Assembly (NCBI GenBank): GCA_022775045.1
Contig: JALFLB010000028.1
Span: 1-64,000, forward strand
Length of the DNA: 64,000 nt
DNA from: Agathobacter sp.
GTDB lineage: Bacteria > Bacillota > Clostridia > Lachnospirales > Lachnospiraceae
Direction of reading: 5' to 3'
Within the stretch, counting starts at the first letter, position 1. Each line of letters begins with the position of its first letter. The notes under the pieces are model-generated. The model did no database searches. It was not told the DNA's origin and worked only from the letters and a program-made list of their open reading frames with translations. Positions 1 to 64,000 of this stretch are shown piece after piece. Both the position numbers and the translations under genes were made by a program.

Positions 1-3
1 CAT
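1..3 (-). other. Start codon (ATG) of a minus-strand gene running out of the window; proposed 5' end of the target phosphatase gene supplied by the element
   Basis: Reverse complement of 1-18 reads AGGAGTTAAAAATAGATG, a good RBS and start at the window edge. The 5'UTR resembles that of the truncated phosphatase start at 56739-56741. Confidence 0.5.
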
Positions 4-137
4 CTATTTTTAACTCCTTTTTTATCTCGGATTATCTCGGTTTTTCCTTATTTTTCAAGCATTTGCGCACTTTTTCAGTCTATCAAGATTTTTCCCATTT
101 CTCGGCTTATTTTGGCTTATCTCGGTATATTTCTTCC

Positions 138-356
138 TTCAAATGGTCTAAAATATGGTCTAAAATGGTCTCTGATTTCAAATTTAGACCAGCCAACATT
201 TGCCGTTCTCCTATGTCTGAAACCTTTGATTTTCCGAAAAAAATTGGTCTAAAAATTTTACCCTTTTTCAATCTGTTTTAGACCACGACCATCTTCAAAG
301 CCTTGAATTTACTGACTTTCTAGCCATTTTACGAAATGGTCTAAATTAGACCATTT
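138..356. repeat. Cluster of GGTCTAAA / TTTAGACC repeats next to the integrase gene (probable integrase arm-type sites)
   Basis: GGTCTAAA at 145-152, 157-164, 246-253 and 338-345; TTTAGACC at 183-190 and 277-284; a near-perfect palindrome AAATGGTCTAAATTAGACCATTT at 334-356. Confidence 0.6.
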
Positions 357-1623
357 ACCCCATCTTCTTGAATTTGACCTTGTCCTCCTTCATACCTAAC
401 TGCCGAAACTCATTTTCAGCTTCTGCCTGCTTCTTGGCAAGCTTCTCCACTTCTTCTCTCGCGTCATCCAGCTTAAGATGTGTATAGGTATTGAGAGTGA
501 CACTGATATCCGAATGACCCATCAGATACTGAAGTACCTTTGGATTCATTCCGGACTTCGCCATATTAGAGCAGTATGTGTGTCTGCATACATGAGGTGT
601 AATTTTAGGAAGCTGTACACGATAGATGCTGTTGTATTTGTCAACCGCATGCTGGAAATATTTCTCCCAGTGCATTGCCACCATAGGTTTACCGTCCTTA
701 TCAAAGCAAAGGAAACCGGAATAACCATCAATCATAGGTTCTACCTTCTGTGGTCTGCGATTTTTCAATATACGCTGAAAACATTCGTATACATCATCCT
801 GCATCGGAATCACTCTTGTACCGGCGTAGGTCTTTGTTGTATCAATATAGACCAGCGTCCCAGTCTTCTGCAGCTGGTGATCAATATTGATAGTTCTGTT
901 CTCCATATCCAAATCCTTAACAGTCAGCCCTGTAAATTCCGAAATACGCATTCCTGTCTTAAACAGAATGTACATACCGTCATAATACTTGCTATAGTGC
1001 GTATCATTTTTGATGAAATCAAGGAAAGTTCTTTCCTGTTTTCTTGTAATGGCCTCACGAGTGACCGCATCATTTACCACCACAGTTGCCAGTTGAAATT
1101 CAAATGGATTCTTTCTTAATATATCATCATCCACTGCCATCTGAAATGCCGGTCTAACTACCCCTCTGATGGAATGAATCGCCGAATAGCTTTTCTTATC
1201 CACCTGCTGCAACCTAATCAACCACTCCTTCGCATCCGACAATCTGATTTTATCAATTCGTCTTGCGCCAAAGGGATCCTTATCCAGCAAATTGATTACA
1301 GTACCATAACCAGCTCTGGTTGTATGCTTAACACCTGTCTTGGTTGCAATGTATTTCTTCACCAAGTCAAGAACTGTCAAGCCTGCGCCATCAGGAGTAA
1401 TCATATCATCCAAATCCCTGTTGATTGCTTTCTCCTGTTCTCGTAAAGGTGCATTATCTCTTTTTCCGGCGGGGATACTATCCGTAGCTACCAATCTCCA
1501 GCTGTAAACCGTCTTACGCTTTCCATTGCCATCTATGTATCGGAATTTGTATCGTCCATCCGCTTCTTGGCTCTCTCCTGTGCGAAGAATGCGATTTTTA
1601 CTATCGCGTCTTTTTTCGCTCAT
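355..1623 (-). CDS. int: Tyrosine site-specific integrase (Tn916/phage type)
   Basis: N-terminal arm-binding-like region, then catalytic motifs (KTGMRISEFTGL; HVCRHTYCSNMAKSGMNPKVLQYLMGHSDISVTLNTYTH). Confidence 0.95.
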   Translation of the reverse strand: MSEKRRDSKNRILRTGESQEADGRYKFRYIDGNGKRKTVYSWRLVATDSIPAGKRDNAPLREQEKAINRDLDDMITPDGAGLTVLDLVKKYIATKTGVKHTTRAGYGTVINLLDKDPFGARRIDKIRLSDAKEWLIRLQQVDKKSYSAIHSIRGVVRPAFQMAVDDDILRKNPFEFQLATVVVNDAVTREAITRKQERTFLDFIKNDTHYSKYYDGMYILFKTGMRISEFTGLTVKDLDMENRTINIDHQLQKTGTLVYIDTTKTYAGTRVIPMQDDVYECFQRILKNRRPQKVEPMIDGYSGFLCFDKDGKPMVAMHWEKYFQHAVDKYNSIYRVQLPKITPHVCRHTYCSNMAKSGMNPKVLQYLMGHSDISVTLNTYTHLKLDDAREEVEKLAKKQAEAENEFRQLGMKEDKVKFKKMG

Positions 1624-1760
1624 TGAACATCGTCTCCTTTCAAAATCGGGAGAGCCTTGCTGCTTTATTCATATAGCACATAGTATGTATCCGACTATGT
1701 ATTGATAGTGTACCACAGACAAGACTCTTTTTCCACAAGAAAATAAAAAACTTTTTTGAA

Positions 1761-1970
1761 TTAAATCACATTCATCTGACTGTCCATATACTTCTCAAAC
1801 TGCTCACGCTTAATCAGTGCTCTGTTGCCGTTCCAAAGAACAAAGTCAGCATCTGAATGTTCCTGAACAAAGAGCTTTAATTTCTTGTATCCGATACCGA
1901 AGTACTCCGATGCTTCATTCAGTGTTAATGTGTATTTCTGCCACCAGGGCAGCTCTTTCTTTTCCGTCAT
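1761..1970 (-). CDS. xis: Excisionase, Tn916 Xis-like
   Basis: 69 aa immediately upstream of int; WWQKYTLTLNEASEYFGIGYKKLKLFV winged-helix excisionase pattern. Confidence 0.85.
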   Translation of the reverse strand: MTEKKELPWWQKYTLTLNEASEYFGIGYKKLKLFVQEHSDADFVLWNGNRALIKREQFEKYMDSQMNVI

Positions 1971-2115
1971 ATCGACACCTCCATAAGATAGTAAGGTTCT
2001 TCCCTTCTATCTTCCTAAGCGCCTTTTGCCGAGATAATTCCGGTGAATGACGAAAAAAAGCAAAAAAATAAAACCTGCAGGTATATCTTCCCACAGGCCG
2101 CCTACCACATATACA

Positions 2116-2814
2116 TTATTCCTTCTTAGGATAAATCGAATTAATTAATTCTCCAAACGCTTCGTTCAATTCATAACGAGCAACTTTTATCGGATATATA
2201 AAATTATTTTCCTTGTCAATTGTACTATCTATCGCACCCATAATCTCATACATAACATCATCAAGCTTTTCGGCATTAGAATCATGAAAATAATCTGTTG
2301 TACTATTGTAATAGGAAAATGCCTGCTCTATTAATTCCTTAGAATAAGTTTTTTCAAGCTCATCCCACACTTTTTTTCTTTGTTCAACCATTCGATCCAA
2401 ATCGGATAGACATTCATAAAAATAACTAAACGCAGGAGAAGAAAAGAACTGATTTAGTATTCTACGATTTTTCTCAGATTCATATCCAAAATTAACACAA
2501 GATTTCTCTTTCCCTGTAATAGTGATTATTGAACTAACCGAGGCTGCATCAAGGCCAAGTTTATCACTTATAGCTGTCATAAGTTTTGTACCATTAGCAT
2601 AGCTTTCTTCATTAAGAATATATCCCAATTCACAATCAAATACTTCGCACATTTCTATAAGTATGTCCATAGGAGGCATTAGCACTCCAGATTCATAATT
2701 AGATATTTGTTTACCTGAAACTCCCAGTTTATCTCCAAGCGTTTTCTGCGACCAACATCTATTATCTCTCTCTTTCTTTATAATTTTACCTGTAACTTCT
2801 GCTGAATATTTCAT
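2116..2814 (-). CDS. XRE-family transcriptional regulator with C-terminal extension
   Basis: N-terminal HTH (WSQKTLGDKLGVSGKQISNYESGVLMPPMDIL). Confidence 0.85.
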   Translation of the reverse strand: MKYSAEVTGKIIKKERDNRCWSQKTLGDKLGVSGKQISNYESGVLMPPMDILIEMCEVFDCELGYILNEESYANGTKLMTAISDKLGLDAASVSSIITITGKEKSCVNFGYESEKNRRILNQFFSSPAFSYFYECLSDLDRMVEQRKKVWDELEKTYSKELIEQAFSYYNSTTDYFHDSNAEKLDDVMYEIMGAIDSTIDKENNFIYPIKVARYELNEAFGELINSIYPKKE

Positions 2815-2930
2815 ACGCCCTCCTTTTATTACCCAAAAAGTAATTATATTGTTTTATATTTACTTTACGTTTCAATCTAATTGAATTATAATAATATCAA
2901 TAAGAAAAGTCAACCATGGAGGAGAAAAAT

Positions 2931-3254
2931 ATGGAACATAACTACGATTACATTTTAACCAAACTCAGCTTTATTCTTAGTAAAAATGATATGGACAGAA
3001 TATCTCTAATTTCAAAAGACGAAATGCGTATAATCGTCGATGTCCATGGTATGAAATGCCTCCAAGCCAAAAAATTTATTAACAACATTATTAATGTAGT
3101 CAGAATTGTTTTTCGACTAATTATCATTCATGGTTACAACCACGGAACAGCAATCAAAGATATGCTCTCTCAAAATTTCTGTAATACCCACGTTTCAGAA
3201 AAGCACCTGGATCCCTATAACCAAGGTGTAACCCACATGCTAATCGCCGCGTAA
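2931..3254 (+). CDS. Small Smr-domain-like protein
   Basis: VDVHGMKCLQAKKFI...IIHGYNHGTAIKDML matches the Smr DxHG...HGxG-type pattern. The start is either 2916 or the internal ATG near 2931. Confidence 0.6.
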   Translation: MEHNYDYILTKLSFILSKNDMDRISLISKDEMRIIVDVHGMKCLQAKKFINNIINVVRIVFRLIIIHGYNHGTAIKDMLSQNFCNTHVSEKHLDPYNQGVTHMLIAA

Positions 3255-3269
3255 ATTACAAACCTTATT

Positions 3270-3782
3270 ATGAAAGGAGCCACAATTATGCCTAACAGTA
3301 GAAAAACCACGAACCAGGAGGAAATAAAGATGAGAAAACTTATTGTTGAAGCACCCGAATTAAAAGAAGGTCAATCTGACAGTTCTGGAGGAATTAGAGA
3401 AAACGGAAAGATGTCCGTTCAGTACAAGAATCCTGTTCCATATGTGGAGCCTACGATACCACCAGCAGTTCCACAGAAAACATATACGCAAAAAGACAGA
3501 CTCAAAGAACAGACAAAAGACTTTGTATTTGATGTAAGCATCGATATCTTATCAATGCTCTGGCATGAATATGGCAGACCTCTCTTACAGGCCAAATTAC
3601 ATCAATTAGTTCAAAATTCAATCACCTGCCTTGAGTCACCCGCAAAAAAAACTCAAACAATTGCCACACACAAAACCAAGACATCCCAAATCATTGATGC
3701 TGAATATATAGAAATCCGGGAAGCAGATAGCTTAGATAATAATGATAATATCATCCGCTTCCCGAAACAACAAGTTAGTTAA
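3270..3782 (+). CDS. Hypothetical protein
   Basis: ORF with an upstream GAAAGGAG RBS-like sequence, co-directional with the Smr gene. Confidence 0.5.
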   Translation: MKGATIMPNSRKTTNQEEIKMRKLIVEAPELKEGQSDSSGGIRENGKMSVQYKNPVPYVEPTIPPAVPQKTYTQKDRLKEQTKDFVFDVSIDILSMLWHEYGRPLLQAKLHQLVQNSITCLESPAKKTQTIATHKTKTSQIIDAEYIEIREADSLDNNDNIIRFPKQQVS

Positions 3783-5292
3783 TGCGTACACAATAGTCTA
3801 AGCTAATCCAACCAGCTCCAGATTTCAATTTACCCCATCCAAGTGTTGAGCCACTACTGCTCTTCACCTGGACGATGGTAAATACACCCTTCCCGGTATA
3901 TCTTCCGGTTTTAGCAGTATTGGTTCCGGCACCTTTTCTGATATTCAGATCATCAATGTCAACCTTTACCAGGAACGGACAATCCGCATTTGAATACTCT
4001 GCCACAAAATCATTTCCACCATCAACCTCAGCACCATACACAGCCTTCCCATTCCAGTCATAAACTGTATAGCCACTATACTTCTCCGCCATCGCCTTAG
4101 CATTGTCAAGCACAGTATAAGCACCAAGCTGAGAAACAGCATCCTTCCAATTCTTCCTTACCCTATAGTACTTCACCACAACATCAGAAGAGCCAGAATC
4201 CTTCACATCGTACTTAGTCAGTTCCCATCTCTCTATAATGGAACACAACTTCTCCACATAGGTTAATGATGTCGCATAGCCGCCATTCTTAATAATTTGC
4301 ACTGCCTTCTTATAATCAGTACATTCCTTCAAGCCCGCATACCTAGGCTTGCTGCCATTTTTAGCGCCAAGCAGATAAGCACTATGATCTGCAATGGAAT
4401 CCTCCACGCATCCATATCTTCTGAAATCATCAGTAATAGCCACATAGCTTCCATCTGCATTCTGCTCCTGAGTCTTCTTGGTATAAATACTAACACCATC
4501 CCAAGTAGAACCACCCCAGGTATTCCCCGAAAGAGATTTCTTCATGCCAAAGCAATTATTGGCACCCTGTGCCAGTTCACTCTTACCATAGCCACTCTCC
4601 AGAATAAACTGTGCCATCGATACGGATGCCAGAATGCCGCTCTTCTTCTGGTCAGCTGTAAATAACGCACCAACCTTATCAATCACCTGAGCTTCTGTCA
4701 TCTTCTGAAACTCCCTTGCCTGCATACCGGAAGGAATCACTGCATTGACACCACCAAGCTGAGACGTAACCTTTTCTGCCAGTTCCCCAAGTCTTGCGTA
4801 AAGCCAATTTCCCGGACAGCTTTTATTGGCAAACCATCTGTGGACTGTGATGAGCATTTCATCATCCTCTGGCTCGTAAGACAAGGACTTCTCCTGATCC
4901 CCAATCCAAAGCAGCTTCTTCTTGCCATTTCTCCTGCAGATATCGGTACAGAGGTCTATCAGTTTCGCATACACCACCTCGTACATGATATAAGGCTCCA
5001 CCTTGTCCGAAGCGCACTCAATGGTAATCGCCCTCTGATCATTAGCATTGCTGGAGGTACACCAGGAACGATTCTTCTCTTCCACATACATGCCTACCCT
5101 ACCATCTTTATCAATCCCATAATTAGAAGAGGCCTGGGTAGAGGTTCTGTAAAACCAATCTCCCAAGCCTTCTGCAGTGCACTGTCCAACAACACAGTGC
5201 GGTGTGATTCTGTCAATTCTATGTGTTCTTAATCCTGAATGATTCGGACTAAGCTTCGTATACGCCACAAGCGGACTGTTTGTAAATCCCAT
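3775..5292 (-). CDS. Endolysin: N-acetylmuramoyl-L-alanine amidase plus glucosaminidase plus C-terminal SH3-like region
   Basis: Amidase_2-like N-terminus (RITPHCVVGQCTAEGLGDWF...ITVHRWFANKSCPGNWL), glucosaminidase region (SILASVSMAQFILESGYGKSELAQGANNCFGMK), C-terminal LNIRKGAGTNTAKTG. Confidence 0.9.
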   Translation of the reverse strand: MGFTNSPLVAYTKLSPNHSGLRTHRIDRITPHCVVGQCTAEGLGDWFYRTSTQASSNYGIDKDGRVGMYVEEKNRSWCTSSNANDQRAITIECASDKVEPYIMYEVVYAKLIDLCTDICRRNGKKKLLWIGDQEKSLSYEPEDDEMLITVHRWFANKSCPGNWLYARLGELAEKVTSQLGGVNAVIPSGMQAREFQKMTEAQVIDKVGALFTADQKKSGILASVSMAQFILESGYGKSELAQGANNCFGMKKSLSGNTWGGSTWDGVSIYTKKTQEQNADGSYVAITDDFRRYGCVEDSIADHSAYLLGAKNGSKPRYAGLKECTDYKKAVQIIKNGGYATSLTYVEKLCSIIERWELTKYDVKDSGSSDVVVKYYRVRKNWKDAVSQLGAYTVLDNAKAMAEKYSGYTVYDWNGKAVYGAEVDGGNDFVAEYSNADCPFLVKVDIDDLNIRKGAGTNTAKTGRYTGKGVFTIVQVKSSSGSTLGWGKLKSGAGWISLDYCVRIN

Positions 5293-5294
5293 AC

Positions 5295-5741
5295 CTACTC
5301 ACCATCCTTATTTTCGCCAGAAGAATCATTCTCTTCCTCACTTCTCTCATGCAACTGCTCTAACACAAGCTTAAGCTTTTCCGGAATTGGAAGCCCCAGA
5401 TGTGCTGCATTCTCAAGCGAAGAAATCCCCTCATTACTGAGATAAAAAAAGATCACTGCTGTTCTAAGCACTGATCCTGTTCCAATCACCTGTACATCCA
5501 AAATATTTGCAATTCCTACCAGCATGAAGATTAACACCTTCCTGCAGATGCCCTTAAATCCAACCTCCGAAGAGAGTTTCTTATCAGCAACTGCGCACAT
5601 GATTCCAGTGACGTAATCCATCACCACAAATAAGAGCAAAGCAAGAACTAACCCGTCACAACCTCCCAGAAAATAGCCAATCCAACCTCCAATGCCTGTA
5701 AACACCATTTGTACCATACTCCAAAATTCCTTCATTCTCAT
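5295..5741 (-). CDS. Phage holin (phage_holin_4 / toxin-secretion lysis type)
   Basis: Hydrophobic 148 aa protein next to the endolysin; VMDYVTGIMCAVADKKLSSEVGFKGICRKV motif. Confidence 0.85.
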   Translation of the reverse strand: MRMKEFWSMVQMVFTGIGGWIGYFLGGCDGLVLALLLFVVMDYVTGIMCAVADKKLSSEVGFKGICRKVLIFMLVGIANILDVQVIGTGSVLRTAVIFFYLSNEGISSLENAAHLGLPIPEKLKLVLEQLHERSEEENDSSGENKDGE

Positions 5742-5825
5742 ATCCTCCTTCGATTTTTGTATAGAAAAAACAGCTACCTCATAGAATTTCTCCGAAGCAA
5801 CTGCCTCATCTCAAAAATAATTATT

Positions 5826-7238
5826 TTACTGCTCCAGCAGTGTATAGGTCACCTTCATGGTTTTATCCGCAGTCTTTACAACAGGCGAACTTAAATTATT
5901 GATAGTTGCCAGATAATCTGTCCTGATGGCAAAAATACCATTGTTGGAACCACAGGTTAGATAGTATGTCAGCGGATATCCGATCACCGGCACGTACTGT
6001 CTGTCATTAGCATCAAATACCTCATAGGTTTCCGGATATCTCATAGTGAAATTATCCGTATTGATGATATAACAGCAATAACTGCCCGAGTATGAAGAAG
6101 CGCATTCAAAATATAACCTTCCATTTCTCGCCATAACCGGCTCCGACTGTCTGACTTCCACATCAACCTTTTGAACATTGGCTGAATTGCCTATCTCCTG
6201 ACGGTAAATATAGAATTTCACTCCATATCCATAGTTTTGAAAATACAGATACCCACGGTAGCAGTAAACATCACTTCTTTCATAACCAAGCCTCATGGCA
6301 CTGCCAATCATATTGGTCATTGCATACTGCTTAACCGCATAGCCATTAGCCATATCAATCTCGGTAACCACAAAGTTCCCGCCATTTGAAACGGAATAGG
6401 AAGAGCCTGACACGATGTACAACTTGTCTGTTTCCTCATCATAGTTGTATGAAAAATACTGCTGGCTTATCGCCTGTGTAAATGTAATATCCGTTTCTTC
6501 CAAAAGTGTTCTCACTGCCCCCGGTCTGTCAAACAGAGAAATGGTATGAATGTTTGCCCGATACCTGCTAATTCTCACAGACGTTGTACTTGTAATTGTA
6601 AAGTAATACACACTGTCTGTGGATGCATCAATCTTAACAATCCACTTTATTCCTGTTCCATATAGTGTATATGACATGGTTCTGTCCTGTCCATTGATTC
6701 CACTATTGGTACCTGTATAACGCAAAAGACCACTTCCTATGCTTTTGTAATACGGATACAGCTCTCTTGTCGGTTCTACATCCAGCCCTCGATTTCCATA
6801 TCCTCCTAACGCATGTGTCAGAGCAACACAGGCAATCGTTCCGTTTCCTTCCGCAGTATCAAAATCATAAACATACTTCACTCTCCGATTTTCCATATCA
6901 ATTTCAGACTCTGTTGCATTAAAATTACCGCGCAGCGTCTGTCCGGAAGAATTCTGCTGGTCATATACTGCACAACCGGTCTGCTCCACATCACCAGGCA
7001 GTGAAATATTATCTGCATTCTCATCTAATGCTTTGTTTAGGAGAAGCAGGCCACCGGTCAAGGTCTTATAGTAATTGACATATTCGGTTGTAAACATAGG
7101 GTCTGCCGCTTTCACGTACCCCATCGGATTAAAAATATACTGGAGCGCATTGGTAACCATGTTTTCTTCCTCAATCACTTCCACCTCTCTGGTATGTACA
7201 TCCCGAAGTTCAATTTTTGTTTTTCCTTTCAGCATCAC
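5826..7238 (-). CDS. Phage tail/fibre or baseplate-associated protein
   Basis: 470 aa aromatic-rich protein between tail genes and holin; position. Confidence 0.55.
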   Translation of the reverse strand: MMLKGKTKIELRDVHTREVEVIEEENMVTNALQYIFNPMGYVKAADPMFTTEYVNYYKTLTGGLLLLNKALDENADNISLPGDVEQTGCAVYDQQNSSGQTLRGNFNATESEIDMENRRVKYVYDFDTAEGNGTIACVALTHALGGYGNRGLDVEPTRELYPYYKSIGSGLLRYTGTNSGINGQDRTMSYTLYGTGIKWIVKIDASTDSVYYFTITSTTSVRISRYRANIHTISLFDRPGAVRTLLEETDITFTQAISQQYFSYNYDEETDKLYIVSGSSYSVSNGGNFVVTEIDMANGYAVKQYAMTNMIGSAMRLGYERSDVYCYRGYLYFQNYGYGVKFYIYRQEIGNSANVQKVDVEVRQSEPVMARNGRLYFECASSYSGSYCCYIINTDNFTMRYPETYEVFDANDRQYVPVIGYPLTYYLTCGSNNGIFAIRTDYLATINNLSSPVVKTADKTMKVTYTLLEQ

Positions 7239-7249
7239 GCTTTACCTCC

Positions 7250-9151
7250 TTAATCTATTCCCACCGAATCCGATAGACCAACCAGCTTCATGGAACCATT
7301 CAGCTTCATCAGAGACACAGAATCCGCAAAGCCATATATGGTCTCATTCCACAGATTGAAATCAGCATTTTCTTCTATCTTTCTAAGTGTCACCTTATTG
7401 CTTCCCATTGAAATAACACCCACATACTCTTCAATGACAATCTTTCCATCCCACTCTGTATATCCGCTTGCGATGCCACTACCGGCAACAGCAGCTTTAC
7501 AGTTCGCAGGAGCAATGGTAATTTCACCACCCTCAACCGTCATATATACTTCCAGACGCTTTGCACTGTTTGCACCCAGTCCGCAGATTGGATACAAAAG
7601 CGATAGGATATTCTCCCCATCATGTAGCTTCTGCTTTGGCTGGTAATCCTCTATCCAGGTATCATCAATCCTATATAAAAATGTGACCACCGGATCCAGC
7701 TTTCTGGTAATCGGGACAGTCACATCTTCTTCCACAGTTTCATATTCGATCTCCGGAATTTCTTCCGCTTCCTTTGCCTCTGCTACAGCCTTTGCAATAA
7801 TACTATCCACTGTAGGCATCTGATGACTTGCTGTATATTCACCGGATACGCTCTCTTCCTCCGCAGTTACAATGCAGTTTACATTCCCAATGAAAAGGAC
7901 ACTGGTAGATTCAATGGACGCAAAGGTCACATCAATAATTCTGATTGGTTCACTTCCTACCAAAAGCTCTGATGCATTCTCGTAAGCACAGATCACATAC
8001 TTATTGGTTTCCACCTGGTTGAGAAGTCCAATAATATTCTTATCCGCCTTACTCTTTGCTGAAGAAAGCAGCGGATTTTTGCCGACTCCCTTTAGGGAAT
8101 GCTTTCCATGAATCTTATAGGTAATACTTGTAATGCAACTGATAGCATCCTTATCTGCATGACCGCCACTAAATCTCACCACATCCATCGGATCCAGCGC
8201 AGGATTTCCAATGGTACTGGAATCAAATGGCACATATCTTACAACTGCAATTGCATTTAGAATGTTTGTGATAACTGCTTCCCTGGTATTCTGTAATCCG
8301 TACTGCAAAAGCGGATTGATTCCAAGATTCATAGTCAGGCCATCATCCGGTTCTAAACAGTAATACTCAGATTTCGCATCCACCTCATTGGTAGAATAAA
8401 CTGCCGTATATCTTGTTACAAAGTCCGAATAGGAACTTGAAAACCTGTGCTTCGCTTCCAACTCCACCACAGGCTCATTTCCATAGGAAAACAGCTGCAA
8501 TTTTCCTTCTCTGTTAATCTGACACACTCTCCCAAGCACCTGCGCCACATAGAAAATCAAATCACGATATGTTTCAATATTTCCATCCGGATAGATACCC
8601 AAAAGCTCTGCACCATTTGGCATAGCTTCAATTTCTTCCTTGGTATGCGCCAGTTCTACCTTGCACTTCTCACAGGCATAACTTAAAAACTCATATGGAT
8701 AACCACTGGAACTATCCGTAGCTGTTGATTTTTCAAACCGAAGCATATAGTCATAAGCCTTAATCTCCAGAGTCTTGATATTCCTGTTTGCTTCACTTAT
8801 CTCATAGATTCCCATAGGGATTGTCTCCCAGAAACCATCCGCCAGCCGGATGGAATAGAAAAGTTCTACCGTTGCATCTTCTAATGAATACCGATCAACA
8901 TCTAAAAAAAGTGTGATGCCCATCTCTGCAGCATACACACTTCCAAGTTCAATCTCTGTAGATCCACAACACTGTCTGGTAATATATCCACTTCCTTTTA
9001 CAATGTCTTTATCTGTAAACTCATATTTTGTTCCCTTAACAGTCGTAATCCTTCCAGACCACTTCTGCCTCCTGGTATTTTCCTGCACCGCCTGCAGGAA
9101 TGCTTCACTTACCGGATACAAGAAATCACCTTCTTTCCATAGAAAAAGCAC
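7250..9151 (-). CDS. Phage tail protein (tail-associated/receptor-binding region)
   Basis: 633 aa, position after tape measure and distal tail gene; tail-hub-like N-terminus. Confidence 0.6.
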   Translation of the reverse strand: MLFLWKEGDFLYPVSEAFLQAVQENTRRQKWSGRITTVKGTKYEFTDKDIVKGSGYITRQCCGSTEIELGSVYAAEMGITLFLDVDRYSLEDATVELFYSIRLADGFWETIPMGIYEISEANRNIKTLEIKAYDYMLRFEKSTATDSSSGYPYEFLSYACEKCKVELAHTKEEIEAMPNGAELLGIYPDGNIETYRDLIFYVAQVLGRVCQINREGKLQLFSYGNEPVVELEAKHRFSSSYSDFVTRYTAVYSTNEVDAKSEYYCLEPDDGLTMNLGINPLLQYGLQNTREAVITNILNAIAVVRYVPFDSSTIGNPALDPMDVVRFSGGHADKDAISCITSITYKIHGKHSLKGVGKNPLLSSAKSKADKNIIGLLNQVETNKYVICAYENASELLVGSEPIRIIDVTFASIESTSVLFIGNVNCIVTAEEESVSGEYTASHQMPTVDSIIAKAVAEAKEAEEIPEIEYETVEEDVTVPITRKLDPVVTFLYRIDDTWIEDYQPKQKLHDGENILSLLYPICGLGANSAKRLEVYMTVEGGEITIAPANCKAAVAGSGIASGYTEWDGKIVIEEYVGVISMGSNKVTLRKIEENADFNLWNETIYGFADSVSLMKLNGSMKLVGLSDSVGID

Positions 9152-9187
9152 CAGCCAACTTAATGATGACTGATGCCCTCTTATTAA

Positions 9188-9706
9188 TTAGAATACAATA
9201 CCTTTTGATGCAAGAAATGCTTTAAATGCTCCATAAAACACTGGTGCACAAGCAGTAATGCCCGTCACAGCTAAATCCCCACCTTTATCTTTTACATAAT
9301 CCCATAAGGGATGCTGTGAATCAATTTGCTCTTGAATCAATCTCATGATTTCTTTTTCAATCAAAACATTATCCTCATCGGATGAAAAAATGTTTTTCAA
9401 TACCGCTAGTTGTTGTTCATCGAATTCCAATTGCTGTTTTTGAACTAATAATTGCTCTTTCAAAAGTTCTATATAATCATTCTGATTCTCAACAACTTTT
9501 TGCAACTGCAAATTTGTTTCAGCAGTATTACTGGCTGTTTGTTCCAGTGCATTTTGCATACGTTGACGTGTTTCGTATGCTTCATTTGATATTTCTCTAT
9601 ATCTTCTATTTGACTCCTCGATTTGTCTTTGTACCCCAGATGCCATATTCATTGTATATGACAAGTCCATTTTAGAAAAAGAATCATCAAATGCCATTTT
9701 CATCAT
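9188..9706 (-). CDS. Coiled-coil protein with C-terminal hydrophobic segment; probable moron
   Basis: 172 aa, long heptad-rich helix then AVTGITACAPVFYGAFKAFLA; flanked by AT-rich intergenic DNA inside the tail operon. Confidence 0.5.
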   Translation of the reverse strand: MMKMAFDDSFSKMDLSYTMNMASGVQRQIEESNRRYREISNEAYETRQRMQNALEQTASNTAETNLQLQKVVENQNDYIELLKEQLLVQKQQLEFDEQQLAVLKNIFSSDEDNVLIEKEIMRLIQEQIDSQHPLWDYVKDKGGDLAVTGITACAPVFYGAFKAFLASKGIVF

Positions 9707-9780
9707 ACCTTTCTAATAATATTTTATGGTTTGAACACATATCATTATAGTAGCAAAAGCACTTAATCGTCCACTAAATT

Positions 9781-10143
9781 TTACAATTCTTTCAAGTTAA
9801 AACTCACTGTCCACAGTCCCTTATAGCTGGTATCCTTCTTTAGCTTTGCCTTAAACCCATCCACATACATTTCCGCATCCTTTTGACTGACCGTCTCTGG
9901 ATCAAAAAATCGTACCTGTAATTTTTCCTTCTGCTTAAATTCCGTCAGCAGCTTCAGCCACTTCTGGGTAACAGAAAAGGAAACAGATATCGTCACAACG
10001 CCTGCTCTTACCACATCTCTCTGAATGGTACCGGCCTCTGTTTCTCCACCGCTATCTGCCTCCTTATCCGACATATCCACTTCATAACTATCTGGCAGAG
10101 GAAGATCCACGCCGTCAAAATTCAAATATTGAAAAAATGCCAT
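9781..10143 (-). CDS. Phage tail protein, small (downstream of tape measure)
   Basis: 120 aa, immediately downstream of the tape measure gene. Confidence 0.55.
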   Translation of the reverse strand: MAFFQYLNFDGVDLPLPDSYEVDMSDKEADSGGETEAGTIQRDVVRAGVVTISVSFSVTQKWLKLLTEFKQKEKLQVRFFDPETVSQKDAEMYVDGFKAKLKKDTSYKGLWTVSFNLKEL

Positions 10144-10146
10144 CGC

Positions 10147-12813
10147 TTACCTTCCTCCACTTCTTAAGTTTGCTCTCTGCTGAGCATTCACAATTACTTC
10201 ATCAAGCATCGTACCACCAACATATACTGGGATAACGATATCACCACTATTTCCAGACAAGCCACCAACTGCTTCCCTGATAGCACCTACCAAAGAAGTA
10301 AGGTCAGCACTGGATACAGAACCTCCTCCAGCAATTGCCATCTGATTGCCCTTCATCTGCGGATTGATAACCATGTCTGCCGCAAGACCGCTGACTGCAT
10401 CCTTTACCAGTCCTTTACTGTTCTCAATGCCCTTAGCCAGTCCCGACATGAAATCAGGCATCCAGCTCTCATACTCTGTAAGAGGTCCTTCATCCGGTAC
10501 CGAGAAATGCAGAAAAGATTTGATGGTGTCAGCCACACTGCAGACCGCATCTTTTACCTTCCCAATGCAGGACTTGATACCATTTACGATTCCTTCAACG
10601 ATATCTGCACCCCAACGAAAAGCCGAAGATGCCAGGCTCTTGATAAAACCAACTGCATTGTTAAAGCCAGTCTTTATGGTATTTACGATTCCTGAAATGG
10701 TATTCTTAATACCAGTCCACATCGCATTGAAGGCTCCAGACACTACTGACTTAATGGTGTTCAGCACTGTTGTAAATACATTTTTGATGGTATTCCATAC
10801 TGTTGTAATCACAGTCTTAATGGCATTCAGAATCGTAGTAATAACCGTCCTAATTGCATTGAACACAGTTGTGATGATTGTCTTGTATACATTGAAATAG
10901 GTGGTAACAATCGTCTTAATCACATTTAACACAGTAGTAAAAATAGTCTTGATTCCTTCCCACAAAGCAGAGAAGAAATTCCTGATACCATTCCAGATAG
11001 TCTGTGCTGTCGTGCTGATTGCCTGCCATGCTGCAGTGAAGAACGTCTTTAGTCCTTCCCATACTGCAACTGCTATCTGCTTAACGTTCTCCCACAAATC
11101 AATCCAGAACTGCCTGAATCCCTCGCAGTTATTCCACAGATAGATAAATGCCGCCACCAAAGCAGCAATCGCTGCAATAATCAGAACAATTGGATTGGCA
11201 AGCATAGTCGCATTTAATGCTGCAAATGCTCCCTTCACCACGTTGATGACGCCAGCCATTTTCGGTACAATTGTCATAATCGTACCGATTGCCGAAATTA
11301 CCTTACCGATAATAATCAGTACTGGTCCAAGTGCCGCTGCTACTAGAGCAATCACCATAATGGTTTTCTTCACGCCTTCCGGCAAGGAATTCAAAAATCC
11401 GATAAACCCCTGTAACCACTGCACCACTTCTCTTAATGCCGGAATTAAAAGCTGTCCAAAAGAAATAGCCAGCTCCTCAAGAGCCGACTTCAAAATGGTT
11501 AACTGTCCTTCCAGATTGTCATTCATGGTATCTGCCATATTCTGTGCAGCACCATCACAGTTGTCAATCGCACCGGAAAGCTTGTTTATATCTCCTTCCC
11601 CTGCATTCATAAGTGCAAGGAAGCCTGACATGGCATTCTTTCCTACCAAAGATTCTGCTGCAGCTGCCTTTTCCGATTCTGATAATCCAGAAAAAGCAAC
11701 CCTGCAATCAGCCAAAATATCGGATAAGTCTCTCATCGTACCATCTGCATTACTGGTAGCAATCGTTACCTCACCAATATTGGCACCACAGATTTTTACT
11801 TCACCGGACAAATTAGTCATAATGGTTCTAAGAGAAGTACCGGCCTGTGTACTCTTAATACCAGCATTTGCCATCAGACCAATGGCTTCCGCGGTATCCT
11901 CCACAGAAAATCCCAAAGAACCTGCAATCGGAGCACAGTACTTAAAGGTTTCACCCATCATAGACACATTGGTATTAGCATTACTTGAAGCAGCCGCCAG
12001 TACATCTGCAAAATGTCCCGAATCCTGCGCCGTAAGTCCAAAAGCTGTAAGGGCATCCGTCACAATGTCAGAAGTTGTAGCCAAATCTTCTCCGGATGCA
12101 GCTGCAAGATTCATAACACCTTCAATACCCGAAAGCATATCCTCCGTCTTCCAGCCAGCCATTGCCATGTAGTTCATGGCCTCAGCCGCTTCACTGGCAG
12201 AGAATTTCGTCTTAGAACCCATTTCTCTTGCCTTGGCAGTCAAAGCCTCCATCTCAGAACCAGTCGCACCGGATACCGCCTCAACCTTACTCATGGCAGC
12301 TTCAAAATCAGCAGCCGTTTTCACAGATGCAGTACCAAGTGCTGTCACTGTAGCCGTAACCGGCAACATCTTCTTTCCGGCAGATTCAATATTCCCTCCA
12401 ACATCTTTCAGCTGTTCTCCGGTAGCCGCTATCTTCTGCATTGCAGTAGCAGACTGATTCGCCTGTTCCTCTAACCGTTTTAACTCCTGCTCTGTTTCAA
12501 CAATCTCCCTCTGCAAAGCATCATACTGGCTCTGAGATATTTCTCCATTAGCAAGAGCCGTATTTGCCTGCTCCGCAGCAATCTTTAATGTCTCTAACTT
12601 CTCCTTAGTTTCAGAAACGGCCTGTGCAAGTAACTTCTGCTTCTGGGAAAGCAGCTCCGTATTGCCCGGATCCAGTTTCAGAAGCTTCTCCACATCCTTA
12701 AGCTGTGACTGTGTATTTCTGATTTCTGTATTAACACCCTTAAGGGCTGTCTGTAGCTTGGTGGTATCGCCGCCAATTTCAATGGTGATACCCTTAATTC
12801 TATTGGCTGCCAT
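10147..12813 (-). CDS. Tail tape measure protein (TP901 family)
   Basis: 888 aa; AAxFEAAMSKVEAVSGATGSEMEALTAKAREMGSKTKFSASEAAEAMNYMAMAGW core and tandem degenerate repeats. Confidence 0.95.
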   Translation of the reverse strand: MAANRIKGITIEIGGDTTKLQTALKGVNTEIRNTQSQLKDVEKLLKLDPGNTELLSQKQKLLAQAVSETKEKLETLKIAAEQANTALANGEISQSQYDALQREIVETEQELKRLEEQANQSATAMQKIAATGEQLKDVGGNIESAGKKMLPVTATVTALGTASVKTAADFEAAMSKVEAVSGATGSEMEALTAKAREMGSKTKFSASEAAEAMNYMAMAGWKTEDMLSGIEGVMNLAAASGEDLATTSDIVTDALTAFGLTAQDSGHFADVLAAASSNANTNVSMMGETFKYCAPIAGSLGFSVEDTAEAIGLMANAGIKSTQAGTSLRTIMTNLSGEVKICGANIGEVTIATSNADGTMRDLSDILADCRVAFSGLSESEKAAAAESLVGKNAMSGFLALMNAGEGDINKLSGAIDNCDGAAQNMADTMNDNLEGQLTILKSALEELAISFGQLLIPALREVVQWLQGFIGFLNSLPEGVKKTIMVIALVAAALGPVLIIIGKVISAIGTIMTIVPKMAGVINVVKGAFAALNATMLANPIVLIIAAIAALVAAFIYLWNNCEGFRQFWIDLWENVKQIAVAVWEGLKTFFTAAWQAISTTAQTIWNGIRNFFSALWEGIKTIFTTVLNVIKTIVTTYFNVYKTIITTVFNAIRTVITTILNAIKTVITTVWNTIKNVFTTVLNTIKSVVSGAFNAMWTGIKNTISGIVNTIKTGFNNAVGFIKSLASSAFRWGADIVEGIVNGIKSCIGKVKDAVCSVADTIKSFLHFSVPDEGPLTEYESWMPDFMSGLAKGIENSKGLVKDAVSGLAADMVINPQMKGNQMAIAGGGSVSSADLTSLVGAIREAVGGLSGNSGDIVIPVYVGGTMLDEVIVNAQQRANLRSGGR
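10730..10960 (-). repeat. Tandem ~33 bp / 11-aa repeats in the tape measure gene
   Basis: Protein repeats such as TTVFNAIRTVI-TTILNAIKTVI-TTVWNTIKNVF-TTVLNTIKSVV. Confidence 0.8.
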
Positions 12814-12844
12814 ACCTTACCTCCTCCCAATAAAAATGGCATCA

Positions 12845-13392
12845 TCAGAAGCGATCGAAATCTTCCTGAGATGCCAGTGTGTGATAATGCTTGTCTGCAT
12901 CCTGATCATTATTACTTTCCACGTACATGTCATTCACCATTCCGATGGTCAGCAAATCCAAATCCCTGATGGATATTCCAAGCTGTACACACCGCAATAG
13001 GAACAACGGTGTTGTCATCGGACGGTCTGTTGCACGAAGTTTTTTTTAGCCTCCACATCCGTCTTCACATTCAGTCCCCAGAGTTCAATAATCTTCGGAA
13101 GCACCTGATAGATAGAAAATGTATTAAACTCATCCAGCCACTCTTCCGGTGTATTTGGAATCGCAGGGTCTGCATGCTTTGCCATCACATAAGCAATATT
13201 TTCGAACATCTCCAAAGAAAACATATCCAAGTTACTGACCTCTTCTGTATTACTATCAATCGCCTTCTCCAAAGAAGCCAGATCCTTATAGATATCCCGC
13301 TGGAACTTCATTCTGTATATTCTCGGAATTGCAGCACTTGCCCTGAACGGTACCTGCTTTCCGTCAATTTCGATGTTTTTAACCATACTCAT
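12845..13392 (-). CDS. Tail assembly chaperone gpG-gpGT fusion made by programmed -1 frameshift (unshifted gpG is 13015-13392)
   Basis: Frame 0 contains GCT AAA AAA AAC (slippery A AAA AAC, 13039-13045). The -1 frame continues to TGA at 12845-12847 encoding ...MTTPLFLLRCVQLGISIRDLDLLTIGMVNDMYVESNNDQDADKHYHTLASQEDFDRF. Confidence 0.85.
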
Positions 13393-13451
13393 ATGCAGAG
13401 TCTCCCTTCAAAAAATCTGGAGCTAAAGCATCAGCCTCAGCTCCATTTACC

Positions 13452-14042
13452 TTACATTGTCTCAGTATCCGTATTCACACCGGTAAAAGACGGCATATAA
13501 ACTGCCTTGTACCAGTCGGTATAAACAGAACTATCTGTCTCATTACCGGTCTTTGCCTTCACCACTCCGGAAGGAAGCGGTGTTGCCTTAATTGTAAGCG
13601 TTTCTGTCTGCACTTCCTTGGAATCCTCATTGGTCTTACCCTCAATACCAGGTCTTGATGCAGAGCAATTATAAAGCACATGTCTGATATGCTTCACATC
13701 ACCATCAAACTCGAAAAGCAATGCAAAGGCATTCAGTTCGGAATTCGCATCCTCAATCAGAACCTTGTTATCATCCAGCGACTCATTCAAGGCAGATACC
13801 CTGAAATCCTCAGGAATAATAGCAAGTTCCAAATCTCCATCGTAGCCCATGTTGTTATTGATCACGTAATAAGCCACCCCATCTGCATAAAAGTTCTCCG
13901 GTTCTCCATTGGCATCCAGAGAAATTGATACTGCACCAGGCAAAGCTACCGGTGTATCAAAGGAAATAACACCTTCCTCATCCACCTTAAGCATTGCATA
14001 GTGGGCATTCTTAAGATTGTATTTGACTTTATTCTTAGCCAT
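13452..14042 (-). CDS. Major tail protein
   Basis: 196 aa, upstream of tail chaperone; FDTPVALPGAVSISLDANGE... typical of phi13-type major tail proteins. Confidence 0.85.
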   Translation of the reverse strand: MAKNKVKYNLKNAHYAMLKVDEEGVISFDTPVALPGAVSISLDANGEPENFYADGVAYYVINNNMGYDGDLELAIIPEDFRVSALNESLDDNKVLIEDANSELNAFALLFEFDGDVKHIRHVLYNCSASRPGIEGKTNEDSKEVQTETLTIKATPLPSGVVKAKTGNETDSSVYTDWYKAVYMPSFTGVNTDTETM

Positions 14043-14370
14043 CGTTCAAACCCTCCATTTCAAAAATATATAAGACTTCATAAAGCTTTTCGCTTTCAAT
14101 CCATGTTTCAGATTTGTTATAGAAAATGTCATGAGAATCTAAAATATCCTCAACCCTCTTCTCCAGATCCAAATCCTTAAAATCCATGTACAGTTCTATA
14201 TGAACCTCATTTATCTTGAAATACACCTTCCCATCTGCAGCAAAGTTATTGCTACCGGGTAAGAGATAACAGATAAACGGTGGCTCAGGACTTTCCCCTT
14301 CTGCAAAGTGGTCATACGCAAAAGGTATCTTCATCTCCTGCAGCATTTCCACTAACTTTTCCATCGTCAT
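14035..14370 (-). CDS. Tail completion/terminator-like protein
   Basis: 111 aa in the canonical neck-gene position. Confidence 0.6.
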   Translation of the reverse strand: MTMEKLVEMLQEMKIPFAYDHFAEGESPEPPFICYLLPGSNNFAADGKVYFKINEVHIELYMDFKDLDLEKRVEDILDSHDIFYNKSETWIESEKLYEVLYIFEMEGLNDG

Positions 14371-14747
14371 TTCAATGCCGCCTCCACTTCTCTTTCCAAA
14401 AGTTCAGCTGCAGCTTTCTCTGCCGGAGCAATATGCGGAAAGGCTCTCGTTCTGCCGCCACCCCGTTTGGCATGACCAAATTCTAAAAGATGTGCCAGCT
14501 GGTAACGGTTCTTGGAATGTACTGTCACTTCCATCGCATTAGCACTTTCCTTTGTGGTTTTCACCGTCCAGCTTTTCTTATACTGACCGGTATCCACAGG
14601 TGCTCCTGCCTGCACATCACTTTTTGCTTTCCTGCCTGCCTTTTTCACAGCGGCTTTCATATCCTCTGTCGCAAGGTCTGCATATTCCTGCAAGCCTTCC
14701 ATGATAACATGCGCCATCTCATCCACCCTGCATCTGTCCCTTGCCAT
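14367..14747 (-). CDS. HK97 gp10-like neck protein
   Basis: GAPVDTGQYKKSWTVK...HLLEFGHAKRGGGRTRAFPHIAPA signature. Confidence 0.85.
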   Translation of the reverse strand: MARDRCRVDEMAHVIMEGLQEYADLATEDMKAAVKKAGRKAKSDVQAGAPVDTGQYKKSWTVKTTKESANAMEVTVHSKNRYQLAHLLEFGHAKRGGGRTRAFPHIAPAEKAAAELLEREVEAALK

Positions 14748-14749
14748 TG

Positions 14750-15097
14750 TTACCGCCTCACTTTCCTACAGCTGAATTTCAAACTTTTTTTCTTAAAATT
14801 CATATAATCTACATTCGAGATATCATAAATTTCTCCATGAAAAATCAGCCTGTGCGTGGTAGAACCAATCTCGGATGCTTTCTTACAATAACGAATGATT
14901 ACAGTCATTCCCACATCCTCCACAATGGTTCCTGCCTCTTCCTTTTCCTTGGAGCTTGCCAGACCTTCACCGCCAATCGTTGCCGAACAACTGTAGAAAT
15001 CAACCCAAGCATTCTTATGATTGCCAATTGCATCTACCACCAGTTCATTCTTCTGGAAGGTTACCTTCTCATTCAAAAGTCCAATGTTCATCAGCAC
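14750..15097 (-). CDS. Head-tail adaptor/head closure protein
   Basis: 115 aa; GLLNEKVTFQK...WVDFYSCSATIGG, canonical position. Confidence 0.75.
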   Translation of the reverse strand: MLMNIGLLNEKVTFQKNELVVDAIGNHKNAWVDFYSCSATIGGEGLASSKEKEEAGTIVEDVGMTVIIRYCKKASEIGSTTHRLIFHGEIYDISNVDYMNFKKKSLKFSCRKVRR

Positions 15098-15100
15098 CTC

Positions 15101-15373
15101 CTAAAATCCCGGTTCTCTTACACCAAACAAAAGCGACCTCAACGATAAAGTAAGCGCATGATGGTCAGCCTCTTCCCTGTGCTCATACAGGTAAGCTACT
15201 GCATACATCACCGCAATCTTACTTACCGCCTGTTTCTCAAATGCTTCCTCAGAAAGTCTTGCGATGTCCACACACAACTGCTGACTTTGAGCAATGATGC
15301 CGGAAAGCAGCGCATCATCATCCTCAAAGTCCACCCTGAGATAATTCTTCATTTCTTCTAATGTCACTACCAT
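15101..15373 (-). CDS. Head-tail connector (gp6-like)
   Basis: VTLEEMKNYLRVDFEDDDALLSGIIAQSQQL signature. Confidence 0.85.
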   Translation of the reverse strand: MVVTLEEMKNYLRVDFEDDDALLSGIIAQSQQLCVDIARLSEEAFEKQAVSKIAVMYAVAYLYEHREEADHHALTLSLRSLLFGVREPGF

Positions 15374-15440
15374 GCGCGTTTCTACAAGCGGGGATTTGCT
15401 TTCAAATCCTGCAAATGCCCGCTTGTTTTACCTCCTCATC

Positions 15441-16661
15441 TTAGGATCCAGAAGTTCCGACCTTCTGCTGAAGCACCTTGATCGCCTCAGGAAGCACAAG
15501 CTTACCATCCACTCTTTGGCTTCCAAGGAAACCAACCTGGCCATTTGCAGCATAAAGCTCGTTGAGACGTTTGAAGCTTCTGCCCTGTCTGTCCGCAATC
15601 CAGTAGTAGCTGAAATCACCAAATGCGATTGTCTTTGCTCCGGCCGCTGCCGTAGGCATATAAGCAGAGGTTACTACAGGTCTTCCAAGGATCGTGTCCG
15701 GAGTACCGGCAACTAAGGAAGGCTGCCATAAGTACTGATTGTTATTATCCTTGAGCTTTCTGATTGCCTTGATTGTAGCATCATTCAATACCCAAACTGC
15801 CTTCTTGCGATATGGAGACTTCAGACTGTAGAACAAGTCGATGACTTCATCAGCAGTAATGACTGTGGCACTCGCTGCCGTAACACCAATCTCAGCACCA
15901 CCGTTTGTTGCAAGAATGCCAAGAGGCTTACCTGTACCATCACCATTGAAGAAGGAATCTTCCTCTCTGGCACCGATACGTCTTGCAAACTCTCTGCTGA
16001 TATAGCTTTCCAAGTCAAAGGCGCTGTCATTAAGAAGCTCCTCAGAAACCTTGATCATAGTACCAAGCTTGTAAGCACCAATAGATACCTGCGTGAAAGC
16101 ATCGTCATCTTCCTGATAAAGACCTTCTTCATCAATCCATGAAGCCTCTCCCTTAGTAGCAACTACCGGAATCTTTCTGTCACCAGAGGAAGTATTGATA
16201 ATCTTCGCAAGAGTACGAAATACGTTCTCCTCTTCCAAAGCTTCGACCAGTGTATGTTCAAATTCATCAGGAACTAAATAGCCACCTTCAGAATCTGTCC
16301 CTACCTGCAATGCATTGTACACTGCTGCGGAAGGAGTCTTTGCTCTCATGGCATTCCAGAAGGAACCCTTGTATTCATCAGAAGCACGTCCTGTCTTTGT
16401 TTCATCCTTCCCCATCTTGGCACCCGGCTTTCCGGTAAGTGGAGTGCTGGTAGCCTTAGAAAGCTCTGCATCAATGGCAGCCTGTCTCTCCAGTCTCTCA
16501 ATCTCCTTACCCAAATTCATAACATCCTGTTCCATCTTGTCATAGGCCGCAGTATCTTCCTCGGAGAGCATACCGTCTGCGCCTCTCTTGGCATCTAAGA
16601 ACGCTTTTGCTGCATCCCAGGCCTTTGCTCTTTTTTCTCTAAGTTCTAAAATCTTACTCAT
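15441..16661 (-). CDS. Major capsid protein, HK97 family
   Basis: Scaffold-like N-terminus; GGYLVPDEFEHTLVEALEEENVFR; EEDSFFNGDGTGKPLGIL. Confidence 0.95.
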   Translation of the reverse strand: MSKILELREKRAKAWDAAKAFLDAKRGADGMLSEEDTAAYDKMEQDVMNLGKEIERLERQAAIDAELSKATSTPLTGKPGAKMGKDETKTGRASDEYKGSFWNAMRAKTPSAAVYNALQVGTDSEGGYLVPDEFEHTLVEALEEENVFRTLAKIINTSSGDRKIPVVATKGEASWIDEEGLYQEDDDAFTQVSIGAYKLGTMIKVSEELLNDSAFDLESYISREFARRIGAREEDSFFNGDGTGKPLGILATNGGAEIGVTAASATVITADEVIDLFYSLKSPYRKKAVWVLNDATIKAIRKLKDNNNQYLWQPSLVAGTPDTILGRPVVTSAYMPTAAAGAKTIAFGDFSYYWIADRQGRSFKRLNELYAANGQVGFLGSQRVDGKLVLPEAIKVLQQKVGTSGS

Positions 16662-16702
16662 AATGAAAATCCTCCATTTTCTAAAATGTAAAGAGCCTGC
16701 TA

Positions 16703-17437
16703 TCAGTGCGATAACAAGCTCAGTCTCTTCTCCAGCTGATCTACCGGAGTACGTTTCTCTGTCTTTTGTTTCGGTGGGATAAGCTTAGACAACATCGAAT
16801 TTGTCACAGCCTGTCTTGAGAACATAACTGCTCCAACTTTAATGTCATCTTCTATTTCTCCACCAGTTACACCTTCCTGCCCCTCGGCAAAAAGAATTTT
16901 ATCTGCAAAGCCAAGCTCTACTGCCTTTTTTGCATTGAACCAGCTCTCTGCATCCATAAGCTTTGAGATCTTATCCCTAGCAAGCCCAGTCTTAATCTCA
17001 TAGGCATTCATGATGGATTCCTTTACTTCATCCAGCATCTTCACCGCCTTCTTCATTTCCTCGGAATCTCCGATTGCGATCGTTGCCGGATTATGAATCA
17101 TCATCATTGCCACAGGACTCATTTCGACAGTTGTGCCAGCCATTGCAATCACGGAGGCAGCCGAAGCCGCAAGACCATCAATCTTAACTGTCACATCGTA
17201 TGGATAATTCATCAGCATGTTGTAAATCTGGGCTGCGGCAAACACATCACCGCCGGGGCTGTTAATCCATACAGAAATCGGACCCGAACCACTTTCAAGC
17301 TCATCCTTAAAAAGCTTCGGTGTTACCTCATCCCCATACCAGGTTTCATCTGATATTTCTCCATTCAAAAAGAGCGTTCTCATCACAGCGCCGCTCTCAT
17401 CCTGATTCTTTATCCAGTTCCAAAACTTTCTTTTCAT
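16703..17437 (-). CDS. Head maturation protease, ClpP-related
   Basis: WINSPGGDVFAAAQIYNML, DGLAASAASVIAMAG (Ser), MMMIHNPATIAIG (His). Confidence 0.95.
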   Translation of the reverse strand: MKRKFWNWIKNQDESGAVMRTLFLNGEISDETWYGDEVTPKLFKDELESGSGPISVWINSPGGDVFAAAQIYNMLMNYPYDVTVKIDGLAASAASVIAMAGTTVEMSPVAMMMIHNPATIAIGDSEEMKKAVKMLDEVKESIMNAYEIKTGLARDKISKLMDAESWFNAKKAVELGFADKILFAEGQEGVTGGEIEDDIKVGAVMFSRQAVTNSMLSKLIPPKQKTEKRTPVDQLEKRLSLLSH

Positions 17438-18762
17438 CGCTTACCTCCATATTTTTTATTCTGCTGACCACCTTCATCTGGTGGCTGCCCTTTCTTCTGC
17501 TCTTGCACAGCATCATCCGACTTACTGCTACCATCTACAGCAAAGATACCTGCATCCTCCAATTTGGTCATATTTCCATTGATAAGATAAAGGTCACCAC
17601 CTGCCTCTGCAGGAATGCGGTCAAGATTCTCAAGCTCGCGGATATCATTTGCTGACATCCAACCATTCTGTCTTGCTGTCGCATACCCGGCCATTCGGCT
17701 TTGGTAATCACCTCGAAGCAAACCGTCCACATTGAACTTAAAGAAATACTTCTTTTTCTCTTCCGGTGTAAGAAGGGCTCTGACCATCGCCTGCTCCCAT
17801 CTTGCCACCCACGGATCCAAAGTGTATTTCACAAACTCCAAGGATTGCTGCTCAATATTAGAAAAGCTCGACTTCTCCAGATCTCCCACCATATGTGGCG
17901 GCACTCTGAAGATTCGAGCTATCTCATCAATCTGAAATTTCCTTGTTTCCAAAAACTGTGCTTCATTCGGACTGATGGAAATTGGTGTGTACTTCATCCC
18001 TTCTTCCAACACAGCCACCTTATTGGCATTGGCAGAACCACCAAAGGTTGCCTGCCAGCTTTCCCTTACTCTGCTTGGATCTTTGATAGTACCCGGATGC
18101 TCTAACACACCGGAAGGAGCAGCACCATTTGCAAAGAATTTAGCGCCGTACTCTTCACAGGCAATCGCCATACCGATTGCATTCTTTGCCATCGCAATCG
18201 GACTATATCCCACCAGACCGTCAAAGCCTAAGCCCGGAATGTGAAGTACATCCTGTGCCTGCAATCTTACCGATGTTCCCTTCATGGTATGCGCATCATC
18301 TGAACTAAGATAGTACTCATAATAAATCTGGCCATCCTGGTCACGGTTCACTTCCATCCTGTCGGGCATCAGCGGATACAGAGCAATAATCTCCCCTCTC
18401 GCATTCCTGATAATCTGACTGTACGCATTTCCCCATAGAAGTAAATGTGTCATCAAGGTTTCTCGAAACACAAAGGAAGTCATCTCTGGATTTGGCTCAT
18501 CATGGAGCAAAAAATAAAGCGGATGATCCACCGCCTTTTCCTTACCACCATCTGCATTGTATCTGTAAAACTGCAATGGCAAACTTGCCACAGCCTCCGA
18601 CAATATCCTCACACAGGAGTACACTGCCGTCATTTGCATCGCTGTTCTCTCATTTACCCTCTTACCGGAAGTCGAACCACCCATAAAGAAGGAATACGCA
18701 CTTCCTGATGTTCTGTTTGTGGGAGCATCCCTGCCCCGGAATATATTACTCAAAAATCCCAT
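17434..18762 (-). CDS. Phage portal protein, HK97 family
   Basis: VYSCVRILSEAVASLPLQFY... and FRVPPHMVGDLEKSSFSNIEQQSLEFVKYTL. Confidence 0.95.
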   Translation of the reverse strand: MGFLSNIFRGRDAPTNRTSGSAYSFFMGGSTSGKRVNERTAMQMTAVYSCVRILSEAVASLPLQFYRYNADGGKEKAVDHPLYFLLHDEPNPEMTSFVFRETLMTHLLLWGNAYSQIIRNARGEIIALYPLMPDRMEVNRDQDGQIYYEYYLSSDDAHTMKGTSVRLQAQDVLHIPGLGFDGLVGYSPIAMAKNAIGMAIACEEYGAKFFANGAAPSGVLEHPGTIKDPSRVRESWQATFGGSANANKVAVLEEGMKYTPISISPNEAQFLETRKFQIDEIARIFRVPPHMVGDLEKSSFSNIEQQSLEFVKYTLDPWVARWEQAMVRALLTPEEKKKYFFKFNVDGLLRGDYQSRMAGYATARQNGWMSANDIRELENLDRIPAEAGGDLYLINGNMTKLEDAGIFAVDGSSKSDDAVQEQKKGQPPDEGGQQNKKYGGKR

Positions 18763-18774
18763 AAAGCCTCCTTA

Positions 18775-20400
18775 TCAAAATACCAGCAATCCTCTTGTAT
18801 CATAGACACTTCCACTTTCACCTTCGTGTCTGACTGCTCTATCCAAAGCCATAATTGCAGCAACAATGCCATCAATCTTTTCTTTCGATTTCGCTTTCGT
18901 CACCTTTATATTTCCGGCTGGATCTGTATCAACTACTACATTTCCTGCCATCCATCTCATTACCGGATGACCACCATGAATGATTTTGCCTTCCATAAGC
19001 AGTCTGTAAAATTCCTTCGTAGGAGCTGACATAGAAGCAAAGCCCTGTCCGAATGGCACCATCGTAAGTCCATTATCTTCCAGGTTCTGGATTACATGAG
19101 TCGCATTCCATCTATCCACCGCAATCTCTAAAATGTGATACTTCTCCGATAAATCCATGATGAATTTCTCGATGAAATCATAATGAATCACATTCCCTTC
19201 GGTTGACATGATGTAGCCCTGCTTTTCCCAGATATCATATGGTACAGAATTAGCTTTCACTCTTCTCGGAATGGTTTCCTCAGGAATCCAGAAGTACGGC
19301 AAAAGCACATACTTCTCATCCTCATCCCTTGGCGGAAATATCAGTACCAATGCCGTAATATCTCCGGTACTGGATAAGTCCAGGCCCGCATAGCAATCTC
19401 TGCCAGCAAGCGCATCCATATCAATCGGCTCATTGCCTCTCATATAAATCGCATCAGGAATCCATGCAACGGTCGAACTGACCCACATATTGCATCGAAG
19501 CCATTTGAATGTGACTTCATCAGCTGGGTTCTGCTTTGCTTCTCTATACGCATCCCTCAACCTTTCAATATCAACGGTATATCCAAGAGAAGGATTGACC
19601 TTGTACCAATTCGCTTCATCTTCCCAGTCCTCATCATCCTTAAGCCCGTAAACCACAGGATAAAAAGTCGGATCCACACGTCTGCCTTCCAGAATATCCA
19701 CCGCTTTTGTATGAAGCTCATATGCAATGGAATGTCTGTCATTACCTGCAGTCGTGATAATAAAATGTAGCGGATTCTGTCTTGCATCCGACGAACCTTT
19801 GGTAAGTACATCATATAACTGCCTATTCGGCTGGGTATGAATTTCATCAAATACCAAACCGCTTACTGAAAATCCATGTTTGCCACCAACTTCAGCTGAC
19901 AGCACCTGATAGTAGCCAGCATTGCTGTAATTCACAATACGCTTGGTGGCTCCCATCAGCTTGCTTCTTTTCATCAAAGCCGGTGACATCTCCACCATCT
20001 GTTTCGCTACATCAAATACAATAGATGCCTGCTGACGGTCAGCTGCTGCACCATACACTTCCGCACTTGGCTCATTGTCAGCATATAATAAATAAAGAGC
20101 GACGGCCGCAGCCAATTCACTCTTTCCTACCTTCTTACATATTTCCACAAACGCAGTACGAAACTGCCTGTTCCCATCTGGTTTTACAATTCCAAAAATA
20201 TCTCTTATGAGCTGCTCCTGCCACGGCAACAGCCAGAATGGTGTTCCGGCCCATTTGCCTTTCGTGTGGCAAAGATTCTCAATAAAAGTAACTGCCCTGT
20301 CTGCTTTCTTCTTGTCATAGTGAGAAGTAGGCAGCATAAACTGAGAAGGCTTATAATTCTTAAGCTTTGGATATCCCTTTGGTCTTGGTTCCTTTGCCAT
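18775..20400 (-). CDS. terL: Terminase large subunit
   Basis: WLLPWQEQLIRDIFG...FVEICKKVGKSELAA; FDEIHTQPNRQLYDVL; CYAGLDLSSTGDITALVLIFP. Confidence 0.95.
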   Translation of the reverse strand: MAKEPRPKGYPKLKNYKPSQFMLPTSHYDKKKADRAVTFIENLCHTKGKWAGTPFWLLPWQEQLIRDIFGIVKPDGNRQFRTAFVEICKKVGKSELAAAVALYLLYADNEPSAEVYGAAADRQQASIVFDVAKQMVEMSPALMKRSKLMGATKRIVNYSNAGYYQVLSAEVGGKHGFSVSGLVFDEIHTQPNRQLYDVLTKGSSDARQNPLHFIITTAGNDRHSIAYELHTKAVDILEGRRVDPTFYPVVYGLKDDEDWEDEANWYKVNPSLGYTVDIERLRDAYREAKQNPADEVTFKWLRCNMWVSSTVAWIPDAIYMRGNEPIDMDALAGRDCYAGLDLSSTGDITALVLIFPPRDEDEKYVLLPYFWIPEETIPRRVKANSVPYDIWEKQGYIMSTEGNVIHYDFIEKFIMDLSEKYHILEIAVDRWNATHVIQNLEDNGLTMVPFGQGFASMSAPTKEFYRLLMEGKIIHGGHPVMRWMAGNVVVDTDPAGNIKVTKAKSKEKIDGIVAAIMALDRAVRHEGESGSVYDTRGLLVF

Positions 20401-20867
20401 TAAGAATCACCTCCAAGCAATGCCTCCATCTCATCTTCCGGCTCCTTACCCTTTGTACTACCAGCCACAATACGTGACCTGGATGACGGCGTGAGTCCAA
20501 ACTCAGATGCTGCCTGTAGCATCAGTTTCTGATTAGTATTTGCGATACCAACCCAAGGTGTCTGCTGCTGATATCCTTTATCAGTCTCAAAGGTAGATCC
20601 CTCAGAAGAAATATGTTCCTGAGCCTCTTTCCATCTGGCGTAAGACTGACAATACGCAGCAAATGCCGCCATATCCACTTCCGTAAGAATACCCATCTGA
20701 TTCATCAAATCAGCTAAACGTTCCCACTCTTTCTTAGCCTCAGGTAATAACCATTCCGGACAGTCAGGCATTCCCTTTGCCGGAATTGGCTCCTTCGTAT
20801 TCAATTTTCTTTTTCCCGGATTACCTTCCAGCTTTTTCAAAGCTGTAGGCTTTGGCTTTCTTCCTGC
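20400..20867 (-). CDS. terS: Terminase small subunit, P27 family
   Basis: GRKPKPTALKKLEGNPGKRKLN signature. The internal start (MAGRKPKP) is preferred over the 20915 ORF start. Confidence 0.9.
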   Translation of the reverse strand, partial: AGRKPKPTALKKLEGNPGKRKLNTKEPIPAKGMPDCPEWLLPEAKKEWERLADLMNQMGILTEVDMAAFAAYCQSYARWKEAQEHISSEGSTFETDKGYQQQTPWVGIANTNQKLMLQAASEFGLTPSSRSRIVAGSTKGKEPEDEMEALLGGDS

Positions 20868-20950
20868 CATGGTCATACCCTCCTCCCTTAATTTTTTGCA
20901 TAATAAAAGGACCATGTATCTCTACACGATCCCATTTATTAAATATGTAT

Positions 20951-21886
20951 TCATATCCAAGTTTTTGTTTCTCTATCCCATTTTTTCTCAAAAGGCTTAG
21001 CCTTATGAATTGCATCCACAATCGGAAGCAGCAGCACCTTTAACAACTGCATTGTCTCCGCAAATTCAACCTTTACAAGAGCCTTCTTCTTTTTGATAAA
21101 GGAATTCCACCTTCCTTGCCTTGTCGCATCCTCCGTGAAATCATCTTCAAAAGCCGCAATATCATCAAAGCCCGTACCACGATGAGTAAAGGTTTCTACA
21201 ATGGCATTCTTAAGTTCAGTTCCATCAAGCTCATATCTATCAGCCAACACATAGATATCATAGAAATCCTTATATCTTCCGTTTGCAAGTCCTAGAGAAA
21301 CAATTGCCTCAAACTTTTCTGCTATCACTGAGTAAATTGAATAAGCATATACTTCCGGGACTTCCATATCCAACAATACAGGGAACTCCATTTTCATTCT
21401 CTCTGGATATATAACATCTCCAAATCCAATATCTATCGACACCGGAACTTTGGTTCTATCTAAGTATCCTGTAATTGATACATTTACGCCATGGTACTCC
21501 TTGAATTCAGTTATATTGGTAACCTCAAGCGTATTTAAATCAAATCGAAGTGCATCGTCACATTCAATTGAAAAAATGTCGTTAAATACCTTTTTCATTT
21601 TTTCAGCATCATTTGGGATGCGCTGTGCCAGCAAATCAATATCCATTGTGGCACGTGCATATTCTCCATCAAATAATGCGTATAGGAAAATACCACCTTT
21701 CAAGGTAAATCTCTCTGCATACTGAGATACGGATAACCTATATATGGTTCTTTCAAGCCCATATGTGACTAATTTATCCTGCATGGTTTTTCCATCTTCC
21801 ATCGCTTGTTTCTTTAATCTATCCTTTACAGATATTGCACTTATCATACCAGCACCTCCAGATATTTCTTCATTACATCCCCGCAC
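20951..21886 (-). CDS. abiEii: AbiEii-type nucleotidyltransferase toxin
   Basis: FTLKGGIFLYALFDGEYARATMDIDLLAQ; overlaps and follows the AbiEi-like gene. Confidence 0.9.
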   Translation of the reverse strand: MRGCNEEISGGAGMISAISVKDRLKKQAMEDGKTMQDKLVTYGLERTIYRLSVSQYAERFTLKGGIFLYALFDGEYARATMDIDLLAQRIPNDAEKMKKVFNDIFSIECDDALRFDLNTLEVTNITEFKEYHGVNVSITGYLDRTKVPVSIDIGFGDVIYPERMKMEFPVLLDMEVPEVYAYSIYSVIAEKFEAIVSLGLANGRYKDFYDIYVLADRYELDGTELKNAIVETFTHRGTGFDDIAAFEDDFTEDATRQGRWNSFIKKKKALVKVEFAETMQLLKVLLLPIVDAIHKAKPFEKKWDRETKTWI

Positions 21887-22431
21887 TTGAGCATTTCTGC
21901 ATATCTAATAAGCCGATTCAGATTACGGTCGCTTCGGTGCAGATAATTTGTGAGAACTTCCTTTGTTTCTTCGATTCCAATTCGTTCCCTATAGAATACA
22001 ATATCAACAACAGTTTTCTCGATATCGTAGATCCGAAATTTATTCTTTCCTTCTTCTATAGTCTCAATCCCGACATCGAATCGATCATCCGTGAAATAAC
22101 ACACATTCAATTCTGGCCAGTCTGGAAGAGTTGAAACCTTAGCTTTTCTGGGAATGGCTACATCAATAGCATCTGGACGATATGTTGACAGATTATAATA
22201 AACAGCCGCACTCAGCAGACAAACCACTCCATCTGGCACAAATGCGTATGCATAATAGAAATCTGATTCCTCTCCATCAAAATTTGCATTCTCGTAATAC
22301 CTTTTATTTAGTTTTATCAAAATTCCCTGTTCAACCATCTGATTAATTTTATAATATGAAAATCCTTTTTCTTTCAGTTCCTGAACTGAAAAAATCATTT
22401 GGTCATTGGAAATCTTTGCAGTCGTTGTCAT
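21844..22431 (-). CDS. abiEi: AbiEi-type antitoxin/transcriptional regulator
   Basis: Overlaps abiEii; YYNLSTYRPDAIDVAIPRKAKVSTLPDWP typical of AbiEi. Confidence 0.85.
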   Translation of the reverse strand: MTTTAKISNDQMIFSVQELKEKGFSYYKINQMVEQGILIKLNKRYYENANFDGEESDFYYAYAFVPDGVVCLLSAAVYYNLSTYRPDAIDVAIPRKAKVSTLPDWPELNVCYFTDDRFDVGIETIEEGKNKFRIYDIEKTVVDIVFYRERIGIEETKEVLTNYLHRSDRNLNRLIRYAEMLKCGDVMKKYLEVLV

Positions 22432-22564
22432 TTTAGCTCACCTCAATTCCAGTATATCCAAATTCGCAATAATTATTTAAATATATTTCGGCACTTTGTT
22501 GTTTTGCCGAATTTCATTTAAATTATAGTAGTTATATCACGATTTGTCAATGGATTATTATGAG

Positions 22565-22620
22565 CTAGACCCCCCGTCTTTCATTTCGCGATTTTGCACA
22601 GAAGAGGGGGCGCCGGTCTT
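22565..22620. other. Candidate cos site
   Basis: GACCCCCCGTC...GCGCGATTTTGCACAGAAGAGGGGGCGCCGGTC-like C-run/G-run region in the non-coding gap next to HNH and terminase genes. Positional inference only. Confidence 0.35.
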
Positions 22621-22667
22621 GTAGCATAAGGCCTGTAGAGATTCAAATACCCCCTACCCTCGCTCTA

Positions 22668-23045
22668 TCAGAACCGATATTCCTTGAATCTATCCTCGGT
22701 CATCGTCTTTACATTATGATGATGCTCACATAAAGGCTGCCAGTTCGACCTATCCCAAAAGAGTTTCTGGTCTCCACGGTGTGGTTTGATATGATCCACA
22801 ACTGTAGCCATAGTGATGTGCCCTTCTTCATAACACTTCACACAGAATGGATTGCTCTCTAAGAACTTCCTTCTCTCACGCTGCCACTTGGCACCATAGC
22901 CACGCTCTGCTGCATGAGCTCTGTCCTTTGTATGTAAAGGCTTATGTTCCTCACAATACATCTGACCGTGCGGAATAAGTGCTGCACAGCCAGGATGTTT
23001 ACACGGTATGTTGCTTCTATATGGCAATGCATCCACCTCTTTCAT
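22668..23045 (-). CDS. HNH endonuclease
   Basis: C-x-E-E-G...VVDHIKPHRGDQKLFWDRSNWQPLCEHHHNVKT. Confidence 0.95.
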   Translation of the reverse strand: MKEVDALPYRSNIPCKHPGCAALIPHGQMYCEEHKPLHTKDRAHAAERGYGAKWQRERRKFLESNPFCVKCYEEGHITMATVVDHIKPHRGDQKLFWDRSNWQPLCEHHHNVKTMTEDRFKEYRF

Positions 23046-23157
23046 AACAAAAGCCCCGGAAGTTTTTGGCTTCCAAGGCTCTGCTTTCGTCGTACACTTT
23101 CGACACTATCATAATAACATATATGCTTATGCCATGTTGGGACAAGGTGTGCCAACC

Positions 23158-23574
23158 TTATTCTGGTACAATGAAATTGTTTAATGCTGATGCATGAATA
23201 CGATGTACTGTGCGATATGATACATTAAGCTCGTAGGAAATATCTTCCCAGCTCTCGTTTTTCAGGTAACGATATTTCAAAAGAAGTCTTTCCTCTGGGT
23301 TCTCCATACTTTCAATCGCCGCATTAATTTCTGAACGAAGGTCTACCAATCTATTTATCTGTGCATCAATCCTCTGCTCATAATCCCATATCTTTTCAAT
23401 GGTCTTAATAAATGGTGCTTCCAGATTTCTATTTGGATTTGTCCCAATCTTTTCTCCATAAGTGCATCCCTGGATCGTGCCACGCATCTCGCGAAGCTGC
23501 TCCAGTTCCTTCACCTCAACCTGTATCTGTTTATCCAACAGATACGCCTGCTTCAAATATTCCTTAGCTGTCAT
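23158..23574 (-). CDS. ArpU/DUF1492-like phage transcriptional regulator
   Basis: C-terminal sigma-4-like HTH: ERLLLKYRYLKNESWEDISYELNVSYRTVHRIH. Confidence 0.75.
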   Translation of the reverse strand: MTAKEYLKQAYLLDKQIQVEVKELEQLREMRGTIQGCTYGEKIGTNPNRNLEAPFIKTIEKIWDYEQRIDAQINRLVDLRSEINAAIESMENPEERLLLKYRYLKNESWEDISYELNVSYRTVHRIHASALNNFIVPE

Positions 23575-23606
23575 AAGCCACCTCCGAAAAGTTATTTCCC
23601 TCGGAT

Positions 23607-23852
23607 TTACTCTGATTGTCTTATTTCGTCCTGAAGCTTACGGATCAGAAACTTTCCATCCACGGAAGTCAGCTGTTGATACCACGAACTTCCGAAAAAC
23701 TTCTCTAGCTGTAATGCTTCATCTATTGCTGCCTTGCTCTTTGGATTGCGCTTTATCTTTTTGAGTGCGGCTCTGTAATCAGCAACCGCATTCAGAATAA
23801 TCGCATTCGCAAGTCTTTCATATGGATCTTCAAATTGGTTCTTACCTGTCAT
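23607..23852 (-). CDS. Phage hypothetical protein
   Basis: YERLANAIILNAVADYRAALKKIKRNPKSKAAI..LEKFFGSSWYQQLT; conserved phage accessory style. Confidence 0.7.
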   Translation of the reverse strand: MTGKNQFEDPYERLANAIILNAVADYRAALKKIKRNPKSKAAIDEALQLEKFFGSSWYQQLTSVDGKFLIRKLQDEIRQSE

Positions 23853-25266
23853 GTGTCACCCTCGCCTTTACTGCTGCAATCAATCTGTTTTGTGTCGTAT
23901 CCTTATTGGCTAAAGCCTTCATAACATCTTCATCTATTGTGCCAGCAGTAATGATATGCTGAACCACCACAGTCCCCGCAGTCTGTCCCTGTCTCCAAAG
24001 TCTTGCCACCGTCTGCTGATATAGCTCCAAGCTCCAGGTCAGCCCAAACCATATCAATGTATTTCCACCTGATTGCAAATTCAAACCATGTCCGGCTGAG
24101 GCTGGATGTATTAACGCCACCGGCAATTCCCCACGATTCCATTTTCTGATGCTGTCCTCAGAATCCAGCCTTTCAAAAGGAATCTTTTTCTCAGTAAGCC
24201 TTCGCATAATCCTTGCTAAATCATGTTTGAACCAGTAAGCTACCATAACAGGTCTGCCATTTGCTGCTTCGATCATATCTTCTAAGGCATCCAGCTTCTG
24301 ATCATGAATTACAATTTCTTCACCATCATCAGAATATACAGCGCCATTTGCCATCTGAAGAAGTTTACCTGAAAGAGCTGCTGCATTTGCTGCTGTAATC
24401 TCTCCCTTTTTCAAAGGAACAAATAAATTCTTTTCCATATCTGCATAAAGCTTCGCTTCCTCATCATTCATATAAACCGTATATTCATTACTGATAAGCT
24501 CCGGCATCTGAAGATGATCCAAGGCTTTCATGGAAATTGTGATATCGGAAATCTTCTCATAAATCTGTTCTTCAGCTCCACTTCTTAGCTTATAAGAATA
24601 AACAATCGAACCATTCATCCTATCCGGCACAAAATAATCCACACGATACTGGCTGATAAATCTTCCAAGTCTTTCTCCCATATCCAGACATTTGAATTCT
24701 GCAAACAGATCCATCAAACCGTTGCTGGAAGGTGTACCAGTCAATCCGATTACCCTTTTCACCTTTGGTCGAATCTTCATAAAAGCCTTAAAACGTTTAC
24801 TGTTCCAATTCTTAAAGCTGGATAATTCATCCAGCACTACCATATCCCAGATGAAATTCACTCCACTTTGTTCAATCAACCACTGCAGATTTTCACGGTT
24901 AATAATGTAAATATCTGCATCTGCTTCCAGAGCCCTTTTTCTCTCTGTAGCAGAGCCAAGAACAATGGAATATCTTAAGTGTTTCAGATGATCCCACTTA
25001 TGAATCTCATCACTCCAGGTATTTCTTGCTACTCTCAGTGGCGCTACCACCAGAACCTTACTCACATCAAAGCTGTCATATATAAGCTGCTCAATGGCTG
25101 TCAATGTAATACTGGTCTTACCAAGTCCCATCCCAAGTATCACGGCTGCTATCGGATGCTCTAATATATAATTGATTGCAAACTGCTGATAATCATGTGG
25201 TTTGTATTCCATCAAGAATCCCTCCAATCTGTCCTGCATCATCCAGGACGAATACTTTATATCCAA
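23842..25266 (-). CDS. SNF2/DEAD-type phage helicase
   Basis: ILGMGLGKTSITLTAI; VVLDELSSFKN; GLTGTPSSNG; QQTVARLWRQGQ. Confidence 0.95.
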   Translation of the reverse strand: MDIKYSSWMMQDRLEGFLMEYKPHDYQQFAINYILEHPIAAVILGMGLGKTSITLTAIEQLIYDSFDVSKVLVVAPLRVARNTWSDEIHKWDHLKHLRYSIVLGSATERKRALEADADIYIINRENLQWLIEQSGVNFIWDMVVLDELSSFKNWNSKRFKAFMKIRPKVKRVIGLTGTPSSNGLMDLFAEFKCLDMGERLGRFISQYRVDYFVPDRMNGSIVYSYKLRSGAEEQIYEKISDITISMKALDHLQMPELISNEYTVYMNDEEAKLYADMEKNLFVPLKKGEITAANAAALSGKLLQMANGAVYSDDGEEIVIHDQKLDALEDMIEAANGRPVMVAYWFKHDLARIMRRLTEKKIPFERLDSEDSIRKWNRGELPVALIHPASAGHGLNLQSGGNTLIWFGLTWSLELYQQTVARLWRQGQTAGTVVVQHIITAGTIDEDVMKALANKDTTQNRLIAAVKARVTHDR

Positions 25267-25471
25267 GAGCCCTTAGCTGGTCATGCCTGTGCTCCTGCAA
25301 AACTCTTGGCTTCTTTCCTGACGCCTTCACTTCCACCAACCCGAATTTCCCATCAGGTAATAAAACAAGTCGGTCAGGCCAGCCCGATGAACCGGCATTC
25401 CACTTCTCACACAAGCCACCACGCTTTTTAACCTCTCTCACTAATCTCTGTTCAATATATTTTTCACGCAT
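25193..25471 (-). CDS. VRR-NUC domain nuclease
   Basis: WNAGSSGWPDRLVLLPDGKFGLVEVKASGKKPRVLQEHRHDQLRALGY. Confidence 0.95.
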   Translation of the reverse strand: MREKYIEQRLVREVKKRGGLCEKWNAGSSGWPDRLVLLPDGKFGLVEVKASGKKPRVLQEHRHDQLRALGYKVFVLDDAGQIGGILDGIQTT

Positions 25472-25611
25472 CGCACGCCTCCATCATTCTTAACAGGTGT
25501 GCAGGTCGAGTACCTCGTTCCGTAAAACTCTCTTAAGCAGATTTTTATTCAAATTCTTTCTAAAGGGACTTTTATGTACTGAGGTTAACGACCTACACAA
25601 AAAGCCTATTC

Positions 25612-27903
25612 TTACTCCAAAAATTCCTGTCCTTCCTTAAGCTTTAATCCTACGACCTGTACCCCGGTATTCTTGCGGATTCGGTTATAACCAGCCTTGT
25701 CCATCGAAGAATAGAAATCTGTGGTACTGCGGATATATTCGCCATTCTGCATGCAATGCGCTCTGTAAGCCTGATACAACTCACCTGATTTTTCCTTATA
25801 GGAAGGATCCATCTCACAGCATTCCTCCAGGAACTGCCCCAGCCAGTCATTGTCCTCGCGGTATGCCTGAATAGCAGCCTCTACGACATCCGGCAGTGTC
25901 GTATGAAAATTCTTATCAATCGCCCGCTTCGCACCTTCGATAATCCAGCTCATAATTGCAGGACCGGCATGCTCAAACAGATAATCCGCATAATTTTTGA
26001 TGTCACTTTTCCCTGTAATCTTTGCATTGAAGGGAATGACCACCAGCCTTCTCCAGATGCCGTCATCATTGGCTCCTACCTTTGGAAGATGGTTGGTATA
26101 GAGAACCAATGTATGTGACGGTACAAAGGAAAACGGATCCTTATACTTCTTCTCTGCCTGAATCTCATCCGTAGAGCAAAGCTGCTTCACCACAGCGGTA
26201 TTCAATCTCATACCTTCCTCCATTTCCGAAGAAATGATGAGCCGTTTTCCCTTAAGCTCTGCCATCTCCGGCTTCACATTTCGCTTGCAATTCATGGTCA
26301 AGGCTTCCGCTGAAAGCTTTCCTGCATAATTTCCAAGTACTCTGAAAATGGTATTCCAGAAGGTACTCTTACCATTGGCACCGCCACCATAAGCAATAAT
26401 CATTTGCTCTTGATAAACCTTACCGATTGCAGCCATGCCAACCGTCTCCTGCACATAATCAATCAGTTTCTGATCCTTGCAGAAGAAAAGATTCAAGGCA
26501 TCCAGCCATATCTGTTTCCCATCCTCTCCCGGAGAACACGCAGTAATCTTTGTAATCAGATCCTCAGGATTATGCGGCAGTTCCCCTGCAAGCCCTTTTC
26601 GAAGGTCATAGGTTGCATAAGGTGTGTTAATCAGATTCTCGTTTTTATCCAAATCAGACACGGAAATAGCAATCATCGGCTTCGCCGTATTTGCCGCAGA
26701 CACAATATATTTGTAATCACGTCTCTTCTGAACAAACTTCAGATAAGTCTGAGCACCCATCAGCATATAAACCAAAGGAATAAGCTTTCCATCTACCTCT
26801 TTTAAAAGCTCCTTCGGGCCAGCCTGGATAGATTTCTTCGGTACACCTGCATCCTCCAACACCTTCTCAACTCTTGCCACCTCATCCATAGCATCCTGAA
26901 GCTGCAGATCCAAGAATTCCTCAACGGCACCAATCGCCATCTGCTTATCCTCTCGCCAACATTCGCCATCGAACCTTAAAAAGTCTGTTGCACTGGTATA
27001 TTTCAATTCATTTCCATACTCTCGAACCAACACCTTTGCCTGTCCGATATCCGAATAATCTTCAGGCTTCAATGAAGCACTTTCAAAATATGCGTTATAT
27101 TCATCAGGTGGCACATACCCTTCCTGATTCACAATACTTTTCTTAAAGAACTTCACTGCACTATTCCAGATAGTCTTAAGCTCTGACTCCGGTAGCGGCG
27201 GATCACACTTCTTTGCATGTTCCAGGAATGCCTCGTGTGCCTTTTCCGTAATTCCATAACGTTTCAATACACGCCCGGCAAATCGGCTCATGGTATTGTT
27301 TCTGCTTCCTTCCAAAATCTGCCCACCAGATGCACTCTCCGAATCCTCGGAATCAAAATCTTCTTCCTCAGCTACCTGACTGACATCAATTTCTTCATCA
27401 ATAGTCATCCAGCCATCATGTACCAATACTTCTTCACAATCAGCACCGAAGATAAATCTTGCTGCGTCTAAAGCATTTCCATCAAAGAAGGGATACTCCT
27501 TCTGTAATGCCTTCTTTAGATTTCCGTACACTTCTGCATCTGTAATCTCTGAAATAGGAAAATAGATGTGATATCTCGGTCTGGCCGACTTCCCCTCCTT
27601 TGGAAGCAGATGATGTCTGCTGGAAGCAAGCATATATTCCATATCCGGGAATATTTCCTCCAGCTTCTCTGCTGTAATCCACTCTGCTGGTTCCTCCGAA
27701 TGATCATTATCAATATCCATAACAATCACGTCCGAACGAATGAAATTACCAATACCTCGATAATTTCCTTTGTACTCTGCGCAAACATGATCTGCCTTCA
27801 CCGCCTCCCGAAGCTGCTCCGGCGTACTCACCGTCACCCGGTTCGGGTAGCTGCAGTTTGCGGCCTGACCAATGCAGTTTGCTGTAAAAATCGTTGCCTG
27901 CAT
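25612..27903 (-). CDS. Phage/plasmid primase, P4/D5 family
   Basis: IIAYGGGANGKSTFWNTIFRVLGNY; GKRLIISSEMEEGMRLN; SHTLVLYTNHLPKVGANDDGIWRRLVVIPF. Confidence 0.95.
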   Translation of the reverse strand: MQATIFTANCIGQAANCSYPNRVTVSTPEQLREAVKADHVCAEYKGNYRGIGNFIRSDVIVMDIDNDHSEEPAEWITAEKLEEIFPDMEYMLASSRHHLLPKEGKSARPRYHIYFPISEITDAEVYGNLKKALQKEYPFFDGNALDAARFIFGADCEEVLVHDGWMTIDEEIDVSQVAEEEDFDSEDSESASGGQILEGSRNNTMSRFAGRVLKRYGITEKAHEAFLEHAKKCDPPLPESELKTIWNSAVKFFKKSIVNQEGYVPPDEYNAYFESASLKPEDYSDIGQAKVLVREYGNELKYTSATDFLRFDGECWREDKQMAIGAVEEFLDLQLQDAMDEVARVEKVLEDAGVPKKSIQAGPKELLKEVDGKLIPLVYMLMGAQTYLKFVQKRRDYKYIVSAANTAKPMIAISVSDLDKNENLINTPYATYDLRKGLAGELPHNPEDLITKITACSPGEDGKQIWLDALNLFFCKDQKLIDYVQETVGMAAIGKVYQEQMIIAYGGGANGKSTFWNTIFRVLGNYAGKLSAEALTMNCKRNVKPEMAELKGKRLIISSEMEEGMRLNTAVVKQLCSTDEIQAEKKYKDPFSFVPSHTLVLYTNHLPKVGANDDGIWRRLVVIPFNAKITGKSDIKNYADYLFEHAGPAIMSWIIEGAKRAIDKNFHTTLPDVVEAAIQAYREDNDWLGQFLEECCEMDPSYKEKSGELYQAYRAHCMQNGEYIRSTTDFYSSMDKAGYNRIRKNTGVQVVGLKLKEGQEFLE

Positions 27904-28057
27904 ATCTCAAACCTCGTTTCTATAAAGTAAGGAACAAAATCCTCCTAACTTCCTAAGCGGGTTTGACCTACACTTTTCCGGTCGTAGGACAAAATTTGCA
28001 AAAAAATAACAGCCACCTCTTTCGAAGTGACTGCCATTATGCGCAAAACAATACTAT

Positions 28058-28237
28058 TTAATTTTCCTCATCATAAGGTAGCAGCAAATAATTTCCAAAT
28101 TCCGTAACACAATAATAGCGATACCGCTCTTCCTTTTCTGTGTCAACCATTAGAACAGGGATAACGCCACAGCTCAGAACATCGCCATCGATATAAATGT
28201 GGCTCTCATCCACGTAAATATCATGGAAGTATATCAC
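28058..28237 (-). CDS. Small hypothetical protein (GTG start)
   Basis: 60-codon ORF: VIYFHDIYVDESHIYIDGDVLSCGVIPVLMVDTEKEERYRYYCVTEFGNYLLLPYDEEN; not in the ORF track because of its GTG start. Confidence 0.4.
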   Translation of the reverse strand: MIYFHDIYVDESHIYIDGDVLSCGVIPVLMVDTEKEERYRYYCVTEFGNYLLLPYDEEN

Positions 28238-28268
28238 TTAAACAATATATCTTCAATACGAAATCCTT

Positions 28269-28685
28269 CTAATATTCTTCCGGGATACTAAACACCACAT
28301 GGCCAGCCTCAGCTGTTATCCAAAATCTTTTCTTATTATAGTAAAACACCTGCAAATAACCTGCATGAAAATCGGGAGCCGGATATCTTTCAAATATCTG
28401 ATTCAAAGCTTCATACGCCACCCATAATCCAGCAATCTGATTTTCCTCAAAAATGTTATTATATCCCTTGGTAAAATACAGTTCATTCTTGACATCTCGC
28501 CAATCGTCAAACATGCATTTATCCTCAGTATCTGTAGCCTTATAATCGTATTTAAGCGGCTCAATCATTTTTAAATATGCCTGCTTCGATTCTTCGGCTA
28601 TGCTCGGCACAATCGTTTTCATATACATATCTGTCATCAGCGGTACCGGTGCATCCTTTATTTCATATATAGCTCTGACTGGCAT
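28269..28685 (-). CDS. Hypothetical protein
   Basis: 138 aa ORF in a minus-strand run with an RBS-like upstream sequence. Confidence 0.6.
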   Translation of the reverse strand: MPVRAIYEIKDAPVPLMTDMYMKTIVPSIAEESKQAYLKMIEPLKYDYKATDTEDKCMFDDWRDVKNELYFTKGYNNIFEENQIAGLWVAYEALNQIFERYPAPDFHAGYLQVFYYNKKRFWITAEAGHVVFSIPEEY

Positions 28686-28777
28686 ATTACCGTCCTCCTA
28701 TTAATTGTAATAAAGCCAACCTGCTACGGTAGTTTCATTTATCTACTGCAACAGGTTGTCTCCCTCATAATGAATTA

Positions 28778-29488
28778 CTATGCAATATTTGCTATAAGCA
28801 TAGGATGATCTGTGTACATATCGACAGTACTAATTGTATCATCAACCCTCAGTTTCTTATGCTTAAAATATATATCGGCAGATGGTGATAAAAGTATATG
28901 ATCAATAAATTCTGGATCATAATAACCGAGCCTTGTAAAACCATCGGCCTGTAACGAGGTCAACTGAGCTCCATGGGCATTCTGATTCATATCGCCAACT
29001 ACAATCATTTTCCCCTGATAGGTTGTGCTTACTTTTTCAACAGTTTCCCAGAACTGGGCTGCAAGTCTTAACCTCTCCTGCACATACCACTTGGCTGCGC
29101 CAGAAAACTCTGATGTCTGAGGAATGTGAATATTCAGAATGCGTAAACCATCTCCAATCTCCACCAGATTATATCGATTTGTAAGCTCTATATCCGAGAC
29201 TGACTTTACATCAATATCGATTCCCTCCTTCACAAGCATAATTGAAATGATGGAATATGAATGCTCATCTACATCAAAATCTATTGGAAGGATGATCTGA
29301 TAGCCAGGCAACTCATTCTTAATCTGCTCGACGTACTTACCATTACGACCATATTTCATCTCCTGAAGACATACAATATCGGGATTCTCTTCATCAATAC
29401 TGTTAAGAATATTAGAGAGACGCACATTTAATGGTCTCTTAGTCAATGTGTGGTTCCAGGTGTTTGTGTTAAGTGAAATGATTTTCAT
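28778..29488 (-). CDS. Endonuclease/exonuclease/phosphatase-fold protein
   Basis: MKIISLNTNTWN; PDIVCLQEMKYG; VVGDMNQNAHGAQL; EFIDHILLSP. Confidence 0.85.
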   Translation of the reverse strand: MKIISLNTNTWNHTLTKRPLNVRLSNILNSIDEENPDIVCLQEMKYGRNGKYVEQIKNELPGYQIILPIDFDVDEHSYSIISIMLVKEGIDIDVKSVSDIELTNRYNLVEIGDGLRILNIHIPQTSEFSGAAKWYVQERLRLAAQFWETVEKVSTTYQGKMIVVGDMNQNAHGAQLTSLQADGFTRLGYYDPEFIDHILLSPSADIYFKHKKLRVDDTISTVDMYTDHPMLIANIA

Positions 29489-29505
29489 AGTAAATTCTCC
29501 TTCTA

Positions 29506-29973
29506 TTAACCCAAAATAAGTGCCATATCTGCAGGCTCAAGTTCCTTTTTTCCTGTAGTTTTCATGTAACGCTGTACACGATCAGTGAAAAAGCACATCC
29601 GCTTTATCGAATCAGAGTCCTGCATCTGTGCATCATCCATAAATATCCTGGTCAGTAACTTCACCATGTAATCGTATCGAGGATACTGCGCCAATCCAAG
29701 TTCCTTCTGAAGCACAGCACCGAAGCATTCATGTAATTCCGAGTATTTTGGCATGGCCTTTACCACTGCCGCATAAGTCTCCGCGTAGTTATCATTATCT
29801 GCCCTGTCCATATGATCCAGGCGACCAGTGCAAGCATTCCCCTTGTCACCAAATTCTACCCATCCAAATGTATGTGGGTATCTTACCAAGAGCTGTATGC
29901 TCTTTTTGATTTCTTTGATGTCTTTCATAATAGACATACCTCCTTTTCGTCTAGTAGGTGTACCGCCATCCAT
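29506..29973 (-). CDS. Hypothetical protein (start may be the internal MSIMKDIKE)
   Basis: ORF between the EEP-fold gene and the RHH gene. Confidence 0.6.
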   Translation of the reverse strand: MDGGTPTRRKGGMSIMKDIKEIKKSIQLLVRYPHTFGWVEFGDKGNACTGRLDHMDRADNDNYAETYAAVVKAMPKYSELHECFGAVLQKELGLAQYPRYDYMVKLLTRIFMDDAQMQDSDSIKRMCFFTDRVQRYMKTTGKKELEPADMALILG

Positions 29974-30515
29974 TTTGAATTATGGTTAGTGTTACACCAT
30001 CTGTCGAGCCTTTTTTGGGGCAGCAATTAATGCTGCCCTTAAAATCATTCTATCTATTTTTTCTATATACAGATGTCTTATTAACAACATCGCATATCTC
30101 CAGGTCGTCCGAATTTCTTTCGATTGCTGCAAGTATCTTTGCGGCAACCGCTTTTTCTGATCGACTCATAGTCATCCAGTCGTCTTCATTAAATAGTCCT
30201 CGTATCGTAAATTCCTCTCCCACTGATTTTCTAAACAATGCTGCTGTCACTATGTTGTTTAATTCAGCGGGACTCTTTGTGGATGTAGCTTTTGTCTGTC
30301 CCTTATTCAAAGCCTCCGCAATAATTTGTCCAGCAAAGGCTGTTACGGATAAATTCATTTCCTTCGCCTTCCCTGACAGCTTCTCGTAATCCTCATTCGT
30401 AAGTGTTACCCAAAATCTTGTGTGTGTATCCTTATTTATCACTTTCTATCACCTCGTCTTTTCGTTTAGTGGTACACCATCTGTTTTTCATTATAGGCAT
30501 AGGTACACCATCTGT
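29949..30515. promoter_or_regulatory. Repeated operator-like motif (TTAGT)GGTACACCATCTGT around the RHH gene
   Basis: GTTACACCATCTGT near 29991, GGTACACCATCTGT at 30471 and 30502 (31 bp apart), and the related GGTGTACCGCCATC near 29958. Confidence 0.6.
30050..30442 (-). CDS. Ribbon-helix-helix (Arc/MobC-like) DNA-binding protein
   Basis: TRFWVTLTNEDYEKLSGKAKEMNLSVTAFAGQIIAEAL. Confidence 0.65.
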   Translation of the reverse strand: MINKDTHTRFWVTLTNEDYEKLSGKAKEMNLSVTAFAGQIIAEALNKGQTKATSTKSPAELNNIVTAALFRKSVGEEFTIRGLFNEDDWMTMSRSEKAVAAKILAAIERNSDDLEICDVVNKTSVYRKNR

Positions 30516-30517
30516 CA

Positions 30518-30787
30518 ATGAGAAATTTAAAAATTTTTATTACACGACCGGAAAATCCTCTCCCAGATGCGCTTAGAAAGATAGAAAGGCACGAAAGCCA
30601 TTCGGAAAGTGAGGTGCTGCAGATGCAGACAGAAACGATTGATAAAAGCCAGCAGGCTACAGCGTCCATTGATGAAGAGCTCATTGACACTCTCATTTCA
30701 ATCAGTGTTGTAGCTAAACGACTGGCAGCCAATCTAAGACAACAGAATACAGAAAATGGAGGAAAACAAGATGAGCAAAATGAGTGA
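30518..30787 (+). CDS. Phage early hypothetical protein
   Basis: First gene of the plus-strand early operon; overlaps the next ORF start. Confidence 0.6.
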   Translation: MRNLKIFITRPENPLPDALRKIERHESHSESEVLQMQTETIDKSQQATASIDEELIDTLISISVVAKRLAANLRQQNTENGGKQDEQNE

Positions 30788-31136
30788 ATTATCTCAGGTG
30801 CTTGATGAAATGATTGCCTGCGGCGAGGGAATGATCAAAGCTGCTAACGCAATCAAGGACATCTTTTCTTCTACAGAAGAAGCACCAGAAGAAACAAAAA
30901 CAAAGCCAGCCAAGAAAGTCACCAAGGCTCCCGAAACGGCGAAAGCTGATGAAGCACCGGAACCTATCTACACCAAGGAAGATGTTCGTGCCGTGCTCGC
31001 TTCCAAAGCAGCCGCCGGATATAAGAAGGAAGTCAAGGAGCTTCTTGAGAAATATGGTGCTCAGCAGTTAAAGCAGGTAAATCCTGATGACTATGCAGCC
31101 ATTCTTAAGGAAGCCGAGGTGATTGGAAATGCCTAA
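30771..31136 (+). CDS. Phage rRNA-biogenesis-like / hypothetical early protein
   Basis: KEDVRAVLASKAAAGYKKEVKELLEKYGAQQLKQVNPDDYAAILKEAE, common upstream of DUF2800. Confidence 0.75.
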   Translation: MSKMSELSQVLDEMIACGEGMIKAANAIKDIFSSTEEAPEETKTKPAKKVTKAPETAKADEAPEPIYTKEDVRAVLASKAAAGYKKEVKELLEKYGAQQLKQVNPDDYAAILKEAEVIGNA

Positions 31137-32262
31137 ACACGCATACCTCTCCGCTTCTGCCAGTCACAGATGGTTAGCCTGCCCACCAAGCGCAAAGCTC
31201 TGTGCCAATATTGCGGATCAAACCTCCGAATATGCACAGCAAGGAACCGATTGTCATGAGCTGTGCGCCTACCTTGTGGAAAAAGCTCTTGGCAGAGCTG
31301 GCACTGATCCAACAGAAAGCCTTACCTTCTACGATGCTGAAATGCAAAACTGCGCAGAGGAATACAGAAATTATGTACTGGAACAAATTGAAGCAGCCAA
31401 GGAACTATGCCAGGACCCACAGGTCATGATCGAACAGCGACTGGACTTCTCCCGCTGGGTTGAAAACGGCTTTGGAACCGGTGACTGTGTCATCGTTGCA
31501 GATGAAGTTCTACAGATTATCGATTATAAACACGGTCTTGGTGTCCTGGTAAGTGCCGGTGATGATGAGCATGGCGGAAACAGTCAGATGATGTGCTACG
31601 CCTTAGGTGCATTGGAAGCCTTCGGAGATCTCTACGACATCCATCAGATAAAGATGACCATTTTCCAGCCAAGACGTGACAATATCAGTACTTACACCAT
31701 TTCCAAAGAGAAGCTTCTGAAATGGGCTGACGAAGTTCTGGCACCTACCGCACAGCTTGCCTATATAGGTGAAGGCGAATTCAAAGCTGGTGACCACTGC
31801 CAGTTCTGTAAGGTAAAAGCCACCTGCCGAAAACGTGCAGAGTACAATCTGGAGCTTGCAAAATATGACTTTGAAATGCCAGCCACCCTGGATAACATTG
31901 AAATCGCCGCTATCTTAGCAAAGGTGGATGAAATGATTTCCTGGGGAAATGACATCAAAGAATATGCCTTACAGCAGGCCCAATCCGGTGTTCACTTTGA
32001 CGGTTGGAAAATCGTAGAAGGAAGATCCAATAGAAAATTTACTGATGAAGCCGCTGTGGCATCCAAAGTAAAAGACACGGGCTACGACCCGTATGAGAAA
32101 AAGCTTCTTGGCATCACTGCCATGAGCACAATGCTCGGAAAGAAGAAATTCGAAGAGCTATTAGGTGAGCTTGTGTATAAGCCACCAGGTAAACCAACAT
32201 TGGTGCCGGAATCTGATAAGAGACCGGCAATAAATACAGCAATAGATGACTTTAATGAGTAA
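31123..32262 (+). CDS. DUF2800 protein (PD-(D/E)XK nuclease-like)
   Basis: HAYLSASASHRWLACPPSAKLCANI; LQIIDYKHGLGVLV; CQFCKVKATCRKRAEYNL. Confidence 0.95.
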   Translation: MEMPKHAYLSASASHRWLACPPSAKLCANIADQTSEYAQQGTDCHELCAYLVEKALGRAGTDPTESLTFYDAEMQNCAEEYRNYVLEQIEAAKELCQDPQVMIEQRLDFSRWVENGFGTGDCVIVADEVLQIIDYKHGLGVLVSAGDDEHGGNSQMMCYALGALEAFGDLYDIHQIKMTIFQPRRDNISTYTISKEKLLKWADEVLAPTAQLAYIGEGEFKAGDHCQFCKVKATCRKRAEYNLELAKYDFEMPATLDNIEIAAILAKVDEMISWGNDIKEYALQQAQSGVHFDGWKIVEGRSNRKFTDEAAVASKVKDTGYDPYEKKLLGITAMSTMLGKKKFEELLGELVYKPPGKPTLVPESDKRPAINTAIDDFNE

Positions 32263-32278
32263 AAGGAGGGCCAATATT

Positions 32279-32842
32279 ATGGCAAAGATTCAAAACCCTA
32301 CAAAGGTAATCACAGGAGTTAATACACGTTGGAGCTATGCGAATGTATGGGATGCAAAGAGCATCAACGGAGGCGCACCGAAGTACAGTGTCTCCCTCAT
32401 CATTCCCAAGTCTGACACCGTAACCGTTAACAAGATTAAAGCCGCTATCGAAGCAGCTTATGAGGAAGGTCAGAGCAAGCTTAAAGGAAATGGAAAAACG
32501 GTTCCTGCACTCTCCATCCTCAAAACACCTCTTCGTGATGGTGACTTAGAAAGACCTGACGATCCGGCATATGCAAATGCATATTTCATCAATGCCAATA
32601 GTGCTTCCGCACCTGGTATCGTTGATGCAGACCGTCAGCCTATCCTTGAGAGATCCGAAGTATATTCCGGTGTCTACGGCAGAGCTTCCATCAACCTCTA
32701 CGCTTTTAACAGCAACGGCAACAAGGGAATTGCTTGCGGTCTCAATAATCTCCAGAAGATTCGAGACGGTGAACCTCTTGGCGGCAAGTCCAGAGCCGAA
32801 GATGACTTTGCTTCTGATGAAGAAGAAGATTTCCTTGACTAA
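32279..32842 (+). CDS. DUF2815 phage ssDNA-binding-like protein
   Basis: TGVNTRWSYANVWDAKSINGGAPKYSVSLIIPKSD. Confidence 0.9.
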   Translation: MAKIQNPTKVITGVNTRWSYANVWDAKSINGGAPKYSVSLIIPKSDTVTVNKIKAAIEAAYEEGQSKLKGNGKTVPALSILKTPLRDGDLERPDDPAYANAYFINANSASAPGIVDADRQPILERSEVYSGVYGRASINLYAFNSNGNKGIACGLNNLQKIRDGEPLGGKSRAEDDFASDEEEDFLD

Positions 32843-32923
32843 TCAAACGTAATAACGACAACCAAGCAGGCGGTGGTAATACTGCTGCCGCCTGTGACAA
32901 TCAAAGAAAGTAGGTAAAATATT

Positions 32924-33121
32924 ATGACTATGGATTCTATTAATGAAATATTAGATGCTATTATCCGCGGATCCCTTTTAGGCTTCTTAGCTGGCTTCTG
33001 GTTAATGGGACTTGCCGCAATCTGGAAGTGGTTCCTGGGTGTTGCAAAACGATTCCTTCACTGGCTTTTCCCAAAGGCAAAATGGTTCCAGCCAAAGGAA
33101 CAGACCCCAAAAGGAAACTAA
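32924..33121 (+). CDS. Small membrane/hypothetical protein
   Basis: 65 aa with a hydrophobic segment, in the early operon. Confidence 0.45.
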   Translation: MTMDSINEILDAIIRGSLLGFLAGFWLMGLAAIWKWFLGVAKRFLHWLFPKAKWFQPKEQTPKGN

Positions 33122-33177
33122 TATCAAAGCGGCAGTACTCCTCGGTGCTGCTGCCCTTTTTGTAAAGGAATGAGATT

Positions 33178-35163
33178 ATGATAAAAGAAATGTCAATTGA
33201 TTTAGAGACCTATAGCGATGTAGATATCTCCAAATGCGGAGCTTACAAGTACGCTGAGTCTGATAATTTTGAAATACTACTGTTCGGTGTATCCATTGAT
33301 GGCGGTGCAGTACAGGTATTTGATCTTGCCTGCGGCGATACTATTCCTGATGATATCCTTGCAGCCTTATCTGATGATACTGTTACAAAATGGGCTTTCA
33401 ATGCCAATTTTGAAAGAATCTGTTTATCCAATTGGTTAAAACGACATCACCCTGAACACTTCAAGGGCTATCGTATTCTCGAAGATCCTGCCTCCAAATA
33501 TCTGGACCCAGCCTCATGGAAGTGTACCATGATATGGTCTGCCTATATGGGCTTACCACTCTCGCTTGAAGGTGTCGGTGCTGTCCTTAAACTGCAAGAT
33601 CAGAAAATGAAGGAAGGTAAAGACCTCATCAAATACTTCTGCTGCCCTTGTAAACCGACAAAAAAAAATGGTGGCAGAACCAGAAATCTCCCAGAACATG
33701 CTCCCGATAAATGGGAAGACTTCAAAGCCTACAATAAACGTGATGTAGAAGTGGAAATGGCTATCAAACAAAGATTATCAAAATTCCCGGTTTCTGACTT
33801 CATCTGGGATGAATATCATCTCGACCAGGAAATTAATGACCGTGGAATTATGCTGGATATGGATATGGTAAAAAATGCTATCGCATTTGATGAAAGGTCC
33901 AAGTCAGAGCTTATGATATCCATGCAGAATATCACGAACCTCGATAATCCAAACTCCGTAGTTCAGATGAAACAATGGCTCTCTGATCATGGTATTGAAG
34001 CAGAATCCCTTGGTAAGAAGGACGTGGCTGCTATGATAAAAAATACTGATGGTGATGTAGCTACCGCATTGAAACTCAGACTCCAGCTTGCAAAATCCTC
34101 CGTAAAGAAATACCAGGCTATGCAAAATGCAGTATGTAAAGATGGTAGAGCTCACGGTATGTTTCAGTTCTACGGTGCAAATCGTTCAGGAAGATGGGCC
34201 GGACGCTTGATCCAGTTACAGAATCTACCGCAAAATCATATGAATGACCTTGCTGATGCTCGTGAACTTGTCCGTACCGGTGATTATGATACTCTGGAAC
34301 TGCTTTACGATGATATCCCAGATACTTTAAGCCAGCTGATTCGTACCGCCTTTATTGCAAGACCAGGATACAAATTCGTGGTATCCGACTACTCTGCAAT
34401 CGAGGCCAGAGTCCTTGCATACCTCGCTGGTGAATCCTGGCGCTCCAAAGTATTTGCAGAAGGTAAGGATATCTACTGTGCTTCTGCCAGTCAGATGTTT
34501 GGAGTACCTGTAGAAAAACATGGTGTTAATTCTCACCTCAGACAGAAGGGCAAAATCGCAGAGCTCGCCTTAGGCTATGGTGGTTCCGTCGGTGCTCTTA
34601 TTTCTATGGGAGCTTTGGATATGGGATTAACAGAGGATGAACTTCAGCCACTGGTTGATTCCTGGCGTGCCTCCAATCCAAATATTACTGCCTTCTGGTG
34701 GGATGTAGATAATGCAGTTAAGACTGCTATCAAAATGAAGATTCCTACAGAGGTAAACGGAATCAAATTTCTATGTCAATGCGGGATGCTCTTCATCAAA
34801 CTTCCTTCCGGTAGAACTCTTAGCTACATCAAGCCTCGTATCGGAGAAAATCGATTTGGCGGTGAATCCGTAACTTATGAAGGTATCGGACCCGCTAAAA
34901 AATGGGAACGAATCGAAAGCTACGGCCCGAAACTCGTAGAGAACATCGTACAGGCAGTCTCCAGAGATCTTCTCTGTTTTGCCATGCGTAACCTCTCCCA
35001 CTGCTTTATCTGTGGTCATGTCCATGACGAACTCATCATCGAATGCAGCTCAGATGTCGATTACAAATCCATCTGCAGTATCATGAGCAAATCCCCAGAC
35101 TGGATGCCTGATATCCTGATTAGCGGCGATGGGTATGAAACCAAGTTTTATAAAAAAGATTAA
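33178..35163 (+). CDS. Phage family A DNA polymerase
   Basis: SIDLETYSDVDISKCGAYKYAES exonuclease region; SDYSAIEARVLAYLAGE; HVHDELIIE. Confidence 0.95.
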   Translation: MIKEMSIDLETYSDVDISKCGAYKYAESDNFEILLFGVSIDGGAVQVFDLACGDTIPDDILAALSDDTVTKWAFNANFERICLSNWLKRHHPEHFKGYRILEDPASKYLDPASWKCTMIWSAYMGLPLSLEGVGAVLKLQDQKMKEGKDLIKYFCCPCKPTKKNGGRTRNLPEHAPDKWEDFKAYNKRDVEVEMAIKQRLSKFPVSDFIWDEYHLDQEINDRGIMLDMDMVKNAIAFDERSKSELMISMQNITNLDNPNSVVQMKQWLSDHGIEAESLGKKDVAAMIKNTDGDVATALKLRLQLAKSSVKKYQAMQNAVCKDGRAHGMFQFYGANRSGRWAGRLIQLQNLPQNHMNDLADARELVRTGDYDTLELLYDDIPDTLSQLIRTAFIARPGYKFVVSDYSAIEARVLAYLAGESWRSKVFAEGKDIYCASASQMFGVPVEKHGVNSHLRQKGKIAELALGYGGSVGALISMGALDMGLTEDELQPLVDSWRASNPNITAFWWDVDNAVKTAIKMKIPTEVNGIKFLCQCGMLFIKLPSGRTLSYIKPRIGENRFGGESVTYEGIGPAKKWERIESYGPKLVENIVQAVSRDLLCFAMRNLSHCFICGHVHDELIIECSSDVDYKSICSIMSKSPDWMPDILISGDGYETKFYKKD

Positions 35164-35207
35164 AAAGATAGCGGTCTCCGGTGTTTGCCAAAGGCCGCTA
35201 TCTTTGT
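35164..35207. terminator. Bidirectional terminator-like hairpin between polymerase and defence cassette
   Basis: AAAGATAGCGG ... CCGCTATCTTT inverted repeat between convergent genes. Confidence 0.75.
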
Positions 35208-35210
35208 AGA

Positions 35211-36959
35211 TTAGAGTAATGCAGCTTTTAGTGCTGTCTTCAACAATTCTTTTCTCTTCTCTGCAAAAGTTAAGAAATTATCATATGAATAAACCATATC
35301 CGGAATATAATGAATACTTCTATACTGTTGCTTTGATTCATCCGTAGGATATGTTTTATTGAACCAAATATCAAAATCTTTGTTTTGCTTTTCAATATTT
35401 GGAATAGCTGCCAGCAACTGCAGATTCTCAATATTATTAACTGTATCAATATACAGCTGAATTTTGTCAACTGCAACACCTTGCTGAACAAGGTACTTCT
35501 TAGTGAACTTGCTCTTCGGATACATATGATCCACATGGAATTTATTGTTAAAATCCAATGATGGATACAGCAGCATCAATGTTGATAAAGTTTCACTGCT
35601 TCCATATTTAAGATTCAACAGATATTCTTCAACATCATCGTCGGTAAATACAATCGACTTATTTGTGCCCTTAAAGTGTTCAAGTATCTTATCAAGCGGA
35701 AATTCTTCGGTCCCGTTATCACGTATGATTTCTCTAATCGGACGCAATACATTATCAGGCTGACCACTGAAGGCTTTCTTAAGAAGAGATCTAATAAGCC
35801 ATTTCTTAATCTTATCTCTATTACTCATAGCTGAAGTAGAAACTTCAAAATTATCAGGAAGGCCAATGGTCTTCAAATAATATGCAATCGGAATGACAGC
35901 ATTGTTTGATTTAAGCGTGTCTCTTGAATAACCAAAGCTTGATACAAGAATAAATGCTCTCTTTAAAGATTTCTTTATGGTATCCCAATTAGCTTCAATC
36001 TTAAGCATATTAGGCTTATTGAAGTTATCTACCTTAAATGCAATATTCTTGAAATCAGAAAGAACAAGTGCAGATTTCAGTACGAAATCCTTATTTACAT
36101 TAAATCCATTTCCAATAGCATTGATTTCATCAACAAGTTCAGTTATCTCTTCTCTCGCATCATGGTTTTCCCATTGCGCAGTAGCAATAGAAAGCAAAAG
36201 ATCAGAGTAACTAAGGATTGTTCCTCCACTGTTAACACGGATAAAGATATTTAATACCTTATCAAGTTCTACTGACTTTTCTTTGTAATAACTGATTGAA
36301 GGTTGAGTATGAATAACATTATAAAGCTGTGACAAAACATCCTGTGCATACTCACATTGTTCCTGGCTGTAAACACCGGTAAAAATAATTTCCTTCATCA
36401 GAAATTTTGTAACATCTCCAATAGACGACATGTCTAATATCTTACCTACTTCGTACCAATATGTATTAGAATCATTTTTCACTTCCGAATCTGTTAAAAA
36501 AGCAAATGTATACTTGTTATTTCCGTCCTCACATGGTGATATCAGATTCAAATACAGTTTTCGTTTTGGAAAAGCATCATCATTCTTCCACTGCTTATAT
36601 GGGAGTTTGTATGCATAACTCCCCTTAAGGCCAATATATAAAGATGTAAGTCTCTGCTGTCCGTCAAGAACAGCCATAATATGATCTTCTCCCGTTAAAT
36701 TTGCCTTTGGATTATGTCTTGAATTTCTCTCGTGGTAATGATCTAAGAATCTATAGAAATCATAGTCTCCATAATGGTCCTTAGTAATCTCCCAGAAAAG
36801 AAATGCGCCGATTGGATATCCTTGCATCAAACTGTCAAATAATCTCTCAATCTGTGTCGTTCCCCAAACAAATTCTCTCTGGATTGAAGGCAATACATAC
36901 CTACTTGCAGAAATATCCTTTATAACCTCTGCAATTGTTAATGGTGATTCATATGCCAT
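35211..36959 (-). CDS. DUF262/HNH (GmrSD/SspE-like) protein
   Basis: SIQREFVWGTTQIERLFDSLMQGYPIGAFLFWEI; MAVLDGQQRLTSLYIGLKG (DGQQR); FHVDHMYPKSKF HNH region. Confidence 0.9.
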   Translation of the reverse strand: MAYESPLTIAEVIKDISASRYVLPSIQREFVWGTTQIERLFDSLMQGYPIGAFLFWEITKDHYGDYDFYRFLDHYHERNSRHNPKANLTGEDHIMAVLDGQQRLTSLYIGLKGSYAYKLPYKQWKNDDAFPKRKLYLNLISPCEDGNNKYTFAFLTDSEVKNDSNTYWYEVGKILDMSSIGDVTKFLMKEIIFTGVYSQEQCEYAQDVLSQLYNVIHTQPSISYYKEKSVELDKVLNIFIRVNSGGTILSYSDLLLSIATAQWENHDAREEITELVDEINAIGNGFNVNKDFVLKSALVLSDFKNIAFKVDNFNKPNMLKIEANWDTIKKSLKRAFILVSSFGYSRDTLKSNNAVIPIAYYLKTIGLPDNFEVSTSAMSNRDKIKKWLIRSLLKKAFSGQPDNVLRPIREIIRDNGTEEFPLDKILEHFKGTNKSIVFTDDDVEEYLLNLKYGSSETLSTLMLLYPSLDFNNKFHVDHMYPKSKFTKKYLVQQGVAVDKIQLYIDTVNNIENLQLLAAIPNIEKQNKDFDIWFNKTYPTDESKQQYRSIHYIPDMVYSYDNFLTFAEKRKELLKTALKAALL

Positions 36960-36982
36960 TGTTATCCCTCCTAAATTATCAG

Positions 36983-37075
36983 CTATGGTATGATATCTTC
37001 ATTTGGTGGTGTCCATCCTTCACGATTAATTGTTACTGTATCTCCATGCACAGAAAATGTATTTTTTGACGCCAC
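36983..37075 (-). CDS. Possible 30-aa micro-ORF between DUF499 and DUF262 genes
   Basis: GTG-initiated VASKNTFSVHGDTVTINREGWTPPNEDIIP; no strong RBS. Confidence 0.25.
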   Translation of the reverse strand: MASKNTFSVHGDTVTINREGWTPPNEDIIP

Positions 37076-37096
37076 TATATCACCACACTTTCTATT

Positions 37097-40000
37097 TTAT
37101 TCCTCAAATCCAGACTGATCAATCTTCAAAGTACGGCAGTTCTCCGTTACAGCTCTTACAGTATTAGAATTAAATCCCTTATCAGTATGTGCTGTAACCT
37201 CCAATGAGATTTCGACATCTGCACCATCTGCAGAAGACAGCAGATTTACAACCTCATCCATAAGCTTCTGTACATCTCTTATGACACGCGTATTGTCAAG
37301 CTTCTGGCTCATAAAGAATCTAGTATTTGTAGGTCTTGCAGGAGGCAGTGTTGTACCTCCACCAGGCTGTACTGGATTCCATCCGCCAGGTTGAACCGGT
37401 GTATCTCCACCACCATTACCTGCCGGATTATCCCATCCCGGAATCTCTGTTCCTCCCTGTGGAGGATTCTGAGTCTTCTCAGCACTAATCTGCTTAAGGG
37501 CAACAATTTCCTTCACAATATAATCTGTAAGATAAATTGATGATACATACTCATTATACTTAAGTCCTACATAGCGCTCTCCGCTGATTGACGAAGCCAG
37601 TGCAAAGAATTCATCACTATTAACTCCAGCCTGAATAGCAGATTCTAAGACATTGAAATTTGCAAGCCTTGGCAGGTAGCAGTATGTTGTGATGAACTCC
37701 CAAAGCTTCTTAATTTGAATATGATTATCATCCTTCCAAAGCAGATTATCCAATTCCATCTTAAGCAGAGCCGGAGCCCACTTAGTGATAAGCTGCTCAT
37801 TCTGAAGCATTTTATTAGCAGCTTTGGCAACAACAGATTCAGTTCCGCCACTAATACGATCCACATCCCAGACAAGCTCTCTCATATCGATTTCTCTATC
37901 AATATAAGGAACCAGCAGCCAGCAATATGTTTCCTTTAATCGGAGCCTTACAGTTTCATTGCTTCGATTAATATTATTCTGCGTCTCAGTATTTTGCGCC
38001 GCATCAAGGTTCAGAGTCTCTCTATCAGTCTTAATTGACTGCCATGCAAGTAATTCTCTTACAGCTCTTTCCAGGGCATTAAGGCCATCCTGATCAGGAG
38101 CAACAAAAGCAAGCATGTTACGATATACTCTTGGAGCAGAACCTCTATTATTAAGGATTTCCTCCGCCCGAAGAATAGCCTTTGATCTGTCTTTACCCTG
38201 CTTGTGTACATCTTCAGTTTTAAGAATAACTAAACGTACTGCCTGCTCATCCGAAACATCATTTGATGTGTTAGGGCAAATATGAAGTCCCGCAAATGCA
38301 AACGCTCCTTCCTTACGTAACTCACTTAATCTTCGTTCAATCTCATAAGTCACATCCGCAGAAGCCATCTGGGTGGCTCTATCAGTTGCAGTCTTACGAA
38401 GAGTAGGTCTGGTATCATACCAATATCTATTACCAGAAGGATCTGTATACAGATACGCCAATGATCCTCTAAGAGTATTCAGTGCATCATTAAAATCTGC
38501 TATGCTCTCACCAGGCTGTACAATACCCAAACGTATTCTTGAGGATTCTATACCACGTATATTCTGGGCACGAACTGTAGGAGCGCTACCAAGCATAATA
38601 GTTCTTGAAACTCTTCTGGCTGCGAGTTTCTGGCCGTATCTGATTGTATTCTTATCGAGCTGATACGGAATTGAATTACGGCCGTCTACCTCTCTATCCA
38701 TAATTCCATTCCAGGTTTCAGGAAGATATCTTACAAGCTCGTCACGAACAGTAGGAACATCAAGAGGCAGAGATCCTGGCATGATCATCGCACTAGCATC
38801 ATTCGCCATCCATAATTCATGAATAACAGCAGCCATTAATCTCAGCACACCTCGGGTTCTCTGAAATCTTTCCATCGTAGCCCATTCTTCATAAAGTCGA
38901 TCAAAGATTTCTGGATGAATCGGATAGCATGAAACCATTCTATCCCTATAATCTACTTCCTTGGCTTCAAGCGGAAAATCCAATGAATTTTCCTGATACA
39001 TATTACTAAATGCTGTACATACTGCATTTCTCGCCGCTTCGTCCTTGCAAGGAAGGAACAGTCTGCGTCGCACTACCTCAAAGCCTTCATTTGCAGCAAC
39101 TGGCTTCCAGATAGATTCCTGTCTTCCAAATGTATGCTCAATGGCTTCAAGGGCTCTCTTTCCACCTTCACCTTCTCCGATTTCGATTGCAGACTCCGGA
39201 ATAGAAGCTACTACCATACTATTTTTGCTGGCACTTGCAGCCTCGGTAATCTGCTGGATGAAAGTAATAAAATTATCAAAGGATCCTGAAGGAAGGCCGG
39301 AAACTCCATAAATAGTCTTGGCATATGCAACAAGCTCATCCATAAGAATCAAGCAGGTTCCACAGCCATCCATAAGCTCTTTCAAGGCAACACTACCAGG
39401 TGCAACCCCCTTCTTGTCTGCTTCCTTTACAAGATCATAAAGTTCTGGTTTGTCCGCAGCAATTACAAGCTGCGCAGCCATTTCTCCCCACAACGTATTA
39501 ATTTTCACACCCGGAAGCTTTGGCTCCAGCCTTGATTTTGAAGGATTTAATGCGGTACCTACAAGAACAGCTACATTAACCTTAGGAAGTTCCGTAACAC
39601 CTGCTCTATCAAGTACAGGTTTCAGATTAGGTACCTTACTGATTGGCAATCCACCCCTAGACATATGATACAGTGCCAGCAAACTATGTGTTTTACCACC
39701 ACCAAATGCAGTTTTCAGCTGAAGAACAGGCTCTCCATCCTTCTGCGAAAAACGTCTCAATGCCTGTTCCAAAAGCCCAGACATACCTGCAGTAACATAT
39801 GTGCGTGCAAAAAACTCAACCGGATCTCGGTATTCAAATGCACCTTCGCCTCTGGCTACATCAGCAAGATTGGCAGCAAATTCTGCGTTCTTATACTTAC
39901 CTTGCGCTACATCAGGATGGGGCTCTATGATTTCTCTCCAGCTTGGAAGTTTCTCACCACTTAATCTGGTTAGCACCGCTGCTTCTCCCTTGCCTTTTTC

Positions 40001-40486
40001 AGGCCGTGCATTTCCATTTGTTACTGTTGTAGATCCCATGCTTGAACCATATCGAGATTCCCTCATGATTGAGCGGATTTCCTCAGCCCCCTCCATGTCA
40101 ATAACCTCACAAACTCTTAACATCGTGTCTAAGGCTCTCCAGGTATCATTCTCTGAAAAGTCCTGACCACCGATATGGGCAATTTTATTTCTAACACCCA
40201 TCAGTTCTTTTGCCCAGGTTCTGATGTCTTTTGAAAGCTTAGTCCTGAAAAGTTCATTCCACTGCCTGTCAAAAAGTCTGAGGCAATTAGCAATATCAAG
40301 TGAGTCTACTAATTCACCATATTCACCAATCTTAGGAAGATCTCTTTCCTGATCAGATAAAACAGTCAAGACTTCATGCCACCATCCATCACCGTATTCC
40401 TTATTCATCTCAAAGGCAATGTAGCCAGCAAGAAGCGGATGTAAAACTCTAAATCCTTTTTGTACCAACTCGACATTCTCAGCCAT
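37097..40486 (-). CDS. DUF499 AAA+ ATPase with N-terminal Swt1/HEPN-like domain
   Basis: Walker A LKTAFGGGKTHSLLALYH; LILMDELVAYAKTIYG; N-terminal GVRNKIAHI. Start chosen at ATG 40484-40486 with RBS GGAGG (ORF track start is 40537). Confidence 0.85.
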   Translation of the reverse strand: MAENVELVQKGFRVLHPLLAGYIAFEMNKEYGDGWWHEVLTVLSDQERDLPKIGEYGELVDSLDIANCLRLFDRQWNELFRTKLSKDIRTWAKELMGVRNKIAHIGGQDFSENDTWRALDTMLRVCEVIDMEGAEEIRSIMRESRYGSSMGSTTVTNGNARPEKGKGEAAVLTRLSGEKLPSWREIIEPHPDVAQGKYKNAEFAANLADVARGEGAFEYRDPVEFFARTYVTAGMSGLLEQALRRFSQKDGEPVLQLKTAFGGGKTHSLLALYHMSRGGLPISKVPNLKPVLDRAGVTELPKVNVAVLVGTALNPSKSRLEPKLPGVKINTLWGEMAAQLVIAADKPELYDLVKEADKKGVAPGSVALKELMDGCGTCLILMDELVAYAKTIYGVSGLPSGSFDNFITFIQQITEAASASKNSMVVASIPESAIEIGEGEGGKRALEAIEHTFGRQESIWKPVAANEGFEVVRRRLFLPCKDEAARNAVCTAFSNMYQENSLDFPLEAKEVDYRDRMVSCYPIHPEIFDRLYEEWATMERFQRTRGVLRLMAAVIHELWMANDASAMIMPGSLPLDVPTVRDELVRYLPETWNGIMDREVDGRNSIPYQLDKNTIRYGQKLAARRVSRTIMLGSAPTVRAQNIRGIESSRIRLGIVQPGESIADFNDALNTLRGSLAYLYTDPSGNRYWYDTRPTLRKTATDRATQMASADVTYEIERRLSELRKEGAFAFAGLHICPNTSNDVSDEQAVRLVILKTEDVHKQGKDRSKAILRAEEILNNRGSAPRVYRNMLAFVAPDQDGLNALERAVRELLAWQSIKTDRETLNLDAAQNTETQNNINRSNETVRLRLKETYCWLLVPYIDREIDMRELVWDVDRISGGTESVVAKAANKMLQNEQLITKWAPALLKMELDNLLWKDDNHIQIKKLWEFITTYCYLPRLANFNVLESAIQAGVNSDEFFALASSISGERYVGLKYNEYVSSIYLTDYIVKEIVALKQISAEKTQNPPQGGTEIPGWDNPAGNGGGDTPVQPGGWNPVQPGGGTTLPPARPTNTRFFMSQKLDNTRVIRDVQKLMDEVVNLLSSADGADVEISLEVTAHTDKGFNSNTVRAVTENCRTLKIDQSGFEE

Positions 40487-40490
40487 ATCC

Positions 40491-42788
40491 CTAGACCTCC
40501 TCTTTTTCTGTTTCTTCATTATTTTCATATATTGCATCTAGACAGGCATCTAATTCCTGCTCTATTAAATAAGATGCATCTATTGCTGACATCTCACTTC
40601 CGTCAGCATCCATTACTTTGTTATATCTTGTAAAAATCGTCCAGGCCCTGCCAACAGCACTGCAGCGAAGATCAAATGGTGCAATACTTGTTTTCTGTAA
40701 ATCTTCTATAATTGCAGGGAGCTCCCTCTTTAGATTCACCACAAATCTTCTTCTTGTAGTATCTTCAGCGGCTGAATCCTTTTTTCTTATAACAAGTGAT
40801 ATCGGTAAGCCTTTGTTTTCAGCCTTTCTTATATTCTTTTCGATAGTTCTTCCCACTGGCCAGCTCGCAGTAATCAAGAACCCGGCATCTGAAACAGCTG
40901 CAACAAATTCATCCCATTCGTTTGGCTTGAATTTATCCTGGCTCCCCTCTATCAAAGGATTTCTCTTATAGAAGAATGAAACATTACTTGGATATTCTTC
41001 AACAGCAGACTGATTCATTAGCTGTAGTGATTTTCGTATTCCTGCAGCATAATGGTTTCTTGCCGCCTGTTTGTTTCCGTCAAATCGGTATGCAAAAGTA
41101 ATCAATTCCTCATCCTTAGGCGTTGTAATCGTCGAAAAAAGTTCCGGATATATATCCTTAAGCACATACCTTAGCCATACATAAAAGAAATCTGATAAAT
41201 TAGCATAATCAGCTCTCTCATAATATGGTGGCTCTGTAACAATCATTGCCTTCTGCTCTAAAGGAACAGCAGCTGCATCTGCTGATGAAACCACCGCAGA
41301 CTGTTTTGCTGGTAATACTTCGATAGCATCTGCTGCAGCATTAATTGTTTTTTCCAAACTTCCAGATGATGAATAAAATGGATTAGTTTCAGCAAAATCC
41401 CAGATCATCGGCATCGCTGCTCTGGAAAATACATTTCTAATCTTTCCTCCCGCACTAGAATCCCAACTGGTAAGAGCTGAACTCCTGTCTGTAAGTTTGC
41501 TAAGGGACATCCCTAGGTACACACAAATTGCTTCGCTATACGCTTTAGCGCCTCGACCTTTATCCTTTAACGGTACGCTATTATCATCCCACCCGGAATC
41601 GATAGCGTCCTGTTCTATTTCTTTTCCTATATCTTTGATTAGTCTCGAAACTGTAGTTAAAAATAATAACTGCCTGTTAGTATATAAATCTGAATAATCA
41701 CCAAGGCCAAAATTTGGTGGTGCAAAATTCCCGGAACCTTTTGGCAATTCTCCATGTGGTATATCCTCTGGGAAATCAACCTGAGCACATTTAATTTGCA
41801 ACTCATCTGGTTCCAAATAAATATGCTTATTTCCTTCGTCTGCAACGACCGCCATCAACTGATGCTGGAATCCGGATTTTTTTCCTTCTTCCTTCACATA
41901 CTCATCAGTTGTAATTTCTCCGCATTTCGGACATTTAAATACTGCACTATGCCCTGCTTTAGCCTTTATTGTTAAGTCAGTTCTCTTTTCCCTATGGATC
42001 TTAAAAATAAGTTTTCCATCACCAAGTACTGGCTCTACCCAGGCTTCGCTTCCCTTTTTCTTTGATAAGTCAAATCCGGCAGCAAGAGGAATATTGCAAT
42101 CACATGAAGGATTAGGGCATTTCATCGTTCTGGCCCATATCCAGGAGAAAACATCTCTTTTTACATGATTACTATCTTCTATAGGCGGATAATTATATTT
42201 AAGCATTTCATATGCCTGATCACATAATTTTTTCCCGTAGTATCTGACATCCTCAGCAAGCCCCTCAGCTCCACTCCATATCAGCCTACCTTCTGATCGA
42301 TTTATAGCTGGTTTACCTGAAAACAATGGAGGAATTTCTAATAAGGCTTTATTAATCAATGTTGCTACCGGATTCAAATCCCTTGCGCATACATCTAGCC
42401 CCATTCTCTGCGCTTCTAATGGTATCGAAGCCCCACCAGCAAAAGGATCAAAGCAAATAGGTAATTCTTCTGAATACTTCGCAATTTCTGTAACAGCCGC
42501 ATTAATCACTTCAGCATTATTTGTATTCTCCACCTTTACAAGTTCATTGATGATATCTAAAAGCCTACATCTTTCTCTGTTTTGTGCTTCCTCACTTTCA
42601 AAAAGTTCCGGATGCGATGATGGATCATCCACCAGAGAAGCGAACAATATAGCTCGCTCCTCTGCTAATGTTTTCCTTGACCACCACAAATGAATCGTAG
42701 ATGGTCTACCGGTACGTGCCATCTTTTCTCGATCCATTTCAGATGAGATTATATCTAACGGCAGCGCCACTTCTATTAATTTTTTCAT
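40491..42788 (-). CDS. DUF1156 DNA methyltransferase, EPPY variant
   Basis: TIHLWWSRKTLAEERAI; CFDPFAGGASIPLEAQRMG; VTEPPYYERADYANLSDFFYVWLR; zinc-ribbon CPKCG. Confidence 0.9.
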   Translation of the reverse strand: MKKLIEVALPLDIISSEMDREKMARTGRPSTIHLWWSRKTLAEERAILFASLVDDPSSHPELFESEEAQNRERCRLLDIINELVKVENTNNAEVINAAVTEIAKYSEELPICFDPFAGGASIPLEAQRMGLDVCARDLNPVATLINKALLEIPPLFSGKPAINRSEGRLIWSGAEGLAEDVRYYGKKLCDQAYEMLKYNYPPIEDSNHVKRDVFSWIWARTMKCPNPSCDCNIPLAAGFDLSKKKGSEAWVEPVLGDGKLIFKIHREKRTDLTIKAKAGHSAVFKCPKCGEITTDEYVKEEGKKSGFQHQLMAVVADEGNKHIYLEPDELQIKCAQVDFPEDIPHGELPKGSGNFAPPNFGLGDYSDLYTNRQLLFLTTVSRLIKDIGKEIEQDAIDSGWDDNSVPLKDKGRGAKAYSEAICVYLGMSLSKLTDRSSALTSWDSSAGGKIRNVFSRAAMPMIWDFAETNPFYSSSGSLEKTINAAADAIEVLPAKQSAVVSSADAAAVPLEQKAMIVTEPPYYERADYANLSDFFYVWLRYVLKDIYPELFSTITTPKDEELITFAYRFDGNKQAARNHYAAGIRKSLQLMNQSAVEEYPSNVSFFYKRNPLIEGSQDKFKPNEWDEFVAAVSDAGFLITASWPVGRTIEKNIRKAENKGLPISLVIRKKDSAAEDTTRRRFVVNLKRELPAIIEDLQKTSIAPFDLRCSAVGRAWTIFTRYNKVMDADGSEMSAIDASYLIEQELDACLDAIYENNEETEKEEV

Positions 42789-42812
42789 TGGCGAGACGCC
42801 ACCTCCTCGTAT

Positions 42813-45596
42813 TTATACTAAGTCAAAAAGACTCATCTGTTTTGGTTCCATCGCCTGAATTGTCGCTGCTCTTGACTGGATTTCAGGCCATGAAACAACC
42901 AATGCGTTGTATGCATAAGACTCCTGACTCCATCCTTTTCTTTCCGATATAGTATATAAGCGATATGCTAAATCTTTTGCCTTTTCAGGTTCCGAGCCAT
43001 ACATATTAGAAATCAAAGTTGCACACGCTTCTATTCCTCCATTTTCCATTGCCCGAGTCAGCTGCTGACATAATAGCCAAGTTGATACATGTGAATCTAC
43101 TTTTTCAGTAAGTTCCTTACGTTCCAATAAATGAACAGTTCCCTTTTGCGCAAAAAGTATTCCTGATGCAGCCATAGTTGCAACTGATGTATTTTTTGCT
43201 CTAGCTAAAGTATCCGCCTCACCAAATTTCATGTCATTAAATGCATACTGAGAATATACATCCACACAAAATCTACTATCTCTATCCAAATCACCATCTT
43301 GTTCATTGAAAAAGAGATCTAATTCTTGATTAATTATTTGAAGTGCACTCCTTACAGACATTTCCGAACCATCAGATTCAAGAACCTTGCTATATCTTGA
43401 GTACACGCCCATACCTGGTCCAATTGCTGATTGAGCAAGATCTACTGGTGCAATATTGCTCTCCTGTAACTTTCTCAATGCCGGTCTAAGTTCTTTTCTT
43501 AAAGCATTAACAAAATTTCTTCTTGTAGTCTGCGGAGCATCATCACCACGTTTTCTACACACAAGAACTATTGATGAAGCAAGTGCATTCCAATTTGTTT
43601 TTAACGCTTTTATCATTTCAGTTCTAACCGGCCAAGTTCCTGTGATTGTAAATCCAGCTTTTATAATTGCACTAAGCATTGTTTCCCATCCTGAAGATGC
43701 TGTGGCTTGATTTTCTCCATTGTCCTCTGTTTCACTTTGCTTATAGGCATAATAAATAGTCACAGGTATTTCATCTGTAGCATATAGATACATATTCCTA
43801 CATGCTTGCAACATACCTTCCTCGAAGAAATTCTTTGCTTGATCAATATCTCCATCAAATCGATACCTTTGAGCAACTATTTCTTCGTTTTTCGGAGTTA
43901 ACATTGTTCCAAATAATTCTGGATAAATATCTTTAATGTTATACCTAAGCCAAATATAGAAGAAGTCTGACAAATCAGCATAAGGAACATTATCATAATA
44001 TGGCGGATCCGTTGATATCATTATATTGCGAAGACCGCAATCTGTTTGTGCATCAGCCTGTACTGCAGTACCTTGCAATCTATCCTTAGGAAATGTTTTT
44101 ATACAATCAGCAATATACTCATTAACCTGGGTAAAACTACCAACTGAATTTCCAAAAATATTTGCTTCTGGATAATCCCACGTCATTGATATTGCTTGCC
44201 TACTAAATAGAAACATTACCTTTTCATTTGTAGGTGCCCATTTAGTAACAGTATTTGAGAAATTAGAAACTCTATCAATAGAAAATGCTAAGTAAACCGC
44301 TATTGCTTCGCTATAAGCCCGAGCGCCCGTTCCGCCTTTTGATAATGCAATATGATCATTTTTCATACCTGCAGCCACAGCATCTTCCTCTATTTGAGAT
44401 TTGATATCCTTCAATGCATCGCTCAAAGCAACCAAAGTCTGCATTTGTCGATTACTAAAAAGCATTTCAAACTGATTCAAGCCGTATGCATTGGTATTAA
44501 GACATCCTGGGTAATAAGATATAGCCCCAGCTGGATAATGATCTGGCAAATCAACTTTCGCAGCCATCTCCTGCTCAATCGTTGGGCTCAAATACATCTT
44601 ACTACGCCTTCCCTCTGCAACTACAGCTGCTAATCTGGCTGATAATCTTCCTGCCTTTCCTTCTTCTCTTACATATTCAAATTCTACAGGGGAATTGCAG
44701 CAAGGGCAAACAACACCACTACGACTTACTGTTCCGCTTTTTTTGCCTGGATATTTTTTATTTTCTACTTCAAAACTTAACCGGCCATTCTCATATACTG
44801 GCTGAATATATGCTTCTCTTCCTTTTTTACTTGAAAGTACATAGCTTTTTAACAACGGCAATTCACTACCACATGTTGGGTTAGGACATTTAACAGTTCT
44901 AGTCCAAATCCATGCAACTGCTGTTGTTTCTCCACCACCTTGTTCTGAAGGAATTAGGACCTTAGGATACATACTTCCAACGGTCTCAAACGCTTTTTTC
45001 TTTATATGTTCACCGTAATATAATATATCCTCAGTAAGTCCTGTTACTCCTTCCCATTTGCTTTGATCAAACCCTAGCTCAGCTCTTTTGTTTTCATTTA
45101 TAGGCGCGTTCCCACTAAAAGCAATAGGTATTTCTATCATAGCCTTATTAATCATAACGGCTACTGGATTTAAATCATGAGCAAATGTTTTTAACCCTAG
45201 TCTACTTGCTTCAAACGGAATAGCACCTCCTCCTGAAAAAGGATCCAAAAAGACAGGGGGATTGTTATTTGTTGCTTTAAGAATTTCATCTTTTGCAGCA
45301 TTTATTACGCTCTCATCATTAGAGTTTTTCCAATCCGCAAGCCTAATTAAAATATCAAATAATCTCTTTCTCTCTTTTGCCTGTGCTTCTTCCGTCGGAA
45401 ATGCATCCACATTCGAAGATGGATCATCAATGATACTCGCCCAAATAATTGCTCTCGCTGTTGTAAATGGACGCCGTGCCCACCAATGATGTATCCCTCT
45501 TGGATGCGGGCCAATTCCAGGCATCTTCTCATATTCAGAAGCTGCATTCATCTGCTCAAGTGGCAATGCCACCTCAATTAACTTCTTGTTTCCCAT
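42813..45596 (-). CDS. DUF1156 DNA methyltransferase, DPPY variant
   Basis: IHHWWARRPFTTARAI; FLDPFSGGGAIPFEASRLG; STDPPYYDNVPYADLSDFFYIWLRY. Start MGNKKLIEV at 45596 with RBS GAGAGG. Confidence 0.92.
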   Translation of the reverse strand: MGNKKLIEVALPLEQMNAASEYEKMPGIGPHPRGIHHWWARRPFTTARAIIWASIIDDPSSNVDAFPTEEAQAKERKRLFDILIRLADWKNSNDESVINAAKDEILKATNNNPPVFLDPFSGGGAIPFEASRLGLKTFAHDLNPVAVMINKAMIEIPIAFSGNAPINENKRAELGFDQSKWEGVTGLTEDILYYGEHIKKKAFETVGSMYPKVLIPSEQGGGETTAVAWIWTRTVKCPNPTCGSELPLLKSYVLSSKKGREAYIQPVYENGRLSFEVENKKYPGKKSGTVSRSGVVCPCCNSPVEFEYVREEGKAGRLSARLAAVVAEGRRSKMYLSPTIEQEMAAKVDLPDHYPAGAISYYPGCLNTNAYGLNQFEMLFSNRQMQTLVALSDALKDIKSQIEEDAVAAGMKNDHIALSKGGTGARAYSEAIAVYLAFSIDRVSNFSNTVTKWAPTNEKVMFLFSRQAISMTWDYPEANIFGNSVGSFTQVNEYIADCIKTFPKDRLQGTAVQADAQTDCGLRNIMISTDPPYYDNVPYADLSDFFYIWLRYNIKDIYPELFGTMLTPKNEEIVAQRYRFDGDIDQAKNFFEEGMLQACRNMYLYATDEIPVTIYYAYKQSETEDNGENQATASSGWETMLSAIIKAGFTITGTWPVRTEMIKALKTNWNALASSIVLVCRKRGDDAPQTTRRNFVNALRKELRPALRKLQESNIAPVDLAQSAIGPGMGVYSRYSKVLESDGSEMSVRSALQIINQELDLFFNEQDGDLDRDSRFCVDVYSQYAFNDMKFGEADTLARAKNTSVATMAASGILFAQKGTVHLLERKELTEKVDSHVSTWLLCQQLTRAMENGGIEACATLISNMYGSEPEKAKDLAYRLYTISERKGWSQESYAYNALVVSWPEIQSRAATIQAMEPKQMSLFDLV

Positions 45597-45606
45597 AATT
45601 TTCCTC

Positions 45607-48600
45607 TCATTCTTGATACAGAATCTCTGCATTATTCACAAGATCCTGAATATCAAAATTCACGCTGGTCGCTGTAAAGTCCGGCGAATTTTTAAATGGT
45701 TGTCTTAGATATACAGTGTGTGTTGCGTCTCCATCAACCTCTACGATTGCAAGAATATAATCCTGCTGCTTATTCAAAGCTGTAAGGATTTCATTCTTAG
45801 AAACCGTTACTGTAGTCGATCCTTTTGCACGGCCTTTAACTTCGATAAATCTAAGTCTTCTGCCATACTCCAAGATTCGCTCCGGAATTCTGGATTCGAT
45901 ATCATAACCACACTTAACTCCGCTCACATCGAACGGAGCATATCCAAAGCTACGCTCAATCGCCATAACTCTATCCATAGCTACATATTCTATGGTCTGA
46001 CGATCTCCATGAGCAAACAGGCTATGCTCAGTGCTACCTTCCAGAGAATGCAACAAACCTTTGGGAATAACCAAAGCTCCGCCTGTTACAACCGGCGGCA
46101 TAGCAGAAATTAATCTTTCCTTATCAAGTTCTGCCAATCTTGCCTGCATTCTCATTTGCAGTTCCTCTGCACGACGTTCTGCTCTTTGAGAATTCAGCCT
46201 GTCATTATGCTTACCTTTTGACTCCTGTTGCTTAAGTTCAGCTGCTCTAAAATCCCAATATTGGATTTCTGCAGTCATCCTCTCCTTAACAGCCTTTGTG
46301 GTCTTATCGATAATCTTTGTTTTTCTTTCTTTGACTTCAGCAAAATGTTCCGGAATCAGGTTTCCGATTGCGTAGCCCTTAGCCCTGTCTTCAACACCCG
46401 ACATAAGCCATTCCTGCCTTGAAAGCCATCTCTTTATCTTTGCTAATTCGTCTGCATTTGGTGCTCTATAATCAAGGTATGGTGCGTAACCTGCATTCAC
46501 ATCTGTTCCGTTTTCTTTCAGCTCAACGAAATGAATATGCTTTGATATCACTCGTTTTCCGCCTGTAGGAAGGATCACTCCATCCTGCACAGCATCTTCT
46601 ATGTAGAAAAGAAGCCTTGCATCCTTTGAATAATCTGTATCATCAATGAAGATTGAACCTCTCTTCATGACATCCACGTTTCTCTCGCTGATCAGATCAA
46701 TAACAGCCTCCAAAAGAGGGTGCCCAGGACTCAATAAAGATGCCTGCGTTAATCCTGGAACATTACAATATTCCTTATCAAAGCACACGCGCTCATAACG
46801 ATTCAACACTGGTTCACCATATCCAATTTGCATATCTCTGTTTCTGACCGCAAATGGAACAGAACTAATTTCATATCTGCCCTTTTCTCTAGGTCGTATT
46901 TTTCCTCCCAGTGACTTAAAGGCTTCTATGAAGAATGCCTCTATGAAATGAGGCTGAAGCTTATGCGCCTCTCTTCTTTCCATATCTTCTCTGATGGATT
47001 CTATCTTGTGGACATCCATAGAGTCTTCTGTGAGTGCTCTTTCATCAAGAAGTTGTCTCAGCTTATCCTTATCCATGGCATGGTCAACAACTTGAGTCAG
47101 TTTAGCTCTCACCTTAGGATCATCACCATATCTTATAGCTTCTATTAACAAATCCTTCAAGGACTTGTTATCAAAAGTCATCTTTCCAAGAATATCAAAT
47201 ACCTTTCCACCAAGAGCCTCTCGCTCCTGTTCGAGCTTTTCGAACAGTCTCTGGAATACAGCACCTTCTCTGGTTTCCTTCGCCACAAGATTCCACAGAT
47301 GGCAGACTTCAGTCTGTCCAATACGATGTACACGTCCAAATCTCTGCTCCAGGCGATTAGGATTCCATGGGAGATCATAGTTAACCATTAAATGAGCTCT
47401 TTGCAGGTTGATACCTTCGCCTGCAGCATCTGTGGCTATCAGTATCTTTACATTCTTATCCTGCTTAAATAATTCCTCTACTTTTCTGCGTTCATCACGA
47501 AGCATTCCACCGTGAATCGTTACTACTGATTCGTCACTTCCAAACAGTGATCTTATCTTTTCTGTAAGGTATTTCAGTGTATCTTTATGTTCCGTGAAGA
47601 TAATAAGCTTTTCTCTGCGGCCTTCATCACTAAACATATTTTTATTATCCTGAAGGAGCTTTGAAAGCTCGTCCCACTTGCGGTCCTCACCACTAGCTCT
47701 TACTTCCTTGGCCATTCCTTCAAGATTCTTTAATATTTCGATTTCTGCCTCTAACTCTTTTATTGTTGCAGCAGCAGATGCACGATCTACAACATCATCT
47801 TCAAACTTGTCCTGCTCTTCTGGTGCAAGATCGTCCTCGTCATAGTCTTCATCAAAATGTACTAAATATTCAGCTGCGCGCTTGCCAAGTTTTTCCTCAG
47901 CAAGACGGTTTTCTAATCTCTCACGTCTTCTCTTTAAAGACTGATAAATAGCTTCCGGCGAAGACGCCAATCTTCTCTGCAAAATAGTCAATGCAAATCC
48001 TACAGTAGATTTACGTTCATTATTCAGATTATCTGCTCTGTTAAACTCTTCCTGAACATACTCTGTAACAGCCGTGTACAGTCTTGCTTCTGCCGGTGAT
48101 AAATCGTAATTGACAGTATATGCTCTACGCTCTGGGAAAAGAGGTGTACCATCAAATTTCAACAGTTCTTCTTTTACCAATCTTCTCATTACGTCCGATA
48201 CATCCACAGACTGATTGCTGGATCTAACAACACCTTCAAATCTTTCTGGATCCACAAGTGATAAAAACAGATGGAAGTCCGCCTCTTTTCCGTTATGCGG
48301 TGTAGCTGTAAGCAGCAAAAAGTTTCTGGTAATATTTGAAAGCATCCTGCCTAATTGGAATCTCTTTGTGTATTTAATCTCTCCGCCCCATACTGTAGCA
48401 GACATTTTATGAGCCTCATCACAAACCACAAGGTCCCATTCCGTCACCTTTAACTTCGCCTGAATATTCTCATTTCTCGCAAGTTTATCCAGCTTGGCAA
48501 TACAGAAATTCATTTCTGTGAATATATTGCCGCTCACTGCAGATTCTATTCTGTCATTTGTCAATATTTCGAAACGCACATGAAATTTCTGATACAATTC

Positions 48601-49107
48601 ATCCTGCCACTGTTCTACCAAGCTTCCAGGAGCAACAATCAGACATCTTTTCAGGTCGCCTCTGGCCATAAGCTCCTTAATAAGTAGGCCCGTCATAATA
48701 GTCTTTCCTGCTCCAGGATCATCTGCCAATACATATCGAAGCGGTAATCTAGGAAGCATTTCCTGATACACTGCGGATATCTGATGAGGCAGCGGTTCTA
48801 CAGATGAAGTATGCACTGCCAGATATGGATCAAAGATGTGCGCCAGATGTATTCTATATGCTTCAGATGCAAGTCTCATTGCATCAGCATCAGCATCAAA
48901 GCTCCATGGCAAGCTCTTTTCTAAAAGCTGAATTCTTTCCTCATCTTCCCTGTATACAATCTGATTTGCCAGCTGTCCCTTACTATCTTTATATGTAATC
49001 TCAATTGCGGCACTGCCATACCATTTCACACTAATAACATTGACAGTTTCATTACCAGCCAACCCAATCAGATTGGCTCCAACTGTCATTTCTTCTAGTT
49101 TGGCCAC
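45607..49107 (-). CDS. DrmD-like SNF2-family helicase with C-terminal DUF3883/nuclease-like domain
   Basis: LADDPGAGKTIMTGLLIKEL; VVCDEAHKMSA; LLLTATPHNGKEADF; RFGRVHRIGQ; C-terminal LRFIEVKGRAKGSTTVTVSKNEI. GTG start with RBS GGAGGTG preferred over the ORF-track start at 49149. Confidence 0.88.
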   Translation of the reverse strand: MAKLEEMTVGANLIGLAGNETVNVISVKWYGSAAIEITYKDSKGQLANQIVYREDEERIQLLEKSLPWSFDADADAMRLASEAYRIHLAHIFDPYLAVHTSSVEPLPHQISAVYQEMLPRLPLRYVLADDPGAGKTIMTGLLIKELMARGDLKRCLIVAPGSLVEQWQDELYQKFHVRFEILTNDRIESAVSGNIFTEMNFCIAKLDKLARNENIQAKLKVTEWDLVVCDEAHKMSATVWGGEIKYTKRFQLGRMLSNITRNFLLLTATPHNGKEADFHLFLSLVDPERFEGVVRSSNQSVDVSDVMRRLVKEELLKFDGTPLFPERRAYTVNYDLSPAEARLYTAVTEYVQEEFNRADNLNNERKSTVGFALTILQRRLASSPEAIYQSLKRRRERLENRLAEEKLGKRAAEYLVHFDEDYDEDDLAPEEQDKFEDDVVDRASAAATIKELEAEIEILKNLEGMAKEVRASGEDRKWDELSKLLQDNKNMFSDEGRREKLIIFTEHKDTLKYLTEKIRSLFGSDESVVTIHGGMLRDERRKVEELFKQDKNVKILIATDAAGEGINLQRAHLMVNYDLPWNPNRLEQRFGRVHRIGQTEVCHLWNLVAKETREGAVFQRLFEKLEQEREALGGKVFDILGKMTFDNKSLKDLLIEAIRYGDDPKVRAKLTQVVDHAMDKDKLRQLLDERALTEDSMDVHKIESIREDMERREAHKLQPHFIEAFFIEAFKSLGGKIRPREKGRYEISSVPFAVRNRDMQIGYGEPVLNRYERVCFDKEYCNVPGLTQASLLSPGHPLLEAVIDLISERNVDVMKRGSIFIDDTDYSKDARLLFYIEDAVQDGVILPTGGKRVISKHIHFVELKENGTDVNAGYAPYLDYRAPNADELAKIKRWLSRQEWLMSGVEDRAKGYAIGNLIPEHFAEVKERKTKIIDKTTKAVKERMTAEIQYWDFRAAELKQQESKGKHNDRLNSQRAERRAEELQMRMQARLAELDKERLISAMPPVVTGGALVIPKGLLHSLEGSTEHSLFAHGDRQTIEYVAMDRVMAIERSFGYAPFDVSGVKCGYDIESRIPERILEYGRRLRFIEVKGRAKGSTTVTVSKNEILTALNKQQDYILAIVEVDGDATHTVYLRQPFKNSPDFTATSVNFDIQDLVNNAEILYQE

Positions 49108-49165
49108 AAAAACACCTCCAAATAGTTTTATCCATGATGATTTTATCAATGAAACTGTCCGTTAT

Positions 49166-49447
49166 TTAGGACTCAGAAATCTTTTCTTCATTAGCCTCTT
49201 CAATTTCATCGCCTTCAACCATCTCCATAATGTCCGAAAAATCACAATCAAGCGCATTGCATATCTTTACTAACACATCCGTTGTAATATTGGCATTTTT
49301 ACCAAGCTTAGCTAGAGACGCAGTACTGATTCTGCTTTTCTCTTTCATCTCAGTGCGATTCATTTTTTTATCAATCAATAATTTCCACAGTTTATCGTAA
49401 CTTATTGTTTTAGCCACTCTTGTTACCTCTAATAATTCAATTAACAA
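49166..49447 (-). CDS. XRE-family HTH regulator
   Basis: ISYDKLWKLLIDKKMNRTEMKEKSRISTASLAKLGKNANITTDVLVKICNALDCDFSDIM. Confidence 0.9.
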   Translation of the reverse strand: MLIELLEVTRVAKTISYDKLWKLLIDKKMNRTEMKEKSRISTASLAKLGKNANITTDVLVKICNALDCDFSDIMEMVEGDEIEEANEEKISES

Positions 49448-51289
49448 TTAATTTCTTACACTCTTTAAAAATCCATATCGACCATTTTCTTCCATTGTAA
49501 ATATCACTCTGTTTGCCTTGGTATAATCTACATTTTCTGGAAGCTCATTTTCTGCGATAATCACCTGATTCTCTCCACAGTTATCTATGATATATTGAAT
49601 CAAAGACTCTCTCATTCCAGCCGTTGCCTTTTCATTTTCCTTGATTTCATATTTTTTCTCTTTCAGTGAAAGAATAGGTGAATCCAACACCAATATCCTT
49701 AATGCATATTTCCCGTTCGTTTCAAGATATTTCATCAGGTTAACCAGCATAATAGTATTTAGGAATGCTCTATAACCTTTACCCTGATTCTTTTTATGCT
49801 TACTTCCTACAACTATATCGGCCGTATTTATATTTAATCTTGACTCAGGCTGTCCTGTATAGGCACATTCCTTTACCATTAAATTGATGCTGTCGCTCAG
49901 TTCCTTCCATATATCTTTATCAAAGTTTTTCTTGGCATCAAACTTAACAGCCTTTTCGTCATCTTCATTTTCCTTTTCGAATACATCCGTACCAAGCTCC
50001 GATGACATATATGAAATAGAGTCTAACTGCTGTCTTACCTGCTGAATTCTTCTGTATTCAGCTACCGCCGCTCTTAATTCTGATGACCTTGGCCTTAGTT
50101 TCTGATTCAGAAGATTCATTATGTCAGCATTTTTAGCATTAAGATTCTTTAATGACTCCTCAATAGATTTTATCTCTGTACGCGTGTATGACTCTGTTGT
50201 TTCCAGATCACCAAGCTGCAGCCTAATTCTTCCCATTTCCGCCTTTGCTGATTCTACATAAGCGGTATGATCCTCATCCTCAATATCCATATCTTGACCA
50301 CAGAATGGGCAACTATCCTTATGCTTTATACCATTGCTCTTAACATCTCCATCCACAATAAAATTAAGTCTCTTAATATCAGACATATATTGTGAACGTA
50401 AAGCCTTATACCGGTTGCTCAGAAATCTTGCTTCCTGGAGTTTTTCATTCAACGTAAATATCTGATCCAACAATTTGCGGCTCTCTTCAGATGCTCCAAC
50501 AATCTCTTTATCAATTTGCTCAATTTCAGCCAAGAACTCCTCGATTTTTGCATCAAGGTTCACATCATCATCTTCAACAATCAAATCTTCCAATTCCTTT
50601 TTCTGATTAGATAATTTCTCAATCTTCTCATTCAAATATTTAATGACTCCTGCCTTCTGATCTGCACGTTTTTCTAATTCCTTCACACTGACTTCTGGCA
50701 GAAATCTTTTCAAATCATCACCATTGATCAGATATTGAAGAGCTGTCAGACTCTTTGTTATCTTCGAATGCCCTGGAGTATCAAGAGGTGTTCTCTTTTC
50801 AAATATATTTTCTTCTCCCAGGAAAAAGAAATGGAATATTGTACGTATCGTAAGATCTTCATCCTTTGGTGCCTGCGTCGCAATTACCCTTGGGCGTTCC
50901 TTTATCCCCAAGAGTTTTAACAGGGCATCACTATATTCTTTTGTACTAATTTTTAATTCTGTACCTTCTATTCCCGGAACCGTAGTACTTATATGAACGG
51001 TGTTAGATCCTCGTTCACCATTCTCGCCCTCTTCAATCTTTCGCTCCGCTCTGAATGTATATCCATCATCCGATTTTATCTCAATACTGACGGTATTGTA
51101 TCCCGTATCAGCAATAGTAAATGGAACCTCTTCACCGCCAAACATAAAATCGATGCAGGCAATTACAATAGACTTACCCGTATTTGATGGACCTTCTATT
51201 ATGTTCACTCCATCCTCGAATTCTATAGAAGAATATGCCTTACCTTCTCCAGAGGCTGCTATCTTTGTAATATAGAATCTACTCATCAT
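49448..51289 (-). CDS. ABC-three-component system ATPase (Rad50/SMC-like)
   Basis: IIEGPSNTGKSIVIACIDFMFGG Walker A; coiled coil with CPFCG; ILVLDSPILSLKEKK Walker B-like; overlaps the next two ORFs. Confidence 0.85.
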   Translation of the reverse strand: MMSRFYITKIAASGEGKAYSSIEFEDGVNIIEGPSNTGKSIVIACIDFMFGGEEVPFTIADTGYNTVSIEIKSDDGYTFRAERKIEEGENGERGSNTVHISTTVPGIEGTELKISTKEYSDALLKLLGIKERPRVIATQAPKDEDLTIRTIFHFFFLGEENIFEKRTPLDTPGHSKITKSLTALQYLINGDDLKRFLPEVSVKELEKRADQKAGVIKYLNEKIEKLSNQKKELEDLIVEDDDVNLDAKIEEFLAEIEQIDKEIVGASEESRKLLDQIFTLNEKLQEARFLSNRYKALRSQYMSDIKRLNFIVDGDVKSNGIKHKDSCPFCGQDMDIEDEDHTAYVESAKAEMGRIRLQLGDLETTESYTRTEIKSIEESLKNLNAKNADIMNLLNQKLRPRSSELRAAVAEYRRIQQVRQQLDSISYMSSELGTDVFEKENEDDEKAVKFDAKKNFDKDIWKELSDSINLMVKECAYTGQPESRLNINTADIVVGSKHKKNQGKGYRAFLNTIMLVNLMKYLETNGKYALRILVLDSPILSLKEKKYEIKENEKATAGMRESLIQYIIDNCGENQVIIAENELPENVDYTKANRVIFTMEENGRYGFLKSVRN

Positions 51290-51744
51290 CTATCCTCCTG
51301 TCGAAATGATCTATCAGATAACTGATAAATGTTAGCAATCAACTCACGTTCTGACATGCCTTCAGTTTCCTTAATTACTGTCTGCGCAGTTCTTCTATAC
51401 TCCGCAGCGTAGTCGCTATGCAAAGACTGGCTGTAATCCTCCCCTTCTGGAGTAATTACATACGACATTCCATCCTTATAGATTACGGCATGCACAGTAC
51501 CATTCAGTACCAACTCCTTCAGAGCTTCTCTTGCCAATTCTCTATGTGATGCAAACTCACTAAATTTCAGATCATTTTCACCATGTAAGTTATGGTTATC
51601 TATGCCAAATGCCGCACTGTAAAGCGTCATAAAATCCACTGCATAAAGCATATCCATTGTCTGTGGCATGTCGTACTCATCAAGTAGGATAAGAAGGCGA
51701 AGCGAATACTCAAATATCGAATTAAAGACCTGCTTCGTCATCAT
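51286..51744 (-). CDS. ABC-three-component system middle component
   Basis: FEYSLRLLILLDEYDMPQTMDMLYAVDFMTLYSAAFG wHTH-like; overlaps the ATPase and effector genes. Confidence 0.75.
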   Translation of the reverse strand: MMTKQVFNSIFEYSLRLLILLDEYDMPQTMDMLYAVDFMTLYSAAFGIDNHNLHGENDLKFSEFASHRELAREALKELVLNGTVHAVIYKDGMSYVITPEGEDYSQSLHSDYAAEYRRTAQTVIKETEGMSERELIANIYQLSDRSFRQEDR

Positions 51745-52699
51745 CTCTCACCCACCCTTCTATGGAACCATCCTTCACAAGGAAATGACAGACTCCCTTT
51801 TTTTGGGGCACACCTATCCAATCGGTATCGCGGAATAGCCAGCATCTGCTCGAATTCAATTCCCCTGCTCTTTTCTGTACCGTTCGCAATCTATCCATAC
51901 CACTCTTGGCAGAGTCCTCATAATCCTCTTTAACGAACTCATATGTTTCGCTTTTCAGAATATCAAATTGACTTTCCTCATCATAGATATCCCTGGTACC
52001 ACGCCTCACAGCCTCTGCAGCAAAATAATACTTACGCTGCTCTCTTAAATGCCTCTCATACTTCGGATAGTTTGCAATATTATCCAATGAAAATGACGGC
52101 ATCTTTTCAGCCTGAGCATATATTTCTTCCAAGGCAGTTATGTATTCGCGTTCTTTCTTAATTATTGCATCAGGTATTTCAGAATCCTCTAAAGGATGTC
52201 TCTTATACTCCTCAAGCTCGATATTCAAACGTTCTTTAGCTTCTGGCCCCAGAACATTATCTCTTGTAAGAGAATAAAGATACACCTGACCAAGGAAATC
52301 ATCAAAGGTTTCCTTTTTCCCAAGCCTAAGCATTTCGTCCTTTTTGCTATCAGATATTTTGACCCCATCTTCCTTTATTACACCTCTGATATGAAAAATT
52401 ATTTCTTCTTCCATATCTGGCATAAAATGGCATGTAACATTTTTCTTAAAAAATGCACCTATAGATGATTTCACTACAGCATCCTGAGAATGTCCTTTTA
52501 TTATTCGAAGTGGCTTACCGCCTGGTTCTCTGTTTACGATTTTACTAGCAGCACCTTTTTGAACTTTATTAATTTGTATCCCCAACGGTTCAGCTACGCC
52601 TCTATAAAGCAGCTCGATGAGATCCGGATCGCTGATTTCATCAACAAATGCATTTTTGATTTCTGCTATAACCGTGGCAAAAACCAGTTCTCGCAACAC
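51722..52699 (-). CDS. ABC-three-component system effector/variable component
   Basis: First gene of the overlapping triplet; typical size and position for the third ABC-3C component. Confidence 0.65.
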   Translation of the reverse strand: MLRELVFATVIAEIKNAFVDEISDPDLIELLYRGVAEPLGIQINKVQKGAASKIVNREPGGKPLRIIKGHSQDAVVKSSIGAFFKKNVTCHFMPDMEEEIIFHIRGVIKEDGVKISDSKKDEMLRLGKKETFDDFLGQVYLYSLTRDNVLGPEAKERLNIELEEYKRHPLEDSEIPDAIIKKEREYITALEEIYAQAEKMPSFSLDNIANYPKYERHLREQRKYYFAAEAVRRGTRDIYDEESQFDILKSETYEFVKEDYEDSAKSGMDRLRTVQKRAGELNSSRCWLFRDTDWIGVPQKKGVCHFLVKDGSIEGWVRDDDEAGL

Positions 52700-52920
52700 T
52701 CTACCTCCCCAAAAAGAAACTTTATAGTAATTTAGTAGGAACCGCTACAGACGCCAACTTACTGATTTTTTTCTTTCCATAAGATATAATGAAAGCATGG
52801 AAATTGGTTAGCTACCAGAGCCGCTACTACATTATATTTAAGTATAGCACATCTCGAACTAGAAATAAATAAAATATTTGCAATCGCAGATATTTATTTC
52901 ATTCAATTTTCCACAGAAAT

Positions 52921-53060
52921 TCTGCCCCGGGTGGCGGGATAGCAACTTAATAACTATTTTACGCGTTACGCAGCCTAACCATCGGTGGAAAGGATGCAAA
53001 CCGAAACGGTTTTTCCGTTCGATTTGTATGCTTTCCACCGTTTTTTATTTGCATACAAAT
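52921..53060 (+). ncRNA. Structured intergenic region: long imperfect hairpin with T-tract plus overlapping inverted repeats (leader/terminator, small RNA or oriT-like site)
   Basis: CGGTGGAAAGGATGCAAACCGAAACGG / CCGTTCGATTTGTATGCTTTCCACCG hairpin (52983-53040) followed by TTTTTTATTT; ATTTGTATGC (53022-53031) also pairs perfectly with GCATACAAAT (53051-53060); upstream GCGTTACGC. Confidence 0.55.
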
Positions 53061-53129
53061 TCATAGAGCTTAAACAGCCATAATTCGAAATCTCCGTTTC
53101 GGCCACTGGGTCGGAGGAGGGCCCGAACT

Positions 53130-53744
53130 ATGGTAGATCAGAGTAAATCTTACACAACTAATGACTCTCAGAGTAAATATGGCGACAAGAAGCCATACAA
53201 CAACATCACTCCCTCTGCAGATGAAGAACTTGCACCTATACTTGTAACTAAGGAGCTCGCTAAGGATAAGAGCATCATTAAGGATAATATGGAGACTTGG
53301 CACATTCACGGTCACAACATCCCCGTTGCATTTGCACCTATCAAAATCGGCACTTTGGACAGCTGGATGAAATTTTTTTGGAAACAGGTTCGCATCTATA
53401 TCGCCACAGGTGGAACCAACGATTTTCTCAACGAAAATGGTCATGAGAATGATTTATCCTATGATAAGTTTCTTGATGATTCAGAATCTGACGAAGATAA
53501 AAGCGGTTTTGATCCAGGTCAAACACCTTCTGCTGAAGACAATGTTCTTCTTGGGATGATAATTGAGACACTTATCACAGATGTATCAACCATTAATCCT
53601 AAATACGGAATTATTCTTGAAATGCTTTGTCAGAATTATCAGAAGGGTGATATTTTAAGAAAATTGGAACTCGGTAAATCTCAAGGTTATGTTGACATTA
53701 AAACAGCACAGAAATTAGCCTACGATCTTTACCACAAATACTAA
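53130..53744 (+). CDS. Sigma-70 region 4-like / integrative-element regulator
   Basis: LILEMLCQNYQKGDILRKLELGKSQGYVDIKTAQKLAYDLYHKY HTH-like C-terminus; GGAGG RBS. Confidence 0.5.
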   Translation: MVDQSKSYTTNDSQSKYGDKKPYNNITPSADEELAPILVTKELAKDKSIIKDNMETWHIHGHNIPVAFAPIKIGTLDSWMKFFWKQVRIYIATGGTNDFLNENGHENDLSYDKFLDDSESDEDKSGFDPGQTPSAEDNVLLGMIIETLITDVSTINPKYGIILEMLCQNYQKGDILRKLELGKSQGYVDIKTAQKLAYDLYHKY

Positions 53745-53767
53745 TTCAAAATCCCCTTAGCAGAATG

Positions 53768-53800
53768 AAAGGGAGTGCATGCCCGGATGCACTCCCTTTT
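53768..53800. terminator. Bidirectional rho-independent terminator
   Basis: AAAGGGAGTGCAT GCCCGG ATGCACTCCCTTTT perfect stem between convergent genes. Confidence 0.9.
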
Positions 53801-53801
53801 A

Positions 53802-54077
53802 CTATATGCATTTTCTTACATTCAATTGGTAGTCATCATGTTTCACGATACTCTTAATCGCCTGTCTCAGAGTTCTTGCGTGTCCGTGCTGATGATATCC
53901 GTCCTTAAAACGATGCTTATGGAATATGACCAAAGCTTCCTCTGTAGGATATCCGGCACAGTGCAGGTACCAGTAATGACCAGTATTCCTGCTCTGTATC
54001 GTCACATCCTGACTATCAGCAATTATGATATTGAAATAATCTCCATCAATCTTATCAAGGCTCTTCTGTTCGAACAT
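53802..54077 (-). CDS. Hypothetical protein downstream of parB
   Basis: 91 aa overlapping the parB 3' end. Confidence 0.6.
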   Translation of the reverse strand: MFEQKSLDKIDGDYFNIIIADSQDVTIQSRNTGHYWYLHCAGYPTEEALVIFHKHRFKDGYHQHGHARTLRQAIKSIVKHDDYQLNVRKCI

Positions 54078-55029
54078 TCGCAGCCTCCTTACTGAACCAG
54101 GCTTCCAATGCCTGTTCCACTATTGCATCCACCTGGTTCGGGTCCATTCCCTCAAAGTATTTCTCTACAATTCTACTCGGAACCTTATAGCATTTCTTTT
54201 TGATGGGCGCTGTGCTTAGATATCGTTTTACCATTGCCTCTGTCAGAGCACCAGAATGACTTCTAAGCTTCATAACCATCTCTATGGTGATTTTAGTTTT
54301 CTTCTCCTTCATAATCTCATATACCATCGTCTGCTCATTCTCCGGAAGGAAAGCCAGCTGTAATGCCACCTTCGTATAGAGGGCACCTCTATCCACAATA
54401 TCCTTGAAGGGTTTAATCAGGTCATTCAGCTTAAGCAATCTCCCCACAGAGCTACCGGACAATTCATACTCTTTGCCAATAGAATCTCTGGTCTTTAACT
54501 TGTGGTCACTGTGACCACAAGTTACATCTACAACCGGCTTTCCCTCTAACCTTGCAATCTCATTCAAAATATCATTTCTCTTTCCCTGGCAGGAGCCCTT
54601 CTCATACCTTGCCTTCAGCACTGCTGCCTTCTCAGATATTGCCAAATCCGAAAATGACCTCTGCATCAGATTCGTTTCAATCACATAAACATAAGCCTCT
54701 TCCTCAGATAATCCAGTCTTCACTATCGCCGGTATTTCCTTAATTCCTGCCAGCTTAGCTGCATTCCAGCGGTTATGCCCGGAAAGCATTTCATAACCGG
54801 TATCAAGCTTCTGTACAATAACCGGATTGAGCACTCCGTGCTCCTTCACACTTGCAATCATATCTTCTAAGCGTTCTCCCTCATACAGATGAAATGGATG
54901 ATCGTGAAAAGGATGAATATTCTTCACTGGTACCATCTGAACACCTTTTGGCATTGTTACTTCTTCCATATCTCCCATCAGCAGATCCACTGCATCACCA
55001 AATACTTTTCTCTTTGAATTAGCCTTCAT
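54055..55029 (-). CDS. parB: ParB-family partition protein
   Basis: IHPFHDHPFHLYEGERLEDMIASVKEHGVLNPVIVQ...MLSGHNRWNAAKLAG. Confidence 0.95.
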   Translation of the reverse strand: MKANSKRKVFGDAVDLLMGDMEEVTMPKGVQMVPVKNIHPFHDHPFHLYEGERLEDMIASVKEHGVLNPVIVQKLDTGYEMLSGHNRWNAAKLAGIKEIPAIVKTGLSEEEAYVYVIETNLMQRSFSDLAISEKAAVLKARYEKGSCQGKRNDILNEIARLEGKPVVDVTCGHSDHKLKTRDSIGKEYELSGSSVGRLLKLNDLIKPFKDIVDRGALYTKVALQLAFLPENEQTMVYEIMKEKKTKITIEMVMKLRSHSGALTEAMVKRYLSTAPIKKKCYKVPSRIVEKYFEGMDPNQVDAIVEQALEAWFSKEAANVRTEEP

Positions 55030-55810
55030 ATGCGATTATCTCCTTTGCAAATTTTCTATATGCGATTCCTGCAGATGCTTTTTTGCTATACTGAGCAATC
55101 GGCATATTGTAGTAAATGCTCTCTCCCACCTTGACTGTTGCCGGTATCCTTGTATCAAATACTTTGATTTTTCCCTGGAAGCTTCCGGTCACTTCTTCTG
55201 TCAGAACCTTGCAAAGAGTGGTTCTGCTCTCACACATAGTTAAGAGAATGCCTGCGATCTCCAACTTCGGATTGATTCGCTTCTTAATCTTTCCTACAAT
55301 TCTTAGAAAATCCTGCAATCCCATCATCGCCAGAAGCTGAGAATTTACCGTAATAATCACCTCATCTGCCGTAGCCAATGCATTGATGGTAAGCATTCCC
55401 AAGGATGGACAGGTATCAATCAGTATGTAATCATATCTGCTCTTCAACGGTTCCAGAACCTCTGCCAGCATTCTCTCCGCACCCATTTCTGTTCTAAGCT
55501 TCGCATCCACCACAGACAGATAAATAGATGATGGAAGATAATCCACGCCGTCTCTACTCTGAATATAATCCTCAAAGCTCTCTTGCACCTCTTCTTCCAT
55601 CTGAGCCATCATCAAATGACCAATCGTATATTCCAGTGCTCTGGTATCTTCTACTCCGTAGCAGGTAGTCAGATTTGCTTGACTATCAAAGTCTACCGTC
55701 AATACCTTCTTTCCCAGCTCCTTCAAAGAATAGGCCAGGTTAAGTGTGGTCGTGGTTTTACCCACGCCACCTTTTTGTGAACCGATGACAATAATCTTTC
55801 CCATAATCAC
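55019..55810 (-). CDS. parA: ParA-family partition ATPase
   Basis: GSQKGGVGKTTTTLNLAYSL; TVDFDSQANLTTCYG; ILIDTCPSLGMLT. Confidence 0.95.
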   Translation of the reverse strand: MIMGKIIVIGSQKGGVGKTTTTLNLAYSLKELGKKVLTVDFDSQANLTTCYGVEDTRALEYTIGHLMMAQMEEEVQESFEDYIQSRDGVDYLPSSIYLSVVDAKLRTEMGAERMLAEVLEPLKSRYDYILIDTCPSLGMLTINALATADEVIITVNSQLLAMMGLQDFLRIVGKIKKRINPKLEIAGILLTMCESRTTLCKVLTEEVTGSFQGKIKVFDTRIPATVKVGESIYYNMPIAQYSKKASAGIAYRKFAKEIIAYEG

Positions 55811-56130
55811 TGCACCTCTCTTCCGTTATATTCTGTATTTCTCTCAGCCACAAACTGAGCACGAAGTTTTGCTTGCTCCGCCTGGAAACGTTTCTGAAGC
55901 TTTTTCATTTCCTTATCCATAAATTCAGCTTCTTCCTTTACCCTTGCAGCCTTTTCTGCATCCGGAGTGATAATCAGCTTTCCATCCTCACAGCTGACAG
56001 TGATGTAGTCACCAATCTCAAATCCCATTTCCTTGAGCCATTGACCTTTGAGAATAATGGTAGGTGTTGCCTTGTAGTTATATCCGCTCTGTTCGTGAAC
56101 CTTCATGCTTCTAATCTTCTGATTTTTCAT
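55807..56130 (-). CDS. SymE/AbrB-like protein
   Basis: ATPTIILKGQWLKEMGFEIGDYITVSCEDGKLIITPD. Confidence 0.75.
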   Translation of the reverse strand: MKNQKIRSMKVHEQSGYNYKATPTIILKGQWLKEMGFEIGDYITVSCEDGKLIITPDAEKAARVKEEAEFMDKEMKKLQKRFQAEQAKLRAQFVAERNTEYNGREVQ

Positions 56131-56248
56131 AAGCTTGTCTCCTTTTTCAATCAAATGTCATTTTTTGAAAATCTTACATAGTCTTATGTATCAATCTGTG
56201 CTATACTCTTTACAGGCATATCTGCCAATACACATGCTGGAGGCTGTC

Positions 56249-56476
56249 ATGAGTGAAGAGAAAAACGGTTCCTATAAGGGCTTAACCGAAGCTCGCCGAA
56301 GAGCTAACAAAAAATATAATGATCGTTTTGTTGAAATCAAGGTTCGTGTCACCCCAGAGAAGCGTGCCATCATTAAGGACCACGCAGAAAAGATGGGTGA
56401 AAGTGCCACAGCCTTTATCAATAGAGCAATCGATGAAGCCATGAAACGCGATCAGGAGTCAAATCCCGAAACGTAA
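56249..56476 (+). CDS. Ribbon-helix-helix protein
   Basis: DRFVEIKVRVTPEKRAIIKDHAEKMGESATAFINRAIDEAM; start chosen at ATG after CTGGAGG (ORF track start is 56135). Confidence 0.75.
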   Translation: MSEEKNGSYKGLTEARRRANKKYNDRFVEIKVRVTPEKRAIIKDHAEKMGESATAFINRAIDEAMKRDQESNPET

Positions 56477-56478
56477 AA

Positions 56479-56527
56479 CATCCGGTGACGTATGGATACA
56501 TTTCCACACATCACCGGATGATTTTTT
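56479..56527 (+). terminator. Rho-independent terminator
   Basis: CATCCGGTGA ... TCACCGGATG ATTTTTT. Confidence 0.85.
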
Positions 56528-56621
56528 CTCTCATGAGTTATCTCCGTTGTGTAATTTTCTATATGAGTATATTTGCAACAAGGCTCCCCATCTGCATGTT
56601 TTTTCATTATTTTCTACACAT

Positions 56622-56647
56622 TTCAAATGGTCTAAACTTGGTCTAAA
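56622..56647. repeat. GGTCTAAA arm-type repeats at the right end of the element
   Basis: TTCAAATGGTCTAAACTTGGTCTAAA; TTCAAATGGTCTAAA is identical to 138-152 at the left end. Confidence 0.6.
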
Positions 56648-56690
56648 ACAGAACTGTGAAGCTTCCCTTTCCCCGATAAATCAAGACTTT

Positions 56691-56741
56691 TTAGAGAGTT
56701 GCCAGTATCTTGCCGTGGCAAACAAATAAAACTTTTGTCAT
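56691..56741 (-). pseudogene. Truncated 5' end of low-molecular-weight protein tyrosine phosphatase gene (right junction)
   Basis: ATG...TAA encodes MTKVLFVCHGKILATL; VLFVCHG is the conserved start of the VLFVCHGNICRSPMAE phosphatase motif; preceded by an AAAGGA RBS. Confidence 0.75.
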
Positions 56742-56773
56742 ATTTTGCATATCCTTTCATATCTCGGAATATT

Positions 56774-57691
56774 TTAGCCATCGTACTTGTCTCCTTGCCC
56801 CCATGTATTTGTTGCAGCATTCCATTGCTCATTGAAGCAAGTTACATTGATTGCCGCTACGATTGGTTTTGTCAGGAAATCTTTAATTGTCCGCAGGACG
56901 GTACTGTAATCATCGGTCTTTGTATCAATCTTGCGACAGAATGCTTTCCACTTTTTCTGCATAACTTCATCCTCATCGAAAGCCATAACCTGTTCAAATT
57001 GCTCGACGTTAAATGTGTGACCACGATTCTCAAAGGTTTTCCTCAATGCTTCGGTCAGAACAGAACCATCAAAGTCAAATTTATTCGCAAGATAGTAGAT
57101 GTCATAGTAGTCCTTCATGCGACTGGAAAACTCCATCAGTCTGAGAATCGCATCGATCTTTTCAGCGATGGTTGTTTCCAGAGAGTATGTATTCACCGTA
57201 GGAGCTACAAAATCATCCAACTGGGTTGGGATTCTCCGTTTCTCTTGATTTGGTACAATGACATCCCCCACACCAAAGTCAATACTGAACGGTGTTTTGG
57301 TGTTCTTGATCTTTGCAACCAGGGAAGCACCGATACCAGCGTATTTCTTTGCGACAGCAATAGGTGCAATATCCGTAATTTCAAACGTCACAAAATCATT
57401 ACCGGTAGGCGTGGCAATGATTTCTTCCAGCACTTTCTTTAGCTGCTCCGGGGTATTCGGAACTCTCCTGAGCAGAAAATCCACATCCACGGTTACTCGG
57501 CTATCAAAGTCGGTCACAGAGTAAATGAATAGTCCACCTTTCAGAACAAGGTTTTCGGCATACTTAGACTTCTCCAACCGACGTAGAAATTCTTCCTGAC
57601 AAAAGAGCTGCAGGCAAAGCTGATAACTTCTTCCGCTTTCCTTACCTTTGTTTTTTAGCCGTGCAAGCACGGATGCAGCAATATCAGCCAT
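56774..57691 (-). CDS. abiEii: AbiEii-type nucleotidyltransferase toxin (flanking chromosome)
   Basis: LVLKGGLFIYSVTDFDSRVTVDVDFLLRRVPN. Confidence 0.9.
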   Translation of the reverse strand: MADIAASVLARLKNKGKESGRSYQLCLQLFCQEEFLRRLEKSKYAENLVLKGGLFIYSVTDFDSRVTVDVDFLLRRVPNTPEQLKKVLEEIIATPTGNDFVTFEITDIAPIAVAKKYAGIGASLVAKIKNTKTPFSIDFGVGDVIVPNQEKRRIPTQLDDFVAPTVNTYSLETTIAEKIDAILRLMEFSSRMKDYYDIYYLANKFDFDGSVLTEALRKTFENRGHTFNVEQFEQVMAFDEDEVMQKKWKAFCRKIDTKTDDYSTVLRTIKDFLTKPIVAAINVTCFNEQWNAATNTWGQGDKYDG

Positions 57692-58325
57692 TCAGCAGCA
57701 CCTCCATCAGTTCAGTAACTTTCTTATACACTCTTAGTTTTTTTGCATATACAGAAAGGTTGTGCAGATTCTTCTTAGTATCATTCGCATAGGCATTCAG
57801 TGCCTTATTAAATATTTCATTGTCCAACCTTGAGCGATATTTGAAGCAATCGCAAATCGTGCGTTCCCGATCATATACAGAAAGCATAACCCCATCAAAA
57901 TCATCGGTTATTCTGCCGAGCTCATATATCTCCGATTGGACATAGTAAGTTTGCAGAGCAAGTGCGTCTACATCCAGCTTTGTTCGGGACATGGATCTCG
58001 GTACAGCAATAGACCATTTACGAGGCGCAAAGTCACTATATCCATAATGAAAAAGGGCAGATTCTACGCAGACAATTCCCTTTGGAATCAGTGTAGCAAG
58101 GAGCTGTTCTTCAGGAGATGAATCCGCCTCTGCAAGTTGATAATACCCGTGCCGTATGCGGTCAAGGTATCCGGCATTGCACATATTTACAATATCGACA
58201 GCACGCATTCCTGCTGCAACGAAATCTGCTGATTTTGCAATACCACCCTTTTCAATAATAACTTGTTTTGCGAGTGTTCTAATATCCACGTATTCACCAA
58301 CTTCCGTTTTTAAAATCACGCACAC
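57684..58325 (-). CDS. abiEi: AbiEi-type antitoxin/regulator
   Basis: Overlaps abiEii; HYGYSDFAPRKWSIAVPRSMSRTKLDVDALALQTYYV. Confidence 0.85.
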   Translation of the reverse strand: MCVILKTEVGEYVDIRTLAKQVIIEKGGIAKSADFVAAGMRAVDIVNMCNAGYLDRIRHGYYQLAEADSSPEEQLLATLIPKGIVCVESALFHYGYSDFAPRKWSIAVPRSMSRTKLDVDALALQTYYVQSEIYELGRITDDFDGVMLSVYDRERTICDCFKYRSRLDNEIFNKALNAYANDTKKNLHNLSVYAKKLRVYKKVTELMEVLLNG

Positions 58326-58828
58326 CTAATTCGTTCCTGTGTTTGTATTTAATTATAGCACTCAGATTTAAATAATCAATATTTTCACGCACATTTTTAT
58401 AAATCTTGTGCGTGAAATTTTTTATTTTGGCACTCTACTGTTTACTAACCCCTTTTTCATCTATTACGATTGATATATCTGAGCAACCAACTATCTCTCA
58501 TCGATTAATCCCAAAGGGCATAAAATTGTTGCTCATAATAATTCCTCCAATCAAAAAACAAAGCCGCAGCTCTCGCCACGGCTCCACTATCTTTTATGAA
58601 ATATGCCTACATTACAGCCACGAGGATTACCTCCAGCTAACCGGCTTAACGCTTTAACCTTTTCCATGGATTTCAACACATTTCTATGTCTACACGAAAG
58701 TTTCTATTTCACCAAAAACCATTCAAGAACAAAATGGTTGACGATTTACCTATGACAGTTCATAAAAAACACAAAACAGTTAAATTGGAGATGTTCCATA
58801 CATCATCATTAAACCAACTTTCTATAAA

Positions 58829-58903
58829 GACAGGATTCGAACCTGCGACTTCATGGTTACGAGCCATGTACGCTACCAGCTGCGCCACTTTTAAAGTTAG
58901 CTG
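58829..58903 (-). tRNA. tRNA-Thr(CGT)-like sequence, probably degenerate
   Basis: Minus strand: GGCGCAGCTGGTAGCGTACATGGCTCGTAACCATGAAGTCGCAGGTTCGAATCCTGT with intact D, anticodon (CTCGTAA) and T arms; acceptor stem has mismatches and no encoded CCA. Confidence 0.6.
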
Positions 58904-59018
58904 CCCAATTTAATCAGAATTGGTATATTCTTGTTTTGTAACGTAACCCTGTTACGGGAAGCCGGGTTTGAAGTTTTCGTAATGCAGGCAGACTACTATT
59001 CATAATTACTAGCCAATG

Positions 59019-59681
59019 CTACGCCACCTCAATAAAAGTAGTCGCATTAGACACCTTTATCTGTGTATCAAGTTCCCTCAGAAGCGTGTTACGTTTTTCT
59101 TCTAACGCCTCCAGTTTCTTCTTAATATCCAATGGATCTACCAGTTCCGTCGTATTCTCCTTGACATATGCATCCACCACACCCAACGGCTTTTCATCCT
59201 TGGTTTTACTGTCTTTTCCAAGAATACTCAGCCGCATATTTTCTGCAGTAGACTGTAACTGACTATTTTTTGTATCGCAGAAACGAACCCGTTCATTGTA
59301 TTCACATCTAAGCTTGTCCTGAAGCATGCCTTCAAAGTCTGCCGCCCCTTCATATGCTCCTAAGCCACGCAGTCTGCTTCTAAGAGAAATTGCGCCGGCA
59401 ACCGTAAAGGTTCCATGGGAAGTAGCGATTTCTGTTCTCGCATTAGAATCCACGATTGCAGCATCGATCTTCTGGAATCTGTCAATCAGGTCAACAATCT
59501 GCTGATATGCTGACTCCGCTTCTCTGGCATATTCTTCTTTGTCAATTCTCTTTGCATAAACTTTTTCTTCATTTGGCTTAATAGTGTCAACAAAGCTTGC
59601 TTTTTCAATCTTGTCTGCTATCTTCTTTACCAGCAAGTCTCTTTCATCCAAAGCCTGTGTTACCAACATCTTTTCGCTCAT
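59019..59681 (-). CDS. DIP1984-like conserved hypothetical protein
   Basis: 220 aa, coiled-coil; family guess from the overall pattern. Confidence 0.5.
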   Translation of the reverse strand: MSEKMLVTQALDERDLLVKKIADKIEKASFVDTIKPNEEKVYAKRIDKEEYAREAESAYQQIVDLIDRFQKIDAAIVDSNARTEIATSHGTFTVAGAISLRSRLRGLGAYEGAADFEGMLQDKLRCEYNERVRFCDTKNSQLQSTAENMRLSILGKDSKTKDEKPLGVVDAYVKENTTELVDPLDIKKKLEALEEKRNTLLRELDTQIKVSNATTFIEVA

Positions 59682-59872
59682 AAAAAATCCTCCTTTAAAA
59701 TATTATCTCTACAAACCATTCTAAAGGAGAATTTACGATTTGTCATTGAACTTGTAGTTTAATAATTTACACCTTCAAACACCCTCTCCCCCACGTTTTT
59801 TCACTTGTAAAAACAGCGTGAGCGTCCTATAATAATATCAAGATCGTTTTCACAATAATTTGAGGATAACCT

Positions 59873-62098
59873 ATGAACGAACAAACGAAAAAAGTAAACA
59901 AGAAAAGGTTTATCATTATGCTGACAGCATTGCTGGCAATCGTCATAACAGTGCTGTCCAGTTCCTATGTCATTTTCAATGAACTCGAAGAACAATTACA
60001 GCAAAATCTTGAAGATGTAGCCACGCAGAACGCATTGGCGCTGCACAATAAGATCCATTCGAATTATGAGCTTCTGCAGAGCCTTTCAAAAAATATGCAT
60101 GACGTCACACCGGACAACATAACTGAAAAACTCCGGTCTTTTGAGATATTCCTTGATGAGTATGATCTGAAACGCTTTGCATATTCATTTCCGGATGGAA
60201 CCAGTTACTCCACAGATGGAGGCGTGGCGGAGCTGTCTTACCGGGAATTCTTTCAGCGTGGCATGAAAGGCAAAGCAACGATCACCGGTATCCTGAAGGA
60301 TGCACTGGAGGAACACCACGATCTGGTCAACGTCATGACCATTCCGATCTTTGATAACAGCGGATCAGTCGAAGGTGTATTCGGCCTGACTTATAACTCG
60401 CAAAACTTTAACGATGCACTGCAGATCGAGTCTTTTGATGGTCAGGGCTACAGCTGTGCGATCAACAGCGACGGGCAGATTCTGGTCGCTATGGGAAATG
60501 ACATTCTTCAACTATCAGAAAATATATTTACAGACGTGTTGGGTGTCGACCAGCGAAATACAGAAGCAGTTGCAAAATTACAAAAACAGATGGCAGAAAG
60601 CACATCAGATGGCGGTACCTTTTATCTGACGGAAAAGAATTATTACCACTGTGTTCCGGTAAAGCTGATGGACGATGATGTCACATGGTATATGCTGACG
60701 ATCATCCCGGCAGATGTTTTGGAAAGCAGAGCCGCACCTGTTCAGCATAGTCTGTATCTGATGGCTTTCATTGTATCCATATTCATTCTGATCGGTGTGG
60801 CATTTGTTATTTTTCTTTCCCGGGAACAAAAACAAATAATGCTGCGTTATGCATATGAGGATCCCCTTACAAAGGGGGCGAATTATGCAAGCTTCTGCGT
60901 AGAGATGAATAAGAAACGAGTTCCCCAGGGATATATGGTTTCCATGGACATTACAAATTTCAATAATATCAATATTGCAGCCGGAAAAACGGCAGGCGAC
61001 CGGATGATCTGTGACATCTGGCAGATATTGACCGATGAGCTGCAGAGCGAGGAGCTTGCAGGTCATGTCCGCGAAGATGTCTTTAGCGTATTTTTTAAAA
61101 CAGAAGACAAAAAACTTTTGATCACCCGGTTAAAGCAGATTTCTACCCGGATCAACAAGCGGGCAAGGGAATCGCAGGTAAAGGGGATCCATTCCCGATA
61201 TGGAATTTATGAGATGCGGGGAACTGAAGAACCGGAGGATGCTTATAGCAAAGCTCAGATCGCCAGGGAACAGGCGCGAATCCAGCGGGAACAAAATTAT
61301 GTGTTTTATAACGAGATCGATCACGAGCGACTGCAACAGGATCAGCAGCTGGAGGAGCGATTTGAGGATTCTCTCGCCGAAGGAGATTTTGAAGTATGGT
61401 ATCAGCCGAAATACAGCGCTGCGACCGGAGAAGTAGTTGGCAGTGAGGCACTGGTGCGCTGGAGAGATAAGGATGGAAGTCTGATCTCCCCCGGCAGATT
61501 TATCCCGCTGTTTGAGCAAAACGGTATGATCGCCAAGCTTGATGAATACATGTTCCGCGCAGTGTGCATACAACAGACGAGGTGGCTTGCCAACGGTCAA
61601 AAGATCTATCCTGTGTCCATCAATCTGAGCCGGGCATCCCTGTATTATGTTGATATCGTAGAAAAATACAAGGCCATCATGCAGGAATATAAAATCGACC
61701 CTGATTATATACAGCTTGAGATCACGGAGAGTGCCCTGGAGGGAATGTCAAGTATCCAGGAACTGTTGAAGCAGTTCCGAGATATGGGGATCCGGATCCT
61801 CATGGATGATTTTGGTACAGGCTATTCTTCGCTTGCCACACTCAATATGCAGTGTTTTGATACTTTAAAGCTGGATAAAAGTCTGATCGATCACATCGGC
61901 GACAAAAATGGTGAGACATTGTTATACTATGTGATCAGCATGGGGCAGAAACTGGGGCTTCACATCACTGCTGAAGGTGTTGAGAACAGAATACAGCTGG
62001 AATTTTTGAAGAAGAATCACTGCGATGATATCCAGGGCTTCCTTTTTGCGAAACCGATGCCGGCTGTTGAATTTGAAAATATTTTGGCACATTCATAA
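59873..62098 (+). CDS. Membrane sensor with degenerate GGDEF and intact EAL domain (c-di-GMP phosphodiesterase)
   Basis: N-terminal TM and periplasmic sensor; GHVREDVFSVFF in place of GGDEF; YQPKYSAATGEVVGSEALVRW; DDFGTGYSSLATL. Confidence 0.9.
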   Translation: MNEQTKKVNKKRFIIMLTALLAIVITVLSSSYVIFNELEEQLQQNLEDVATQNALALHNKIHSNYELLQSLSKNMHDVTPDNITEKLRSFEIFLDEYDLKRFAYSFPDGTSYSTDGGVAELSYREFFQRGMKGKATITGILKDALEEHHDLVNVMTIPIFDNSGSVEGVFGLTYNSQNFNDALQIESFDGQGYSCAINSDGQILVAMGNDILQLSENIFTDVLGVDQRNTEAVAKLQKQMAESTSDGGTFYLTEKNYYHCVPVKLMDDDVTWYMLTIIPADVLESRAAPVQHSLYLMAFIVSIFILIGVAFVIFLSREQKQIMLRYAYEDPLTKGANYASFCVEMNKKRVPQGYMVSMDITNFNNINIAAGKTAGDRMICDIWQILTDELQSEELAGHVREDVFSVFFKTEDKKLLITRLKQISTRINKRARESQVKGIHSRYGIYEMRGTEEPEDAYSKAQIAREQARIQREQNYVFYNEIDHERLQQDQQLEERFEDSLAEGDFEVWYQPKYSAATGEVVGSEALVRWRDKDGSLISPGRFIPLFEQNGMIAKLDEYMFRAVCIQQTRWLANGQKIYPVSINLSRASLYYVDIVEKYKAIMQEYKIDPDYIQLEITESALEGMSSIQELLKQFRDMGIRILMDDFGTGYSSLATLNMQCFDTLKLDKSLIDHIGDKNGETLLYYVISMGQKLGLHITAEGVENRIQLEFLKKNHCDDIQGFLFAKPMPAVEFENILAHS

Positions 62099-62120
62099 AC
62101 AGGCAGGGCTGCCTGACATT

Positions 62121-62849
62121 TCATTTCCACATCCCGGAAACAAAATACATCAGTGCAGCCCATGTATAAACGGAATAAAAGATACCCTTATCGTCGGTTC
62201 CCTGCTTTAATATTCTTTGTGCATCGTCTCTTGTCAATGCCACAAAGCCGTCAAAGCACTCGGTCCCTACTGCGCCCTCCTGACTCAAATGAAGTCGCTG
62301 TTCGTCTGAGATGACTACGCACACCAGCGCATTGCTTTCGTCTGTCATTCCCGGAGTTGAGAACAAAAGCGGGTTTATGACCTCGATTTTATCATCCTCT
62401 GACAGATCAATATTTGTTTCCTCTTTCAGCTCTCTTTTGGCAGTTACAATGATCGGATCAGCTTCCGCCTCATCGCTTTTATCTATCAGCCCTGCCGGAA
62501 CACTCAATAAATATTGACCGGCAGGATAGCGGAACTCATAAGTCAGCAACAGCTTCGGTTCAGCCCCATTCAAAATCACCACGCAGCTGACCGCGTCGGG
62601 AAGCATGCTTTTAAATTCTTCATCACTTTTCAGTGCCACGAGATCATCCACACTCCGTCTGGTAGCATTCATATACTGCTTTCCCTCGACATATTCCATT
62701 CCAAAAACCTTTATAAATCTACTATCGTAAACATTATGAACCTGCTCTTTTGTCAATCTTAACTTTTCTTTCATATGTGCCCTCCTAACTGCCACAGAAT
62801 ATTTCACAAAAAATCCGAAGTCCCCTGCAAATATTCTCAATCCGTTCAA
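62121..62849 (-). CDS. NUDIX hydrolase (ADP-ribose pyrophosphatase-like); start may be internal (MKEKLRLTKEQ)
   Basis: AGLIDKSDEAEADPIIVTAKRELKEETNIDL NUDIX box. Confidence 0.88.
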   Translation of the reverse strand: MNGLRIFAGDFGFFVKYSVAVRRAHMKEKLRLTKEQVHNVYDSRFIKVFGMEYVEGKQYMNATRRSVDDLVALKSDEEFKSMLPDAVSCVVILNGAEPKLLLTYEFRYPAGQYLLSVPAGLIDKSDEAEADPIIVTAKRELKEETNIDLSEDDKIEVINPLLFSTPGMTDESNALVCVVISDEQRLHLSQEGAVGTECFDGFVALTRDDAQRILKQGTDDKGIFYSVYTWAALMYFVSGMWK

Positions 62850-63041
62850 GTATTTTTTATTATACCATAACCTGTTTACCGAATGAAAAAAATTTTCTCA
62901 TAAGTAAGTCTCCCGTCAATATACCTGTGAAAATAAAGTTGTAACCTGCATACCAAATAGGATATAATGGAAATTGTCAAGGTCAAAGTGCAGCGTGTAC
63001 TGTAATATTTGCATTGCGACAATGCGTAGGAGGATCGTCGA

Positions 63042-63248
63042 ATGATTGATGAAGCAACAAAGAAAGATCTGATAAATATTATGAAAATTTCTTCCGGATT
63101 TGATGGCCGCAACAGGCAGATCCTGCGCAAAATAGTTGAAATAGGTGAGACAACATCACATTTCAAATCCGCTCTGGGGCAAAAGTTTATTCGGAGAGCA
63201 AAAGAGCTTTTAGCAGATCCCACACAAAAAAGAAGATGTCTGACGTAA
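63042..63248 (+). CDS. Small hypothetical protein
   Basis: GTAGGAGG RBS upstream of ATG; 68 aa. Confidence 0.45.
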   Translation: MIDEATKKDLINIMKISSGFDGRNRQILRKIVEIGETTSHFKSALGQKFIRRAKELLADPTQKRRCLT

Positions 63249-63401
63249 TCCGGATGATATCATTAACAATAACTTTTCTTATCGCGGAAACCAACCATAT
63301 GATGGAACAAACCCCATACCCAATCATCATAAGCGTTTCTAGCAGTATACCGCTGACCATGTAAAGATCAACACCGGAATCTCCGTAGCGATATTCCGGT
63401 A

Positions 63402-63947
63402 TCAGTCAAAATCATACCTCATGATCTGGCAGTTTTTTAATCCGAATGCCGCATATTCTTCATTCGACATGTCAAAGAAATACGACTGCACAACGCGCGA
63501 GATCCCATTGTGTGCAACCAGAATATAGGTTTTGTGATCTGCCTCCGCTCTGATGTCGTCCAGCAGGTTGTATATGCGCTGGGCGAGCTGAAGCATAGAC
63601 TCTCCACCCTCATAGCGACAGGCAAAATCCTCTTTTGCCCTTTGAAAATCAGCACCATTCCTGGGCGTAGATTCCCACTTACCAAAATTCTGCTCCTTTA
63701 GGCGCGGTTCCATACGCATGGGAATACCGGTGATCTCAGAGATATGTCTTGCAGTCTCTGCTGCCCGGATGAGTGGTGAGTAAAGGATCTCATCTGCATG
63801 AAGCCCCTCTTCCAGTATCTTCTTACCGGTCTCGATCGCCTGCTCATGTCCTAACTCCGTCAACTCTATATCCGTTGCGCCGCAGATCTTATTTTCTACA
63901 TTCCAAACCGTTTGTCCATGACGCACAAAATAAAAATGTCCTCCCAT
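63402..63947 (-). CDS. Histidine phosphatase (phosphoglycerate mutase-like)
   Basis: FVRHGQTVWNVENKICGATDIELTELGHEQA. Confidence 0.95.
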   Translation of the reverse strand: MGGHFYFVRHGQTVWNVENKICGATDIELTELGHEQAIETGKKILEEGLHADEILYSPLIRAAETARHISEITGIPMRMEPRLKEQNFGKWESTPRNGADFQRAKEDFACRYEGGESMLQLAQRIYNLLDDIRAEADHKTYILVAHNGISRVVQSYFFDMSNEEYAAFGLKNCQIMRYDFD

Positions 63948-64000
63948 GTTCTTCCTCCAATGTTGTTATTCTAACTGATAGTACATTTCTTTCACCAAAT

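Follow-up and report, generated by a model that had tools for sequence, protein, structure and literature searches.

The gene on the minus strand at positions 37,097 to 40,486 of the 64,000-nucleotide stretch of DNA analyzed here (the window) almost certainly encodes the HEPN-DUF499 protein of an Hma, or Type-1 BREX-related (BR), system. It is predicted to be the ATPase gene, hmaC, of a complete and restriction-like operon of this type. The unexpected feature of this operon is that it carries two METHYLTRANSFERASES, both DUF1156. One of them, HmaB1, has been exchanged between near-identical operons, and the other, HmaB2, is likely to be a pseudo-methyltransferase. Fusions of HEPN and DUF499 domains have been known since 2013 from a bacterial anti-phage system, and the window appears to add one more member to that group. 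The novelty of the operon appears to be its second methyltransferase.

The open reading frame finder places hmaC at 37097-40537 on the minus strand and assigns it 1146 amino acids, and HmaC residue numbers given here follow this numbering from the start at 40537. However, the ATG at 40486 appears to be the better start, because a GGAGG sequence lies upstream of it at 40500-40496 with a spacing of 9 nt, and because the relatives of HmaC align from the Met encoded at this position (MAEN-). The coordinates 37097-40486 used in a preliminary description of this DNA were therefore right, and are better than those of the mechanical reading frame.

Pfam assigns the N-terminal region of the protein to HEPN_Swt1 (PF18731, E 9.5e-29), with 100.5 bits against a cut-off of 27.5 and coverage of the whole profile (1-115), and assigns residues 320-974 to DUF499 (PF04465, E 4.6e-36). 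The PADLOC model for HmaC, PDLC00662, scores 1030.5 bits over residues 197-1146. These matches confirm the earlier proposal that the protein joins a Swt1-type HEPN domain to an AAA+ ATPase of the DUF499 type. The two segments on which that proposal drew, GVRNKIAH and AFGGGKTHSL, are both present where it had placed them, and RNKIAH fits the Rx4-6H motif of HEPN domains with a polar residue after the R. The features of the window are collected in Table 1.

Table 1. Features of the window discussed in the text. A minus sign marks the reverse strand.
Feature	Position	Strand	Basis or content
Tn916-type integrase	355-1623		
Prophage part of the window	355-35163		integrase, HTH, lysin, tape measure, capsid, terminase, SNF2, D5 primase, DUF2800, ssDNA-binding protein, DNA polymerase A
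Defence cluster between phage DNA polymerase and ParB/ParA	35211-52699		GmrSD-like HEC-05, Hma, small HTH gene, Lamassu
HmaC, HEPN_Swt1-DUF499 AAA+ ATPase, 1129 aa from ATG 40486	37097..40486	-	Pfam, PADLOC, RBS, starts of relatives
Walker B-like LILMDE, residues 396-401	39335..39352	-	L398, D400 and E401 invariant (14-row alignment)
Walker A GGGKTHS, residues 279-285	39683..39703	-	invariant through H284 in 14-row alignment
HEPN_Swt1 domain, residues 27-147	40097..40459	-	Pfam PF18731 E 9.5e-29; helical in AF2 model
Rx4H catalytic-type motif RNKIAH, R116-H121	40175..40192	-	R and H invariant in 36/36 relatives
HmaB2, second DUF1156 methyltransferase, 765 aa, predicted catalytically degenerate	40491..42788	-	Pfam, PADLOC, motif table
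HmaB2 motif IV, EPPY replacing DPPY	41223..41234	-	motif table
HmaB1, full-length DUF1156 N6-type methyltransferase, 939 aa	42813..45632	-	Pfam, PADLOC, motif table
HmaB1 motif IV, DPPY intact	43998..44009	-	motif table
HmaA, SNF2 helicase with C-terminal NOV_C (DUF3883-type) nuclease domain, 1180 aa	45607..49149	-	Pfam, PADLOC 1680 bits
NOV_C domain with GYDIES...IEVKG (D...ExK) nuclease motif	45709..45993	-	PF13020 5.7e-20
Small HTH gene	49166-49447		
Lamassu-type ABC-3C operon LmuB/C/A	49448-52699		
ParB, ParA, SymE-like, AbiEi/AbiEii toxin-antitoxin genes	54055-58325		
tRNA-Thr	58821-58896		

Members of the HEPN superfamily have metal-independent RNase activity, usually as dimers. An Rx4H motif alone is weak evidence for such a domain, because 0.93 occurrences are expected by chance in a protein of HmaC composition, and 0.09 in the HEPN stretch. 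The predicted HEPN assignment rests on the HMM match and on the invariance of the R and H residues, and not on the motif alone. Relatives of HmaC were gathered from GTDB genomes and IMG/VR contigs. The R and H, whose conservation in orthologs the preliminary description had treated as decisive for its proposal, are kept in register in all 36 relatives that carry both HEPN and DUF499 (21, the IMG/VR contig L087 and 14 more, a few of them near-copies), even though the identity of the HEPN domain to the window copy falls as low as 22% among them. The PF18731 family is matched by each of the 18 aligned relatives, and two members have an additional cross-match to HEPN_RiboL-PSP. In the pair formed by loci L004 and L087, dN/dS is about 0.01 for the HEPN domain and about 0.04 for the remainder of HmaC. 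Thus, both the invariance of R and H at such low identity and the low dN/dS indicate that the predicted HEPN domain is real, constrained at its catalytic-type motif and under strong purifying selection.

The AF2 model of the HEPN domain is all-helical, with a mean pLDDT of 80.7 and values above 90 across most of the domain. A Foldseek search of the PDB and BFVD with this model gave no match at E<0.001 and TM-scores around 0.2, and a sequence search of the PDB with the HEPN domain and the HmaC profile found no solved relative. The domain is modular, and two changes suffice for it in the HmaC tree. It is missing from the close HmaC relatives L048 and L108-L112, so that it is dispensable for the core function. 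At one further locus (L007, G079:C13:58947-59264), only the HEPN part is matched, in an open frame of 1202 aa that has no match to the HmaC core. There, the domain appears to be joined to something other than this core.

HmaA and both methyltransferase genes lie upstream of hmaC on the same strand, and PADLOC names the four genes HmaA, HmaB, HmaB and HmaC, with scores of 1041 and 682 bits for the two HmaB genes. The methyltransferase-containing system that had been assumed as the context of the gene is therefore present. The ATG of hmaC is located 5 nt past the hmaB2 stop (40491) and has its own ribosome-binding site, which argues for a single operon. The D...ExK nuclease motif of HmaA is kept in 19 of 19 aligned relatives. 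Because HmaA already carries a predicted DNase effector, the HEPN domain would be the second effector of the system. With four genes, the operon departs from the usual organization of three genes and one methyltransferase, and we treat it as a four-gene variant because all three core components are present.

The components of canonical BREX are PglZ, BrxC (DUF6079) and PglX. None of these was found by Pfam and PADLOC among the proteins scanned from the operon and its neighborhood, and the ATPase is of the DUF499 type, which does not fit canonical BREX. The NCBIfam models for anti-phage-associated DUF499 and DUF1156 proteins (NF042962 and NF042963) give 172 against a cut-off of 1200 and 113-133 against a cut-off of 1000. 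These scores are so far under the cut-offs that the locus is placed outside both families.

HEPN domains of the Abi2/Swt1 family fused to a DUF499 AAA+ ATPase were described in 2013 in R-M-like operons with an SNF2-DUF3883 helicase (PMC3710099). The Ava_2192 type described there has the same order as HmaC, with an N-terminal Swt1-family HEPN domain followed by the DUF499 AAA+ ATPase, and its operon includes an SNF2 helicase-DUF3883 fusion and R-M components, as in the window. Its HEPN-ATPase is no different, but the accessible part of that paper does not mention a degenerate second methyltransferase. Hma was named in 2021 as a three-gene operon (PMC8565338). Its HmaA, HmaB and HmaC models all match the window at high score, although the window has four genes and the HmaC model lacks the HEPN part (the match starts at residue 197). 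A publication from 2026 calls the system Type-1 BREX-related and reports the HEPN-fused variant in 1370 taxa (PMC12839542). Type-1 BR shares with the window the N-terminal HEPN-DUF499 arrangement, a DUF1156 N6-methyltransferase and an SNF2 helicase with a C-terminal PD-(D/E)XK domain. However, it is tripartite with one methyltransferase, whereas the window adds a methyltransferase without DPPY or the C-terminal region. The same publication suggests that the HEPN domain is a last-resort suicide effector, and the hypothesis of the preliminary description is therefore near to published proposals (PMC3710099, PMC12839542). We found no RNase activity experiment on any HEPN-DUF499 protein in the accessible literature, and no report of an Hma arrangement with two methyltransferases in the openly searchable literature, to which subscription papers mostly do not belong.

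The left of the window holds integrase, lysin, tape measure, capsid and terminase genes, followed by genes from SNF2 to DNA polymerase A that extend to 35163. DNA polymerase A is followed in order by the GmrSD-like HEC-05 gene, the Hma operon and the Lamassu genes. A search for the prophage attachment site gave no convincing repeat (15 bp at best) in this window, which starts at a contig end. Nor was a boundary of the element found near the toxin-antitoxin and tRNA-Thr genes to the right. In the L087 contig, the corresponding phage genes recur in an unchanged order, with identities of about 26-82%, and the Hma operon occupies the matching position, next to a convergent DNA polymerase. This shared gene order and position identify the Hma operon as cargo of a temperate phage family in at least two cases. 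A truncated DNA polymerase is kept at the same position in L004. In L087, a NACHT gene (14910-17447 and 17491-19725) separates Hma from the phage DNA polymerase and takes the place that HEC-05 has in the window. This position appears to be a variable defence slot.

Two methyltransferases are found in the window and in five related loci (L002-L005 and L087). One is found in the HEPN-bearing relatives L047, L049, L050, L052-L060 and L062 of the phylum, a count limited to operons complete enough to read. Among the 27 HmaB-bearing genomes of the phylum sample, only that of the window has two HmaB genes at the threshold used. The family sample yielded no HmaB2 locus beyond the window's own genome, and a search for HmaB2 on plasmids gave 178 records, all below 60% identity, with no B2-like gene among the matches listed.

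The DPPY motif is present in all 31 of the HmaB1 and single-copy enzymes used for comparison and is missing from HmaB2 at all six loci, where EPPY, ELPY, DLPY or TLPY takes its place. HmaB2 proteins are 763-778 aa long and lack about 150 C-terminal residues, and with them the HTH region. Most of SAM motif I persists (DPFxGG), and the residues D137-L138-N139 are invariant. The confident AF2 model of HmaB2 (pLDDT 85.5) has a full methyltransferase-like fold, and Foldseek ranks SAM methyltransferases on top, with weak matches of E above 0.05. All HmaB2 copies form one clade within Type-1 HmaB (support 100/100) and are of single origin. At L003 (4900-7723), HmaB1 is read in two frames (401 and 525 aa) beside an intact HmaB2, owing to either a frameshift or an assembly error. 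At L097 (4898-9971), HmaB is broken into fragments of 636 and 329 aa that lie about 2.2 kb apart, probably because of an insertion.

Between L004 and L087, identity is 96.9% for HmaA, 96.3% for HmaB2 and 98.5% for HmaC, but 60.4% for HmaB1. The divergence of HmaB1 lies in its N-terminal ~690 residues, beyond which identity is 88-100%. The HmaB1 tree is also discordant, in that HmaB1 of the window pairs with that of L005, whereas HmaC of the window falls outside the other five. Thus, HmaB1, or its recognition and catalytic part, has been exchanged while HmaB2 has stayed with HmaA and HmaC. Because HmaB1 is exchanged and HmaB2 is constant, we infer that HmaB1 would carry specificity and catalysis and that HmaB2 would be its non-catalytic partner.

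The loss of the motif makes it likely that HmaB2 is a pseudo-methyltransferase that serves as a fixed, non-catalytic partner, although it may have a role unrelated to HmaB1. It could instead be an active second methyltransferase with another specificity and an unusual motif IV, as the retention of motif I and of the D137-L138-N139 residues and the complete fold would allow. We consider this unlikely given the variation of motif IV among HmaB2 copies, set against its constancy in the comparison enzymes, and the missing HTH region. A decaying duplicate without a role would also show a lost motif and a shortened protein. However, this explanation is highly improbable, since the reading frame is open in six of six loci, the copies form one clade, and dN/dS is 0.055-0.068, which indicates purifying selection (synonymous sites are unsaturated in the L004/L087 pair alone). 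In addition, the genes of the operon retain their order, and the start of hmaC is coupled to the hmaB2 stop. A comparable case is METTL14, which carries EPPL, has been judged catalytically inactive and is the partner of METTL3 (PMC5023411). METTL3-METTL14 resembles HmaB1 and HmaB2 (EPPY) in combining a DPP-type active enzyme with a degenerate paralogue. However, it is a eukaryotic RNA enzyme with no family relation to the Hma proteins, and the pairing of HmaB1 with HmaB2 is our speculation.

On balance, we favor a model in which HmaC acts in a prophage-borne Hma/Type-1 BR system where HmaB1 methylates, HmaB2 is its partner, HmaA cuts DNA and the HEPN domain is a second effector. Judging from knowledge of the family, HmaB1 would most likely methylate host and prophage DNA and so protect self. 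HmaB2 would contribute to DNA binding or act as an allosteric or scaffold component, and would remain fixed during the exchange of HmaB1. HmaC, again judging from the family, would drive the assembly of a scanning complex on DNA with ATP. Once unmodified DNA is encountered, HmaA would translocate along it and cleave it with its PD-(D/E)XK domain. The HEPN domain of HmaC would probably dimerize across the ATPase oligomer. By cleaving RNA, it would serve as a second effector, or one of last resort, and halt the infected cell. The preliminary description envisaged a possible RNase effector under the control of the ATPase and of methylation status. This is plausible, although both the gating of the HEPN domain and the sensing of methylation are conjectural. 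That description had recognized neither the known system, the conserved DNase motif of the helicase and the pair of methyltransferases, nor the location of the operon in a prophage.

The HEPN domain probably has RNase activity. It might instead be a structural or RNA-sensing module that binds RNA or dimerizes to regulate the ATPase, as has been proposed for the inactive Swt1 HEPN domain of eukaryotes. PMC3710099 judges the eukaryotic Swt1 HEPN domain inactive, HEPN-less HmaC proteins exist, and a nuclease is already present in HmaA. However, the same source calls the bacterial DUF499-fused group active, and the R and H are invariant even in the most diverged HEPN domains, so that this alternative seems rather unlikely. 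We would give equally little weight to an RNase that acts in normal restriction without a suicide switch, for example on phage mRNA near the scanned DNA. The physical joining of the domain to a DNA-scanning ATPase and the RRM-like C-terminal domain of DUF499 proteins (PMC12839542) are in keeping with such a role, but an abortive function would fit equally. We lean toward a secondary or abortive effector as the function of the HEPN domain.

This member of the HEPN-ATPase group is useful because the RNase activity of HEPN-DUF499 proteins seems to be unassayed in the accessible literature. The four-gene form also provides a natural test of how the Hma family separates modification, recognition and killing, with a retained methyltransferase that is probably unable to methylate beside one that is exchanged between near-identical operons. 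In the window, this Hma-type system is prophage cargo within a slot of variable defence genes. We tentatively suggest that temperate phages infecting Clostridia of the gut and rumen spread a Hma/Type-1 BR sub-lineage in which the pseudo-methyltransferase HmaB2 pairs with an exchangeable, active HmaB1 and couples its specificity to the HEPN-ATPase. If this is true, the sub-lineage could switch its recognition sequence while the effector core stays fixed.
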